This document shows positions 1 to 64,000 of a DNA stretch of 64,000 bases, in pieces; position 1 is the first letter of the stretch, and every line of letters starts with the position of its first letter. Position numbers and translations under genes: made by a program. This stretch comes from Cordylochernes scorpioides. Lineage: Eukaryota; Arthropoda; Arachnida; Pseudoscorpiones; Chernetidae. Location of the stretch: positions 49,445,061-49,509,060 of the forward strand of contig CP092870.1 of NCBI GenBank assembly GCA_030710605.1, written 5' to 3'. The notes below the pieces were generated by a model. The model saw nothing but the letters and a program-made list of their open reading frames with translations. It did not search any database and had not been told where the DNA came from.

Positions 1-667
1 TTAAATCAACTTTATCTTTTCTCAACTCTTAAGTGCATGTCTTGTTGAGAAACGTGCCTATTCACATAATGGACTCAATAAAATATTATATTTGTTGGGA
101 GCTAAGACTTTCCTATTCTACCATCGAGCAGAGTAATCACCAACACCTCGAAGAAATTAACACTTTTAATTTACTTTCTTAACTAACTAACTCGCATCAT
201 TTCTAAAACCAAATATATACAAGCAAAGTAGTCCGGTCATCTGGTCAAATATATAAATATATTATTCTATGAAAACAACTTATAAAAAGCTAACAATATC
301 CCCCATTTTAAAATTGTTTTGATACCCTTATCGGAGGCCTAGAGTGGTCAAGATCCTGGTTAGTTTAATTCTTCCAATTCACTTAGTTAGAAAATCTGCA
401 AGGTTTTCATCAGAACGAACGTGATGAAGTTCAAAGATATCATCAATAAGGCATTCATGCAAGAACGCCACCTTTCTCACAAGATGTAATGTTATTTATT
501 AAATCTGTTATATAAATACCTTATTTTCTAACAACAGTCCTGGAAAAAGTAAAATCCAAAAATGAGTAAAGAAAAACGGATTGTTTGTCACAGACATGAC
601 CTTTCGTAAACACCACCAAAGTACGGCCCGACAGACCGCTCTCATACACACCCAAGGCGATAATTTT
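1..667. other. AT-rich non-coding stretch
   Basis: No coding exon, RNA gene or repeat was recognised. The sequence is AT-rich with scattered stops in all frames. Confidence 0.5.
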
Positions 668-973
668 GGGGTTTGGTGGAAGGATGGTCTAAACCGTTTG
701 TTTTCGACCACTACGACCTGGGTTCGATTCCCGTATTGGGAACTTTTTTTCTGATAAAAAATGCTTCAATGGCCCCCGATTCTTGCAAAAGTCCAAACCC
801 ACCAGCAAGTACAAGTAACTAAACGGGAGAGCTCTTGAAATATTTGTAGGTGCAAAGTCGAACTGTTTTTCACATGTGTAAACATGTGGTGTACTTACAG
901 TAAAAGCATTTGTTAACTACCCACCATGATTATAATGGCCTATACCATGTGTACTAGGGATGAACAAAAAAAG
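668..973 (+). repeat. Family S SINE (tRNA-derived)
   Basis: The copy begins with GGTGGAAGGATGGTCTAAACC, which contains an A-box-like segment, followed by GGGTTCGATTCCCG, a good pol III B box. The body ends CACATGTGTAAACATGTGG...GTACTAGGGATGAAC plus an A-run, matching about ten other copies here on both strands. The TTTTC in the anticodon-loop position resembles tRNA-Glu, but the parent tRNA is only inferred. A tRNA-like head, unrelated body and A-rich tail define a SINE mobilised by a LINE. Confidence 0.85.
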
Positions 974-1620
974 AAGGCGATAACTTAAAAAAATAATAAT
1001 AATAACTGAATAAATCAAAACCAAAACTGAACAAATCGAAACCAAAACTAGACCAAATGACATAAGCCTAACAAAAAAGGTCACGTGATATCTTCTAATA
1101 TATCTCTCTTATCTAATATATTAAAATACAAAAGTTGGAGCGGTTAGTAACTACGGGAATTGTTTTAAACGATGCGCTGTTCTCAAAACAAATTCTTTCA
1201 AAGTTTTTTTTTTTTTATTATTATGGAAGTACGGAGTTTCTACTCTTCAATCCTCTAGTGAATTCTACTGCGCGACTGTGCCAGACGACTGGGTCTAAAA
1301 CCATCGATTTTGGCGTCTGCTCCTGTCTTCTGGGGGCAGCTTCGTGTTAATTGGAAAGTTCCCGCTCTTTCCCTACGTGGTATCAAAATTAACAGCTCCT
1401 CCCTCTCTAACAAACAAATTACATTTAGTTTATTATTTTTAATTCCATTTAGCGCGGCGTCTCTTCCTTCCCTTCTCTCCCTCGATTCCATTTATTTCAG
1501 TAACGATTGGATTTTTTTTGGTTTTTGTTTCTTGGAATATTGTCAATGTTTGTAGGAGTCTTGATGAAGTTTTGGTGTTGTGATTTCCACTCTGTGTTAT
1601 GACAACAGTTCTATAGCTAT
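974..1620. other. non-coding stretch
   Basis: AT-rich with a poly-T run near 1205. A GC-richer patch at 1260-1380 has short open frames on both strands, but none resembles a known protein and none has a convincing splice context. Nothing else was recognised. Confidence 0.4.
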
Positions 1621-1870
1621 TCTAAAGCTAACCACATACGCATTTCGGGCTGTTGGCCCTTGATTAATCAAGAATAGGTATTTGACCAATTCTAGAATAA
1701 TTAAAAATCAACGAGAATAGTTGATATTTATTCCGATAGATGGCGCAAGCCATCAGAAACTTTCAGTTTCACGATAAGGAGATGCCTTTTTCCTAATTTA
1801 TGAACCGTATCCCAGTACAATGTCACATTTGTACTATTTTTTTACTAATAAGGAATGTATAGCGGAAGAG
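1621..1870. repeat. Family Z1 element, foldback copy with broken hammerhead
   Basis: The left part reads the ribozyme segment on the - strand (GAAA arm and CAACA loop). Right after the stem-II bases it switches to the + strand arm at TTGATTAATCAAG. The CUGANGA strand is missing, so this copy cannot fold a full hammerhead. The 3' body (GTTGATATTTATTCCGATAG, then AGGAGATGCCTTTTTC) matches other Z1 copies. Confidence 0.65.
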
Positions 1871-1992
1871 GATATCGTTGCTTTTTCTTTTTAGGTCGAG
1901 GAAGCAAGGTTAACGCAAACGTGTTTGTTACGAGCGCCAATGTAGTGGCCAAGACGTTGTATAACCAACGTATTCCATTTCATCTTATTTCA

Positions 1993-3000
1993 CGTTGTTG
2001 TTGTTGTCGTGTCCAATGAAGAGCCTCAGATGTCTCCATACATCTCTATCACAGCAATGTCCTCTATCTTGGGTGTGTAAAGCTGCTGTTCTGGGTCCAT
2101 GTCTATTTTCTGTTGTTGTTGTCGTGTCCAATGAAGAGCCTCAGATGTCTCCATACATCTCTATCACAGCAATGTCCTCTATCTTGAGTGTGTAAAGCTG
2201 CTGTTCTGGGTCCATGTCTATTTTCTGTTGTTGTTGTTGTGTCCAATGAAGAGCCTCAGATGTCTCCATACATCTCTATCACAGCAATGTCCTCTATCTT
2301 GGGTGTGTAAAGCTGCTGTTCTGGGTCCATGTCTATTTTCTGTTGTGTTGTCGTGTCCAATGAAGAGCCTCAGATGTCTCCATACATCTCTATCACAGCA
2401 ATGTCCTCTATCTTGGGTGTGTAAAGCTGCTGTTCTGGGTCCATGTCTATTTTCTGTTGTTGTTGTTGTGTCCAATGAAGAGCCTCAGATGTCTCCATAC
2501 ATCTCTATCACAGCAATGTCCTCTATCTTGGGTGTGTAAAGCTGCTGTTCTGGGTCCATGCCAATTTTCTGTTGTTGTTGTTGTGTCCAATGAAGAGCCT
2601 CAGATGTCTCCATACATCTCTATCACAGCAATGTCCTCTATCTTGGGTGTGTAAAGCTGCTGTTCTGGGTCCATGTCTATTTTCTGTTGTTATTGTTGTG
2701 TTCACTGAAGAGCCTCAGATGTCTCCATACATCTCTATCCCAGCAATGTCCTCTATCTTGGGTGTGAAATGCTGCTGTTCAGGGTCCATGCCAATTTTCT
2801 GTTGTTGTTGTTGTGTCCAATGAAGAGCCTCAGATGTCTCCATACATCTCTATCACAGCAATGTCCTCTATCTTGGGTGTGTAAAGCTACTGTTCTGGGT
2901 CTATGTCAATTTTATGCAAGGCTGCGACCATTGCTGGGCATGAGAATGTGTTAGTTCCACACCAGGACAGTTGTCCTGTAGGTCCCTTGAGCCATCTGGA
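1993..3000 (-). repeat. Tandem array of C2 module, ~8 units of 115 bp
   Basis: The marker GTCCAATGAAGAGCCTCAGA or a close variant starts at 2011, 2126, 2241, 2355, 2470, 2585, 2700 and 2815, a period of 114-115 bp. Reverse-complemented, the unit equals the C2 module that is single-copy at 32690-32800 and amplified again at 51985-58245. The right flank (about 2915-3000) is the reverse complement of the DNA beside C2 at 32620-32700, so the array expanded inside a full C element. Confidence 0.93.
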
Positions 3001-4139
3001 TATATTGTCATTCCTTTATAGTGTTTAGTTCTGAGTCTTATTATTATTATTTTTTTTTTGTAATTCTTCTCTCAGAGATTATTTCGCATATATTCCACCA
3101 CGTATTATATTGTTATGCCACCGCAGCCATGTCATAGATGACCAAGATACTAGATTGTCCTGTTTTTCAGGACTATAGAATCGACAATAATTTAATATAA
3201 CCAAATCTAAGTATTTTCATTTACAGTAAAGAAATGTATATTAAATTTAATACCCTTCACATATATATCTTGAATTATATATAATCTTTTAAGAAATTGA
3301 TAATTTATATTATGTTGATTGTACATTTTTACTTTCTTTTATATACAGTTCTCTGTTCTCATTTTTTCTCTCTTTTTCCTTGTTATTAGCATATGACTCT
3401 TCTTTACGGCCTAAAATGATTGTAAACATGTATAGACAAATGTAAAGGCATACATGTATGACGGCGTAAGTATCCCTAGGGGAACACAACGCTTTAAATT
3501 GAAATAAATGAATAAGAGGATGGTCAAATTAGCACGGGGTAGTGGTAAGAATCTCTGTTCGACTCTTCTTTATTTACCTTGATGCATTCATGGAGAGAAA
3601 AAAAAAGCAATTAACATGGAGGGTCCAACAGCCGTCATCAGCAACAGGGATGATTTCCTTCCTGGCCCTCAGCTGGGCTTCATCCTAACTGGTCGGTTAG
3701 TCAGCCTCCTCTAAGCTATTCTGGAGGATGAACACATTTGGTCGAACTGACCCTGCTTGCTACCACGGCGATCCCTGCTTGCCTCCACGGCGATGCCGAA
3801 GTTTTCTCGTCGTAACAATAAAATTTCGTTGTTATCTATTCTAACATACAATTAAGAAATATGAAAAAAAAAAAAATAGGCTTTCACTAAGAATCTTCAT
3901 TTCCCCTATAAACATGAACTTTCCTTTGCGTAAGACACTTTTGTATAGAAATTTCAGATTGAATTTTACAAGTGGAAGATTTCAGAAATTTAGATTTTAA
4001 GCTTTTTTTTTTTTTTTTGGCGATGGAACTATTTACTGAATTGTGTGTGTCGTCAAACGACGCGATGTAATATAACGATCTGGTAAGATGGTTTTAAAAG
4101 GATAAAAAAAAAATTGTGGGAAGACAAAAATAATTACTT
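3001..4139. other. non-coding stretch
   Basis: Homopolymer runs occur near 3050, 3860 and 4005. The direct repeat CCTGCTTGC..CCACGGCGAT at 3745-3795 is minor. No exon or known element was recognised. Confidence 0.4.
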
Positions 4140-4340
4140 TGGCTTGGTAGGGTTGGAATATAGGTCCTGTCTTGAGGCTCCCATACATTCCAAGAGGCGG
4201 TCTGAGCGCCATCTAGTAAAACAAAAATCAACTAAACGTTGATTTAACTTGTTCCGTGATATTTAGTCCAAGAGGTGGTCTGGTGAGCCCTCTAGTCCAT
4301 AAGTCTCCGTGACGGAGAGCTGCTGTCGTTGGTTGAGTAT
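4140..4340. repeat. Fragments of Z2-like element and a dispersed 70-bp repeat
   Basis: TTGGTAGGGTTGGAATATAG...CCAAGAGGCGGTCTG recurs near 44880 and 47870. It is followed by a piece resembling the Z2 body (AACTAAACGTTGATTTAACT, then TTCCGTGATATTT). No ribozyme core remains here. Confidence 0.5.
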
Positions 4341-4572
4341 CCAGGGGACACCACATAGAGGTGACAGTCAGACTTTACTCCCCATTAAAAGTGAATAATT
4401 TTAGCAAATCCACGCAACAAAATATCATTTTTTACCTTTTATGGGTATTTTTACATCGCCTTTATTCACCTACGTATCTGTTTCCCCCAATCCAGAAATA
4501 CATAGTTGAGAACAGGTGGCGCTCAGTACCTGCAGTAAGTAAAAATAGAGAGGGGAGGCATCGTTAAGTTGG

Positions 4573-4632
4573 CGATGTCATCTCGCGGTTCCGCAACGAA
4601 CGGTCGTCCCGCGGCGAATAAGCGACGGGTGT
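4573..4632 (+). CDS. Possible first coding exon (weak candidate)
   Basis: A GC-rich island in AT-rich DNA opens with ATG at 4573 and reads 20 codons, MSSRGSATNGRPAANKRRVS, directly into GTGAGTGAG, a near-ideal 5' splice site. The predicted peptide is basic and does not match the usual liprin-alpha N terminus, so it may be an alternative first exon, an exon of another gene, or chance. The opposite strand is also open here. Confidence 0.2.
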
Positions 4633-4665
4633 CGGTGAGTGAGTAGGGGTTTTTCTTCCTTGCTT

Positions 4666-5935
4666 CAATGCCTTCCTCTACTGAGGGTGGGTCACATGGT
4701 CTCTCCATATCTCCCTCCTTCAATGTCTTCCTCTACTGATGGTGAGCCACATGGTCTCTCCATATCTCCCTCCTTCAATGCCTTCCTCTACTGAGGGTGG
4801 GCCACATGGTCTCTCCATATCTCCCTCCTTCAATGTCTTCCTCTACTGAGGGTGGGCCACATGGTCTCTCCATATCTCCCTCCTTCAATGTCTTCATCTA
4901 CTGAGGGTGAGCCACATGGTCTCTCCATATCTCCCTCCTTCAGTGTCTTCCTCTACTGAGGGTGAGCCACATGGTCTCTCCATATCTCCCTCCTTCAATG
5001 TCTTCCTCTACTGAGGGTGGGCCACATGATCTCTCCATATCTCCCTCCTTCAGTGTCTTCCTCTACTGAGGGTGAGCCACATGGTCTCTCCATATCTCCC
5101 TCCTTCAGTGTCTTCCTCTACTGAGGGTGGGCCACATGGTCTCTCCATATCTCCCTCCTTCAGTATCTTCCTCTACTGGGGGTGGGCCACATGGTCTCTC
5201 CATATCTCCCTCCTTCAGTATCTTCCTCTACTGAGGGTGGGCCACATGGTCTCTCCATATCTCCCTCCTTCAGTATCTTCCTCTACTGAGGGTGGGCCAC
5301 ATGGTCTCTCCATATCTCCCTCCTTCAGTATCTTCCTCTACTGAGGGTGGGCCACATGGTCTCTCCATATCTCCCTCCTTCAATGTCTTCCTCTACTGAG
5401 AGTGGGCCACATGGTCTCTCCATATCTCCCTCCTTCAGTATCTTCCTCTACTGAGGGTGGGCCACATGGTCTCTCCGTATCTCCCTCTTCAATGTCTTCC
5501 TCTACTGAGGGTGGGCCACATGGTCTCTCCATATCTCCCTCCTTCAATGTCTTCCTCTACTGAGGGTGGACCACATGGTCTCTCCATATCTCCCTCCTTC
5601 AATGTTTTCCTCTACTGAGGGTGGGGCACATGGTCTCTCTATATCTCCCTACTTCAATGTCTTCCTCTACTGAGGGTGGACCACATGGTCTCTCCATATC
5701 TCCCTCCTTCAATGTTTTCCTCTACTGAGGGTGGGACACATGGTTACTCCATATATCCCTCCTTCAATGTTTTCCTCTACTGAGGGTGGGGCACATGGTC
5801 TCTCCATATCTCCCTCCTTCAATGTCTTCCTCTACTGAGGGTGGGCCACATGGTCTCTCCATATCTCCCTCCTTCAATGTTTTCCTCTACTGAGGGTGGG
5901 ACACATGGTCTCTCCATATATCCCTCCGCCATCCT
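4666..5935. repeat. Minisatellite of 55-bp units, ~23 copies
   Basis: The unit CTCCCTCCTTCAATGTCTTC followed by CTCTACTGAGGGTGGGCCAC repeats every 55 bp (for example CTCCCTCCTT at 4711 and 4766). Variants at a few positions (AATG/AGTG/AGTA; GAGCC/GGGCC) cluster in neighbours, as expected from slippage or unequal exchange. Open frames running through it reflect the repeat and are not considered genes. No single-copy parent was seen in this window. Confidence 0.95.
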
Positions 5936-6360
5936 CTTCATCTCCTTGTAGGTCCAGTCCATTGTTATAGATCGTCTGTGTATCCCCTTCGTCTCCTTCC
6001 CCCGGAGTTTTCCCTCCAACGCTATCAGCAATGTCTCTCCCGCGCATCACATTTACAACAAACGTCAGTTTTCGTTGTTGTATAATTTATCAGCTGGTGT
6101 TCTGTAGAGTGGGTCTAACTAACCTCTAAAAACCAATCTCAAAATTCTCCAACTCTAAATACCCCCAACATAGCTGGGATCACGCACAGGATTGATAAAA
6201 CAAGGAGATAATGAAATTTTATACATTCTAATTATAATGGAACTGAGAGCACCTCTTGATCGTACAAACTAAATTTTGCCCACGTGGCATATAATGGAAA
6301 ATGTATCAACATGTTGATTTTTTTTTTTCATTTTCATAAGTTAGCCGAATATCCCTTTGT

Positions 6361-6560
6361 CTTGTTATATCAAGAAAAAAAAAAACCATACACGCGTTTA
6401 AGGCTGTTGGCCGTCATCACGTAAAGCAATGCTACATCTTATTTCTATCTCCACTCAATCATATCAAGGTATCAAGCTTGTATAGCTTGTTGATGGTGTC
6501 TGGTGGGGATGCTGAGTAGAGCTCATCAATGGATCAGTCAATAATGTGTTATAGGATTTC
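6361..6560. repeat. Degenerate hammerhead-type fragment next to a C1 module
   Basis: At 6386-6425 the - strand reads GTGATGACGGCCAACAGCC, the stem-II hairpin of Z1/Z2 with a C-to-G change in CUGAUGA and a lost GAAA. A single C1 module follows (TCTATCTCCACTCAATCATA near 6445, then AGAGCTCATCAATGGATCAG near 6518). Confidence 0.5.
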
Positions 6561-7154
6561 AGGTTGAGAATGCTACATGAAAATCATCGTTTTAAAATGG
6601 AAACTCAGATATAGCGATGATCGTCACTAGCTGGTCGAGATGAAAAAATAAGGACAGACTTGATCCATTAATTGTACTTCCATGTTGTAGTGATAACCAA
6701 CCCCGTAAATCCGCTCGGGCGTCGAAGAATACCAACCAACACTTGCCATCATTTGTCAGACAGACTTCCTCACATATTCAAACGGCGCGCGTCTTGTAAT
6801 TGACTCACGCCCCCCGTTACTCTGAGTGACCGGCCATTACTCCGCACCTAATGGAGCCAACCCCCTGCCGCTTGCTTCCCTTGTCTCTCTCTCCTTCTTA
6901 CTTCAATCAAATTATAGTTTAATATCTATAGCGTTCATTACTATAGCTCTTTACTTCTTTTCCTCTTTATAAGATAAATGGCTTGTTTTTTTTAAGCCAA
7001 TAAATGGCTTGTGCACGACTAGATTGTTGACGTCAACTTTTCACTATTAATATTAAATTTATGATTGTAGCTTTTACTTTTTTTTTTTCACTCGTAGAGA
7101 CTCCGTGGTAAATTCAGGTATAAGAAATTTCTTTTCCTCCAATTTACCCAGACT
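6561..7154. other. non-coding stretch
   Basis: No exon, RNA gene or known repeat was recognised. Moderate GC near 6770-6880, AT-rich elsewhere. Confidence 0.4.
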
Positions 7155-8690
7155 AATCAACAACAACAAACAAAAGTTTGTATTAAGACCTTTCAGTCTT
7201 ATACAGATTCTCCGAGTAGAAATGTAGGATACATACAGGAATAACAGTAATAGTACCAGTAATCAGCAATGTACAACATCAACAAGCTTTATTAAGACCT
7301 TTCAGTCTTATACAGATTCTCCGAATAGAAATGTAGGGTGCATACAGGAATAACAGTAATAGTACCAGTAATCAGCAATGTACAACAACAACAAGCTTTA
7401 TTAAGACCTTTCAGTCTTATACAGATTCTCCGAGTAGAAATGTAGGGTACATACAGGAATAACAGTAATAGTACCAGTAATCAGCAATGTACAACAACAA
7501 CAAGCTTTATTAAGACCTTTCAGTCTTATACAGATTCTCCGAATAGAAATACAGGAATAACAGTAATAGTACCAGTAATCAGCAATGTACAACAACAACA
7601 AGCTTTATTAAGACCTTTCAGTCTTATACAGATTCTCCGAATAGAAATACAGGAATAACAGTAATAGTACCAGTAATCAGCAATGTACAACAACAACAAG
7701 CTTTATTAAGACCTTTCAGTCGTATACAGATTCTCCGAATAGAAATACAGGAATAACAGTAATAGTACCAGTAATCAGCAATGTACAACAACAACAAGCT
7801 TTATTAAGACCTTTCAGTCTTATACAGATTCTCCGAGTAGAAATGTAGGGTGCATACAGGAATAACACTAATAGTACCAGTAATCAGCAATGTACAACAA
7901 CAAGCTTTATTAAGACCTTTCAGTCGTATACAGATTCTCCGAGTAGAAATACAGGAATAACAGTAATAGTACCAGTAATCAGCAATGTACAACAACAACA
8001 AGCTTTATTAAGACCTTTCAGTCTTATACAGATTCTCCGAGTAGAAATGTAGGGTGCATACAGGAATAAGAGTAATAATACCAGTAATCAACAACAACAA
8101 AAAGCTTTATTAAGACCTTTCAGTCTTATACAGATTCTCCGAGTAGAAATGTAGGGTGCATACAGGAATAAGAGTAATAATACCAGTAATCAACAACAAC
8201 AAAAAGCTTTATTAAGACCTTTCAGTCTTATACAGATTCTCCGAGTAGAAATGTAGGGTGCATACAGGAATAAGAGTAATAATACCAGTAATCAACAACA
8301 ACAAAAAGCTTTATTAAGACCTTTCAGTCTTATACAGATTCTCCGAGTAGAAATGTAGGGTGCATACAGGAATAAGAGTAATAGTGCCAGTAATCAGCAA
8401 TGTACAACAAGCTTTATTAAGACCCTTTAGTCTTATACAGATTCCCCGAGTACAAATGTAGGGTGCATACAGGATTAACAGTAATAGTACCAGTAATCAG
8501 CAATGTACAACAACAACAACGCTTTATTAAGACCTTTCAGTCTTATACAGATTCCTTGAGTACAAATGTAGGGTGCATACAGGATTAACAGTAATAGTAC
8601 CAGTAATCAGCAATGTACAACAACAACAACGTTTTATTAAGACCTTTTAGTCTTATACAGATTCCTTGAGTACAAATGTAGGGTACAATT
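7155..8690. repeat. Tandem array of 98-109-bp units, ~15 copies
   Basis: The unit starts AAGACCTTTCAGTCTTATAC and continues CAGATTCTCCGAGTAGAAAT. Start points at 7185, 7294, 7403, 7512, 7610, 7708 and 7806 show two unit lengths, 109 bp and 98 bp; the short form lacks 11 bp (GTAGGGTGCAT type). The bases around TAAGACC..GGTCTTA form a small palindrome. The segment GGTCTTAATAAAGCTTTTTG at 33121 is a single reverse copy of the unit edge. Confidence 0.93.
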
Positions 8691-8985
8691 CTCAAGACTG
8701 GAGTTGAACGAAGGCAATGAGACGGCTTTAGTACCAATTCTTGCCTTTACTGCCCCGATGATGCGATCTATTTCGGTCAGTCTGACCATTGATCTGTCTA
8801 CATGGAAATATGCTACCGTCCCTCTTCTTATGTTACATATGTTACTCATATGTTACATTTTTAAATCTTAAAATGCCTTTTTTCAAAAATTCTTTGTAGT
8901 ACATGCACACATGTCTTAAATCTCGGTATATAAAAACGAAAGCCCCAGTAATATCTATCAGACGATATTGGAAACAGTATATATA

Positions 8986-9204
8986 CAGTAGAACAACCTC
9001 AATGAGAGGACACCTCTATATAGGACAGTTTCCATCACTAATACAGTAGAACAACTTCCATGAGAGGACACCTCTCTACAAAAGACAGTTTTTATTGTCA
9101 AAATTACCATTTTTACTATATAACAACTCTTCAGTGAGAGGACACCTCTCCCTAAAGGACACTTTTGCTCTGCAACTAGGTGTCTTTTACAGAGAGGTTT
9201 TACT
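8986..9204. mobile_element. P1 MITE
   Basis: The left end TA+CAGTAGAACAACCTC and the decayed right end (GAGGTTTTACTATA) flank P1 sequence, including AGGACACCTCTC blocks and a partial internal duplication. Tc1/mariner-superfamily MITEs insert at TA and often start CAGT; no transposase is encoded. Confidence 0.7.
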
Positions 9205-9365
9205 ATATATATGCATAACACTATGTACAGTGAATATGGCGCCTCTGCCACCGCTTTAGAATTTACAGTGGAGAATCGCCAGTGGCTAGTGATATCAGAA
9301 TAGATAAAAGAATCAAACTACAAATGTAGCCATGTTGTGGACCTACAGTAAAAGCAGTAGATCTT

Positions 9366-9935
9366 TTCTTCTTTCTTATCTCCACACTGGGTGAAGTAGA
9401 ATGCGTCTGCCTTTGTCATTAAGACTGGGAGCACTACTCAGTGGCAGGCCACTGACTTAGCTCCAAAAGAAATGACCATCTCTGACATGAGGAACAGACA
9501 CCATGTACAGCCGCTCCTAACATGGAGTACATCCTGTATCCCTGGAGTCCTTACAGGGTACCATCAGCATGGCCAGCTGAGCCCAGGTTGTTTAGTAAAC
9601 TTGTTACTGCTCCCCCTCCTCTGACATGAGTAACAGACACCATGTACAGCCGCTCCTAACATGGAGTACATCCTGTATTCCTGGAGTCCTTATAGGGTAC
9701 TATCAGCATGGCCAGCTGAGCCCAGGTTGTTTAGTAAGCTTGTTACTGCTCCCCCTCCTCTGACATGAGTAACAGACACCATGTACAGCTGCTCCTAACA
9801 TGGAGTACTACTGTATCCCTGGAGTACTTACAGGGTACTATCAGCATGGCCAGCTGAGCCCACGTTTTTTAGTGAGCTTGTTACTGCTCCTCCTTTTTCA
9901 TCCGGGCTTGGGAGCGGCAAAGGCAGAGTTAAAGT
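9366..9935 (+). repeat. C element with three tandem C3 modules
   Basis: After the C lead-in (CTTATCTCCACACTGGGTGA, then GCACTACTCAGTGGCAGGCC), the C3 segment AACAGACACCATGTACAGC...AGCTTGTTACTGCTCCCCCTC is present three times at ~150 bp spacing. It ends with the element terminus CGGGCTTGGGAGCGGCAAAG. Short S-SINE tail fragments sit on both sides (9340 and 9935-9965). Confidence 0.85.
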
Positions 9936-9965
9936 AGTAGATTACTACCCACTATGAGTATCATA

Positions 9966-10984
9966 AACTCAGTGAGTCAGTTATTTGGTAGAGAAGAGAG
10001 AAAGAAAGAGAGTGCCACCAACTGGCTAATTTCTTCCACAGGAAGACGTCCAATTTCCCTGAGTCCATCAGGCCGCTACTCACGTCCCGTTCTCCTCATA
10101 TTCTTTATCTGGCGGCTGCTGCTCCATTTAGATGGCCCCCCCCCCCCCCCACCTGACGTGGTATTGTTGGTTTTTCCACGCTAGAATTGTTTGTGGTCAA
10201 ATTTGATCCCACTCTTATATACCAACTACCTAGCAAATTTTTAAATTTGATCGATATTTCTTACTGTGGCGAAGTAATTTTATAACTTTTATTTTATTAT
10301 TTATTTTATCAATGAAAATACACAGTATAATATTTAATTAAAAAGGCATATATTAGATCAAAATATCATTTATTTTACCAATATTTCAGTTGGCTGAACG
10401 CAAACCTTTATGCCCGGGTAGTTGGCGATCTAAGGATACCCTCCAATATACATTTAATTGGCCTCTTTTTTTTTAACCTTTATTACGTGCTTTTTTTCCC
10501 TCTCTACTCTCTACCTATTTTAAAATGTAAATGAAAAGACACATGCTTTGAGCCCTTCAATGCACCAAAATTTCCAATTTTATCTAAGAATTCTTTTACT
10601 ATTCCACCAGCATCAATGATACGTTTTATATTCAAAACAAAAACCTTTATTCCTGATTTATTAAAGCAAAGAGTAAAAATATTTTCAGAGTTTCTATATT
10701 TCAGAAAATGGGAGGCAAGCTTTCACGTGGTCGTCACGCTTCATCAGACCACTGGCTCCGTAAAGGCGTGCAACACACATACAATAGAGATTCACAGAAA
10801 TACATTTAAAAAAAAAATCAAATACAAGAATAGTTTCCAGTTGTAGAGGGTTAGGGGAACAGTTTCAATGAGGGGTGGCATTATCTGTGTTGGATATACT
10901 GGAACTGTTGGGGTAGATCTTCTGTTTATGTTGTCTTTGGAGATTGTAGATTATAGAATATTATATTTGGAGAATATGTTATGA
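9966..10984. other. non-coding stretch with a hammerhead-like fossil
   Basis: At 10721-10747 the - strand reads CTGATGA, a CGTG/CACG hairpin with flanking AG and T, then GAAAGCTT. That is the hammerhead order with a palindromic AGCU stem-III strand, but stem I (GGT against GCC) is only about 3 bp. A poly-C run lies at 10136-10151. No exon was recognised. Confidence 0.45.
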
Positions 10985-11950
10985 CAATTGAAACAACTCG
11001 GCGACCGTTAAGCAAGTGAGTTCCTTTAATTGGTCAACATTTTATGATCGAACGTTGTACTGTACGTATTACATCCCAAACACGACGCCAGCCATCTCTG
11101 TCTTGAGCTCGATGTACCATCTCGGCGACCGCTAAGCCAGTGAGTTCCTTTAATTGGTCATCATTATATTCGCGATCGAACGTTGTGGCCCACTGTACGT
11201 ATTACATCTCAAACACGACACCAGCCATCTCTGTCTTGAGCTCGATGTACCGTCTCGACGACCGCTAAGCCAGTGAGTTCCTTTAATTGGTCATCATTAT
11301 ATTCGCGATCGAACGTTGTGGCCCACTGTACGTATTACATCTCAAACACGACACCAGCCATCTCTGTCTTGAGCTCGATGTACCATCTCGGCGACCGCTA
11401 AGCCAGTGAGTTCCTTTAATTGGTCATCATTATATTCGCGATCGAACGTTGTACTGTACGTATTACATCTCAAACACGACGCCAGCCATCTCTGTCTTGA
11501 GCTCGATGTACCGTCTCGGCGACTGTTAAACCAGTGAGTTCCTTTAATTGGTCATCATTATATTCGCGATCGAACGTTGTGGCCCACTGTACGTATTACA
11601 TCTCAAACACGACACCAGCCATCTCTGTCTTGAGCTCGATGTACCGTCTCGACGACCGCTAAGCCAGTGAGTTCCTTTAATTGGTCATCATTATATTCGC
11701 GATCGAACGTTGTGGCCCACTGTACGTATTACATCTCAAACACGACACCAGCCATCTCTGTCTTGAGCTCGATGTACCATCTCGGCGACCGCTAAGCCAG
11801 TGAGTTCCTTTAATTGGTCATCATTATATTCGCGATCGAACGTTGTACTGTACGTATTACATCCCAAACACGACGCCAGCCATCTCTGTCTTGAGCTCGA
11901 TGTACCATCTCGGCGACCGTTAAGCCAGTGAGTTCCTTTAATTGGTCCAC
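10985..11950 (-). repeat. Tandem array of a LINE ORF2 C-terminal fragment, ~8 units
   Basis: CAGTGAGTTCCTTTAATTGG recurs at 11138, 11271, 11404, 11532, 11665, 11798 and 11926 (spacing 128-133 bp), with an imperfect first unit near 11013. Read on the - strand the unit encodes DQLKELTGLTVAEMVHRAQD, then RDGWRRVWDV. This resembles the end of non-LTR retrotransposon ORF2 proteins, where an AQDRxxWR-type motif closes the reading frame. The units carry shifts and stops, so nothing is translated. The ORF2 assignment is from motif resemblance only. Confidence 0.75.
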
Positions 11951-12320
11951 GAAGCGGCGGGCGTCCAGGTTTGTGTCGCCCAGACATCATGTCGCCCAGA
12001 CATCAGTCAGTATGGTGTACTCCCTGCGATATGACCGAAGAATCTCAAACAATTCCGTTGTACAGAAGTCGGTCATCTTCCGAAATAGATAGTTGGAACA
12101 GTTATTATGAAATTGCATCGTTTTCTTTTATTTGGTTAATGGACAAGTGTAAATCCACTTTGAAATAAAAGTCGTCACATTTGATGAAGAGGTCGTTAGG
12201 TCAACAATGGCAAGGTCTATCTATAAATGAAAGATCTCCCCCCTGTTCTCTTTCTATCGTTATTTTTGGCTTGTAGGATCTTAGTGCTGTTTTCTACTGG
12301 GAGAGATGGGTTTATCAAAC
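11951..12320. other. non-coding stretch
   Basis: Apart from short repeats of GACATCATGTCGCCCAGACA near 11981, nothing was recognised. Confidence 0.35.
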
Positions 12321-12328
12321 TACCAGCC

Positions 12329-12524
12329 CAGAGCTGGGCAAACTGCGGCTCGCGAGCCACATGCGGCTTCTTTGGATGTGAAGCTCTTTATATAGTTCCA
12401 TACGTAAATATTATTTATGCGAGTATTATTTATTGTCGGCAAAAAAAAAAAAAAAAAGTGGCTCTTTAAAAACTTTGAAATTTTGTCATTTTTGACTCTT
12501 GACTTAAAAGTTTGCCGACCCCTG
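12329..12524. mobile_element. Non-autonomous hAT element (196 bp)
   Basis: The left end CAGAGCTGGGCAAACTGCGG and the right end, read inward, CAGGGGTCGGCAAACTTTT are terminal inverted repeats of hAT type. The flanks TACCAGCC (12321-12328) and TACTAGCC (12525-12532) are an 8-bp target-site duplication with one mismatch, the hAT signature. The interior (CTCGCGAGCCACATGCGGC ... GTGGCTCTTT) is itself partly inverted and encodes no transposase. Confidence 0.85.
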
Positions 12525-12532
12525 TACTAGCC

Positions 12533-12890
12533 GAATGACCCGGGTTTTCCCCGACAGCATTTATTGCTCCTACGCCGTCATTACGTCTTATGTCAGCCTT
12601 GTCCACCTCCCCCACACACCAATCCCCGTCGCGCCATCCTCCCGCAGCTGGATTCTTCCCCAACCTTACTTCTCTCAGTTACCGCAGTCAGGCGCTGGTT
12701 GCGAGTGAAATAGGAAAATTTGTTGATAACTCCAAGGATATTTGAGATAGAAGCCTGAACATTTGCCTATACGTTTTTCCAGATTCAACTCTATATAGAG
12801 TTAAAATTTCTGCCAGATTTAGTTACGTATTGTGTGGATGTGTATAGCCGACAAACATGCATAAATACATACATACACTGACTTTATATA
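12533..12890. other. non-coding stretch
   Basis: A GC-richer block at 12540-12700 has no frame resembling a known protein. Nothing else was recognised. Confidence 0.35.
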
Positions 12891-12892
12891 TA

Positions 12893-13060
12893 CAGTAGAA
12901 CCTCCCCCTGTAAAGGACAACACCTAATTGCAGAGCTAAAGTGTCTTTTAGGGAAAGGTATCCTCTTACCGGAGAGTTGCTAAATATTAAAAATGGTAAT
13001 TTTGCAAATGAAAACTGTACTTTGTGTAGAGGTGTTCGCTAAAGGGAGGTTGTTCTACTG
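12893..13060. mobile_element. Complete P1 MITE (168 bp)
   Basis: Flanked by TA on both sides (12891-12892 and 13061-13062). The ends are CAGTAGAACCTCCCCCTG and GGGAGGTTGTTCTACTG. The interior carries GTGTCTTTTAGGGAAAGGT and the AAAATGGTAATTTTGCAAAT centre seen in all P1 copies. This is one of the single-copy forms from which the arrays at 28032 and 49312 derive. Confidence 0.88.
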
Positions 13061-13062
13061 TA

Positions 13063-14430
13063 TACAGTAGGACTTGGATAATTTGAATATTTATCTTGGT
13101 CTCTAGAATTTCCGTTTCGAATTCGATTTTTTTTTGTCCCATGGGCTTTGAATTATTCAAGTTGGACCATGTAACGTGTTTGTTAGTTGACGTTAATCAG
13201 CAAGAAGTATTTCCTTTAGCCTAACTGCCGACATAAGAGAAAATATCTTTATTTACGGGGCTGCTAACCAAAATAAATGATTTTTGAGCCCCGATGGCCG
13301 CGTAAAGCGGAATATATAAAACCACTATGACCAGTCTAGGGACAGGATCTCCGTTAGGGAAGAGGCAGATTAGACCGGATTGGGTCCGCGGAGGTCAGGA
13401 GGCAGGAAGAGAGGACTAAAACTTTGCAGCTCTAGCTCTGGCAGTTGGGCAAGACATTGTTCTTGCCTCGTGGTCGGCAGAGAGGCCCTTGGCTGAGCAG
13501 TTGGCGCACTTGGCTGTGCGCGGGTTAGTGCCGACATAAATTTACATGTGGATATATAATACAATAAGACAACTCCACAGAGTACCATCAGTGATGTGCT
13601 CACTGGTAATTTACTATACATCCTGTAGGTATGCCAGCTGCCGTTACAGACTATATATGATGAAACCTATTTATTTCCCAAATGGAATATACTTGGGGGA
13701 ATCGGAGGTTATTCCCCACCACCCCTCGATGAATCCCAAGTTATATTTTCCTAACACCCACTATCTTGCTACGATACGCCAACTTTACCTGCGTGATTAT
13801 GTTGATACCGAAAATATTTACTACTCTCCTTCTGGATAAAACATTTGTTTATAAATATGTAAATTTTTTCAAGGCGATTGATAAAATGAGGGAAGAAGTG
13901 CTCAACTCGACAGACAACGGCTGATTGCTCCCCTTCCCCTCTAAATTGCTTTTCCTCCTCACTCATGTACATATATAACATTTTAGGGGAATCTCCTTGT
14001 AAGACAATAGTGTCTTAATAAAGGTTTTTGTTGATACCGTCGTTCAAATATACCTAAGATCTTAAAACAAACACAGCAATACCTAGCAGGGGGATAGAAG
14101 TCGCGGCGGTGGGTCTGTAGCAAGATGGGGGTTGGGGGGGACCAGCCATTAATGATTTTCATCCTTCCCTCGATGAGAAACTCCCCAGGTGCTCCAATTG
14201 GCTCCGTTGCTGCTAAATACCATCCCCTTCTAGTGGTGGGAGGGAGGAGTCCATTTTAAACAGAGGGGGGTAGAGAGATTGAAACTACTTTATTTCAATG
14301 TTCATATAAGATTAAATACAGTATAAATATGATTATATAATGATAAATATATGAATAAATAGATAAAAATAATTGATAAATACATATAGTTAAGAAAAAG
14401 GCTTCTCCTTATCGTGCAACTTTTTCACAT
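13063..14430. other. non-coding stretch
   Basis: The GC-richer block at 13320-13540 has no protein resemblance or clear splice pairing. GTCTTAATAAAGGTTTTTG at 14011 is an edge of the 98-109-bp repeat family. Otherwise nothing was recognised. Confidence 0.35.
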
Positions 14431-14752
14431 ATAGTTAAACCTGTCTATAGCGCCCCCTCTTGGGACTCACCAAAATAGGGTGCTATAGAGAGGGCGTGCT
14501 ATAGACAGGTCACTTTCTGTTCAAAATAACTTTATTAGGTACCGCTCAACAAGAGCAACCTAGTTTATGATAATTGAAACAGTGAATAATATGTGAAGGT
14601 TATTCACATATTAAACAAAATATTAACGCGGGATTTAATCCCGGTTCATGACTTTTATTTTTTCGAGACAGGTCACTTTTAATGTAAATCGCATCGTACT
14701 ACGTATTTAAAATCGGGCGCTATAGAGAGGAAGGCGCTATAAACAGGTATAT
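14431..14752. mobile_element. P2 MITE, interrupted copy
   Basis: Left part: GTTAAACCTGTCTATAGCGC, TTGGGACTCACCAAAATAGG and TGCTATAGACAGGTCAC, i.e. one P2 unit. Right part: TTTAAAATCGGGCGCTATAG to AAACAGGTATATA. A ~150-bp unrelated stretch (about 14520-14670) lies between. This low-copy form is the parent type of the 3.6 kb array at 23407. Confidence 0.78.
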
Positions 14753-15480
14753 AAGTCGGCATTGGTAGCGCCCACCGCGGGAAAGACTCCGCCACCGATG
14801 GACTGCGAGAGTTCACAGAGTGGGCAGGTCGATGTGATGGCTGGTGTTACCCAACTCAAGACCAAGATGGTACTTGTAGATGGTAGCCACACTTGTTAGT
14901 TGCATTGCCTCGGGCAGAGAGTGAGAGAGATATCTAAGATAAAAGAAATTAATGATGAAGAAATTATTTCTTCTTCTTTTTAAGGGGTTCCCCCACACGT
15001 TTTCATACTTTTTTATCAACCAAAAGGGGGAAAAAAAAGTATTACAACGTTATAAGCCTAGTAACAAATTTCAGAGGTAGTTGGTATCTTAAAATATGGC
15101 TCATTCTAAGAAGCCATAACACTAATTATATATCGTTTTTTTTTTCAATCAGATACTAAAACACAATTTAGATTATAGCTACAAAAAACAAAAAAAGACT
15201 TTTAATCCAAATAAATTAATAGCGTGTGTCATTTCGGCTACAGCATTGTTACCAAGGGGAGAGATATCTAAAATAAATTAATGGTGAAGAAATTATTTAT
15301 TCTTTTTTAAAAATAGTTTTCACTTCACGTTTTTCTTCTTTTTGATTATCCAAATTGAAGGAGTGAAAAAAAGAAGTATTTAGGTGTGACAACTTGATAA
15401 ACAAAGTAGTAAATTCTAAAGGTATGAGGTTGCCCCAAAAATTCGTTTTTTTTCTCTAAACGTTTTTCTTATTCTTGGCG
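14753..15480. other. non-coding stretch with family F remnants
   Basis: At 15160-15255 ACACAATTTAGATTATAGCT and AAATTAATAGCGTGTGTCAT are a decayed arm of family F. No exon was recognised. Confidence 0.4.
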
Positions 15481-15700
15481 AATAATATTATTACGGCGAG
15501 TACATAATAATACAGTTACTATATACATAATACAAAGACATTATACATAACAGCGAATAATATTATTACGGCGAATACATAATAATACATAATACAATTA
15601 CTTTATACATAATACAAAGACATTATACATAACAGCGTTATTACGGCGAATACATAATAATACATAATACAATTACTTTATACATTATACATAGAGGCAA
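15480..15700. repeat. AT-rich tandem repeat, ~3 imperfect units
   Basis: GCGAATAATATTATTACGGC and ACATAATACAAAGACATTAT recur about every 60-80 bp. The parent is unknown. Confidence 0.75.
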
Positions 15701-15764
15701 ATAATATTGGTATTTCAATTTTTTTGCAAGTGTTCACGAACTTTTGGGACAACATTGTAAATAT

Positions 15765-16105
15765 CATGAAAAAAGAAAGGGGCATCTCCTTATCGTGTAA
15801 CTGAAAGTTGCTGATGGCTGGTGCCATCTATCGGAATAAATATCAACTGTTAGTTGATTTTTAATCATTCCAGAATTGGCCAAATACCCATTTTCGATTA
15901 AACAAGAAAAGATAACTACATACGTGTTTCGGGCTGTTGGACCTCCTTTTCTTGATTAATCAAGAATGGGTATTTGTCCAATTCTGGAATGATTAAAAAT
16001 CAACAGAATAGTTTATATTCATTTCGACAGATGGTGCATGCTATCAGTAACTTTCAGTTGCACGATAAGGAGATGCCTTTTTTTCATAATTTATGCAACT
16101 TATCC
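15765..16105. repeat. Family Z1 foldback pair, hammerhead lost
   Basis: Two Z1 bodies face each other. The left copy runs on the - strand from GCATCTCCTTATCGTGTAAC to the GAAA/stem-II segment (CGGGCTGTTGG at about 15930). The right copy runs on the + strand from TTGATTAATCAAGAATGGG to AGTTGCACGATAAGGAGATG. The join falls within the ribozyme, deleting CUGANGA, as in the copy at 1621-1870. Confidence 0.72.
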
Positions 16106-16530
16106 CAGTACAATATCACATTCTGAATATAGAGCAATCCATAATATATATATATTTAAAAATAAGGATTATTTTGGATTGTAGTAAGATTATTTATTAA
16201 TCCGATATTTCGATGGACCAATCGTCCATCTTTTACGAAGTATTTTGTTATGAAGCACGCAGCAGGTCGCGTGCTTCGGGTGAGCTACGAACGTCTTGTA
16301 AGCTTATTGGGCGATTTTTATTGGGCTTTTTAAAGAATTTACATTTGTACTATTTTTTCACTTGTAGATAATGTAAAGATAAAGGCTGCCTGGCCGGTAT
16401 TGATAGTTCTTAAAATTAAAGATACTTTGGTCAGTGAATATTTTTATTATCTTGTGTCAATTTTCGGTGTTTATTATTGGTGTCAAAAAAAACGTCTAAT
16501 TCTTATGGGCTGCAAAACTAAGGCTATATG
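16106..16530. other. non-coding stretch
   Basis: AT-rich; a TA run lies at 16145-16160. Nothing was recognised. Confidence 0.35.
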
Positions 16531-16534
16531 GATT

Positions 16535-16930
16535 TTTTCTTTCAATCATATGATAAAGCGCACAATTTGGATTATAAATTATAGATACAGGAAAATAAGA
16601 CCTAATAAATTGATAGTGTGTGACGTTTTGGCAACAGCATTGTTACCATCATCAGACAAAAGAATGATTATTGATGATGGTAACAACGTCACACCCTATT
16701 AATTTATTTGTGGATTAGGTCTTATTTTATTGTATTCTTAATCAGATATTTTGAATTGTAACAGTTATATTTGGGACTCTGGTTAAAACAGTTAGGACTT
16801 GACACTTGGGACCTTAGATAAGATACAATTAGGATTTTATAGATTATAAACACAAGGTAATAAGATTATTTATTTGGATTTGGTCTTATTACCTTATGTT
16901 TGGGACCTTAGAATTAAGATGTTTAGCTGA
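16535..16930. repeat. Two family F foldback copies
   Basis: The copy at about 16545-16765 has arms GCACAATTTGGATTATAAAT and TTAGGTCTTATTTTATTGTA around inverted GTTACCATCATCAGACAAAA. A shorter copy at 16820-16910 keeps only AAACACAAGGTAATAAGAT and GGTCTTATTACCTTATG. Family F has long inverted arms and no coding capacity. Confidence 0.65.
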
Positions 16931-16934
16931 ACTC

Positions 16935-17645
16935 CGCCTTTGCTGGCCCCCAAGCCCGGATGAAAAAGGAGGGGGGGGGGGGGAGCAGTAACAAACTCAC
17001 TAAAAATCCTGGGTTCAGCTGGCCATGCTGATAGTACCTTGTAAGGACTCCAAGGATACAGGATGTACTCCATGTTAGCTGTACATGGTGTCTGTTCCTC
17101 ATGTCAGAGGAGGGGGAGCAGTAACAAGCTCACTAAAAATCCTGGGTTCAGCTGGCCATGCTGATAGTACCCTGTAAGGACTCCAGGGATACAGGATGTA
17201 CTCCATGTTAGGAGTGGCTGTACATGGTGTCTGTTACTCATGTCAGAGGAGGGGGAGCAGTAACAAGCTCACTAAAAATCCTGGGTTCAGCTGGCCATGC
17301 TGATAGTACCCTGTAAGGACTCCAGGGATACAGGATGTACTCCATGTTAGGAGTGGCTGTCTGTTCCTCATGTGGCTGTCTGTTCCTCATGTCAGAGGAG
17401 GGGGAGCAGTAACAAGCTCGCTAAACAACCTGGGCTCAGCTGACCATGCTGATAGTACCCTGTAAGGACTCCAGGGATACAGGATGTACTCCATGTTAGG
17501 AGCGGCTGCACATGGTGTCTGTTCCTCATTTCAGAGGCGGCCATTTATTTTGGAGCTAAGTGGGCCTGCCACTGAGTAGTGCTCCCAGTCTTAATGACAA
17601 AGGCAGATGCATTCTACTTCACCCAGTGTGGAGATAAGAAAGAAG
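16935..17645 (-). repeat. C element (- strand) with four tandem C3 modules
   Basis: It starts with the reverse of the C terminus (CTTTGCTGGCCCCCAAGCCC) and a G-run. GGAGCAGTAACAAGCTCAC...ATGGTGTCTGTTCCTCATGT then repeats four times at ~150 bp. It exits through AGTGCTCCCAGTCTTAATGA and GTGTGGAGATAAGAAAGAAG. Confidence 0.85.
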
Positions 17646-17976
17646 AAGAAGATGTTTAGCCAAGTTTTGCAGTTACAGTGAGGTTTACCATTGTATATGA
17701 AAAACATGATTTGATGATTGATAATGCTTTTAAATCCCAAGAAACTAATAAAGTATAAAAATATCTGAAATTAAACATAAAGACAAACAATAAAGAAGCC
17801 ATTGTATAGCAAAAACCTATTTAGAATTATATTGTGTGACTTTCAGTAGCCCAAAATTGTTATCAAACAATGGTAGTCAAGAAGAAACAATGGGCTTGTT
17901 TATCACCTTTAACTTGGTCCAATCTTGTTACTTTGTTTAGAATCCTTTTCTGCCAGTATAACTTTTTATTCTTTCA
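17646..17976. other. non-coding stretch
   Basis: AT-rich, nothing recognised. Confidence 0.35.
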
Positions 17977-18351
17977 ATTATCCCTAGTACACGTGGTACA
18001 GGCCATGATAATAATGGTGGGTAGAAGTTGGCAACTGCTTTTTACTGTAAGTACACCACATGTCTACACATGGTACAAGCCATGATAATCATGGTGAGTA
18101 GAAGTTGACAACTGCTTTTTACTGTAAGTACACCACATGTCTACACATGTGAAAAGCAGTTTGACTTTGCACTTACAAATGTGCCAGAGCCCTGTTTGGT
18201 TACTTGTACTCGCTGGTGGGGTTGGACATTTTGCAAGAATCAGGGGCCATTGGAGCATTTTTTTATCAATTAGAAAAAAAGTGCTCAATGCGAGATTCGC
18301 TCCTTGGTCGTAGCTGTTGAAAACCAAAGGTTTAGACCATCCTTCCACTGA
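17977..18351 (-). repeat. Family S SINE with internal duplication
   Basis: Reverse copy: 3' end at TATCCCTAGTACACGTGGTA, head at GGTTTAGACCATCCTTCCAC. The segment GTACAxGCCATGATAATxATGG...CATGTCTACACATG occurs twice in tandem (from about 17997 and 18074), giving a longer copy than the ~310-bp norm. The B-box region is mutated. Confidence 0.82.
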
Positions 18352-18369
18352 CTCTCAGTGTATTCGTAG

Positions 18370-18575
18370 TATTTGAAGGGTGACTTTTAGAAATACATGT
18401 TTCGATAATAGTATTGTTACCATCTTCAGACAAAAGTACTCAAACTTTTCAATTCAGTAATAAATACTAAAATAATTCAGTATTTTTGTCTGAAGATGGT
18501 AACAATGCTGAAACGTCACACACTATTTATTTATTTGAATTTGGTCTTAAAATACTTTATTTTTAGCTATTATTT
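18370..18575. repeat. Family F foldback copy
   Basis: Inverted arms GTTACCATCTTCAGACAAAA (18417) and GTCTGAAGATGGTAACAATG (18488) are followed by GAAACGTCACACACTATTTA. The outer ends are decayed. Confidence 0.7.
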
Positions 18576-18747
18576 CAAGTATCATTATATGCTCATTTGC
18601 CATTTTGTAATCTTGTGACGTCTCCTTTTGTGACAATTTAAATAATTATATTAATTCTTCTAATAAATCGTTACAGAAAGAAAGATCAAATGAAGAATAA
18701 TTTATAATAAAGGATTAAATATAGGGTGTATAAAATGTAGGGGAATA

Positions 18748-18922
18748 CAGTAGAACCTCCCTGTAAAGGACACCTAATTGCTGAGCCAAAGTGTCCTTTA
18801 GAGAGAGGTGTACTCTTACTGGAGAGTTGCTAAATAGTAAAAATGGTAATTTTTCAAATGAAAACTGTCTTTTGTAGAGAGGTGTCCTCTAGCGCGAGTG
18901 TCTTCTCATGGAGGTTCTACTG
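18748..18922. mobile_element. Complete P1 MITE (175 bp)
   Basis: Flanked by TA (18746-18747 and 18923-18924). The ends CAGTAGAACCTCCCTGTAAA and CATGGAGGTTCTACTG are near-perfect inverted repeats. The left half has TGTCCTTTAGAGAGAGGTGT, the right half TTTGTAGAGAGGTGTCCTCT. This is the best reference copy of P1 in the window. Confidence 0.9.
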
Positions 18923-19079
18923 TAGTTGTATATGTGTACAAATTTCTTCACTAAGGGAGGTTTCCCCGCCTTGAGAGAACACTCCTCCCCTCTTGTTTAA
19001 GAACCTGTGAAGGCTTTGTATGAAAAGGTTTTAAGTTGTCCTATGCCTGAGACAAGATTTTAATGTCTGTCTGTTGCAG

Positions 19080-19181
19080 GAGTTTGCCTCCATCACCAAG
19101 GAGCTCAACCAGGCTCGGGAACAGCTCCTGGAGAAAGACGAGGAGATTCAGGAGCTAAAGGCTGAAAGGAACAACACCCGG
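19080..19181 (+). CDS. PPFIA: Liprin-alpha exon 1 of window
   Basis: Acceptor TGTTGCAG, donor GTGAGT, phase 0 to 0, 34 codons. It reads [20 protein letters not shown], then [14 protein letters not shown], the start of the conserved liprin-alpha coiled coil, where vertebrate proteins have [21 protein letters not shown]. Rich in E/K/Q/L heptads. The preceding exon, which should end in Q, was not found. Confidence 0.95.
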
Positions 19182-22100
19182 GTGAGTTTTTACCTTACCC
19201 TCCCCCCCACATTGCTGATAAATATAGGTTCAGATGGTTTTTGCCTTTCCCAGCATTTTATGGCAGTCATCCTTTTCTCAAAATTAATCTGTTTACATAA
19301 ATAAAAGTATTTTAAGGTAAATTTTGAATTATAGATTATAAACACAAGGTAATAAGACCAAATCCAATGATAAGGTACAATTTGGATTATTGATTATACA
19401 CACAAGGTAATAATACCAAATCATAAAAAGAAAAAGAAAATTGTATAATAATCATTCATTTCATTAAGAAAATTTCTAATTATGTTAATGTTCATGTGTG
19501 TATTATCTTTGAGTTTCTTGGAAAGTTGCCTGTTGAAGGACGTCAAAGTCCGAAAGCTTGCCGATTATACCGCACAAATAAAATAAACTTGTCGCAGTAA
19601 ACTTTGATTTCTTATTCAAGATGTTGGCTGGTGATTCCTTCCCTTGTAATAAGTTTTTTTTTTTTTTTGCTTATCCCTAGTACACGTGGTACAGGCCATG
19701 ATAATCATGGTGGGTAGAAGTAGGCAATTGCTTTTACAGTAATTGAACTACATGTCTACACATGTGAAAAGCAGTTCGACTTTGCACTTACAAAATGTGC
19801 CAGAGCCCCGTTTGGTTACTTGCACTTGCTGGTTAGGTTGGACTTTTGCAAGAATCTCGGGGGCCATTGGAGCATTTTTTTTTTAAACATAAAAAAGTGC
19901 CCAATGCGGGAATAGAACCCGGGTCGTAATGGTCGAAAACCAATGGTTTAGACCATCCTTCCACTGTAATAAGTATAAGTGTTAATCCTTCCGGTGTCCT
20001 GGCCCGGTCAGTTTTCCTTTGTTGAGTCAAATAAAGCCGCAGGCTCTATTCTTGATGGTGCCCTTCCGTCAATATATATATATTCCTTTAAGTTTCCACT
20101 TTGCAACCATGCTGCCCCTGGCACATAAAAACTTTGGTTTTCTCAGAAGATGCACGCTGAGTCGTTTAAGAAACTAAGGTGGATAGCTGTTTGGCATCGT
20201 TTATGGTTAGAGCTAGTCCGGTATCTGATCAAACTGATAGATGTCAATCTCTACACCTTCCTTTATAGTTGGTCGTCTTAATTCCTTCTTCTTTCTTATC
20301 TCCACTCAATCATATTAAGGTATCAAGTTTGTGAAGCTTGAGACTTTTGATGGTGTCTGCCGGGGAAGAGTAGAGCTCATCAATGGATGATTCAATACAG
20401 TCAGTAATGTCTTCTTCTTTCTTATCTTCACTCAATCATATCAGGGTATCAAGCTTGTAGAGCTTGTTGATGGTGTCTGCTGGGGAAGAGTAGAGCTCAT
20501 CAATGGATAAGTCAATACAGTCAATAATGTTCTCTTTCTTAACTCCAACATATCAGGGTATCAAGTCTGTAGAGCTTGTTGATGGTGTCTGCTGGGGATG
20601 AGTCAATAATGTCTTCTTCTTTCTTATCTCCACTCAATCATATCAGGGTATCAAGCTTGTAGAGCTTGTTGATGGTGTCTGTGCTAGGGATGAGTAGAGC
20701 TCATCAATGGATGAGTCAATACAGTCAATAATGTCTTCTTTCTTATCTCCACTCAATCATATCAGGGTATCAAGCTTGTAGAACTTGTTGATGGTGTCTG
20801 CTGGGGATGAGTAGAGCTCATCAATGGATGAGTCAATACAGTCAATAATGTCTTCTTCTTTCTTATCTCCACTCAATCATATCAGGGTATCAAGCTTGTA
20901 GAGCTTGTTGTTGGTGTCTGCCGAGGATGAGTAGAGCTCATCAATGGATGAGTCAATACAGTCAATGATGTGTTTTGGGGTTGCAAGTTGAGAATTGCAG
21001 GCTTAATTCCTGCCATTCTATATTGGCTGATTTATTTTTAACAATAATGTGTTGTTAAATACTGCCACGTGGAAAATTAGGAAAGATAAACTTCAGGATG
21101 ACACAGCAATTTATTTTAGGCAAATACATACTATATAAGATACAAAAGATAAGCAATAAGGGAAGTTTGCAGAACAGAAAAAGAAGATAAATATCAAAAA
21201 TGATACTCAGTTAATAAAATAATAAATACTTTGTTACATAGCTTCTTCCCTATGGGAGCTGTAACCCACAGCTTGCAATTATTGTAGACAATTTAAACAG
21301 TTTTATTGATTCTTTTATTCAAATTTTACAAAGGTGGAAAAATAAAAGAGTAAAAGGGAATATAAAGTGTAGGGGTATATATACAAGGTGTGTTCAAAAA
21401 GTATCGGGACTTTTGTGTTTTTTCAAAAATTATTTATTTATTCATGAATATCCATTTTGTCTCCTTCAAAGTTATCCCCATGAGATATTATACACTTGTG
21501 CCAACAGTTTTTCTAATCTTCGAAGCACTTCAAAAAATCATTTTTAAAAATCTTTTTCAGCTCCTCCTTCGATGCCGTCTTTATCTCGTCAAGCGTAGCG
21601 TAATGTCGTCCTTTCATGGGCCTCTTCAGTTTAGGGAACAAGAAAAAGTCACAGGGGGCCAGATCTGGGGAATACGGTGGCTGCGGCATCATTAGTGTGT
21701 TGTTTTTGGCCAAAAAGTCGGGCACAAGCAACGATGTGTGAGCAGGGGCGTTATCGTGGTGCAAAAGCCAATTTTTGTTCTTCCACAAATCCAGGCCTTT
21801 CTGGCGGATTGCTTCGCGCAAATTGCGCATAACTTGCAGGTAATATTCCTTATTGACTGTTCTACCCTGTGGCAAGAACTCATGTTCCACCACGCCCCTG
21901 CAATCGAAGAAAACTGTCAGCAAAACTTTCACATTCGACCGAACTTGGCGCGCTTTTTTCGGTCTTGGTTCGTGCGGCAGCTTACATTGAGATGATTGAG
22001 CTTTGGTTTCCACGTCATAACCATAAACCCACGCTTCGTCACCAGTTATGACCCTCTGGAGCAAATTTGGGTCGTCGCGGACAGAGTCCAACATCTCATT

Positions 22101-25100
22101 AGCAATGTTCATGCGATGCTGTTTTTAGTCGCAATTGAGCAATTTTGGTACGAATTTCGCGGTGACCCGTCTCATGCCCAAATCATTGATAAAAATCGAA
22201 TGGCACGAGCCAATCGATATGTTTAGGTCCTCAGCAACTTCTCTAACGGTGATTCGACGATTGGCCAATATCATTTTCTCCACTTCATTAATTTTTTTTT
22301 TATCTGTTGTTGAAGTGCTCGGGCGTCCGGCACGCCCTTCGCCGTTCACATCTTCTCGGCCTTCTGAGAACATTTTGTACCACCGATAAACGTTGCTTCG
22401 GTCCAAGGTAGCTTCTCCGTATGCCACAGTCAACATTCGGAATGCATCCGCGCACTTAATTTCGTTTTTCACACAAAATTTGATACAGGTTCTTTGATCC
22501 ATTTTTTTTTAATAGGTAAAAATCGAAGACGATCCAAAACACCTGCAAGCAAAGCAGCTGTCAACAATTAAGTGAACATTCAAAATGGCCGAGCTTGTGT
22601 CGGCATAAGTGAGAGACATGAGTACCAACATAAAGCCACAAAAAGATCGAAATTCGAATATACGTAACCCGCGAAAATTTAAAAATTAATAAAATAATAA
22701 ATATTTAACTACAATATCACTAACAACTTTTAGTGCCATCTCTAACCCTCTGAAAATTAGAAATAATTTTGAAACACAAATTTTGAACATTTATATAATT
22801 ATGAAAAAAGCATTTCCTTATCGTGCAACTGAAAGTTGCCGATGGCTCGCACCATCTATCGGAATAAATATCAACTATTCTCGTTGATTTTTAATTATTT
22901 CAGAATTGGCCAAATACCCATTCTTGATTAATCAAGAAAAGCTAACCACGTACGTATTTCGGGCTGTTGGCTCTCATCAGCGTGGTACAAGCTGTACCTC
23001 AACAACCAAAAAACAGGTCATTCAGGTCATCCTGAAAAATCATGAAACAGGTAGTTAAGACCAGAATTGCCTGAGACCGTAACACAATGTGAAAAAAATA
23101 GTACAAATGTGATATTGTACTGGGATAAGGTGCATAAATTAATACATAATACATATAATTTAAAACCTTTTTTTTTTAAATTTGTACTTCATTTTTCTCA
23201 AGGTAATGATCACAGGCCGATTTTCACCACAGCCCTCTCTCACCACCAATTTTTTAGCTTTGCCTGGTTGCCATGGCACTGTTGATAACACCAATTAACC
23301 CTTCATTGTTGAACTAGCTCTCTTTCTTTCTCTCTTTTTACCTCTTCATTCCTTATAAAGTTTACATGTTTTTTAGTGTAAAATAAGCTTGATGTACATT
23401 TATATACAGTTAAACCTGTCTATAGCCCCCTCTTGGGACTCACCAAAATAGGGTGCTATAGAGAGGGGGTGCTATAGACAGGTCACTTTTAATGTAAATC
23501 ACATCGTACTACGTACAGTTAAACCTGTCTATAGCGCCCCCTCTTGGGACTCACCAAAATAGGGTGCTATAGAGAGGGGGTGCTATAGACAGGTCACTTT
23601 TAATGTAAATCACATCGTACTACGTACAGTTAAACCTGTCTATAGCGCCCCCTCTTGGGACTCACCAAAATAGGGTGCTATAGAGAGGGGGTGCTATAGA
23701 CAGGTCACTTTTAATGTAAATCACATCGTACTACGTACAGTTAAACCTGTCTATAGCGCCCCCTCTTGGGACTCACCAAAATAGGGTGCTATAGAGAGGG
23801 GGTGCTATAGACAGGTCACTTTTAATGTAAATCACATCATACTACGTACAGTTAAACCTGTCTATAGAGCCCCCTCTTGGGACTCACCAAAATAGGGTGC
23901 TATAGAGAGGGGGTGCTATAGACAGGTCACTTTTAATGTAAATCACATCATACTACGTACAGTTAAACCTGTCTATAGCGCCCCCTCTTGGGACTCACCA
24001 AAATAGGCTGCTATAGAGAGGGGGTACTATATACAGGTCACTTTTAATGTAAATCGCATCGTACTACGTACAGTTAAACCTGTCTATAGCGACCCCTTTT
24101 TGGACTCACCAAAATAGGGTGCTATATAGAGGGGGTGCTATATACAGGTCACTTTTAATGTAAATCACATCGTACTACGTACAGTTAAACCTGTCTATAG
24201 CGCCCCCTCTTGGGACTCACCAAAATAGGGTAATATAGAGAGGGGGTGCTATAGACAGGTCACTTTTAATGTAAATCACATCGTACTAGAGTTAAACCTG
24301 TCTATAGCGCCGTGCCTCTTGGGACTCACCAAAATAGGGTAATATAGAGAGGGGGTGCTATAGACAGGGCACCTTTAATGTAAATCGCAACATACTACGT
24401 ACAGTTTAACCTGTCTATAGCGCCCCCTTTTGGGACTCACCAAAATAGGGTAATATAGAGAGGGGGTGCTATAGACAGGTCACTTTTAATGTAAATCACA
24501 TCGTACTACGTACAGTTAAACCTGTCTATAGCGCCCCCTCTTGGGACTCACCAAAATAGGGTGCTATAGAGAGGGGGTGCTATAGACAGGTCACTTTTAA
24601 TGTAAATCACATCGTACTACGTACAGTTAAACCTGTCTATAGCGCCCCCTCTTGGGACTCACCAAAATAGGGTGCTATAGAGAGGGGGTGCTATAGACAG
24701 GTCACTTTTAATGTAAATCACATCGTACTACGTACAGTTAAACCTGTCTATAGCGCCCCCTCTTGGGACTCACCAAAATAGGGTGCTATAGAGAGGGGGT
24801 GCTATAGACAGGTCACTTTTAATGTAAATCACATCGTACTACGTACAGTTAAACCTGTCTATAGCGCCCCCTCTTGGGACTCACCAAAATAGGGTGCTAT
24901 AGAGAGGGGGTGCTATAGACAGGTCACTTTTAATGTAAATCACATCATACTACGTACAGTTAAACCTGTCTATAGAGCCCCCTCTTGGGACTCACCAAAA
25001 TAGGGTGCTATAGAGAGGGGGTGCTATAGACAGGTCACTTTTAATGTAAATCACATCATACTACGTACAGTTAAACCTGTCTATAGCGCCCCCTCTTGGG

Positions 25101-28100
25101 ACTCACCAAAATAGGGTGCTATAGAGAGGGGGTGCTATAGACAGGTCACTTTTAATGTAAATCACATCATACTACGTACAGTTAAACCTGTCTATAGAGC
25201 CCCCTCTTGGGACTCACCAAAATAGGGTGCTATAGAGAGGGGGTGCTATAGACAGGTCACTTTTAATGTAAATCACATCATACTACGTACAGTTAAACCT
25301 GTCTATAGCGCCCCCTCTTGGGACTCACCAAAATAGGCTGCTATAGAGAGGGGGTACTATATACAGGTCACTTTTAATGTAAATCGCATCGTACTACGTA
25401 CAGTTAAACCTGTCTATAGCGACCCCTTTTTGGACTCACCAAAATAGGGTGCTATATAGAGGGGGTGCTATATACAGGTCACTTTTAATGTAAATCACAT
25501 CGTACTACGTACAGTTAAACCTGTCTATAGCGCCCCCTCTTGGGACTCACCAAAATAGGGTAATATAGAGAGGGGGTGCTATAGACAGGTCACTTTTAAT
25601 GTAAATCACATCGTACTAGAGTTAAACCTGTCTATAGCGCCGTGCCTCTTGGGACTCACCAAAATAGGGTAATATAGAGAGGGGGTGCTATAGACAGGGC
25701 ACCTTTAATGTAAATCGCAACATACTACGTACAGTTTAACCTGTCTATAGCGCCCCCTTTTGGGACTCACCAAAATAGGGTAATATAGAGAGGGGGTGCT
25801 ATAGACAGGTCACTTTTAATGTAAATCACATCGTACTACGTACAGTTAAACCTGTCTATAGCGCCCCCTCTTGGGACTCACCAAAATAGGGTGCTATAGA
25901 GAGGGGGTGCTATAGACAGGTCACTTTTAATGTAAATCACATCGTACTACGTACAGTTAAACCTGTCTATAGCGCCCCCTCTTGGGACTCACCAAAATAG
26001 GGTGCTATAGAGAGGGGGTGCTATAGACAGGTCACTTTTAATGTAAATCACATCGTACTACGTACAGTTAAACCTGTCTATAGCGCCCCCTCTTGGGACT
26101 CACCAAAATAGGGTGCTATAGAGAGGGGGTGCTATAGACAGGTCACTTTTAATGTAAATCACATCGTACTACGTACAGTTAAACCTGTCTATAGCGCCCC
26201 CTCTTGGGACTCACCAAAATAGGGTGCTATAGAGAGGGGGTGCTATAGACAGGTCACTTTTAATGTAAATCACATCATACTACGTACAGTTAAACCTGTC
26301 TATAGAGCCCCCTCTTGGGACTCACCAAAATAGGGTGCTATAGAGAGGGGGTGCTATAGACAGGTCACTTTTAATGTAAATCACATCATACTACGTACAG
26401 TTAAACCTGTCTATAGCGCCCCCTCTTGGGACTCACCAAAATAGGGTGCTATAGAGAGGGGGTACTATATACAGGTCACTTTTAATGTAAATCGCATCGT
26501 ACTACGTACAGTTAAACCTGTCTATAGCGACCCCTTTTTGGACTCACCAAAATAGGGTGCTATATAGAGGGGGTGCTATATACAGGTCACTTTTAATGTA
26601 AATCACATCGTACTACGTACAGTTAAACCTGTCTATAGCGCCCCCTCTTGGGACTCACCAAAATAGGGTAATATAGAGAGGGGGTGCTATAGACAGGTCA
26701 CTTTTAATGTAAATCACATCGTACTAGAGTTAAACCTGTCTATAGCGCCGTGCCTCTTGGGACTCACCAAAATAGGGTAATATAGAGAGGGGGTGCTATA
26801 GACAGGGCACCTTTAATGTAAATCGCAACATACTACGTACAGTTTAACCTGTCTATAGCGCCCCCTTTTGGGACTCACCAAAATAGGGTAATATAGAGAG
26901 GGGGTGCTATAGACAGGTCACTTTTAATGTACATCGCATCGTACTACGTATTTAAAATCGGGCGCTATAAAGAGGAAGGCGCTATTTAGAGGGGGCACTA
27001 TCGACAGGTTTAACTGTATATGAAAAAATAATAGAAAAAAATAAAAAATAAAAAGGTAGGTGTTGATATTAAAAACAAAGTAGGGCATATCCTGACTAAA
27101 AGCACATGTGCTTTTTAGATGGCAAAGCACTATCTGGTGGAACAGAAATTAACTAAATATTGATTTAACCTGTTCCCTGATATTTGGCAAACCCAATTTA
27201 TTGATTCGTGGATGGCTTTTCTTGATTTATCAAGAAAATCAGTTAGCCAAATCTCAGGGAATAGGTTAAATCAATGTTTAGTTGATTTCTGTTCCACTAG
27301 ATGGCGCTCTGCCATCTAAAAAGCCCATGTGCTTTCGGTCAGGATATACCTTCTTTATTTTTATATATATATATATTTTTTTTTTCCTAAATAAAATTAA
27401 GTTAATAATAAAGCACAATTTGGATTATACAAGATTGAGTCAATAAGTAATACACAATCATCAATAATTTATTCGACAAACCATAAACATTGTAAATATG
27501 TAACTATTAGCTATATGTCATTCAATATATCCACCTTCCCTCTGTACATATTTGGTCCAGCGTTCAACTTTGGTAAAATGCTACATCTTGTTTCCACCCT
27601 CTAACCTTATGGAGTAACATTTCATCATTTTCAAATGTTCTACCGCGTAGAAGATTCTTCAATTCAGACATTCTTCAAACAGGTAGAAGTGTGAAGGAGC
27701 CAGATCAGGACTAAGCTGGGCGGCTCATCAAAGTCAAATTTTTATCTATTTAATATAATTTCTAATAGTTTAAATGGACTGGAAATCATACACTTTGGTT
27801 AGTAGTCCGTAAAACCATAATCTCTCTCTCTAATTTCTCATTCAGTACTCTTGTCTGAAGATGGTAACAGTGCTGAAATGTCACACACTATTTATTTATT
27901 TGGTCTTATTACCTTGTGTTTTATCTTCAAAATTACTATTTTTTTTCCAGTGAGAGGACACCTCTCCCTAAAGGACACTTTGGCTCTGTAACTAGGTGTT
28001 GTCTTCACACAAAGGTTGTTGTACTGTATTACAGTAGAACATCTCTGTAAAGGACAACACCTAATTACAGAGCTAACGTGTTCTTTAGGGAGAGGTGTCC

Positions 28101-31100
28101 TCTTAACAGAGAGTTGCTAAATAGTAAATTGCCAATTTTGCAAATGTAAACTGTCCTTTGTTGAGAGGTGTCCTCTAGCGTGAGTGTCCTCTCATGTAGG
28201 TTGTTCTACTGTATTGGTGATGGAAACTGTACTTTGTAGAGAGGTGTCCTCTAGCGTGAGTGTCCTCTCATGGAGGTTGTTCTACTGTATTGTTGATGAA
28301 AACTGTCCTTTGTAGAGAGGTGTCCTCTAGCGTGAGTGTCCTCTCATGTAGGTTGTTCTACTGTATTGGTGATGGAAACTGTACTTTGTAGAGAGGTGTC
28401 CTCTAGCGTGAGTGTCCTCTCATGGAGGTTGTTCTACTGTATTGTTGATGAAAACTGTCCTTTGTAGAGAGGTGTCCTCTAGCGTGAGTGTCCTCTCATG
28501 GAGGTTGTTCCACTGTATTGGTGATGGAAACTGTCCTTTGTAGAGAGGCGTCCTCTAGCGTGAGTGTCCTCTCATGGAGGTTGTTCTCCTGTATTGGTGA
28601 TGGAAACTGTCCTTTGTAGAGAGGTGTCCTCTAGCGTGAGTGTCCTCTCATGGAGATTGTTCCACTGTATTGGTGATGGAAACTGTCCTTTGTAAAGAGA
28701 TGTCCTCTAGCGGGAGTGTCCTCTCATGGAGGTTGTTCTACTGTATTGGTGATGGAATATGTCCTTTGTAGAGAGGTGTCCTCTAGCATGAGTGTCCTCT
28801 CATGGAGATTGTTCCACTGTATTGGTGATGGAAACTGTCCTTTGTAAAGAGATGTCCTTTAGCGTGAGTGTCCTCTCATGGAGATTGTTCCACTGTATTG
28901 GTGATGGAAACTGTCCTTTGTGAAGAGATGTCCTTTAGCGTGAGTGTCCTCTCATGGAGGTTGTTCTACTGTATTGGTGATGGAAACTGTCCTTTGTAAA
29001 GAGATGTCCTTTAGCGTGAGTGTCCTCTCATGGAGATTGTTCCACTGTATTTGTGATGGAAACTGTCCTTTGTAAAGAGATGTCCTTTAGCGTGAGTGTC
29101 CTCTCATGGAGGTTGTTCTACTGTATTGGTGATGGAAACTGTCCTTTGTAAAGAGATGTCCTTTAGCGTGAGTGTCCTCTCATGGAGGTTGTTCTACTGT
29201 ATTGGTGATGGAAACTGTCCTTTGTAGAGAGGTGTCCTCTAGTGGGAGTGTCCTCTCATGGAGGTTGTTCTACTGTATTGGTGATGGAAACTGTCCTTTG
29301 TAGAGAGGTGTCCTCTAGTGGGAGTGTCCTCTCATGGAGGTTGTTCTACTGTATTGGTGATGGAAACTGTCCTTTGTAGAGAGGTGTCCTCTAGTGGGAG
29401 TGTCCTCTCATGGAGGTTGTTCTACTGTATTGGTGATGGAAACTGTCCTTTGTAGAGAGGTGTCCTCTAGTGGGAGTGTCCTCTCATGGAGGTTGTACTA
29501 CTGTATTATATTGCATATATTGGCCTTCTCTCCATTGTTGAGCAGTTGGTTCATAGACTCTAAGAGTGTAAACTAAACAAAAGATGTATTTCTAATAGCA
29601 TCACTTCTCTAGACATTACTAGACAAGTGTCCTGCCAGCCACTGGTGCCAAAACACCAGGTTTGGCTCACAATGACTGATTGTTTTGACAACAACAATTT
29701 TTAGAACTCCCCCATTTCCTAGATAATTTGCCCCATATCCCACAATTTCAGGATGTTTAGAACATGGGTGGTGTAATGATAAGGCACAATTTGAATTATA
29801 GTTACAAGAAAAGGTAATAAGACCAAATCCAAATAAATAAATAGTGTGTGACATTTCTGTAACAGCGTTGTTATCATCTTCAGACAAAAGAATAAATGAA
29901 AAATCACAGCACATTCTTAATACACTGGGCCGCAAAATTAAAGATACAACATATTTTTCAACACAAGGCAATAAGACCAAATCCAAATAAATAAATAGTG
30001 TGTGACGTTTCGGTAACAGCGTTGTTACCATCTTCAGACAAAAGTACGAAGTTACCGAATTATTTGGAATTGGTCTTATTACCTTGTGTTTATAATCTAT
30101 AATCCAAATTGTGCCTTATCAACATATTTTTCATTTATCTCAAATTTTATTGAACATTTATCAATGAAATTTCATGCACAATTTATTATTGCAAATTTGA
30201 TTAAAATACTCAAAATCAACGATATCTAACACGTATTATATACAAATTAGCTGGTCAACCAATGATCTTCTTGCAGCTCCCTCCTCCTTTTTCATCCAGG
30301 CTTGGGACCGGCAAAGGCAGAATTCTTCTTTAATATGCTTAGTACACGTGGTACAGGCCATGATAATCATGGTGGGTAGAAGTTAGCGACTGCTTTTACT
30401 GTAAGTGCACCACATGTCTACATATGTGAAATGCACTTCGACTTTGCACTTACAAATGTGCCAGAGCTCCGTTTGGTTACTTGCACTCGCTGGTGGGGTT
30501 GGACTTTTGCAAGAATCGGGGGGCCTTTGGAGCATTTTTTTTTTATTGAAAAAAAAAAAAAGACCAATGCTGGATTCGATCCAGGGTCGTAGCGGTTGAA
30601 AACCAACGGTTTAGACTACCCTTCTACTAACCCCTGTATGAGTTTGTGTGTATGTGTAGTTAAAATATTGTAGCGTAGAAGTCTTGGAATATCTGAAGAT
30701 GTATTTATTGATGACGTCAGTACGACTAGTCGACAATTATCAACAAACTATCTACAGCTAGAGAATATCAAGCAAGCTAAGGAATATTTAAGTTGATTTC
30801 ACAAATATAAAGTGTAATCTGTTTTTAATGTTTTCATTGAATAATTTAATTAAATTGAATATTCACAAGGTAATTAGACCAAATCTAAAAAAAATAAATA
30901 GTGTGTGACATTTCTGTAACAGCGTTGTCTAAAGATGATAACAACGCTGTTACTGAAACGTCACACACTATTTATTTGGATTTGGTTTTATTACCCCCCC
31001 CCCCCCTTTTTTTTTTTTTTTTGCTTATCCCTAGTACACGTGGTACAGGCTATGATATTCATGGTGGGTAGAAGTTGGCGACTGCTTTTACTGTAAGTGC

Positions 31101-34100
31101 ACCACATGTCTACACATGTGAAAAGCAGTTCAACTTTGCACTTACAAATGTGCCAGAGCCCTGTTTGGTTACTTGCACTCGCTGGTGGGGTTGGACTTTT
31201 ACAAGAATCGGGGGCCATTGGAGCATTTTTTTTTTATATAATCTGAAAAAATTGCCCAATGCGGAAATCGAAACCGGGTCATAGCGGTTGAAAACCAACG
31301 GTTTAGATCATCTTTCCGCCGACCCCCGGTCTTATTACCTTGTGTTTATAATCTATAATCCAAATTGTGCTTTATCATTAAACTGAATATTATAAATTAT
31401 TTCTTCGCCGCAATATTTTTATATGGTTTCTATCTGACGTACACAAAGTTAACTAATGGTGTGTTGTCTCCAGTTGCTGCTGGAACACTTGGAGTGCCTG
31501 GTTTCCCGCCACGAGAGATCACTACGAATGACTGTCATCAAGAGACAGTCTCAGAACCCTGCTGGGGTGGCCTCTGAGGTGGAGGTTCTGAAGGCTCTCA
31601 AGTCTCTCTTTGAACACCACAAGGCTCTGGATGAGAAGGTTTTTAATTAATCCAATTGCCATCTATCAGTAAAAGTTGTAACAAATACATTTACTGGCAT
31701 TGTGCTTCTTTTTCAATAATATCATCAAATATTATCTTTATAGCTTTATGCCACAAACGCCCCTCTACAGGAGAAAAAAACGGTACAAATCATTGTACAA
31801 TCATTGGTGTATTTTGGTGTTAGTTATGTAAATACATTATATTCCCTGAACCCACACACACACACCCCATAACCTCCAAATGAAGATATCACCTCTGAAT
31901 AGCAAACTTGATAAGTACGCGCAACAGAAGCCCACGTTGATTCTGCATTTAAACAACCAAAGTTATAGGCCTTTAAGTTGGCGTTTTAACGATGTAAAAT
32001 ATTTTCTCCCGTAGAAGGGCTTACTTGCCCGAAAGCTTAAGAGATTTTTAAATAAAAAAATATTTTTAAAAGAAACTTTTCCATGGAGACTTAATGTTCT
32101 TATTTAGATACTTTGCATATTTCTCTTATATGTAAATAGTTATTTTTCATTTGTCTCTTTGTATATTGTTTATTTTTATGTTATAAAAAAAGGGATGCTG
32201 TAGAGTAGAGTGAGATTCGTGGCTTGAAGAGTAGAGACTTGATGAAAGCACACTGCTTGCTGATTGAATAAAGAAACATTTTTGCAAGTCATTTAAACTC
32301 GTGGTCTAAGTTTTGTCTCTGGAGGAATCCGCTTCTTGAAGCACAACAAGACAAGTTTTCTCAGTGGTAGACTTATTGGGGTATATCTCAACGACAACTG
32401 TACAGTTTTTTCTCTTGTAGAAGGATGTTCATACTTGAAAACTAGAGATTAAAAAGGTTTTTGAAAAGATACTCCTGGAGGCCTTACTGCAGTGGTACAA
32501 GTTATTGAATGAGAGGGCTTGTCTCATCAGTAGTGAGCCCTCTCAGCATTTGACATCTCTTCTTCTTCTTCCCTATCTCCACTCAATCATATTAGAGGGT
32601 ATCAAGCTTGTAGAGGACATGCAACAATTGTCCTGGTGTGGAACTAACACCTACCCACATATTCTCATGTCCAGCAATGGCCATGCCTTGCAGAAAATTG
32701 ACATAGACCCAGAGCAACAGCTTTATACACCCAAGATAGAGGACATTGCTGTGATTGAGATGTATGGAGATATCTGAGGTTTTTCATTGGACACGACAAC
32801 AAGCTTGTAGAGTTGGCATCCATAATAACTGGTGAAGTAAAATATGTCTGTCATTAAGACTGAGAGCACTACTCAGTGGCAGGCCACTGACTTAGCTCCA
32901 AAAGAAATGGCCGCTTCTGACATGAGGAACAGACATCATGTGCAGCCGCTCCTAACATGGAGTACAAACGCTGCTCATCCTGTATCCCTGGAGTCCTTAC
33001 AGGGTATTATTAGCATGGCCTGCTGAGCCCAGGTTTTTTAGTGAATTTGTTACTGCTCCCCGTCCTCCTTTTAAATCTGGGCTTGGGACCGGCAAAGGCG
33101 GAGTTTGTATAAAACTAAAAGGTCTTAATAAAGCTTTTTGTTGTTGTTGTTGTATTTATTATGGAAGGCAGCTTCAGTATTTAGTCAAAAACAAAACTAA
33201 GGTATTTCACTGATTTAAGACTTAACTTTGGATGAAGTAGGCTTGGTGATCTATTACTTAGGCAGAGCTTGCATACTATGGTAAATCCTATGTCCTGTAT
33301 TGTCCAGGTCCGGGAAAGACTCCGTGTGGCCCTGGAGAAGGTGTCGGACCTGGAAGAAGCCCTGGCACGATCGAAAGAAGAGGTAGGCTTTTGTACACCT
33401 CCCCCCACCATCACTGAGTCTGACATCTCTGTGTGCTGTTGTAGTGCAACCAGTATAAGCTGAAGGCAGAGAGGAAGACCCCCATAGAAAACAATGTGGA
33501 TGTCTCCAAGACCAACAAGGTGAGTATAGCTTCTGGACTTCTGAGTGGATTCTGAATATACAGTAGAACAACCTCCATAAGAGGACACTCCCGCTAGAGG
33601 ACACCTCTCTACAAAGGACAGTTTCCATCACCAATACATTAAAACAACCTCCATGAGAGGACACTCCCGCTAGAGAACATCTCTCTACAAAGGATAGTTT
33701 TCATTTGCTAAATTACCATTTTTACTATTTACAAACTCTCGGGTAGGTTGACACCTCTCCCTAAATCCTGGGTCGTAGTGACAAAAGTAAAATTTTGCCT
33801 GATAACACACAAAGTACAAATTACTAAAGTGAAAGTAACTTAACACACAGTAAAGCCTAAACTCAAGAGTACAACAAAAGGGAAATAAATGAAAACTCAC
33901 AATTTGTTATATAAAAACAAAACAGTACTTTTATTGTAGCGTTGGTAGAGATAGGACCGGGGTCACACAGGTATGCGAGGAGATCACCAGACACAGATAA
34001 ACCACACAGAGGACACTTTAAACTTTTCCACACAATCACTACTCCTCGCATCCTGTTGCATCCCTCTTTTATATACAAACATGGCCACATTCGTCCAATG

Positions 34101-37100
34101 ACGTGAGAGATCAGTTCACTTAACAAATGAAAACAACATTCTTCCCGCTAAAAACTGAGATAAGATGAAACTGTTTGTCAATATAATTTGACAGTAGCAG
34201 TCCTACACCAATGGTTTAGACCACCCTCTCTTCCATTCTATTTACTTGTCTGCCAGGCATGTGCCTCAGTTCCAAGTTTTGTGGTCCATCAGTATCAACT
34301 GAAGGATCAATTAAATGTCTTCTTCTTCTTTCTTATCTCCACTCAATCATATTAGGGTATCATGCTTGTAAAGTTGACAACCATCATGATTGGGTGAAGT
34401 AGAATGCGTCTGCCTTTGTCATTAAGACTGGGAGCACTACTCAGTGACAGGCCGACTTAGCTCCAAAAGAAATTGCCACCTCTGACATGAGGAACAGACA
34501 CCATGTACAGCCGCTCCTAACATGGAGTACATCCTGTATCCCTGGAGTCCTTACAGGGTACTATCAGCATGGCCAGCTGAGCCCAGGTTTTATAGTGAGC
34601 TTGTTACTGCTCCCCCTCCTCCTTTTTCATCCGGGCTTGGGACCGGCAAAGGTGAATTACTACATTAATAATAAGTGACTATATGGCTTTGAATAAAACA
34701 AAATTAATTTATGATTGCAATTTCTCTCCCATTGACCTCCATATTAATAGATTCTGTCTAGATAATCTCAACAAGCCAGAATGTGGTTGTACCAGGTATT
34801 GGCAGCCACCAACGGCAGCAGTGACGCCACAGCGGAGGCAGCAAGGGTTGCAGAACTGAGAGATGGCATGGAACGACAGTCTTCAGAACTCCAAGCAGCC
34901 AGATCCACCATGGCGGAGCTGAGCAGCAAAGTCCGGGAGCTGGAAGAGTCCCTAGCCACCGCCCAACGAGAGGCTGCAGCTTTATCACAGGAGAACTCCC
35001 GTCTTGCTCGGGACCTCAAAGAGGTATTATCTAACCTTCTTATAATGACCCAGCCAAGATGTAACAAGAATGGTGACAGAACAATGCTCAGAAAGAGGAC
35101 CAGGAAGAGAGAATCTCCACTCTGGAGAAACGCTACCTCCATGCCCAGAGAGAGTCCACCTCTCTCCATGATCTCAATGAGAAACTGGAGCAGGAGCTAG
35201 CTAACAAGGCTGCTCATCTCAAACTGGTACTTAGCATTTACACTTCAATTTGGTCTTGGAGTTGCCTAGCATATTGTAATGTAGAAAACCACCTTAATTA
35301 GGTCTCCGAGGTGAATATTGTAACAGAAAATCAGGAAAAACAAAAAACTTCAGGATAACACAGAAATTTATTTGTAACTTTGCATCTTTTCTCTTGCAGC
35401 GTGAAAAACGGCATTGTATCATCAATAGGGCTATCATATTCTTGTAAGGAAGTCTTGACTTTGACATGGCGGTGGAATCCTGGAGCCATTAGCTGAAACA
35501 GTAGATCACAGTACCTAAGACCTTGAGGTCTTCTCGGTGATCTTCAGTTTGTCTTCCCTAATCTACCCCAGCAGCTCCACCAAAATGTAACTTATAAAAT
35601 CAGGAAAGACAAACTTCAGGATGACACAGCAATTTATTTAAGACACAAGAACCAACTAAAATTTATAATAGAAACATTGAGGGAAGTTTTCAGAGTAACA
35701 AAATATAAATAATATAAATATAAAAAATAATAATTTGTATATAAAATATTATAATTTCTTTACTACATAGTTCCTTCCCTATGGGAACTGTGACCCACAG
35801 CTTGTAAATATTGTAGTTACTGACATGGATCTGACGTGTTTCTGCCAAGGATTCCCTTAGTTTTGAAAATTTGTCCCTAAAAGCTTTGGTGTAAAGAGTG
35901 GTTTAGGCATCGTATTATCAATAGGGACATCGTCATCTTGGAAGGAAGTCTTGGCTTTGACACGGCGGTGGAATCCTGTAGCCATTACCTGAAAATGTAG
36001 ATCATAACACCCAAGAACTCGAGGTCCTCTCTGCGATCCTCAGTTTGTCCTGTCTAATCTACCCAGCATCTCCACCAAAATGGCAGATAGAAAATTAGGA
36101 AAGACAAACTTCTTAAGGCCAAAACAAACTATATGTATGAAATAATAAAGTAAGTTTCCAGAGTAGCATTATAAACACAAGGTAATAACACCAAATCCAA
36201 ATAAATAAATAGCGTGTGACATTTCGATAACAGCGTTGTTACCATCTTCATACAAAAGTACTGGATGCTGTATTGCAGAATTCAGTACTTTTATCTAAAG
36301 ATGTTAACATCGCTGTTACTGAAACTTCACACACTATTTATTTGGATTTGGTCTTATTACCTTGTGTTTATAATCTATATTGTGCCTTATCAAAGTAATA
36401 AGAGATGAAATACAAGTAAATGAATAGTTGTAGTGATGTAATGGTAAGATGGACACCAAGTTAATGCCATGTTGTGGTGTATAGAGTGAAGACAAGTGCC
36501 GGGCACTACAGGAAAGACTGGAGCTGGCTGAACAGAAGCTGGCTCAGTTCTCCAGGAAGATTGAAGCCGGAGCAGAGAATGAGCAGCAGGTTGGTTGATG
36601 ATTGTTGCGCTAATGGCGTAGGACATGTACAACGCTGATGCTGTATGTATCCAGGCTGCAGCAGATCGCCAGGGTACTGTAGAAGATCGACTACAGAGAC
36701 TGGAACAACAGCTGGAGGAGAAGTCAACAGAACTGGTCCGGGTAAGTATGTTTCTGTAAATATTGTCAAGTAGCTCTGCAGCTCAGGTCACAAAAAGCTC
36801 CATAGGACACCTGTAAATCATCCCTGGACCAACTGGGGGTCGGTGGAAGAATGGAATAAACCGTTGGTTTTCGACCGCTATGAGCTGGGTTCGATTCCCG
36901 CATTGGACACTTTTTTTCTGATTAAAAAAAAAATGCTCAAATGGCCCTCGATCCTTGCAAAATTCCAACCCCACCAGCGAGTGCAAGTAACCAAACTGGG
37001 CTCTGGCACATTTGTAAGTGCAAAGTTGAACTGCTTTTCACATGTGTAGACATGTGGTGCACTTAACAGTAAAAGCAGTCGCCTACTTCTACCCACCATG

Positions 37101-40100
37101 ATTATCATGGCCTGTACCACGTGTACTAGGGATAAGCTATATATATATCCCTGGACCCTGGGGGGGACCACAGGTGTGAGGGGTTCTCGGAATCTTATCT
37201 GTAAATAAAGAAAACGGGACGGTGGCTGACGAACCTCATTATTATTATCTTTACCTGGGGATAAGTTGTTTTATCATCTGACTCTCTCTCCCTATAAATA
37301 CCTCTTGTATATAATTTTATTGGAGAACTAAAAGGTAAATACCACCTTTATAATAAATTAATTATCTCCAAATTTGTCCTTGCTTTATTTATCTCCGCGA
37401 CAATATTGATGAGACAAAGACGGGGATGTAATATGGTTTATTCAGTCATATACTGGGATTGTGGTCTGGTCCAGGAAGGTTGTTTGGGTCTCATCAGGCC
37501 AGTTTTAAGAGGGTCTGTAGCTGTACCTGAAGAATTTCTCAATCACCATGTCAAAATCCAAACAGGACGAAGATTAATTTTTATACTCTCACGTTGTATT
37601 TAACACATTGCTTTTTTTTGCTAATCCCTAGTACACATGGTACAGGCCATGATGATAATCATGGTGGGTAGAAGTAGGCGACTGCTTTTACTGTAAGTCC
37701 ACCACATGTCTACACATGTGAAAAGCAGTTCGAATTTGCACTTACAAATGTGCCAGAGCCCCGTTTGGTTACTTGCACTCGATGGTAGGGTTTGACTTTT
37801 GCAAGATTCAGGGGCCATTGGAGCATTTTTTTTTTTTTTTTTTTTTTAATCAGAAAAAAGTGCCCAATGCAGGAATCAAACCCGGGTCGTAGCGGTTGAA
37901 AACCAATGGTTTAGACCATCCTTCCACCGACCTCCCTTGCTGCAAACAAGACATTGCTGCGAAAAGGTAGTCAAAGTTCAAATACAATTTGTTACCTTTC
38001 ATCTCTGTGGTCCGTTTCTCTCTAGGATATAACCTAAAATAATAAATAAGAAACCTGTTGTCCCACCACGTGAGTCACATGTACCATCAGTCGGTCGGCT
38101 ATGTGCTCTCTTCTTCTTCTTCTTTCTTATCTCCACACAATCATATTAGGGTATCAAGCTTGTAAAGCTTGAGATCATGACTGGGTGAAGTAGAATGCGT
38201 CTGCCTTTGTCATTAAGACTGGGAGCACTACTCAGTGGCAGGCCAATTTAGCTCCAAAAGAAATGGCCGCCTCTGACATGAGGAACAGACGCCATGTGCA
38301 GCCGCTCCTAACATGGAGTACAAACACTGCTCATCCGGTATCCCTGGATTAGGAGCCCTAACAGGGTACTATCAGCCGGGCCAGCTGAGCCCAGGTTGTT
38401 TAGTGAGCTTGTTACTGCTCCCCCTCCTCCTTTTTCATCCGGGCTTGGGACCGGCAAAGTCAGAGTTTCGGCTATGTGCTGATACACAACAGTATATTGT
38501 CATTTTTATTAAATTCCACTTTACACAATCCTATATATCCCTCTTAAATACAGCTAAACCTTCCTATAAGGATCTTATTAGAGCTGGTAGTGAACCAAAA
38601 AACTCATAAGTAAATAATATTCAATTTCATACGATAATAAGACCAAATCCAAATAAATAGTGTTTGACTTTTCAGCGTTGTTACCATCATCAAACAAAAG
38701 AATAAATGAGAAAATATCTTAAATAATGACTATTTAAGAACATGCTGTGATATTTTTTATCATTTATTATTTTGTCAGAAGATATGATAACAACACTGAA
38801 ATGTCACACACTATTTATTTGAATTTGGTCTTATTTTTCTTGTAGCTATAATCTCTAATTGTTTGTTATGAACAAGGGCATCTCCTCAGCGTGCAACTGA
38901 AATGAAGGTGGCGCAAGCCATCTGTCGGAATAAATATCAACTATTCTCGTTGATTTCTAATTATTCCAGAATTGGCCATATACCCATTCTTGATTAATCA
39001 AGAAAAGCTAACCATGTACGTGTTTTAGACTGTTGGCCCGATATTGTTAAATTGTTTGTTATTATAAACATCTTTTATAACCTGTTTGTTAGGCGATACC
39101 GAAGCAATATTATCTAATTGTTTTCAATATTCTAATTCAACAGTCACCAAATTTCTCACCGCTTACATCTATTCTGGTGGTATATATATCCATAGTACAA
39201 ATGGTACAGGCTATGATACTCATAGTGGGTAGTAATCTACTGCTTTTACTGTAAGTATGGCTACATACATAGACTCTTCTTCTAATACAGTAGAACCTCT
39301 CTTTAGCCCACACCCTGCTAGCAGAAACCTCTCAACAAAGGATAGTTTTCATTTGCAAAATTAACATTTTTACTATTTAGCAACTCTACGGTAAGAGGAC
39401 ACCTCTCCCTAAAGGACACTTTGGCTCTGTAATTTGGTGTTGTCCTTTACGGGGAGGTTCTACTGTAGCAACTCTCTGGAAAGAGAACACCTCCCTCTAA
39501 AAGACACTTTGGCTCTGCAATTAGATGTCCTTTACTGTATGTACAGTTAAACATGTCTATAGCGCTCCCTCTAAATAGCGCCTTCCTCTCCATAGCGCCC
39601 AATTTTAAACATTAAAATGTAAGCATTTTACATTAAAAGTGACCTGTCTATAGCACCCTATATTGGTAAGTCCCAAGAGGGGGCGCTATAGACAGGTTTA
39701 ACTGTATATATTTATCTGTTTAAAATAGTGCAGACCTTGCACTTTTTCCTGTATTGACAAGATGCCAGTAAAATAATTTTAATTGTCAATTGTTTATCCT
39801 GATACATCTAACAAGTTGTCAAATGTGGGTTTGATGTATTCCAGTCCCGGCAGCGAGAGAGGATGAATGAAGAACACAACCAGCGACTCTCAGCTACCGT
39901 GGACAAGCTACTGGCAGAGTCCAACGAGCGGCTCCAGCTTCACCTAAAGGAACGCATGCATGCTCTAGATGAGAAGAACTCACTTGGCCAGGAGCTGGAA
40001 CGTACCAAACGCACTCTGGAAGACATCACAGGAGAGAGGGACAAGATTCTCACAGAGTTGAGCAAGATGCGCTCTGAGATGGATTCTCTGCGGCATGATT

Positions 40101-43100
40101 TGCAGTCATACAGAGCTGAGACATTAGTGGCTGCGTGAGTATCTTCTTCTTGTGTTGTTGTTTCTTATCCCCTTGTGTAGAGATTACATCAGTCCATGTT
40201 CCTCCAGCTGTTTATAGACAGTGTTGTTGTTGTTTCTTATCCCCTTGTGTAAAGATTACACCAATTCCATGAGTCCATGTTCCTCCAGCTGTTTATAGAC
40301 AGTGTTGTTGTTGTTTCTTATCCCCTTGTGTAAAGATTACACCAATTCCATGAGTCCATGTTCCTCCAGCTGTTTATAGACAGTGTTGTTGTTGTTTCTT
40401 ATCCCCTTGTGTAAAGATTACACCAATTCCATGAGTCCATGTTCCTCCAGCTGTTTATAGACAGTGTTGTTGTTGTTTCTTATCCCCTTGTGTAAAGATT
40501 ACACCAATTCCACGAGTCCATGTTCCTCCAGCTGTTTATAGACAGTGTTGTTGTTGTTTCTTATCCCCTTGTGTAAAGATTACACCAATTCCATGAGTCC
40601 ATGCTCCTCCAGCTGTTTATAGACAGTGTTGTTGTTGTTTCTTATCCCCTTGTATAAAGATTACACCAATTCCACGAGTCCATGTTCCTCCAGCTGTTTA
40701 TAGACAGTGTTGTTGTTGTTTCTTATCCCCTTGTGTAAAGATTACACCAATTCCATGAGTCCATGTTCCTCCAGCTGTTTATAGACAGTGTTGTTGTTGT
40801 TTCTTATCCCCTTGTGTAAAGATTACACCAATTCCATGAGTCCATGTTCCTCCAGCTGTTTATAGACAGTGTTGTTGTTGTTTCTTATCCCCTTGTGTAA
40901 AGATTACACCAATTCCACGAGTCCATGCTCCTCCAGCTGTTTATAGACAGTGTTGTTGTTGTTTCTTATCCCCTTGTGTAAAGATTACACCAATTCCACG
41001 AGTCCATGTTCCTCCAGCTGTTTATAGACAGTGTTGTTGTTGTTTCTTATCCCCTTGTGTAAAGATTACACCAATTCCACGAGTCCATGCTCCTCCAGCT
41101 GTTTATAGACAGTGTTGTTGTTGTTTCTTATCCCCTTGTGTAGAGATTACACCAATTCCATGTGTCCATGCTCCTCAAGCTGTTTTATGCTAAGCAGTGG
41201 CCTCTCCCAAAGGTCCTGTTTAGTGCATCTAATACAAGCCAAAATGTGTTCTGGAGCTGCAGGTGCCAAGCTAAATTTTGGGCAAGGTAGTGTTGTCTGT
41301 ATCTTGTTAGTGTTGTTTGATGCTGTCTGAGGTTCAGAGCTCCTCCTGGGTCCACTCCACTGTACTAACTGTCATTAGGTGGGATCCTCCAGTTCTTGTT
41401 TATTTTTCTGTGGGAAGGGTTCTTTCGTGTCTTTTTTTCACTAGCGCATCAGCAGCTTCAATGCCAACGTGTGAGGGTATCCATTGAAGGTCAATTTTTG
41501 AGAGTTTTTGATGCCTAATATACATAGAAGAAGGATTGCTGTTGCCCTAACTTGTTCTTTCTATGTTTGAGCCCCTTTCTCCTGATGTGTTACAGGCGGA
41601 CCCTGCCCACCACATCCCTGTCCCCTGTATGGTCCCCATCTGGAGGAGGACTCATCTCACCCAGTGGTGGAGCCAAGGCAGGATCTCCCGTAGTACGCGG
41701 CCCACGTCTGGGAGAGATGGAAGTGGCACCCCCTGTAGCTGCAGACAAAGGCCCGTCAGCATGGGACCACCATGTCCTGGCCAATGTGCAACAGGCCTTC
41801 GATGTGACCAGCGACACAGAATGTAGCCAGACCGATGATAATGAGTCCATCTTCAACATGCTCTCCCCATCTGGTCATACAGATGCCCAGGCTCTAGCTT
41901 ACATGCTTCAAGAACAGCTGGACGCCATCAACAATGAGATTCGGTAACTACAATCCCATCAAACTCAAGGTGGTGTCTTGTCCATGGAGCAGATCGGTCC
42001 ATACACCCTGAACACAATACCGGCCAACTGAGGTGTCTGTATGGATGTCCTCTTCTGGATTGATGTCTGCCATATAGAGGACTGCAAGCTCTCTTAGAGT
42101 GGTGGTGGTGTCTTGTCCATGGAGCAGATCAGTCCATACACCCTGATCACAATACCGGCCAACTGAGGTGTCCATATGGATGTCCTCTTCTGGATTGATG
42201 TCTGCCATATAGAGGGCTGCAAGCTCTCTTAGAGTGGTGGTGGTGTCTTGTCCATGGAGCAGATCAGATCGGTCCATACACCCTGATCACAATACCGGCC
42301 AACTGAGGTGCCTTGTCCATTGCTCAATGGAAAGGGAGGGTACCATTAGTCAGCCATATTTCAGAGTTCCCTGTTCAAGGTTACTGTAGCGGCTCGGTGC
42401 TCACAACACCATACTTTGCCCTACAGGACATTCCTTACTTGTACTGCTTATCCTGGTAATAAGACCAAATACAAATAAATAAATAGTGTGTGATGTTTCT
42501 GAGTTGTTAGCATCTTCATATAAAAGTATTGAATGAGAAATTATACAACTGCATGTTTTAAAAAGTTTACTTTTATCAAGTGTTTAAACAACATAGCAGA
42601 TAACTAGATAATTTTCTAAAAACATCTTTTTTTTTTGCTTAACCCTAGTACATGTGGTACAGGCCATGATAATCATGGTGGGTAGAAGTAGGCGACTGCT
42701 TTTACTGTAAGTGCAACACATATCTACACATGTGAAAAGCAGTTAAACTTTGCACTTACAAATGTGCCAGAGCCCCTTTTGATTACTTGCACTTGCTGGT
42801 GAGGTTGGAATTTTGCAAGAATCAGAGACCATTGGAACATTTTTTATTTAAACATAAAAAAGTGCCCAATGCGGGAATCGAACCCGGGTCGTAGCGGTCG
42901 AAAACCACTGGTTTAGACCATCCTTCCACCGACCCCCCTTCTAAAAACATAAAGTATTATACTGAATTAGAAGTGGAAAAAAAATCCCACTTTTTTTAGT
43001 TATAATTAAAAGCATATTTGTAAATGTGAAAAATTAGTACAAATGTGATATTTCAGTTGCCCGATAAGGAGGTGCCTTTTTTCTTTTTCAATTAATGAAC

Positions 43101-46100
43101 CTTATCCCGTTACAATATCACATTCGTATAATATTTTCACATCGATTCGCGTTTTCATGCAATTCTGGCCTTAACTACCCATTTCATTATTTTTCAGGAT
43201 GCCTGAATGACAAATTTTTTTTTGGTCGTTGAGGGACAGCTTGCACCATGCTGACGAGGGCCAACAAGCCCGAAATACGTACATGGTTAGCTTTTCTTGA
43301 TTAATCAAGAATGGGGGCCAATTCTGGAATAATTTTAAAAAAATCAACGAGAATAGTTGATATTTATTCCAATAGATGGTGCAAGCAACTTTCAGTCACC
43401 TGATAAGCAGATGTCTTTTTTCTTTTTAATATCTGTAAATATCGCGCTGTTACCGAAACATCACCCACTATTAATATATTTGGATTTGGTCTAATTTTCT
43501 TGTGTTTGTAATCTATATAATCCAAATTGTTCCTCAGCAGAGCTGACTGCTACAGGGCACGTACGTCCCCAGGTGGCGGATAGGGGAATGATCTTCAAAT
43601 ATGAAGACCAGCTGTGAAACAAGCAGAATAACTGATGAATAAACAGTCACGGACCAACAGCAGCATTGTTAGAAGAGGAGAAAGACCTCTTTAAAAATCC
43701 TGACTTCAACTGACCCGGTTAATAGACATCAAAAAGAGTTCCTCTCCAGGGATACAGAGGTCTGTACTCATGTTAGCAGCAAAGGCTTCCATGTTAGGAA
43801 CAGTCTCAAATTACAGGCAAAGTCTGGCTTTCACGAGAGTGTGCCATGGTGCCATGATCAACGAAAGCTGCACCCTCCATTCCATGAGATGAGATGTGCT
43901 GTATCATTACACTCCCATCAGTTGGTGGTATCCATTGCCCTGCTGTGTTCCAGCATGATCCAGGAAGAGAAGCAGACCACAGAGCAGCGGGCGGAGGAGC
44001 TGGAGTCTAGGGTGGGCAGTCTGGAGACCATGGGGTTGTTGGGACCTCCCCGGGGCCCTGGGGGACCTAGGTCAACCTTGGAACCTCCCCGAGGGTCCCC
44101 TCCTCAGAGTGGCCGCAGCACCCCTAAGTCCACCTCCCATCATTCTCCCCAGCATGCGGATTACCATCACAAGTACCACACGGTAAGTTGTCTTCTGTGT
44201 GTTCCTTTCTCTATATTCCATCATAGTCACTAGATGTGGGGGTTGAGATGTTTTCATTCTTGAGATGTTTTGGTCAAACGATGCCGGCACTATGCTGCTT
44301 ACCTGCAACCCCACATTATTGACTAATCAGCTGATGAGCTCTACTCATCCCCAGCAGACACCATCAACAAGCTCTACTTTCTTAATCATATTAGGGTATC
44401 AAGCTTGTAGAGTTGACAATCATCATGACTAGAGGAAGTAGAATGTGTCTGTCATTAAAACTGGGAGCACTACTCAGTAGCAGGCCACTGACTTAGTTCC
44501 AATATGATATGGCCGCCTCTGACATGAGGAACAGACACCATGTACAGCTAACATGGAGTACATCCTGTATCTCTGGAGTCCTTACAGGGTACTATCAGCA
44601 TGGCCAGCTGAGCCCAGGTTTTTTAGTGAGCTTGTTACTGCTCCCCCTCCTCCCTTTTCATCCGGGCTTGGGACCAGCAAAGGCAGAGTTTATTCTTGAT
44701 ATGGTTTGATCAAATGATGTCTGGCACTATACTGCTCACTTGCAACCCCAAACCACATCATTGACTGTATTTTTTATTTATTATTATCCCATTGTATATA
44801 TATATATTGCGTATGATATTGTTGCGTATAATTATACAAGGTCACAGAGACTATATTCATTGATCAAATTTCACAATCTTGGTAGGGTTTGAATATAGGT
44901 CCTGTAATTAGGCTCCCATTGCATTCCAAGAGATGGTCTGGTGAGGCCTCTTAAAAAGTCTCCATGACGGAGAGCTGCTCTTGTTGGTTGGCTATATAGG
45001 GGACACCACCATGTGGTTGATTAGGCTGACTTCCTTAGGCAGAGCTGACTGCTACAGGGAGCGTCCCCAGGTGGTGGATAGGGGAACGACCTTCAGATAT
45101 GAACCAGGCCAGCATTGAAACAAGCAGAATAACTCTGACAAATAAGCATTCTCAGACCAACAACAGTATCGTTGTTGTTTCTTATCCCCTTGTGTAAAGA
45201 TTACACAAATTCCATGAGTTCATGATCTCATGGATTGGGGTATAGGGGTGCAGCTTTCGTTGATCCAGGCACACTTTGGTGAAAGTCTGACTTTGCCTCC
45301 AACAACAGTATTGTTAGAAGAGGAGAAAGACCTTTTTATAAATCCTGAGTTTAACTGTTGATAGACCTCAGCAAGGTTCCTCTCCATGGATACAGAGGTC
45401 TGTACTCATGTTGGCTGCAGTAGCTTCCATGTTAGGAACCGCCTCATATTTCAGACAGACTTTCACCAAAGTGTGCCATGGTACCATGATTAATGAAAGC
45501 TGCACCCCATATTCCATGAAATCAGCTTGAGAAACTGTCTGTACTCATATTATAGTCGGCAGCAAAGTTGTCTGCTTCCATGTTAGGAACGGCCTCAAAT
45601 TACAGACAAAGACAGACCAGTTTTCACCATCATGATTGGGTAATTAGTTGGGTTTACATATTATTGACTGTATTGACTCATCCATTGATGAGCTCTACTC
45701 TTCCCCGGCAGACACCATCAAAAGTCTGAAGCTTTACAAGCTTGATACCTTAGTGTGATTGAGTGGAGATAAGAAAGAAGAAGAAGAGTTTTCACCAAAG
45801 TGTGCCAGGATCAATGAAAGCTGCACCCCATTCCATGATTGGAGGGGCCTCAAATTACAGACAGACAGACCAGTTTTCACCAAAATGTGCCATGATCAAT
45901 GAAAACTGCACCCCATTCCATGAGATGAGATTAGACAGCTGTGAGATATCCACAAAGAGTGTGGGGATGTCCAGATCCCTCCAGCCATGTCAGCCAGCAT
46001 GGACCCAGGAGGTCCACTGAAAGAAGACCCAGCAGTCACGGGGGCCAGGATGATGTGTAGTCCCCCCACTTCCCGTTCTATACGACTGGAGCATGTGGCC

Positions 46101-49100
46101 CAAGCTCTGGCACAGACTAACGACGACTACCGAAGGTAATGTTTACAACTACTGTCTTTGTTATCCCATTGTATAATTATACAATGTCATGGAGACTTGT
46201 TGTTGTTGTTGTTCCTTATCTCCATGTGTAAATATTACACCAATACCATGAGTTCATGCTCCTCCAGCTGATTATAGACAGTGTTGTTGTTGTTTCTTAT
46301 CCCCTTGTGTAAAGATTACACAACATCCATGAGATAGTGTTGTTGTTGTTTCTTATCCCCTTGTGTAAAGATTACACCAATACCATGAGTCCATGCTCCT
46401 CCAGCTATTTATAGACAGTGTTGTTGTTGTTTCTTATCCCCTTGTGTAAAGATTACACAAATTCCATGAGTCCATGCTCCTCCAGCTGTTTTATGATAAG
46501 CAGCAGCCTCTCCCAAAGGTCCTGTTTAGACAACTAATACAAGCCAAAATGTGTTCTGGAGCTGCAGGTGCCAAGCTACATTTTGGGCAAGTGGGGTAGA
46601 TTTTGTTGTTATTTTCTATCTTCAATGGCTTGAGATGGCCTGTTCTAAATCTTGTTAGTGTTGTTTGATGCTGTCTGAGGTTCAGAGCTCCTCCTGGGTT
46701 CACTCCACTGTACCAACTGTGCTTAGGTGGGATCCTCCTGTTCTTGTTTATTTTTGTTTTGGCTACTGTTTCTTTACAATCATTATCTTCAATGGAAACA
46801 TGTCAGGGTATCCTTTGAAGGTGAATTTTTGAGGTTTTTTTTTAGATTTTTCGGAGATAACCAATTATGTTCCTCCTGTCTCTAAATTCCCCTGTGTGAC
46901 TCAAGTGTTGTATGGCACTTCTACTATCAGTAAGAATCCAGATATCTTGATAATTAGTAATTGTCATGAAGTCTAAATTCATAGACAATTGACAATCAAA
47001 ATACTTTTATTGACATCTTGTGTCGTATGGATGAACTGGCAGTCGTGTTTGTGAGGCGAGTGTTGATGTCCTTCCCACACGCGGACAACAAGAAGCAGAG
47101 GCAGGGCTAGATGTTAGCACCGAGAGTGATCAGGGACAGCCCACGGGACAGAGGTAGAGGCCATGACACAAACTTGGATGCCTATCACCGAGACATGGAG
47201 AGAGAGACCGAGAGAGACAGAAACAGTCTGCCGCAGGACACCCCCTAGAACCTCTGCTGACCACTCTTTGAATCTTTATTTTGACGTCAACATTTTTAGT
47301 GTTACATACAAATAGGGGTTTACAGGTAATATCAATAAAGATATAACATATATACAAAATATGGGGGTGGCAGCAAACAGAAACGGTGTACATTCCAAAA
47401 GAAGGGCAGGATCTTTTAAGGTATCGGCTCTAACTAATTGGAAGATATGTGACATATACTAAAAGTGTCATACAGTTTAAAATATACAATATATATATAA
47501 ATCTTTTTGGTCGCAGTGGTATAGCCTACTCCACGCTGATGAGCGCCAACAGCGCGAAACATGTTCGTGGATGGCTTTTCTTGATTTATCAAGAAATTGG
47601 GTTGGCCAAATATCACGGAGCAAGTTAAATAAACGTTTAGTTTATTTTTGCTCCACAAGATGGCGCTCTGCCATCTAAAAAGCACATATGCTCGTGGTTA
47701 GTAAATGCCTTCTTTATTTTAATATATACATGATACTATGTACAATTAATATGGTGCCTCTGCCAGCGCTACAGAGTTTTGTGGAGAATCACCAGCAGGT
47801 CTCCAGTGACACCACTTATTTCACGATCTACGAAGAATATGTAGATCAAAGATTTAAATATCAAATTCACAATCTTGGTAGGGTTGGGATACAGGTCCTG
47901 TCTTGAGGCTCCCATACATTCCAAGAGGTGGTCTTTGGTCCTGTACATTGTGTCACCATCCTGGAAGAGTCTTGTATGGCTGCCAGTTATAAGCCTGGAA
48001 ATACAGGTTGTCTCCCACATTCCAGAATAACTCCAGGGTTCAGATACCAATGATGGGATGTTGACTCCTGTATTTTTGTTTGGATGTTTCTTTTTTGTAT
48101 GCGTTTAAAAGAGTCAAAATCAAGGCTGCTGTCATGGCAGAGATGAACCACTACTCACACTAATCCTATCTCTGCTTATCTCACCAATAGCTTTTTTTTT
48201 TGCTGGAAAGGTATGTGACCATGGATTAATGAAATATCAAGAAACACTAGGTAATAACACACCAAATCTAAATGAATAGTGTGTGACGTTTCGATAACAG
48301 CATTGTTACCATCATCAGATAAAAGAACTGAAATTTATTTTTCTTTATTATTATCCCAAGTACACATAGTACAGGCCATGATAATCATGGTGCATGGTGG
48401 GTAGAAGTTGTGGATTCTTTTTTACTCTAAATGTACCACATGTCTTCACACTTGAAAAGCAGTTTGACTTTTGCACTTGAAAATGTGTCAGAGACCCGTT
48501 TGGTTACTTGCACTTGCTGGTGGGTTTGGACTTTTGCAAGTATCGGGCGCCGTTGGAGCCATTTAGAAAAAGTGTCCAATGCAGGATTCGATCTCTGATT
48601 GTAGCCCTCGAAAACAAATGGTTTAGACCACCCTTCCACCGACCCCACCAAATACTGAATGTACTTTTGTCTGATGATGGTCATACACTATTTATTTATT
48701 TGGTCTTAATACTGATAAGGCACAATTTGGATTATAGGTTATAAACACAAGGTAATAAGACCAAATCCAAATGAATAAATAGTGTGTGACATTTTGGTAA
48801 CAGCATTGTTACCATCTTCAGACAAAAGTACTGAATGAGAAATTTTACCACAGCATGTTTTTAAATAGTTACTGTTATCAAGTGTGTAAACAAGATAGCA
48901 GATAAAAATAATATTCTGTGTTTCTCAGAAAACTATCTTCTTCCTCTCTGCTATCTTGTTTACACACTTTATAACAGTAACTATTTAAAACATGCTGTGG
49001 TAAAATTTCTCATTGTCTGAAGATGGTAACAACACTGTTACACCGAAACGTCACACACTATTTATTTATTTGGATTTGGTCTTATTACCTTGTGTTTTTG

Positions 49101-52100
49101 GTCTTAATACCTTTTATTTCTCTATCAATAAACCAAATTGTGTCTTATTTATAAGCTAGAGAGATTGTTTGATTGTCCCCAGGGCCCCTGGAATGGTCCA
49201 CATGAGCCACCACCCCATGATGGCCACCTCCCAGCATGATATGCTCGTCAGGTTGGTCTCTCCTCTTTGACTCCAATCACCATTTACTAAAATATCCTCT
49301 GAATTGAAATACAGTAGAACTACCTCTCTGTAAAGGACAACACCTAGTTACAGAGTCAAAGTGTCCTTTAGGGAGAGGTGTCTTCTTACCAGACAGTTAC
49401 TAAATACAGTAGAACTACCTCTCTGTAAAGGACAACACCTAGTTACAGAGCCAAAGTGTCCTTTAGGGAGAGGTGTCTTCTTACCAGACAGTTACTAAAT
49501 ACAGTAGAACTACCTCTCTGTAAAGGACAACACCTAGTTACAGAGTCAAAGTGTCCTTTAGGGAGAGGTGTCTTCTTACCAGACAGTTACTAAATACAGT
49601 AGAACTACCTCTCTGTAAAGGACAACACCTAGTTACAGAGCCAAAGTGTCCTTTAGGGAGAGATGTCCTCTTACTGGAGAGTTACTAAATACAGTAGAAC
49701 TACCTCTCTGTAAAGGACAACACCTAGTTACAGAGTCAAAGTGTCCTTTAGGGAGAGGTGTCTTCTTACCAGACAGTTACTAAATACAGTAGAACTACCT
49801 CCCTGTAAAGGACAACACCTAGTTGCAGAGTCAAAGTGTCCTTTAGGGAGAGATGTCCTCTTACCAGAGAGTTACTAAATACAGTAGAACTACCTCCCTG
49901 TAAAGGACAACACCTAGTTGCAGAGTCAAAGTGTCCTTTAGGGAGAGATGTCCTCTTACCAGAGAGTTACTAAATACAGTAGAACTACCTCCCTGTAAAG
50001 GACAACACCTAGTTGCAGAGTCAAAGTGTCCTTTAGGGAGAGATGTCCTCTTACCAGAGAGTTACTAAATACAGTAGAACTACCTCTCTGTAAAGGACAA
50101 CACCTAGTTACAGAGCCAAAGTGTCCTTTAGGGAGAGATGTCCACTTACTGGAGAGTTACTAAATACAGTAGAACTACCTCTCTGTAAAGGACAACACCT
50201 AGTTACAGAGTCAAAGTGTCCTTTAGGGAGAGATGTCCTCTTACTGGAGAGTTACTAAATACAGTAGAACTACCTCTCTGTAAAGGACAACACCTAGTTG
50301 CAGAGTCAAAGTGTCCTTTAGGGAGAGATGTCCTCTTACCAGACAGTTACTAAATACAGTAGAACTACCTCTCTGTAAAGGACAACACCTAGTTACAGAG
50401 CCAAAGTGTCCTTTAGGGAGAGATGTCCACTTACTGGAGAGTTACTAAATACAGTAGAACTACCTCTCTGTAAAGGACAACACCTAGTTACAGAGTCAAA
50501 GTGTCCTTTAGGGAGAGATGTCCTCTTACTGGAGAGTTACTAAATACAGTAGAACTACCTCTCTGTAAAGGACAACACCTAGTTACAGAGTCAAAGTGTC
50601 CTTTAGAGAGAGGTATCTTCCTACTGGAGAGTTGCTAAATTGTAAAAATGGTAATTTTGGTGATGTAAACTGTCCTTTATAGAAAGGTGTCTTCTAGCGC
50701 GAGTGTCCTCTCATGGAGGTTCTACTGCACTAATATTTATTTATTCATTTTTTACAAAACATACGCTATATCCTATGTAGCACTCGCTGGTGGGGTTGAA
50801 CTTTTGCAAGAATCAGGGTCCATTGGAGCATTTTTTTTTTAACAGAAAAAAGTGTCCAATGCGGGAATCGAACCCGGGTCTTAGCAGACCAACTGTTTAG
50901 ACTATCCGTCCACCAACCCCCCTCAACTGATTTTAATGTTGATGTATGTATTGTGAGTTGTGTGAGGTTAACAATTGTATATGTTATGTGTCACAGGGCT
51001 GACCTGTTTCCTACGGCTTCCTCCTATGGCTCTATGCATTCCTCCCAGGACTCTCTCCACAAGACTCCCAAAAAGAAAGGATTAAAATCATCCCTAGGCC
51101 GCTTCTTCAGCAAGAAGGAGAAAGCTAAGGCAAAAGAGGCTCTCGGCAAGGAATACTACAGTCAAGGTGAGTTTGCTCCTACAACATCTATAATAATTAT
51201 GAAAAAAGACATCTCCTTATCGTGCAACTGAAAGTTGCTGATGTCTTGCGCTATCTATCAGAATAAATATCAACTATTCTCATTGATTTTTTAATTATTA
51301 TTTTAGAATTGGCCAAATACCCATTCTTGATTAATCAAGAAAAGCTAACCACATACAGGTTTCGGGCTGTTGGCCCTCTTCAGCGTGGTGCAAGCTGTAC
51401 CTCAACGACCAAAAAACTGGTCATTCAAGGCATCCTGAAAAATCATCAAACAGGTAGTTAAGGTCAGATTTGTGTGAGACCGCGACACAATGTGAAAAAA
51501 TAGTACAAATGTGATATTGTACTGGGATAAGGTGCATAGATTAAGAAAAAGGCATCTCCTTATCGTGCAACTGAAAGTTGCTGATGGCTTGTGCCATCTA
51601 TCGGAATAAATATCAACTATTCTTGTTGATTTTTAATCATTTAAGAATGACACATTTTGGCTGAATTGTTTCTTGTTGTTACTCCATTCTTATTTGGAGG
51701 GAAACCCTGCAAGGATCTTAGTTTTCTCTCTTATCTCCATTCAATCATACAGTACAAGGCAAGATCTCTTTGGTACTGAACCCTAGAAAGCCTATCACAA
51801 GGTCTTAGACCATAATGATGCTAAAAATTGAAATAATACCCCCCCCCCCCCCCTCAAACCCTAAGGGAGGCTCTAAAAAATACATTTAAAGCATCCCTGC
51901 ATAAAATAAATTTAGAGAAAATATAGCTTCATATCATGATTTCACAAATCACTACTACTTTGTTTTCCAAACACTATAATTATAGGAACATAGACCCAGA
52001 GCAGCAGCTTTACACACCCAAGATAGAGGCCATTGCTGTGATAGAGATGTATGGAGACATCTGAGGCCCTTCATTGGATACAACAACAACAACAGAAAAA

Positions 52101-55100
52101 TGCATTGGATCCAGAGCAGCAGCTTTACACACCCAAGATAGAGGACATTGCTGTGATAGAGATGTATGGAGACATCTGAGTCTCTTCATTGGACACAACA
52201 ACAACAGAAAAATGCATTGGATCCAGAACAGCAGCTTTACAAACCCAAGATAGAGGACATTGCTGTGATAGAGATGTATGGAGAGATCGAGGCTCTTCAT
52301 TGGACACGACAACAACAACAGAAAATAGACATGGACCCAGAACAGCAGCTTTACACACCCAAGATAGAGGACATTGCTGTGATAGAGATGTATGGAGACA
52401 TCTGAGGCTCTTCATTGGATACAACAACAACAGAAAATATACATGGACCCAGAACAGCAGCTTTACAAACCCAAGATAGAGGACATTGCTGTGATAGAGA
52501 TGTATGGAGACATCTGAGTCTCTTCATTGGACACGACAACAACAACAGAAAATATACATGGACCCAGAACAGCAGCTTTACAAACCCAAGATAGAGGACA
52601 TTGCTGTGATAGAGATGTATGGAGACATCTGAGGCTCTTCATTGGATACAACAACAACAGAAAAATGCATTGGATCCAGAACAGCAGCTTTACAAACCCA
52701 AGATAGAGGACATTGCTGTGATAGAGATGTATGGAGACATCTGAGTCTCTTCATTGGACACGACAACAACAACAGAAAATTGACATGGACCCAGAACAGC
52801 AGCTTTACACACCCAAGATAGAGGACATTGCTGTGATAGAGATGTATGGAGACATCTGAGGCTCTTCATTGGATACAACAACAACAGAAAAATGCATTGG
52901 ATCCAGAACAGCAGCTTTACAAACCCAAGATAGAGGACATTGCTGTGATAGAGATGTATGGAGACATCTGAGTCTCTTCATTGGACACGACAACAACAAC
53001 AGAAAATAGACATGGACCCAGAACAGCAGCTTTACAAACCCAAGATAGAGGACATTGCTGTGATAGAGATTTATGGAGACATCTGAGGCTCTTCATTGGA
53101 CACGACAACAACAACAGAAAATTGACATGGACCCAGAACAGCAGCTTTACACACCCAAGATAGAGGACATTGCTGTGATAGAGATGTATGGAGACATCTG
53201 AGGCTCTTCATTGGATACAACAACAACAGAAAAATGCATTGGATCCAGAACAGCAGCTTTACAAACCAAAAATAGAGGACATTGCTGTGATAGAGATGTA
53301 TGGAGACATCTGAGTCTCTTCATTGGACACGACAACAACAACAGAAAATAGACATGGACCCAGAACAGCAGCTTTACAAACCCAAGATAGAGGACATTGC
53401 TGTGATAGAGATTTATGGAGACATCTGAGGCTCTTCATTGGACACAACAACAACAACAGAAAATTGACATGGACCCAGAACAGCAGCTTTACAAACCCAA
53501 GATAGAGGACATTGCTGTGATAGAGATTTATGGAGACATCTGAGGCTCTTCATTGGACACAACAACAACAACAGAAAATTGACATGGACCCAGAACAGCA
53601 GCTTTACAAACCCAAGATAGAGGACATTGCTGTGATAGAGATGTATGGAGACATCTGAGTCTCTTCATTGGATACAACAACAACAACAGAAAAATGCATT
53701 GGATCCAGAGCAGCAGCTTTACACACCCAAGATAGAGGACATTGCTGTGATAGAGATGTATGGAGACATCTGAGTCTCTTCATTGGACACAACAACAACA
53801 GAAAAATGCATTGGATCCAGAACAGCAGCTTTACAAACCCAAGATAGAGGACATTGCTGTGATAGAGATGTATGGAGAGATCGAGGCTCTTCATTGGACA
53901 CGACAACAACAACAGAAAATAGACATGGACCCAGAACAGCAGCTTTACACACCCAAGATAGAGGACATTGCTGTGATAGAGATGTATGGAGACATCTGAG
54001 GCTCTTCATTGGATACAACAACAACAGAAAATATACATGGACCCAGAACAGCAGCTTTACAAACCCAAGATAGAGGACATTGCTGTGATAGAGATGTATG
54101 GAGACATCTGAGTCTCTTCATTGGACACGACAACAACAACAGAAAATATACATGGACCCAGAACAGCAGCTTTACAAACCCAAGATAGAGGACATTGCTG
54201 TGATAGAGATGTATGGAGACATCTGAGGCTCTTCATTGGATACAACAACAACAGAAAAATGCATTGGATCCAGAACAGCAGCTTTACAAACCCAAGATAG
54301 AGGACATTGCTGTGATAGAGATGTATGGAGACATCTGAGTCTCTTCATTGGACACGACAACAACAACAGAAAATTGACATGGACCCAGAACAGCAGCTTT
54401 ACACACCCAAGATAGAGGACATTGCTGTGATAGAGATGTATGGAGACATCTGAGGCTCTTCATTGGATACAACAACAACAGAAAAATGCATTGGATCCAG
54501 AACAGCAGCTTTACAAACCCAAGATAGAGGACATTGCTGTGATAGAGATGTATGGAGACATCTGAGTCTCTTCATTGGACACGACAACAACAACAGAAAA
54601 TAGACATGGACCCAGAACAGCAGCTTTACAAACCCAAGATAGAGGACATTGCTGTGATAGAGATTTATGGAGACATCTGAGGCTCTTCATTGGACACGAC
54701 AACAACAACAGAAAATTGACATGGACCCAGAACAGCAGCTTTACACACCCAAGATAGAGGACATTGCTGTGATAGAGATGTATGGAGACATCTGAGGCTC
54801 TTCATTGGATACAACAACAACAGAAAAATGCATTGGATCCAGAACAGCAGCTTTACAAACCAAAAATAGAGGACATTGCTGTGATAGAGATGTATGGAGA
54901 CATCTGAGTCTCTTCATTGGACACGACAACAACAACAGAAAATAGACATGGACCCAGAACAGCAGCTTTACAAACCCAAGATAGAGGACATTGCTGTGAT
55001 AGAGATTTATGGAGACATCTGAGGCTCTTCATTGGACACAACAACAACAACAGAAAATTGACATGGACCCAGAACAGCAGCTTTACAAACCCAAGATAGA

Positions 55101-58100
55101 GGACATTGCTGTGATAGAGATTTATGGAGACATCTGAGGCTCTTCATTGGACACAACAACAACAACAGAAAATTGACATGGACCCAGAACAGCAGCTTTA
55201 CAAACCCAAGATAGAGGACATTGCTGTGATAGAGATGTATGGAGACATCTGAGTCTCTTCATTGGATGCAACAACAACAACAGAAAATTGACATGGACCC
55301 AGAACAGCAGCTTTACACACCCAAGATAGAGGACATTGCTGTGATAGAGATTTATGGAGACATCTGAGGCTCTTCATTGGACACCACAACAACAACAGAA
55401 AATTGACATGGACCCAGAACAGCAGCTTTACACACCCAAGATAGAGGACATTGCTGTGATAGAGATGTATGGAGACATCTGAGGCTCTTCATTGGATACA
55501 ACAACAACAGAAAAATGCATTGGATCCAGAACAGCAGCTTTACAAACCCAAGATAGAGGACATTGCTGTGATAGAGATGTATGGAGACATCTGAGTCTCT
55601 TCATTGGACACGACAACAACAACAGAAAATAGACATGGACCCAGAACAGCAGCTTTACAAACCCAAGATAGAGGACATTGCTGTGATAGAGATTTATGGA
55701 GACATCTGAGGCTCTTCATTGGACACAACAACAACAACAGAAAATTGACATGGACCCAGAACAGCAGCTTTACAAACCCAAGATAGAGGACATTGCTGTG
55801 ATAGAGATGTATGGAGACATCTGAGGCTCTTCATTGGACACGACAACAACAGAAAATAGACATGGACCCAGAACAGCAGCTTTACAAACCCAAGATAGAG
55901 GACATTGCTGTGATAGAGATTTATGGAGACATCTGAGGCTCTTCATTGGACACAACAACAACAACAGAAAATTGACATGGACCCAGAACAGCAGCTTTAC
56001 AAACCCAAGATAGAGGACATTGCTGTGATAGAGATGTATGGAGACATCTGAGGCTCTTCATTGGATACAACAACAACAGAAAAATGCATTGGATCCAGAA
56101 CAGCAGCTTTACAAACCCAAGATAGAGGACATTGCTGTGATAGAGATGTATGGAGACATCTGAGTCTCTTCATTGGACACGACAACAACAACAGAAAATT
56201 GACATGGACCCAGAACAGCAGCTTTACAAACCCAAGATAGAGGACATTGCTGTGATAGAGATTTATGGAGACATCTGAGGCTCTTCATTGGACACAACAA
56301 CAACAACAGAAAATTGACATGGACCCAGAACAGCAGCTTTACAAACCCAAGATAGAGGACATTGCTGTGATAGAGATGTATGGAGACATCTGAGGCTCTT
56401 CATTGGATACAACAACAACAGAAAAATGCATTGGATCCAGAACAGCAGCTTTACAAACCCAAGATAGAGGACATTGCTGTGATAGAGATGCATGGAGACA
56501 TCTGAGTCTCTTCATTGGACACGACAACAACAACAGAAAATTGACATGGACCCAGAACAGCAGCTTTACACACCCAAGATAGAGGACATTGCTGTGATAG
56601 AGATGTATGGAGACATCTGAGGCTCTTCATTGGATACAACAACAACAGAAAAATGCATTGGATCCAGAACAGCAGCTTTACAAACCCAAGATAGAGGACA
56701 TTGCTGTGATAGAGATGTATGGAGACATCTGAGTCTCTTCATTGGACACGACAACAACAACAGAAAATAGACATGGACCCAGAACAGCAGCTTTACAAAC
56801 CCAAGATAGAGGACATTGCTGTGATAGAGATTTATGGAGACATCTGAGGCTCTTCATTGGACACGACAACAACAACAGAAAATTGACATGGACCCAGAAC
56901 AGCAGCTTTACACACCCAAGATAGAGGACATTGCTGTGATAGAGATGTATGGAGACATCTGAGGCTCTTCATTGGATACAACAACAACAGAAAAATGCAT
57001 TGGATCCAGAACAGCAGCTTTACAAACCCAAGATAGAGGACATTGCTGTGATAGAGATGTATGGAGACATCTGAGTCTCTTCATTGGACACGACAACAAC
57101 AACAGAAAATAGACATGGACCCAGAACAGCAGCTTTACAAACCCAAGATAGAGGACATTGCTGTGATAGAGATTTATGGAGACATCTGAGGCTCTTCATT
57201 GGACACAACAACAACAACAGAAAATTGACATGGACCCAGAACAGCAGCTTTACAAACCCAAGATAGAGGACATTGCTGTGATAGAGATTTATGGAGACAT
57301 CTGAGGCTCTTCATTGGACACAACAACAACAACAGAAAATTGACATGGACCCAGAACAGCAGCTTTACAAACCCAAGATAGAGGACATTGCTGTGATAGA
57401 GATGTATGGAGACATCTGAGTCTCTTCATTGGATGCAACAACAACAACAGAAAATTGACATGGACCCAGAACAGCAGCTTTACACACCCAAGATAGAGGA
57501 CATTGCTGTGATAGAGATTTATGGAGACATCTGAGGCTCTTCATTGGACACCACAACAACAACAGAAAATTGACATGGACCCAGAACAGCAGCTTTACAC
57601 ACCCAAGATAGAGGACATTGCTGTGATAGAGATGTATGGAGACATCTGAGGCTCTTCATTGGATACAACAACAACAGAAAAATGCATTGGATCCAGAACA
57701 GCAGCTTTACAAACCCAAGATAGAGGACATTGCTGTGATAGAGATGTATGGAGACATCTGAGTCTCTTCATTGGACACGACAACAACAACAGAAAATAGA
57801 CATGGACCCAGAACAGCAGCTTTACAAACCCAAGATAGAGGACATTGCTGTGATAGAGATTTATGGAGACATCTGAGGCTCTTCATTGGACACAACAACA
57901 ACAACAGAAAATTGACATGGACCCAGAACAGCAGCTTTACAAACCCAAGATAGAGGACATTGCTGTGATAGAGATGTATGGAGACATCTGAGTCTCTTCA
58001 TTGGATGCAACAACAACAGAAAATTGACATGGACCCAGAACAGCAGCTTTACACACCCAAGATAGAGGACATTGCTGTGATAGAGATGTATGGAGACATC

Positions 58101-61100
58101 TGAGTCTCTTCATTGGATGCAACAACAACAACAGAAAATATACATGGACCCAGAACAGCAGCTTTACACACCCAAGATAGAGGACATTGCAGTGATAGAG
58201 ATGTATGGAGACATCTCAGGCTCTTCACTGGACACGACAACAACATAGGAATTAGCTAGGTTCCTAAATTAAGTGGTGTATTATATAAAAACTAGAGTTG
58301 TGTGGAAGTTTGGAGTACATGTGTGGTATACTAGTGAGTTGGAAGGTCACCAATTGGCTGGTTTTTGCAGGGGCCATGTCAGACAGCGAAGGAGGACCAG
58401 GGGACAGCCTGGGGCTGCCACTTGGCCAGAAGGGAGCTTACGGGGCACCCAATAAAAAGTAAGTAAAACCTTTCTTCTATATAGAGGAGAGTGTTACTCT
58501 ATAGCTTTATCAATGCCTGGATTTATGTATGGCTACAGTTAACAGAAAAAAAAAAAAAAAACATTTTTTTTTTACATAGAAATAAAATTTCATTCTTTTT
58601 CTTCTTTCTTATCTCCACCCAATCATATTAGAGTATCAAGCTTGTAGAGCTTGTTGATGGTATCTGTGCTGGGGATGAGTAGAGCTCATCAATGGATGAG
58701 GCAATAAAGTCAATAATATCTTCTTTCTTATCTCCATTCAATCATATCAGGGTATCAAGCTTGTAGTGCTTGTTGATGGTGTCTGCTGGGGATGAGTAGA
58801 GCTCATCAATGGGTGGGCCAAAACAGTCAATAATGTCTTCTTCTTTCTTATTTCCACCCAATCATATCAAGCTTGTAGAGCTTGTTGATGGTGTCTGCTG
58901 GGGATGAGTAGAGCTCATCAATGGATGAGTCAATACAGACAATAATGTCTTCTTCTTTCTTATCTCCACTCAATCATATCAGGGTATCAAGCTTGTAGAG
59001 CTTGTTGATGGTGTCTGCTGGGGATGAGTAGAGCTCATCAATGGATGAGTCAATAAAGTCAATAATATCTTCTTTCTTATCTCCATTCAATCATATTAGG
59101 GTATCAAGCTTGTAAAGCTTGTTTATGATGTCTGGTGGGGATGAGTAGAGCTCATCAATGGTTGAGTCAATACAGTCAATAATGTTTCCTTCTTTCCTAT
59201 CTCCATTCAATCATATTAGGGTATCAAGCTTGTAAAGCTTGTTTATGATGTCTGGTGGGGATGAGTAGAGCTCATCAATGGTTGAGTCAATACAGTCAAT
59301 AATGTCTTCTTATTTCCTATCTCCATTCAATCATATCAGGGTATCAAGCTTGTAGTGCTTGTTGATGGTGTCTGCTGGGGATGAGTAGAGCTCATCAATG
59401 GATGGGCCAAAACAGTCAATAATGTCTTCTTCTTTCTTATTTCCACCCAATCATATCAAGCTTGTAGAGCTTGTTGATGGTGTCTGCTGGGGATAAGTAG
59501 AGCTCATCAATGGATGAGTCAATACAGACAATAATGTCTTCTTCTTTCTTATCTCCACTCAATCATATCAGGGTATCAAGCTTGTAGAGCTTGTTGATGG
59601 TGTCTGTTCTGTGGTTGAAGAGCTCATTAATGGATAAGTCAATACGGTCAATAATGTCTTCTTTCTTATCTCCATTCAATCATATCAGGGTATCAAGCTT
59701 GTAGTGCTTGTTGATGGTGTCTGCTGGGGATGAGTAGGGCTCATCAATGGAGATTTGACATCCATAATGATTGGGTGAAGTATAATACGTCTGCTTTAGT
59801 CATTAAGACTGGGAGTACTAATCAGTAGCAGACCACTGACTTAGCTCTAATATGAAATGGCTGTCTCTGAAATGAGGAACAGATGCCAACTTTCAGTTGC
59901 ACAATGAGGAGATGCCTTTTTCTTAAATTTATCTTTAGCAATGTTTAATGGTATTATTTTCTCTAAAAATCAATAATATTCACAAAAAAAAAACTTTCTA
60001 AAAAACACAGCTTTTTTAATATAGGAATGTGCATGTGTTTGTTTACATTTCAATTCTCAGATGCACTGCTGAACAACCTTCTTGCAGTTTCTCCCGTCAT
60101 GAACTCCTGGCTGAATCAATGAAGGCTGGTACTCCATTTGCGCTTTGGAATGGTCCCACCGTTGTAGCTTGGCTTGAGGTAAGTTCAAGGTGACTTTAGT
60201 GCTATTCAAAATCCTTCTATCTGTTTACAAAGACTTTCATTAAGATTATAAATGGAATGAATAAATATGAGAGCCATATTTGTCTTAGAACCCAATAAAC
60301 ACATGGTAATAAGACCAAATATATAAAAAGTGTAATAGTGTGTGACTTTCTTCATTGTTACCATCTTCAGACAAAAGTACTGAATGAATACATTCAGATC
60401 TTCAAACAAAAGTATTGAATGAGGTACATTCAGATCTTCAGAAAGAAAGTACTGAATGAGGTACATTCAGATCTTCAGACAAAAGTACTGAATGAATACA
60501 TTCAGATCTTAAGACAAAAGTACTGAATGAGGTACATTCAGATCTTCAGACAAAAGTACTGAATTAAGTACATTCAGATCTTCAGAAAAAAGTACTGAAT
60601 GAGGTACATTCAGATCTTCAGACAAAAGTACTGAATGAGGTACATTCAGATCTTCAGACAAAAGTACTGAATGAAGTACATTCAGATCTTCAGACAAAAG
60701 TACTGAATGAGGTACATTCAGATCTTCAGACAAAAGTACTGAATGAAGTACATTCAAATCTTCAGACAAAAGTACTGAATGAACAAAAATACTGAATGAG
60801 GTACATTCAGATCTTCAGACAAAAGTACTGATTGAAGTACATTCAGATCTTCAGACAAAAGTACTGAATGAACAAAAGTACTGAATGAAGTACATTCAGA
60901 TCTTCAGACAAAAGTACTGAATGAAGTACATTCAGATCTTCAGAAAAAAGTACTGAATGAGGTACATTCAGATCTTCAGACAAAAGTACTAAATGACCAA
61001 AAGTACTGAATGAATACATTGAGGTACATTCAGATCTTCAGACAAAAGTACTGAATGAAGTACATTCAGATCTTCAGACAAAAGTATTGAATGAGGTACA

Positions 61101-61750
61101 TTCAGATCTTCAGATAAAAGTACTGAATGAAGTACATTCAGATCTTCAGACAAAAGTATTGAATGAGGTACATTCAGATCTTCAGATAAAAGTACTGAAT
61201 GAAGTACATTCAGTACTTTTATCTAAAGATGGTAACAACACTGAAACATCACACACTATTTATTTATTTGGATTTGGTCTTATTACCTTGAATTTATAAT
61301 CTATAATCCAAATTATTGTGCCTTATCATTAAGAAGGCATTGAAGCTAAGAGTGTTGTGTGCAGCTCTGGGTTGGCATGCCTGCATGGTACGTAGCAGCC
61401 TGCAGAGCCAATGTCAAGAGTGGGGCCATAATGTCGGCTCTTTCGGACACAGAGATCCAGAGGGAGATTGGCATCAGTAATCCTCTGCATCGGCTCAAGC
61501 TAAGATTGGCTATACAGGAAATGGTAGCCCTAACTAGCCCACCTACCCTCGAAGGGGCTGGTATGGTGTGCACTGGACTGGCCTTTGGGGAAATGAACCA
61601 TGAATGGCTGGGAAACGTATGGCTGCCATCTCTGGGCCTGCCACAGTACCGGTCTACCTTCATGGAGTGTCTGGTGGACGCTCGTATGTTAGATCACCTC
61701 ACCAAGAAAGACTTGCGATATCATCTCAAGATGGTCGACTCCTTCCACAG
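19080..61750 (+). CDS. PPFIA: Liprin-alpha gene, 17 exons, partial at both ends
   Basis: Seventeen GT-AG exons join in phase to about 938 codons without a stop. Order: a long N-terminal coiled-coil region (exons 1-9), a linker with the [20 protein letters not shown] helix and a short coiled coil (exons 10-11), a Ser/Pro-rich linker (exons 11-12), a basic [18 protein letters not shown] patch (exon 14), SAM1 (exons 16-17) and most of SAM2 (exon 17). Liprin-alphas are cytoplasmic scaffolds. The coiled coils multimerise and bind RIM and ELKS/CAST; the SAM tandem binds LAR-type receptor phosphatases, CASK and liprin-beta. They organise presynaptic active zones and link to KIF1A. The usual length is about 1,200 residues, so the first ~90 and the last ~170-200 are missing from the window. 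Three introns are 56-65 bp; others exceed 7 kb because of repeats. Confidence 0.95.
19325..19430. repeat. Family F arm fragments
   Basis: ATTATAGATTATAAACACAA and GGTAATAAGACCAAATCCAA occur, then a second partial copy of the same arm at about 19370-19420. Both arms read the same way, so this is a truncated or rearranged copy. Confidence 0.6.
19500..19620. repeat. Hammerhead-like fossil in an unnamed repeat
   Basis: CTGTTGAAGGACGTCAAAGT followed by CCGAAAGCTTG keeps the order CUGxNGA, stem (GGAC/GTCC), GAAA, AGCUU. A6 is changed to U, so it should not cleave. A related piece lies at 32010-32045. Confidence 0.4.
19655..19964 (-). repeat. Family S SINE with perfect 10-bp target duplication
   Basis: TGTAATAAGT flanks the copy at 19645-19654 and 19965-19974. 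The T-run plus GCTTATCCCTAG is the SINE 3' end, and GGGAATAGAACCCGGGTCGT is the B-box region (one base changed). The clean duplication shows LINE-type retroposition and a fairly recent insertion. Confidence 0.92.
20285..21000 (+). repeat. Tandem array of C1 module, ~6 units of ~120 bp
   Basis: Units begin TTCTTTCTTATCTCCACTCA at about 20287, 20411, 20613, 20728 and 20855, with a degenerate one at 20528. Each continues TATCAAGCTTGTAGAGCTTG and AGAGCTCATCAATGGATGAG. One unit near 20600 is internally deleted. C1 is the 5' module of the C element. Confidence 0.9.
21060..21300. repeat. LTR-like dispersed repeat fragment
   Basis: AAACTTCAGGATGACACAGC, then AATTTATTTT and TTCCCTATGGGAGCTGTAAC, recur at 35340-36130. 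Possibly part of an LTR retrotransposon (see 35310-36130). Confidence 0.45.
21384..22666 (-). mobile_element. mariner transposon, near-complete
   Basis: The window-left end after a TA (21382-21383) is CAAGGTGTGTTCAAAAAGTA, a typical mariner-like terminus. The opposite end near 22636-22666 (CACAAAAAGATCGAAATTCG...) is only a degenerate inverse of it. The ~1.28 kb length fits mariner. The element encodes one transposase on the - strand, broken by a single stop. It sits in the first liprin intron of this window, antisense to the gene. Confidence 0.85.
21513..22502 (-). pseudogene. mariner transposase with one internal stop
   Basis: A single frame runs 329 codons from ATG at 22502, with one TAA at 22125-22127 (codon 126). 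The mariner norm is about 345 residues. The N-terminal ~110 residues are the DNA-binding region ([16 protein letters not shown]). FVPKLL at about 118-123 stands where the family has WVPHEL. Catalytic acidic residues are [14 protein letters not shown] and APCDFF, with exactly 34 residues between the second and third: DD34D. YSPDLAP is present. The stop can be explained by one C-to-T change (CAA to TAA) before KQHR. No frameshift is seen, so the copy is young but probably inactive. Confidence 0.93.
22800..23165 (-). mobile_element. Family Z1 retrozyme-like element
   Basis: Read on the - strand: GCACCTTATCCCAGTACAAT type lead, TCAGGATGACCTGAATGACC type stem, then the hammerhead, then TTGATTAATCAAGAATGGG, AATCAACGAGAATAGTTGAT and GATAAGGAAATGC. 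No open reading frame. Small ORF-less repeats with a hammerhead match the definition of metazoan retrozymes; circular-RNA replication is inferred by analogy. Confidence 0.7.
22945..22986 (-). ncRNA. Hammerhead ribozyme motif, Z1 copy a
   Basis: On the - strand: ACCACG (stem I), CTGATGA, GAGC-CAACA-GCCC (stem II, one A-C mismatch), GAAA, TACGTA, then CGTGGT (stem I). Stem I is 6 perfect pairs. Cleavage would follow GUA. Stem III is minimal, as in type I hammerheads that work as dimers or within concatemers. All invariant core bases are present. Confidence 0.75.
23407..27016. mobile_element. P2 MITE expanded internally: ~32 units of 111 bp
   Basis: The whole 3.6 kb block starts TA+CAGTTAAACCTGTCTATAG (TA at 23405-23406) and ends GACAGGTTTAACTG+TA (27017-27018), the P2 termini. 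Between them a 111-bp unit repeats. Each unit is an inverted repeat: CCTGTCTATAGCGCCCCCTC against GAGGGGGTGCTATAGACAGG. Marker variants GACCCCTTTTTGGACTC at 24091, 25421 and 26529, and GCCGTGCCTCTTGGG at 24309, 25639 and 26747, show blocks of ~12 and ~10 units copied as a whole. The last unit joins the P2 right part (TTTAAAATCGGGCGCTATAA). Confidence 0.93.
27060..27375. repeat. Family Z2 foldback pair, hammerhead lost
   Basis: Left arm (-): GGGCATATCCTGACTAAAAG, GGAACAGAAATTAACTAAAT, CCCTGATATTTGGCAAACCC. Right arm (+): CGTGGATGGCTTTTCTTGAT, CTCAGGGAATAGG, GTTTAGTTGATTTCTGTTCC, AGATGGCGCTCTGCCATCTA. The arms meet where the ribozyme should be; only the CGTGGA stem-I strand remains. Confidence 0.7.
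27425..27740 (-). pseudogene. Relic of a second mariner-type transposase
   Basis: On the - strand the reading [15 protein letters not shown] (about 27677-27721) matches the mariner YSPDLAPxDFxLF signature, with the third catalytic D replaced by H. Further on [16 protein letters not shown] ends the frame. Stops and shifts intervene. CAAGATTGAGTCAATAAGTA next to TA at 27425 is probably the terminal inverted repeat. Only the C-terminal third survives. Confidence 0.65.
27840..28027. repeat. Family F half-copy followed by truncated P1
   Basis: GTCTGAAGATGGTAACAGTG to TTATTACCTTGTGTTTTATC is one F arm. The next bases (AGTGAGAGGACACCTCTCCC to GTTGTACTGTA) are the reverse left half of P1. Confidence 0.65.
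28032..29503. mobile_element. P1 MITE with right half expanded: ~17 units of 76 bp
   Basis: Starts TA+CAGTAGAACATCTCTGTAA, keeps one normal left half and the AATTTTGCAAATG centre, then repeats the right half GAAACTGTCCTTTGTAGAGA / GTGTCCTCTCATGGAGGTTG every 76 bp (GATGGAAACT at 28219, 28371 ... 29435). Ends CTACTG+TA at 29503-29505. Variants (GCGTGAG/GTGGGAG; GAGAGG/AAGAGA) are grouped in runs. Confidence 0.92.
29509..29774. other. non-coding intron sequence
   Basis: Nothing recognised. Confidence 0.35.
29775..30122. repeat. Family F, composite copy
   Basis: GATAAGGCACAATTTGAATT (29778), two successive GTGTGTGAC.TTTCxGTAACAG arms (29850 and 30000), then the opposite arm GGTCTTATTACCTTGTGTTT to CCAAATTGTGCCTTATC at 30122. 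On the - strand the segment near 30005-30045 reads GTCTGAAGATGGTAACAACG, CTGTTACCGAAACGTC, a hammerhead-like order with one extra base before stem II. Confidence 0.75.
30123..30335. other. Intron sequence with a C terminus fragment
   Basis: CTTTTTCATCCAGGCTTGGG (30286) to GCAAAGGCAG is the end of a C element without its modules. The rest is unrecognised. Confidence 0.45.
30336..30636 (-). repeat. Family S SINE
   Basis: 3' end GCTTAGTACACGTGGTACAG; head GATTCGATCCAGGGTCGTAG and CGGTTTAGACTACCC. It is inserted directly beside the C fragment. B box slightly decayed. Confidence 0.82.
30860..31378. repeat. Family F copy split by a SINE
   Basis: Left part: AAGGTAATTAGACCAAATCT, TGTGACATTTCTGTAACAGC, the reverse arm, and GATTTGGTTTTATTACC. 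Right part after the SINE: GGTCTTATTACCTTGTGTTT to CCAAATTGTGCTTTATC. The target sequence belongs to F, which dates F as older than this SINE. Confidence 0.78.
30996..31327 (-). repeat. Family S SINE inside family F
   Basis: Flanked by GGTTTTATTACC (30984-30995) and GGTCTTATTACC (31328-31339), a 12-bp target duplication with one mismatch. C-run, T-run and GCTTATCCCTAG form the 3' end. The head includes GAAATCGAAACCGGGTCATA. Confidence 0.88.
31474..31638 (+). CDS. PPFIA: Liprin-alpha exon 2
   Basis: Acceptor GTCTCCAG, donor GTTTTT (weak), 55 codons, phase 0 to 0. [20 protein letters not shown], then [11 protein letters not shown] and [20 protein letters not shown] is one of the most conserved blocks of all liprin-alphas and fixes the identification. 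It continues the coiled coil at visible residues 35-89. Confidence 0.98.
31639..32550. other. Intron; hammerhead-like fossils
   Basis: GTAGAAGGGCTTACTTGCCC, then GAAAGCTTAAG at 32010-32045, has a stem (GGGC/GCCC) closed by GAAAGCTT like the repeat at 19530; a weaker echo lies at 32410-32455. A CA run is at 31850-31866. No exon was recognised. Confidence 0.4.
32555..33108 (+). repeat. C element, single copy of all three modules
   Basis: Order along the strand: C1 beginning (TATCTCCACTCAATCATATT), the segment TTGTCCTGGTGTGGAACTAA, one C2 (AGACCCAGAGCAACAGCTTT ... AGATGTATGGAGATATCTGA), then GCACTACTCAGTGGCAGGCC, one C3 (CCGCTCCTAACATGGAGTAC) and the terminus GGGCTTGGGACCGGCAAAGG. This copy links the three arrays found elsewhere to one parent. 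No ORF of note. Confidence 0.85.
33308..33382 (+). CDS. PPFIA: Liprin-alpha exon 3
   Basis: Acceptor TTGTCCAG, donor GTAGGC, 25 codons, phase 0. [20 protein letters not shown] matches [19 protein letters not shown] of the family. It follows exon 2 (HKALDEK) without a gap. Confidence 0.96.
33445..33519 (+). CDS. PPFIA: Liprin-alpha exon 4
   Basis: Acceptor GCTGTTGTAG, donor GTGAGT, 25 codons, phase 0. [20 protein letters not shown], then SKTNK corresponds to the variable stretch after the first coiled coil. Conservation is low, so support is mostly from phase, splice sites and position; the 62-bp intron before it is very short. Confidence 0.8.
33561..33768. mobile_element. P1 MITE, truncated, duplicated right half
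   Basis: After TA, CAGTAGAACAACCTCCATAA and two right-half units (about 33565 and 33640) run into the centre ATTACCATTTTTACTATTTA. The distal end stops at the SINE/LTR junction near 33768. Confidence 0.72.
33779..34207 (-). mobile_element. Probable solo LTR (429 bp)
   Basis: On the - strand it begins TGTAGGACTGCTACTGTC and ends ACTTTTGTCA, the TG...CA form. TATATAAAAG near 34066-34075 and AATAAAA near 33929-33935 lie in promoter-to-polyA order with ~140 bp between, as in an LTR R region. No internal gag-pol is present. The flanks look like a split S SINE (GGGTCGTAG and CCAATGGTTTAGACC). No clear target duplication was found, which limits confidence. Confidence 0.6.
34320..34655 (+). repeat. 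C element lacking C2
   Basis: CTTATCTCCACTCAATCATA, TGGGTGAAGTAGAATGCGTC, one C3 (GGAACAGACACCATGTACAG) and the terminus CATCCGGGCTTGGGACCGGC. Confidence 0.85.
34796..35023 (+). CDS. PPFIA: Liprin-alpha exon 5
   Basis: Acceptor TTGTACCAG, donor GTATTA, 76 codons, phase 0. [40 protein letters not shown] and [14 protein letters not shown] form continuous heptads (visible residues ~155-215), aligned with the SLSSHVTELEEDL region of vertebrate liprins. The frame also stays open across the next intron start, but the frame of exon 6 shows that the intron must be removed. Confidence 0.93.
35080..35226 (+). CDS. PPFIA: Liprin-alpha exon 6
   Basis: Acceptor GGTGACAG, donor GTACTT, 49 codons, phase 0. 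[20 protein letters not shown], then [20 protein letters not shown] and ANKAAHLKL matches the AQKEDMEERITTLEKRYL block. The preceding intron is only 56 bp. Confidence 0.96.
35310..36130 (-). repeat. Two tandem fragments of a possible LTR retroelement leader
   Basis: On the - strand, ACTTCAGGATGACACAGC-type LTR-like ends are followed by TTTTGGTGGAGCTGCTGGGG (a plausible primer-binding site starting TGG) and a leader. After it a frame starts at ATG near 35500 ([20 protein letters not shown]) and again near 35985 ([20 protein letters not shown]). The two peptides share frame and start while the DNA differs, suggesting a once-coding segment. No gag or pol motif is visible. Also similar: 21060-21300. 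Confidence 0.4.
36165..36395. repeat. Family F foldback copy
   Basis: AAACACAAGGTAATAACACC to GTTACCATCTTCATACAAAA, inverse arm TATCTAAAGATGTTAACATC to GGTCTTATTACCTTGTGTTT. Confidence 0.78.
36485..36589 (+). CDS. PPFIA: Liprin-alpha exon 7
   Basis: Acceptor GTGTATAG; the next AG would give an immediate stop, so 36485 is the start. Donor GTTGGT, 35 codons, phase 0. [20 protein letters not shown] matches [19 protein letters not shown]. Confidence 0.95.
36655..36741 (+). CDS. PPFIA: Liprin-alpha exon 8
   Basis: Acceptor TGTATCCAG, donor GTAAGT, 29 codons, phase 0. [20 protein letters not shown], then EEKSTELVR matches the GNIEERLRQMEAQLEEKNQEL coiled coil. The intron from exon 7 is 65 bp. Confidence 0.94.
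36831..37146 (+). repeat. Family S SINE with 11-bp target duplication
   Basis: ATCCCTGGACC flanks at 36820-36830 and 37147-37157. Head GGGGGTCGGTGGAAGAATGG, B box GGGTTCGATTCCCGC, tail CACGTGTACTAGGGATAAGC plus a TA run. Confidence 0.93.
37158..37609. other. non-coding intron sequence
   Basis: Nothing recognised. Confidence 0.35.
37610..37937 (-). repeat. Family S SINE
   Basis: T-run and GCTAATCCCTAGTACACATG at the 3' end, a 23-base T-run in the middle, head CAGGAATCAAACCCGGGTCG to TTTAGACCATCCTTCCACCG. Confidence 0.85.
38105..38470 (+). repeat. C element lacking C2
   Basis: CTTATCTCCACACAATCATA, GGGTGAAGTAGAATGCGTCT, one C3 with GGATTAGGAGCCCTAACAGG, terminus CATCCGGGCTTGGGACCGGC. Confidence 0.85.
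38620..38870. repeat. Family F foldback copy
   Basis: AAGACCAAATCCAAATAAAT, GTTACCATCATCAAACAAAA, inverse arm GATAACAACACTGAAATGTC and TTTGAATTTGGTCTTATTTT. The outer arms are shortened. Confidence 0.7.
38877..39045 (-). repeat. Family Z1 fragment with truncated hammerhead
   Basis: CATCTCCTCAGCGTGCAACT, TATCAACTATTCTCGTTGAT and TTGATTAATCAAGAAAAGCT lead to ACCATGTACGTGTTTTAGAC and GGCCC, where the copy stops inside stem II; CUGANGA is absent. Its stem-I strand here is the ACCATG form seen in the copy at 43245. Confidence 0.65.
39185..39275 (-). repeat. Family S SINE 3'-end remnant
   Basis: CCATAGTACAAATGGTACAG and ACTGCTTTTACTGTAAGTAT match the SINE tail in reverse. Confidence 0.55.
39288..39465. 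mobile_element. P1 MITE
   Basis: TA+CAGTAGAACCTCTCTTTAG at the left, ACGGGGAGGTTCTACTG+TA at the right. A further half (about 39466-39540) follows. Confidence 0.82.
39544..39704. mobile_element. Complete P2 MITE (161 bp)
   Basis: TA-flanked; ends CAGTTAAACATGTCTATAGC and GCTATAGACAGGTTTAACTG. The interior contains ATTTTAAACATTAAAATGTA and AAAAGTGACCTGTCTATAGC, i.e. one unit without amplification, in the opposite orientation to the array at 23407. Confidence 0.88.
39845..40134 (+). CDS. PPFIA: Liprin-alpha exon 9
   Basis: Acceptor GTATTCCAG, donor GTGAGT, 290 nt, phase 0 to 2. [40 protein letters not shown] and [20 protein letters not shown] are hallmark liprin-alpha coiled-coil sequence (RQREKMNEEHNKRLSDTVDK in vertebrates). 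It ends ...ETLVA plus a split Ala codon. Confidence 0.98.
40140..41430 (-). repeat. LINE 3' end with ~12 tandem 81-bp units
   Basis: Units GTGTTGTTGTTGTTTCTTAT / CCTCCAGCTGTTTATAGACA repeat every 81 bp (40221, 40302 ...) to about 41112. Then non-repeated sequence (TCTCCCAAAGGTCCTGTTTA, TGTTCTGGAGCTGCAGGTGC) equals the decayed coding end of the LINE at 46190-46840. On the - strand the coding end precedes the array, so the array lies in the LINE 3' untranslated part. Confidence 0.85.
41596..41943 (+). CDS. PPFIA: Liprin-alpha exon 10
   Basis: Acceptor TGTTACAG, donor GTAACT, 348 nt, phase 2 to 2. A Ser/Pro-rich start ([20 protein letters not shown]) leads to [12 protein letters not shown], an acidic [17 protein letters not shown] and [27 protein letters not shown], matching VLANVAQAF and [21 protein letters not shown]. 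Reading on past the donor gives an immediate TAA. Confidence 0.97.
41960..42325 (-). repeat. Tandem repeat, ~2.6 units of 133 bp
   Basis: GTGGTGTCTTGTCCATGGAG (41970, 42105, 42240) and ATACCGGCCAACTGAGGTG repeat. On the - strand each unit is open ([19 protein letters not shown]), because 133-135 bp units keep the frame for a short distance. No known protein; parent unknown. Confidence 0.8.
42450..42560. repeat. Family F half-copy
   Basis: GGTAATAAGACCAAATACAA to AACTGCATGTTTTAAAAAGT is one arm. The matching arm may be at 43435-43530, separated by a SINE and a Z1 element. Confidence 0.6.
42626..42938 (-). repeat. Family S SINE with perfect 12-bp target duplication
   Basis: TTCTAAAAACAT at 42614-42625 and 42939-42950. 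Head with GCGGGAATCGAACCCGGGTC, an intact B box; tail TTTTTTGCTTAACCCTAGTA. Among the best-preserved copies at 313 bp. Confidence 0.94.
43020..43425 (+). mobile_element. Family Z1 retrozyme-like element
   Basis: Order: GATATTTCAGTTGCCCGATA and TTATCCCGTTACAATATCAC, CTTAACTACCCATTTCATTA, TTTTCAGGATGCCTGAATGA, the hammerhead (43245-43287), TTGATTAATCAAGAATGGGG, AATCAACGAGAATAGTTGAT, AGATGGTGCAAGC. End motifs reappear at both sides, consistent with excision from a tandem RNA or DNA concatemer. No ORF. Confidence 0.72.
43245..43287 (+). ncRNA. Hammerhead ribozyme motif, Z1 copy b
   Basis: ACCATG (stem I), CTGACGA (N7 = C is allowed), GGGC-CAACAA-GCCC (stem II, 4 pairs), GAAA, TACGTA, CATGGT (stem I). 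Compared with copy a, stem I has changed on both strands (ACCACG/CGTGGT to ACCATG/CATGGT), a compensatory C-G to U-A swap. Core intact, predicted cleavage after GUA (43279-43281). Confidence 0.82.
43430..43530. repeat. Family F arm
   Basis: CTGTTACCGAAACATCACCC, GGATTTGGTCTAATTTTCTT, TCCAAATTGTTCC. Confidence 0.6.
43535..43910 (+). repeat. Family N dispersed repeat
   Basis: AGAGCTGACTGCTACAGGGC, GAGGAGAAAGACCTCTTTAA, GAGGTCTGTACTCATGTTAG, AAAGCTGCACCCTCCATTCC. Recurs at 45020-45950 and 62570-63480. The end lies ~45 bp before exon 11. Confidence 0.75.
43954..44182 (+). CDS. PPFIA: Liprin-alpha exon 11
   Basis: Acceptor GTGTTCCAG, donor GTAAGT, 229 nt, phase 2 to 0. It completes Arg, then [20 protein letters not shown] (vertebrate LIQEEKENTEQRAEEIESRV) and moves into a Pro/Gly/Ser linker with [15 protein letters not shown]. 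Confidence 0.97.
44335..44695 (+). repeat. C element lacking C2
   Basis: Opens with an inverted C1 scrap (GATGAGCTCTACTCATCCCC), then TATTAGGGTATCAAGCTTGT, GCACTACTCAGTAGCAGGCC, a short C3 and the terminus CATCCGGGCTTGGGACCAGC. Confidence 0.82.
44696..45020. other. Intron with a 70-bp dispersed repeat
   Basis: TTGGTAGGGTTTGAATATAG to CCAAGAGATGGTCTGGTGAG (44879-44950) matches 4145-4215 and 47868-47935. Confidence 0.5.
45020..45955 (+). repeat. Family N repeat, partly tandem
   Basis: The core (GCTTCCATGTTAGGAACxGC ... AAGCTGCACCCC.ATTCCATG) appears at about 45425, 45575 and 45840. An inverted C1 unit (GATGAGCTCTACTCTTCCCC) is embedded at 45680-45785 and an 81-bp LINE-tail unit at 45165-45230. 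The block stops ~20 bp before exon 12. Confidence 0.7.
45975..46135 (+). CDS. PPFIA: Liprin-alpha exon 12
   Basis: Acceptor GGGATGTCCAG, donor GTAATG, 161 nt, phase 0 to 2. [20 protein letters not shown], then [26 protein letters not shown] fits the variable linker that in vertebrates reads SPPSSPRALRLDRLHKGAL. Moderately conserved; phase and the [11 protein letters not shown] motif support it. The acceptor has a weak pyrimidine tract. Confidence 0.85.
46190..46840 (-). mobile_element. 5'-truncated LINE with 81-bp tail repeats
   Basis: On the - strand a decayed coding end (46491-46703) is followed by 4-5 copies of the 81-bp unit (TTTCTTATCCCCTTGTGTAA / GAGTCCATGCTCCTCCAGCT) ending near 46196. 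Compare 40140-41430, which has ~12 units. Confidence 0.82.
46491..46703 (-). pseudogene. LINE ORF2 C-terminal fragment
   Basis: The - strand reads [20 protein letters not shown], then [20 protein letters not shown] and [10 protein letters not shown] with CPKC..PEHILAC is characteristic of the post-RNase H tail of Jockey/I-like non-LTR retrotransposon ORF2 proteins. About 60 residues survive; upstream sequence is decayed. Confidence 0.8.
46841..47435. other. non-coding intron sequence
   Basis: Purine-rich patch ATGGAGAGAGAGACCGAGAG at 47195. Nothing recognised. Confidence 0.35.
47440..47725 (+). mobile_element. Family Z2 retrozyme-like element
   Basis: Hammerhead at 47530-47571, then TTCTTGATTTATCAAGAAAT (hairpin), TTGGCCAAATATCACGGAGC, AACGTTTAGTTTATTTTTGC, AGATGGCGCTCTGCCATCTA (hairpin) and AAAGCACATATGCTCGTGGT. 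The same hairpins in the same order occur in Z1 although the sequences have diverged widely. No ORF. Confidence 0.72.
47530..47571 (+). ncRNA. Hammerhead ribozyme motif, Z2
   Basis: TCCACG (stem I), CTGATGA, GCGC-CAACA-GCGC (stem II, 4 perfect pairs), GAAA, CATGTT, CGTGGA (stem I, 6 perfect pairs). The stem III strand ACATGT is fully palindromic, so two molecules can form a 6-bp stem III, the known dimeric type I form. Predicted cleavage after GUU (47563-47565). Every invariant base is present. Confidence 0.87.
47726..48222. other. Intron with dispersed 70-bp repeat
   Basis: CAATCTTGGTAGGGTTGGGA to CCAAGAGGTGGTC (47870-47935) matches 4145 and 44880. The rest is unrecognised. Confidence 0.45.
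48225..48710. repeat. Family F copy split by a SINE
   Basis: Left arm: AAGAAACACTAGGTAATAAC, TGTGACGTTTCGATAACAGC, ACCATCATCAGATAAAAGAA. Right arm: TACTTTTGTCTGATGATGG and ACTATTTATTTATTTGGTCT. Confidence 0.75.
48345..48650 (-). repeat. Family S SINE inside family F
   Basis: 3' end TTATCCCAAGTACACATAGT, head GATTCGATCTCTGATTGTAG to TTTAGACCACCCTTCCACCG. Target duplication not clear; B box decayed. Confidence 0.8.
48713..49152. repeat. Family F, full-length foldback copy
   Basis: Left arm GATAAGGCACAATTTGGATT, TAATAAGACCAAATCCAAAT, TTACCATCTTCAGACAAAAG, TTTACCACAGCATGTTT, TTGTTTACACACTT region inverted near-perfectly to the right arm ending AACCAAATTGTGTCTTATT. About 200-bp arms around a short AT-rich loop. 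Best reference for family F. Confidence 0.85.
49183..49251 (+). CDS. PPFIA: Liprin-alpha exon 13
   Basis: Acceptor TTGTCCCCAG, donor GTTGGT, 69 nt, phase 2 to 2. [22 protein letters not shown] is a His/Met-rich linker without clear counterpart in vertebrates. Support comes from phase, splice sites and an island of coding-like composition. Could be an alternatively used exon. Confidence 0.72.
49312..50727. mobile_element. P1 MITE with left half expanded: 14 units of 95 bp
   Basis: TA+CAGTAGAACTACCTCTCTG recurs every 95 bp from 49311 to 50546 together with GTGTCCTTTAGGGAGAGGTG. The last unit continues into the normal P1 centre (AAAATGGTAATTTTGGTGAT), one right half (GAAAGGTGTCTTCTAGCGCG) and the terminus GGAGGTTCTACTG. 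It is therefore one P1 element with an amplified left half, mirror case of 28032-29503. Confidence 0.93.
50778..50928 (-). repeat. Family S SINE, head portion only
   Basis: CACTCGCTGGTGGGGTTGAA to GCGGGAATCGAACCCGGGTC and TTAGACTATCCGTCCACC. The 3' half is absent, though the B box is intact. Confidence 0.8.
50997..51166 (+). CDS. PPFIA: Liprin-alpha exon 14
   Basis: Acceptor GTGTCACAG, donor GTGAGT, 170 nt, phase 2 to 1. [49 protein letters not shown] matches [28 protein letters not shown], a conserved basic motif before the SAM domains. Confidence 0.98.
51195..51625 (-). mobile_element. Family Z1 retrozyme-like element, 1.3 copies
   Basis: On the - strand the order is GCACCTTATCCCAGTACAAT, CAGGATGCCTTGAATGACC, hammerhead, TTGATTAATCAAGAATGGG, AACTTTCAGTTGCACGATAA. 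A second 3' end (CATCTCCTTATCGTGCAACT at 51556) lies directly upstream on the - strand, so the copy is a partial head-to-tail dimer, as expected for retrozymes. Confidence 0.75.
51348..51389 (-). ncRNA. Hammerhead ribozyme motif, Z1 copy c
   Basis: On the - strand: ACCACG, CTGAAGA (N7 = A, allowed), GGGC-CAACA-GCCC (4 perfect pairs), GAAA, CCTGTA, TGTGGT. Stem I is 5 Watson-Crick pairs plus a G-U. Stem III is A-U and C-G with a 2-nt loop; cleavage expected after GUA. Confidence 0.78.
51640..51984. other. non-coding intron sequence
   Basis: C-run at 51841-51853. Nothing recognised. Confidence 0.35.
51985..58245 (+). repeat. C2 satellite, ~55 units with higher-order repeats
   Basis: The 112-115-bp C2 unit (GCAGCTTTACAAACCCAAGA ... 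GATGTATGGAGACATCTGAG) fills 6.3 kb of the exon 14-15 intron. Two subtypes alternate: TACAACAACAACAG+AAAAATGCATTGGATCC (112 bp) and ACGACAACAACAACAG+AAAATxGACATGGACCC (115 bp), a 227-bp dimer. A block of 1,594 bp (about 52074-53672) is repeated at 53668-55266. Another (about 54170-55830) recurs 2,167 bp further on, at 56337-57997. Short frames of 60-100 codons on both strands are by-products of the repeat, with no sign of coding. Confidence 0.96.
58371..58458 (+). CDS. PPFIA: Liprin-alpha exon 15
   Basis: Acceptor GTTTTTGCAG, donor GTAAGT, 88 nt, phase 1 to 2. [28 protein letters not shown] fits the acidic-to-basic linker (SETDxxSxDxLGLxxLGxK) before SAM1. Located 125 bp after the satellite ends. 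Confidence 0.9.
58590..59760 (+). repeat. Tandem array of C1 module, ~10 units of ~120 bp
   Basis: TTCTTTCTTATCTCCA...TCAATCATAT and AGAGCTCATCAATGGATGAG repeat from 58597 to 59740. A pair of units (about 58738-58960) is repeated at about 59328-59560, suggesting block duplication. It ends in a C3-type piece (to about 59890) with GAGTACTAATCAGTAGCAGA. Confidence 0.92.
60088..60178 (+). CDS. PPFIA: Liprin-alpha exon 16 (SAM1 start)
   Basis: Donor GTAAGT, phase 2 to 0. [30 protein letters not shown] begins SAM1 and matches KKHELLxEAxxxGxPFAxWxGPTVVxWLE. Two acceptors fit the phase: CTTCTTGCAG (start 60088, chosen as the conserved minimum) and CAATTCTCAG (start 60061), which has the better pyrimidine tract and would add nine codons (CTAEQPSCS) with no stop. 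Confidence 0.93.
60298..61330. repeat. Family F copy with ~23 tandem 36-bp units
   Basis: Outer arms: ACATGGTAATAAGACCAAAT at the left, GGTCTTATTACCTTGAATTT to TTGTGCCTTATC at the right. Between them, from about 60365 to 61215, CAGATCTTCAGACAAAAGTA and CTGAATGAGGTACATT repeat every 36 bp. The unit is the F segment that normally occurs once per arm. 36 is divisible by 3, so open frames with a 12-residue period result; they are not considered genes. Confidence 0.9.
61365..61750 (+). CDS. PPFIA: Liprin-alpha exon 17 (SAM1-SAM2)
   Basis: Acceptor TTGTGTGCAG, donor GTCAGT, 386 nt, phase 0 to 2. [40 protein letters not shown] and [18 protein letters not shown] complete SAM1. [40 protein letters not shown] and MVDSFHR form most of SAM2. 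These are nearly identical to known liprin-alphas; NVWLPSL has V where most have E. The rest of SAM2 and SAM3 lie beyond the window. Confidence 0.99.
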
Positions 61751-61869
61751 GTCAGTCTGGGACAAACTTCTCTCACCCTACATAGCATGGAATAGATCTA
61801 TAATAAAAGTTTGCAGAAGTTTTACAACTATACCGCAAATGTTTCTTTTGAATGAAAAATCAAAATTTA

Positions 61870-62270
61870 TTTTCTTCCTTCTTATCTCTACTCAATCACA
61901 CTAAGGTATCAAGCATGTAAAGCTTGAGACTTTGGTAGTGTCTGCCGGGGAAAAGTAGAGCTCATCAATGGATGAGTCAATAATGTGTCTTGGGGTTGCA
62001 GGTTGAGAATATGACAACCATCATGATTGGGTAAAGTAAAATGCGTCTGCCTTTGTTATTAAGACAGGGAGCACTACTCTGACATGAGGAACAGACGCCA
62101 TGTGCAGCCGCTCCTAACATGGAGTACAAACGCTGCTCATCCTGTATCCCTGGATTAGGAGCCCTTACAGGGTACTATCAGCATGGCCAGCTGAGCCCAG
62201 ATAGTGAGCTTGTTACTGCTCCCCCTCCTCCTGTTTCATCCGGGCTTGGGACCGGCAAAGGCGTATTTAT
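61870..62270 (+). repeat. C element lacking C2
   Basis: C1 (CTTATCTCTACTCAATCACA, GTAGAGCTCATCAATGGATG), TTGGGGTTGCAGGTTGAGAA, C3 (GGAACAGACGCCATGTGCAG) and the terminus CATCCGGGCTTGGGACCGGC. It shows C1 joined to C3 in one copy. Confidence 0.85.
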
Positions 62271-62273
62271 TTT

Positions 62274-62419
62274 AAGGAGAAATAACAATTATTTCTAACA
62301 TTAGGGATGAAGTATGATAGGATGAATTGTGAAGAGTAATGATGAACAGAAAATTGCTCTTCACAATTCACCCTTTCATACTTCATCCCTAAGGTTAGAA
62401 ATAATTGTTATTTCTCCTT
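62274..62419. repeat. Foldback element (hairpin of ~64-bp arms)
   Basis: AAGGAGAAATAACAATTATT ... GAATTGTGAAGAG is matched in reverse by CTCTTCACAATTC ... AATAATTGTTATTTCTCCTT around a ~20-bp loop. No coding capacity. Inserted exactly at the end of the C element. Confidence 0.85.
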
Positions 62420-62569
62420 GAATAAATAAATTTTAGATTTTTGGTTTAAAAGAAACATTTGTGGTATAGTTGTCAAACTTCGTTCTACAATCATAAGCCA
62501 CATTATATTGTATTATAAGATAATAAAGTTTCATCCATGATTTTACACTTTGACAAAATTAATAAGGAA

Positions 62570-63060
62570 TCTAAGGGCTATGTTAAAGACCTCTTTTAAA
62601 ATCTTGAGTTCAACTGACTCAGTTGATAGACCTCAGCAAGAGTTCCTCTCCAAACATACAGAGGTCTGTACTCATGTTAGAAAATTCAAACTATTATAGA
62701 TGCTATAAAAGGGCGTATCTGGATCTGTAAAGAAAAAAAAAAAAAAAGAATAATTTTTTTCTTAAAATATTTCGAGAGATTGCTCCCTCTTTATCAATTT
62801 ATTGCACAGAATGAGCAATCTCTCAAAATATTTTAAGAAAAAAATTGTTATTTTTTTTTTCTTCTTCTTTACGGATCCAGGTATGTCCTTTTATAGCATC
62901 TTAATTAATGGATTGCCTTTTGACTCAAACTATTATAGCTGCGTATGATTCTTTTTAAAATAAAAAAATAAAAATATCTACTGCCCTTACTGAAATGGAA
63001 ATTATTTTATTTTAGAAAGAATCATACGTGTCTATAATAGTTTTGAATTTTCATAATCGA
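62570..63060. repeat. Nested hairpins within a family N element
   Basis: ATTCAAACTATTATAGATGC (62691) and TCTATAATAGTTTTGAAT (63034) are outer arms. Inside lie two hairpins: GATGCTATAAAAGGGCGTAT against TGTCCTTTTATAGCATCT, and GCGTATGATTCTTTTTAAAA against TTTAGAAAGAATCATACGTG. N sequence (GAGGTCTGTACTCATGTTAG) precedes it and resumes after it. Confidence 0.75.
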
Positions 63061-63480
63061 TGACGTGCTAATGTATCATAAATCATGTTGGAGTCGGCAG
63101 TAAAGGCTTCTATGTTAGCCTCAAATTACAGTCAAACTTTCACCAAAGTGTGTCATGAATGAGAGCTACACCCCTACATCCCATTCCATGAGATCAGCTT
63201 GAGAAGCTGCATCTTTACTCATAGTCTGCAGCAAAGTTGTCTGCTTCCATGTTAGGAATGACTTCAAATTACAGTCAGACTTTCACCAGAGTGTGCCATG
63301 ATTAATGAAAGCTGCACCCCTACATCCCATTCCATGAGATCAGCTTGAGAAGCTGCGTCTGTACTCATGTTAGTCTGCAGCAAAGGCTTTCATGTTAGGA
63401 ACGGCCTCAAATTACAATCAGACTTTCACCAAAGTGTGTCATGGTACCATGATCAATGAAAGCTACACCCTACACCAATC
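63061..63480 (+). repeat. Family N, three tandem units
   Basis: AAATTACAGTCAxACTTTCACC and CATTCCATGAGATCAGCTTG recur at about 63120, 63270 and 63410. Confidence 0.75.
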
Positions 63481-63735
63481 AACTAAACATTGATTATAAC
63501 CTTCTCCCTGATATTTGGCCAACCCATTTTCTTGATAAATCAAGAAAAGCCATCCACTCGTGGTGCTCATGGTCAGCATATGCCTTCCTTGATTTTAATG
63601 CCAACACATAACATTTGCAACATTTGTATTAAAGAAAAAGGCATCTCCTTATTGTGCAACTGAAAGTTTCTGATTGCTTGCTCCATCTATCAGAATACAT
63701 ATCAACTATTCTTGTTAACTATTCCAGAATTGTCC
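63481..63735. repeat. Fragments of Z2 (-) and Z1
   Basis: CTAAACATTGATTATAACCT, CTTGATAAATCAAGAAAAGC and CATCCACTCGTGGTGCTCAT are Z2 in reverse with the ribozyme truncated. GGCATCTCCTTATTGTGCAA to AACTATTCTTGTTAACTATT is the Z1 3' part. Confidence 0.6.
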
Positions 63736-63755
63736 AAACATTTATTTTTCAACAT

Positions 63756-64000
63756 GGGGGTCGGTGGAAGGGTGATCTAAACTGTTGGTTTTCGACCGCT
63801 ACGACTCGGGATTGAATCCCGCATTGGGCACTTTTTTCTAATTTATAAAAAGATTGCTCTTTTGGCTCCTGATTCTTGCAAAAGTCCAACCCCACCAGCG
63901 AGTGTAAGTAACCAAATGGGGCTCTGGCACATATGTAAGTTTAAAAGTTGAACTGCTTTTCACACGTGTAGACATGGTGCACTTACAGTAAAAACAGTCA
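63756..64000 (+). repeat. Family S SINE, cut by window end
   Basis: GGGGGTCGGTGGAAGGGTGA, B-box region GGGATTGAATCCCGC, body to CACTTACAGTAAAAACAGTC. The tail lies beyond the window. Confidence 0.88.

What the first reader, a model, noticed from the sequence alone, without database searches (positions are those of the whole stretch)
47530..47571. Canonical type I hammerhead ribozyme with palindromic stem III in an ORF-less repeat (Z2)
All invariant core bases are present in order: CTGATGA, perfect 4-bp stem II (GCGC/GCGC), GAAA, and a perfect 6-bp stem I (TCCACG/CGTGGA). The A15.1-U16.1 strand ACATGT is self-complementary, so two transcripts could build a 6-bp stem III, the known way in which minimal type I hammerheads act. 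Such ribozymes are known from metazoan retrozymes and Penelope-like elements. This family is not one I can name.
Basis: partly seen in the sequence, partly recalled or inferred. Interest (0 to 1): 0.88.

Follow-up and report, generated by a model that had tools for sequence, protein, structure and literature searches.

The report
Hammerhead retrozyme inserted Penelope-style
The sequence is a self-cutting RNA motif inside a tiny protein-less jumping element with tens of thousands of copies in this animal genome, and the shape of its insertions suggests that it is copied by the enzymes of Penelope-like elements.

Summary
The hammerhead at 47530-47571 is real, with coordinates and predicted cut as stated. 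Helix I also extends outward (AGCC/GGCT). No Rfam family reaches its cut-off (HH9: 31.2 bits, cut-off 52), but covariation supports the structure: 95.6% of 1399 cells pair, and 11 of 14 pairs show two-sided changes. The core occurs 31,099 times in the 2.6-Gb genome (reversed control 0).

Its host is an ORF-less unit of about 338-352 bp, often tandem, predicted to fold as a highly paired circle: a non-LTR retrozyme. The window copy is one truncated unit, probably inert by itself.

The new part is the insertion anatomy. Adjacent arms are mostly head-to-head (53 divergent, 6 convergent, 4 direct). Arm 5' ends are scattered, while 176 of 191 3' ends fall in two zones about 50 nt apart; where both ends are assignable, the two arms use different zones in 40 of 46. 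Target duplications and (AT)n targets are enriched. This matches the published signature of Penelope-like elements. GIY-YIG genes are abundant here, and all 11 close pairs found are divergent. Best account: retrozyme RNA, probably circular, copied from both target strands by a Penelope-like enzyme. Cleavage, circles and the helper were not shown.

The parts
47499..47723 (+). retrozyme copy of subfamily A, about 0.64 unit, 5'-truncated, single arm, 3' end at site 1
   Evidence: unit coordinates 313..189; possible 7-bp target duplication ATATACA 47482-47488 / 47724-47730, weak because AT-rich
47523..47576 (+). hammerhead with the outer part of helix I (AGCC 47523-47526 / GGCT 47573-47576)
22797..23142 (-). 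subfamily B copy with hammerhead 22934-22998
43051..43420 (+). subfamily B copy with hammerhead 43233-43298 (6-nt loop II)
51195..51648 (-). subfamily B copy with hammerhead 51337-51401; longer than one unit (448 nt)
15765..16122 (.). divergent two-arm insertion, subfamily B (15765-15945 -, 15946-16122 +), no intact core
27020..27364 (.). divergent two-arm insertion, subfamily A (27020-27205 -, 27205-27364 +); the + arm begins two bases before the predicted cleavage site
1624..1845 (.). divergent two-arm insertion, subfamily B (1624-1660 -, 1659-1845 +), partial
38866..39039 (-). subfamily B fragment ending at site 1
63632..63738 (-). subfamily B fragment ending at site 1

Best explanation
The motif is the type I hammerhead of a non-autonomous, ORF-less retrozyme (unit about 338-352 bp). 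Proposed cycle: tandem copies are transcribed; hammerheads, helped by dimer pairing of the palindromic stem III, cut the RNA into units (inferred); a host ligase closes them into circles (inferred from published retrozymes). A Penelope-like (GIY-YIG + telomerase-like RT) protein cuts both strands of an AT-rich target, and each strand primes reverse transcription at one of two fixed sites on the retrozyme RNA, about 150 and 200 nt downstream of the ribozyme cut (the two sites are shown as insertion ends; the enzyme is inferred). Copying can go more than once round, so an insertion is two head-to-head arms of variable length, joined in the middle and flanked by a short target duplication. The window copy is one truncated arm with a single ribozyme and is probably inert.
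For: Structure. Copy number. ORF-less units in tandem at 338-352 bp; one locus has 4 units left and 20 units right, head to head (listing). Circular fold: -114.4 and -110.5 kcal/mol, z -8.2 and -7.0 against 60 shuffles each, GC 0.41 and 0.39. Two fixed 3' ends: 176 of 191 arm 3' ends in two zones (77 nt of about 345), while 39 of 193 5' ends fall in the same zones, as expected of a random spread (histogram). Head-to-head: 53 divergent, 6 convergent, 4 direct; in the positional sample L027-L096 alone 35, 3 and 4. Different site on each arm: 40 of 46, P 1.6e-7; 24 of 30 in L027-L096. Close neighbours in the first 100 listed exact matches of three patterns: 7, 15 and 9 divergent against 1, 0 and 0 convergent (limits 600 bp for the first, 700 bp for the others). 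Target duplications: shared word of 12 or more in 19 of 45 pairs, 3.4 expected. Target: (AT)3 within 30 nt in 35 of 45, 18% in random windows. More than one unit copied: 37 of 96 core arms exceed a unit. [quoted passage not shown] both target strands cut and extended, two adjacent internal RT starts, AT-rich targets (PMC11167929, parts 1-2 of 4). GIY-YIG genes: 146 of 150 scored candidates match, 11 of 11 pairs within 6 kb divergent.
Against: No cleavage, circle or transcript was tested. No element with RT plus this hammerhead was found; the two GIY-YIG stretches fetched (L097, L098) carry no hammerhead in the part seen and share no convincing sequence with the retrozyme (L097 only). Their GIY-YIG lies upstream of a further open frame, the Naiad-like order, and Naiads are recalled as lacking hammerheads. 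Six of 46 assignable pairs use the same site twice. Arms of one insertion are more alike than arms of different loci (0.946 against 0.894) but the partner is the nearest of all in only 12 of 41, so one shared template molecule is not proven. Short hidden arms in single-arm copies are weakly supported: 31 of 76 against 9 of 76 for the same-site template, but shifted templates score at least as well in 47 of 76. Tandem source transcripts could replace circles as templates. Site zones were set after seeing the histogram.
Confidence: 0.74

Rival explanations
1. The repeats are solo or partly tandem pseudo-LTRs of an autonomous, hammerhead-bearing Penelope-like element in this genome, not an independent retrozyme.
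For: Head-to-head arms, tail and hammerhead are all features of Penelope-like pLTRs; GIY-YIG genes are abundant.
Against: ORF-less units repeat in tandem with spacing 343-352 up to 20 times; the ORF scan (pattern-based, 97 sources, before L097 and L098 existed except as noted) showed no GIY-YIG pattern, and the one RVT_1 frame (L087) was not tied to the repeat. Not excluded: only about 299 kb of the genome could be read.
Confidence: 0.17
2. A satellite or SINE-like repeat spread by unequal crossing-over or by a LINE, in which the hammerhead is incidental.
For: Tandem arrays exist; a stretch near 47506-47517 faintly resembles a tRNA A box (my reading, not tested).
Against: Fixed double 3' ends, target duplications and head-to-head arms; compensatory changes in the ribozyme stems; no tRNA found by ARAGORN.
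Confidence: 0.05
3. Two-ended insertion of linear, ribozyme-cut monomers rather than circles.
For: Of 88 arms without an intact core 61 stop before the cut, and two subfamily B arms (L049, L074) begin exactly at the first base after the predicted cut (2 of 45 B arms at one given place, P 0.008, place chosen in hindsight); two A arms begin two bases earlier.
Against: 22 of those 88 arms cross the cut, as do the 96 core arms (selected for the core); 37 of 96 exceed one unit. Multimers or circles are needed for these.
Confidence: 0.15

Closest known systems
Metazoan non-LTR retrozymes (Cervera and de la Pena 2020, PMC7229834)
   Same: ORF-less repeats of about 170-400 bp with type I hammerheads, tandem copies, GC below 45-50%, target duplications longer than 4 bp, predicted highly paired circles; helix III of one pair with palindromic tetraloop as in HHR_Amex1.
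   Different: Here insertions show two fixed 3' sites and head-to-head arms. PMC7761336 (passages) states that the repeats show no conserved motif that would help deduce the mobilising element; PMC7229834 calls PLEs a strong candidate without such evidence.
Penelope-like elements (PMC3846280; PMC11167929)
   Same: Head-to-head inverted arms, optional tail, two adjacent internal RT starts downstream of a hammerhead, AT-rich targets, short target duplications.
   Different: No ORF in the repeat units read; tail about 45-52 nt here against 31 bp or 30-40 bp reported; distance from ribozyme cut to RT start about 150 nt here against about 85-92 nt computed from the PAc figures.
Rfam RF02275 Hammerhead_HH9
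   Same: Same core, loop and helix layout; best match in the window stretch and 18 matches in the genome up to 41.8 bits.
   Different: Gathering score of 52 not reached.

Membership tests
type I hammerhead ribozyme | invariant core in order with helices I and II | tested here: met
type I hammerhead ribozyme | H17 not G | tested here: met
   T 70, C 47, A 15, G 2 of 134 parsed rows
type I hammerhead ribozyme | Rfam gathering score | tested here: not met
   0 matches in the window; HH9 31.2 bits against 52; best in genome 41.8
type I hammerhead ribozyme | self-cleavage | not testable with these tools
   no RNA experiment possible
metazoan non-LTR retrozyme | tandem ORF-less repeat of a few hundred bp with type I hammerhead | tested here: met
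   most sampled copies are shorter than two units (3 of 96 core arms exceed two)
metazoan non-LTR retrozyme | low GC, highly self-paired circle predicted | tested here: met
   two units folded
metazoan non-LTR retrozyme | target duplications longer than 4 bp when present | tested here: met
metazoan non-LTR retrozyme | expression as circular RNA | not testable with these tools
   no RNA reads available
Penelope-like element | ORF with RT and GIY-YIG domains | tested here: not met
   no such frame in the units or seen beside them in the pattern-based scan; only part of the genome read
Penelope-like element | inverted head-to-head arms with a tail on one of them | tested here: met
   as a mode of insertion, not of membership
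tRNA-derived SINE | tRNA-related pol III promoter | tested here: inconclusive
   ARAGORN finds no tRNA; A and B boxes not scored

The most novel reading that the evidence does not exclude
Each insertion is a two-headed rolling-circle product: both nicked target strands prime on retrozyme RNA circles at two fixed starts about 50 nt apart, one each, and the Penelope 'tail' is simply the shortest form of the second arm. Retrozymes are thus obligate parasites of Penelope-like enzymes.
Probability: 0.42. Interest if true: 0.86.

Novelty: new variant of a known kind. Interest (0 to 1): 0.72.

Why it matters
Which enzyme moves animal retrozymes is stated as open in the two papers by that group that I read in part (PMC7229834, PMC7761336). 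The insertion ends of this family give a quantitative footprint that points to Penelope-like enzymes and to two-strand priming, and it turns the question into one that can be tested in vitro and in any genome with retrozymes. It also offers an explanation of the Penelope tail.

Tried and rejected
A tRNA-derived SINE was my first thought from an A-box-like stretch; ARAGORN found no tRNA and the anatomy led elsewhere. Searching the genome with my own covariance model was not possible, so a family search and patterns were used. The two GIY-YIG stretches fetched to look for a shared hammerhead (L097, L098) proved to have GIY-YIG upstream of a further frame and no hammerhead in the part seen. The hidden-arm test on 76 single-arm copies gave mixed controls. 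Host identity: best named matches of a frame in L044 are titin and Dscam chains; a chelicerate is my guess from recall, not shown. Papers: PMC7229834 parts 1-4 of 6, PMC11167929 parts 1-2 of 4, passages of PMC3846280 and PMC7761336; others only as search listings. The Naiad paper was not held and is recalled. That two-site insertion of retrozymes is not in print rests only on the searches in a part of the literature.

Rows dropped: L012, L019, L028, L029, L041, L051, L053 (overlapping or duplicate loci); also L001 (same copy as the window); one search counts the L001 copy as well as the window copy. One search was given 92 of the 97 sources held (not L012, L019, L041, L051, L053; L097 and L098 also left out) and its alignment keeps 150 of 165 matches. 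Loci L001-L008 were best DNA matches and L009-L026 best HH9 matches, hence biased; L027-L096 are consecutive exact-core copies on C1 up to 8.61 Mb of the 10.47 Mb listed.

Full report
What is there. The 42 bases at 47530-47571 form a type I hammerhead exactly as described. Helix I continues outward (AGCC 47523-47526 with GGCT 47573-47576). Rfam's curated cut-offs are not reached (none in the window; HH9 31.2 bits against 52; best in the genome 41.8 bits). The window holds three further copies with the core, of a second subfamily, and fragments.

Is it more than chance. The core pattern occurs 15,581 + 15,518 times in the 2.62-Gb genome and never read backwards. Subfamilies A and B differ by paired changes: AGCC/GGCT and AGCT/AGCT, TCCACG/CGTGGA and ACCACG/CGTGGT, GCGC/GCGC and GGGC/GCCC. 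On 12 aligned copies 98.9% of 180 cells pair, with 12 two-sided cells, 0 of 500 shuffles as high, though the number of further pair types is not above shuffles (6 against 6.4). On 101 distinct rows (of 150 aligned matches, fitted to the structure) 95.6% of 1399 cells pair, 11 of 14 pairs have two-sided changes, 155 cells against 61.2. Position 17 is T, C or A in 132 of 134 parsed rows; the stem III hexamer is ACGCGT in 106. In the window it is ACATGT, two CpG-type transitions away.

The repeat. Units recur in tandem at 338 bp (L069, five consecutive cores) and 343-352 bp (L014, L025), up to 20 in a row (listing). Units of one tandem arm are alike (81 comparisons, mean 0.980, minimum 0.731). 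No ORF belongs to the unit. Folded as circles two units give z -8.2 and -7.0. This is the retrozyme type of PMC7229834. A second hammerhead family, C, has 10,587 exact copies.

The insertion anatomy. I mapped subfamilies A and B in the window and loci. Arm 3' ends: 108 in zone 1 (unit position 168-196), 68 in zone 2 (208-255), 15 elsewhere; 5' ends in the same zones 13 and 26, elsewhere 154. Adjacent arms of one subfamily within 150 nt: 53 divergent, 6 convergent, 4 direct; of mixed subfamilies 2, 5 and 1. Of 53 divergent pairs 46 have both ends assignable: 21 + 19 use one site each, 4 use site 1 twice, 2 site 2 twice; 7 have an end outside the zones (P 1.6e-7). The consecutive sample L027-L096 alone gives 35 divergent, 3 convergent, 4 direct, and 24 of 30 one-each. 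In the first 100 matches of three core patterns close neighbours are 31 divergent and 1 convergent. Flanks share a word of 12 or more in 19 of 45 pairs (3.4 expected by re-pairing), for example AGTTAGCCGTTTGT in L074; (AT)3 lies within 30 nt in 35 of 45 against 18%.

Mechanism. Published Penelope-like insertions have inverted head-to-head pLTRs with a tail on one (PMC3846280), and the anole enzyme cuts and extends both strands and starts at two adjacent internal sites, the interval being the tail (PMC11167929). The retrozyme insertions show the same plan with a 45-52 nt interval. I infer two-strand target-primed copying by a Penelope-like enzyme. Long arms (37 of 96 core arms exceed a unit, maximum 5.7) need multimers or circles. 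Two B arms begin exactly at the predicted 5' end of the cut RNA, a hint of cleavage in vivo, not proof. The same-template test is mixed: partner arms 0.946 alike against 0.894, nearest in 12 of 41, within the closest 10% in 21 of 41.

Helpers. PF01541 gives 146 matches among 150 scored of 17,015 candidates; all 11 pairs within 6 kb are divergent. The two stretches read have GIY-YIG at the start of the stretch followed by a further open frame, 56% identical over 270 residues; I take them for Naiad-type Penelope-like elements from recall. A direct link between one of them and the retrozyme was not found.

Verdict. The finding is correct. The element is a new retrozyme family; the window copy is a truncated, probably inert member. 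The Penelope-type anatomy is what makes it interesting.

Noticed in passing
L074:2862-2927 (-), L074:3127-3192 (+); also L011, L035, L047, L080, L081: A second hammerhead family (C) with an 8-nt palindromic stem III ACCATGGT, 10,587 exact copies in the genome, also in divergent pairs (9 divergent, 0 convergent in the first 100 listed).
   Followed up: partly
G000:C1:48800106-48808140: Head-to-head array of the CAAAAA-loop variant: 4 units on the minus side, 20 on the plus side.
   Followed up: no
L097, L098; pairs listed: GIY-YIG genes abundant; 11 of 11 pairs within 6 kb are divergent; two read stretches have GIY-YIG ahead of a further frame.
   Followed up: partly
G000:C1:8995927-8996635: Retrozyme variant copies about 5 kb from a divergent GIY-YIG pair (C1:8987892 and 8990875); may be chance.
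   Followed up: no
window 51988-58245, 23405-26950, 28144-29507, 49307-50640, 40183-41185, 4663-5927: Several long minisatellite arrays (units 115, 111, 76, 95, 81 and 55 bp).
   Followed up: no
window 61350-61901 (+) and 21516-22124 (-): A frame with a SAM domain (host exon, likely) and a mariner-type transposase frame.
   Followed up: no
L027, L028, L029: Three loci on C1 (about 26, 290 and 407 kb) share flanks as well as the insertion, so they look like segmental duplicates.
   Followed up: no
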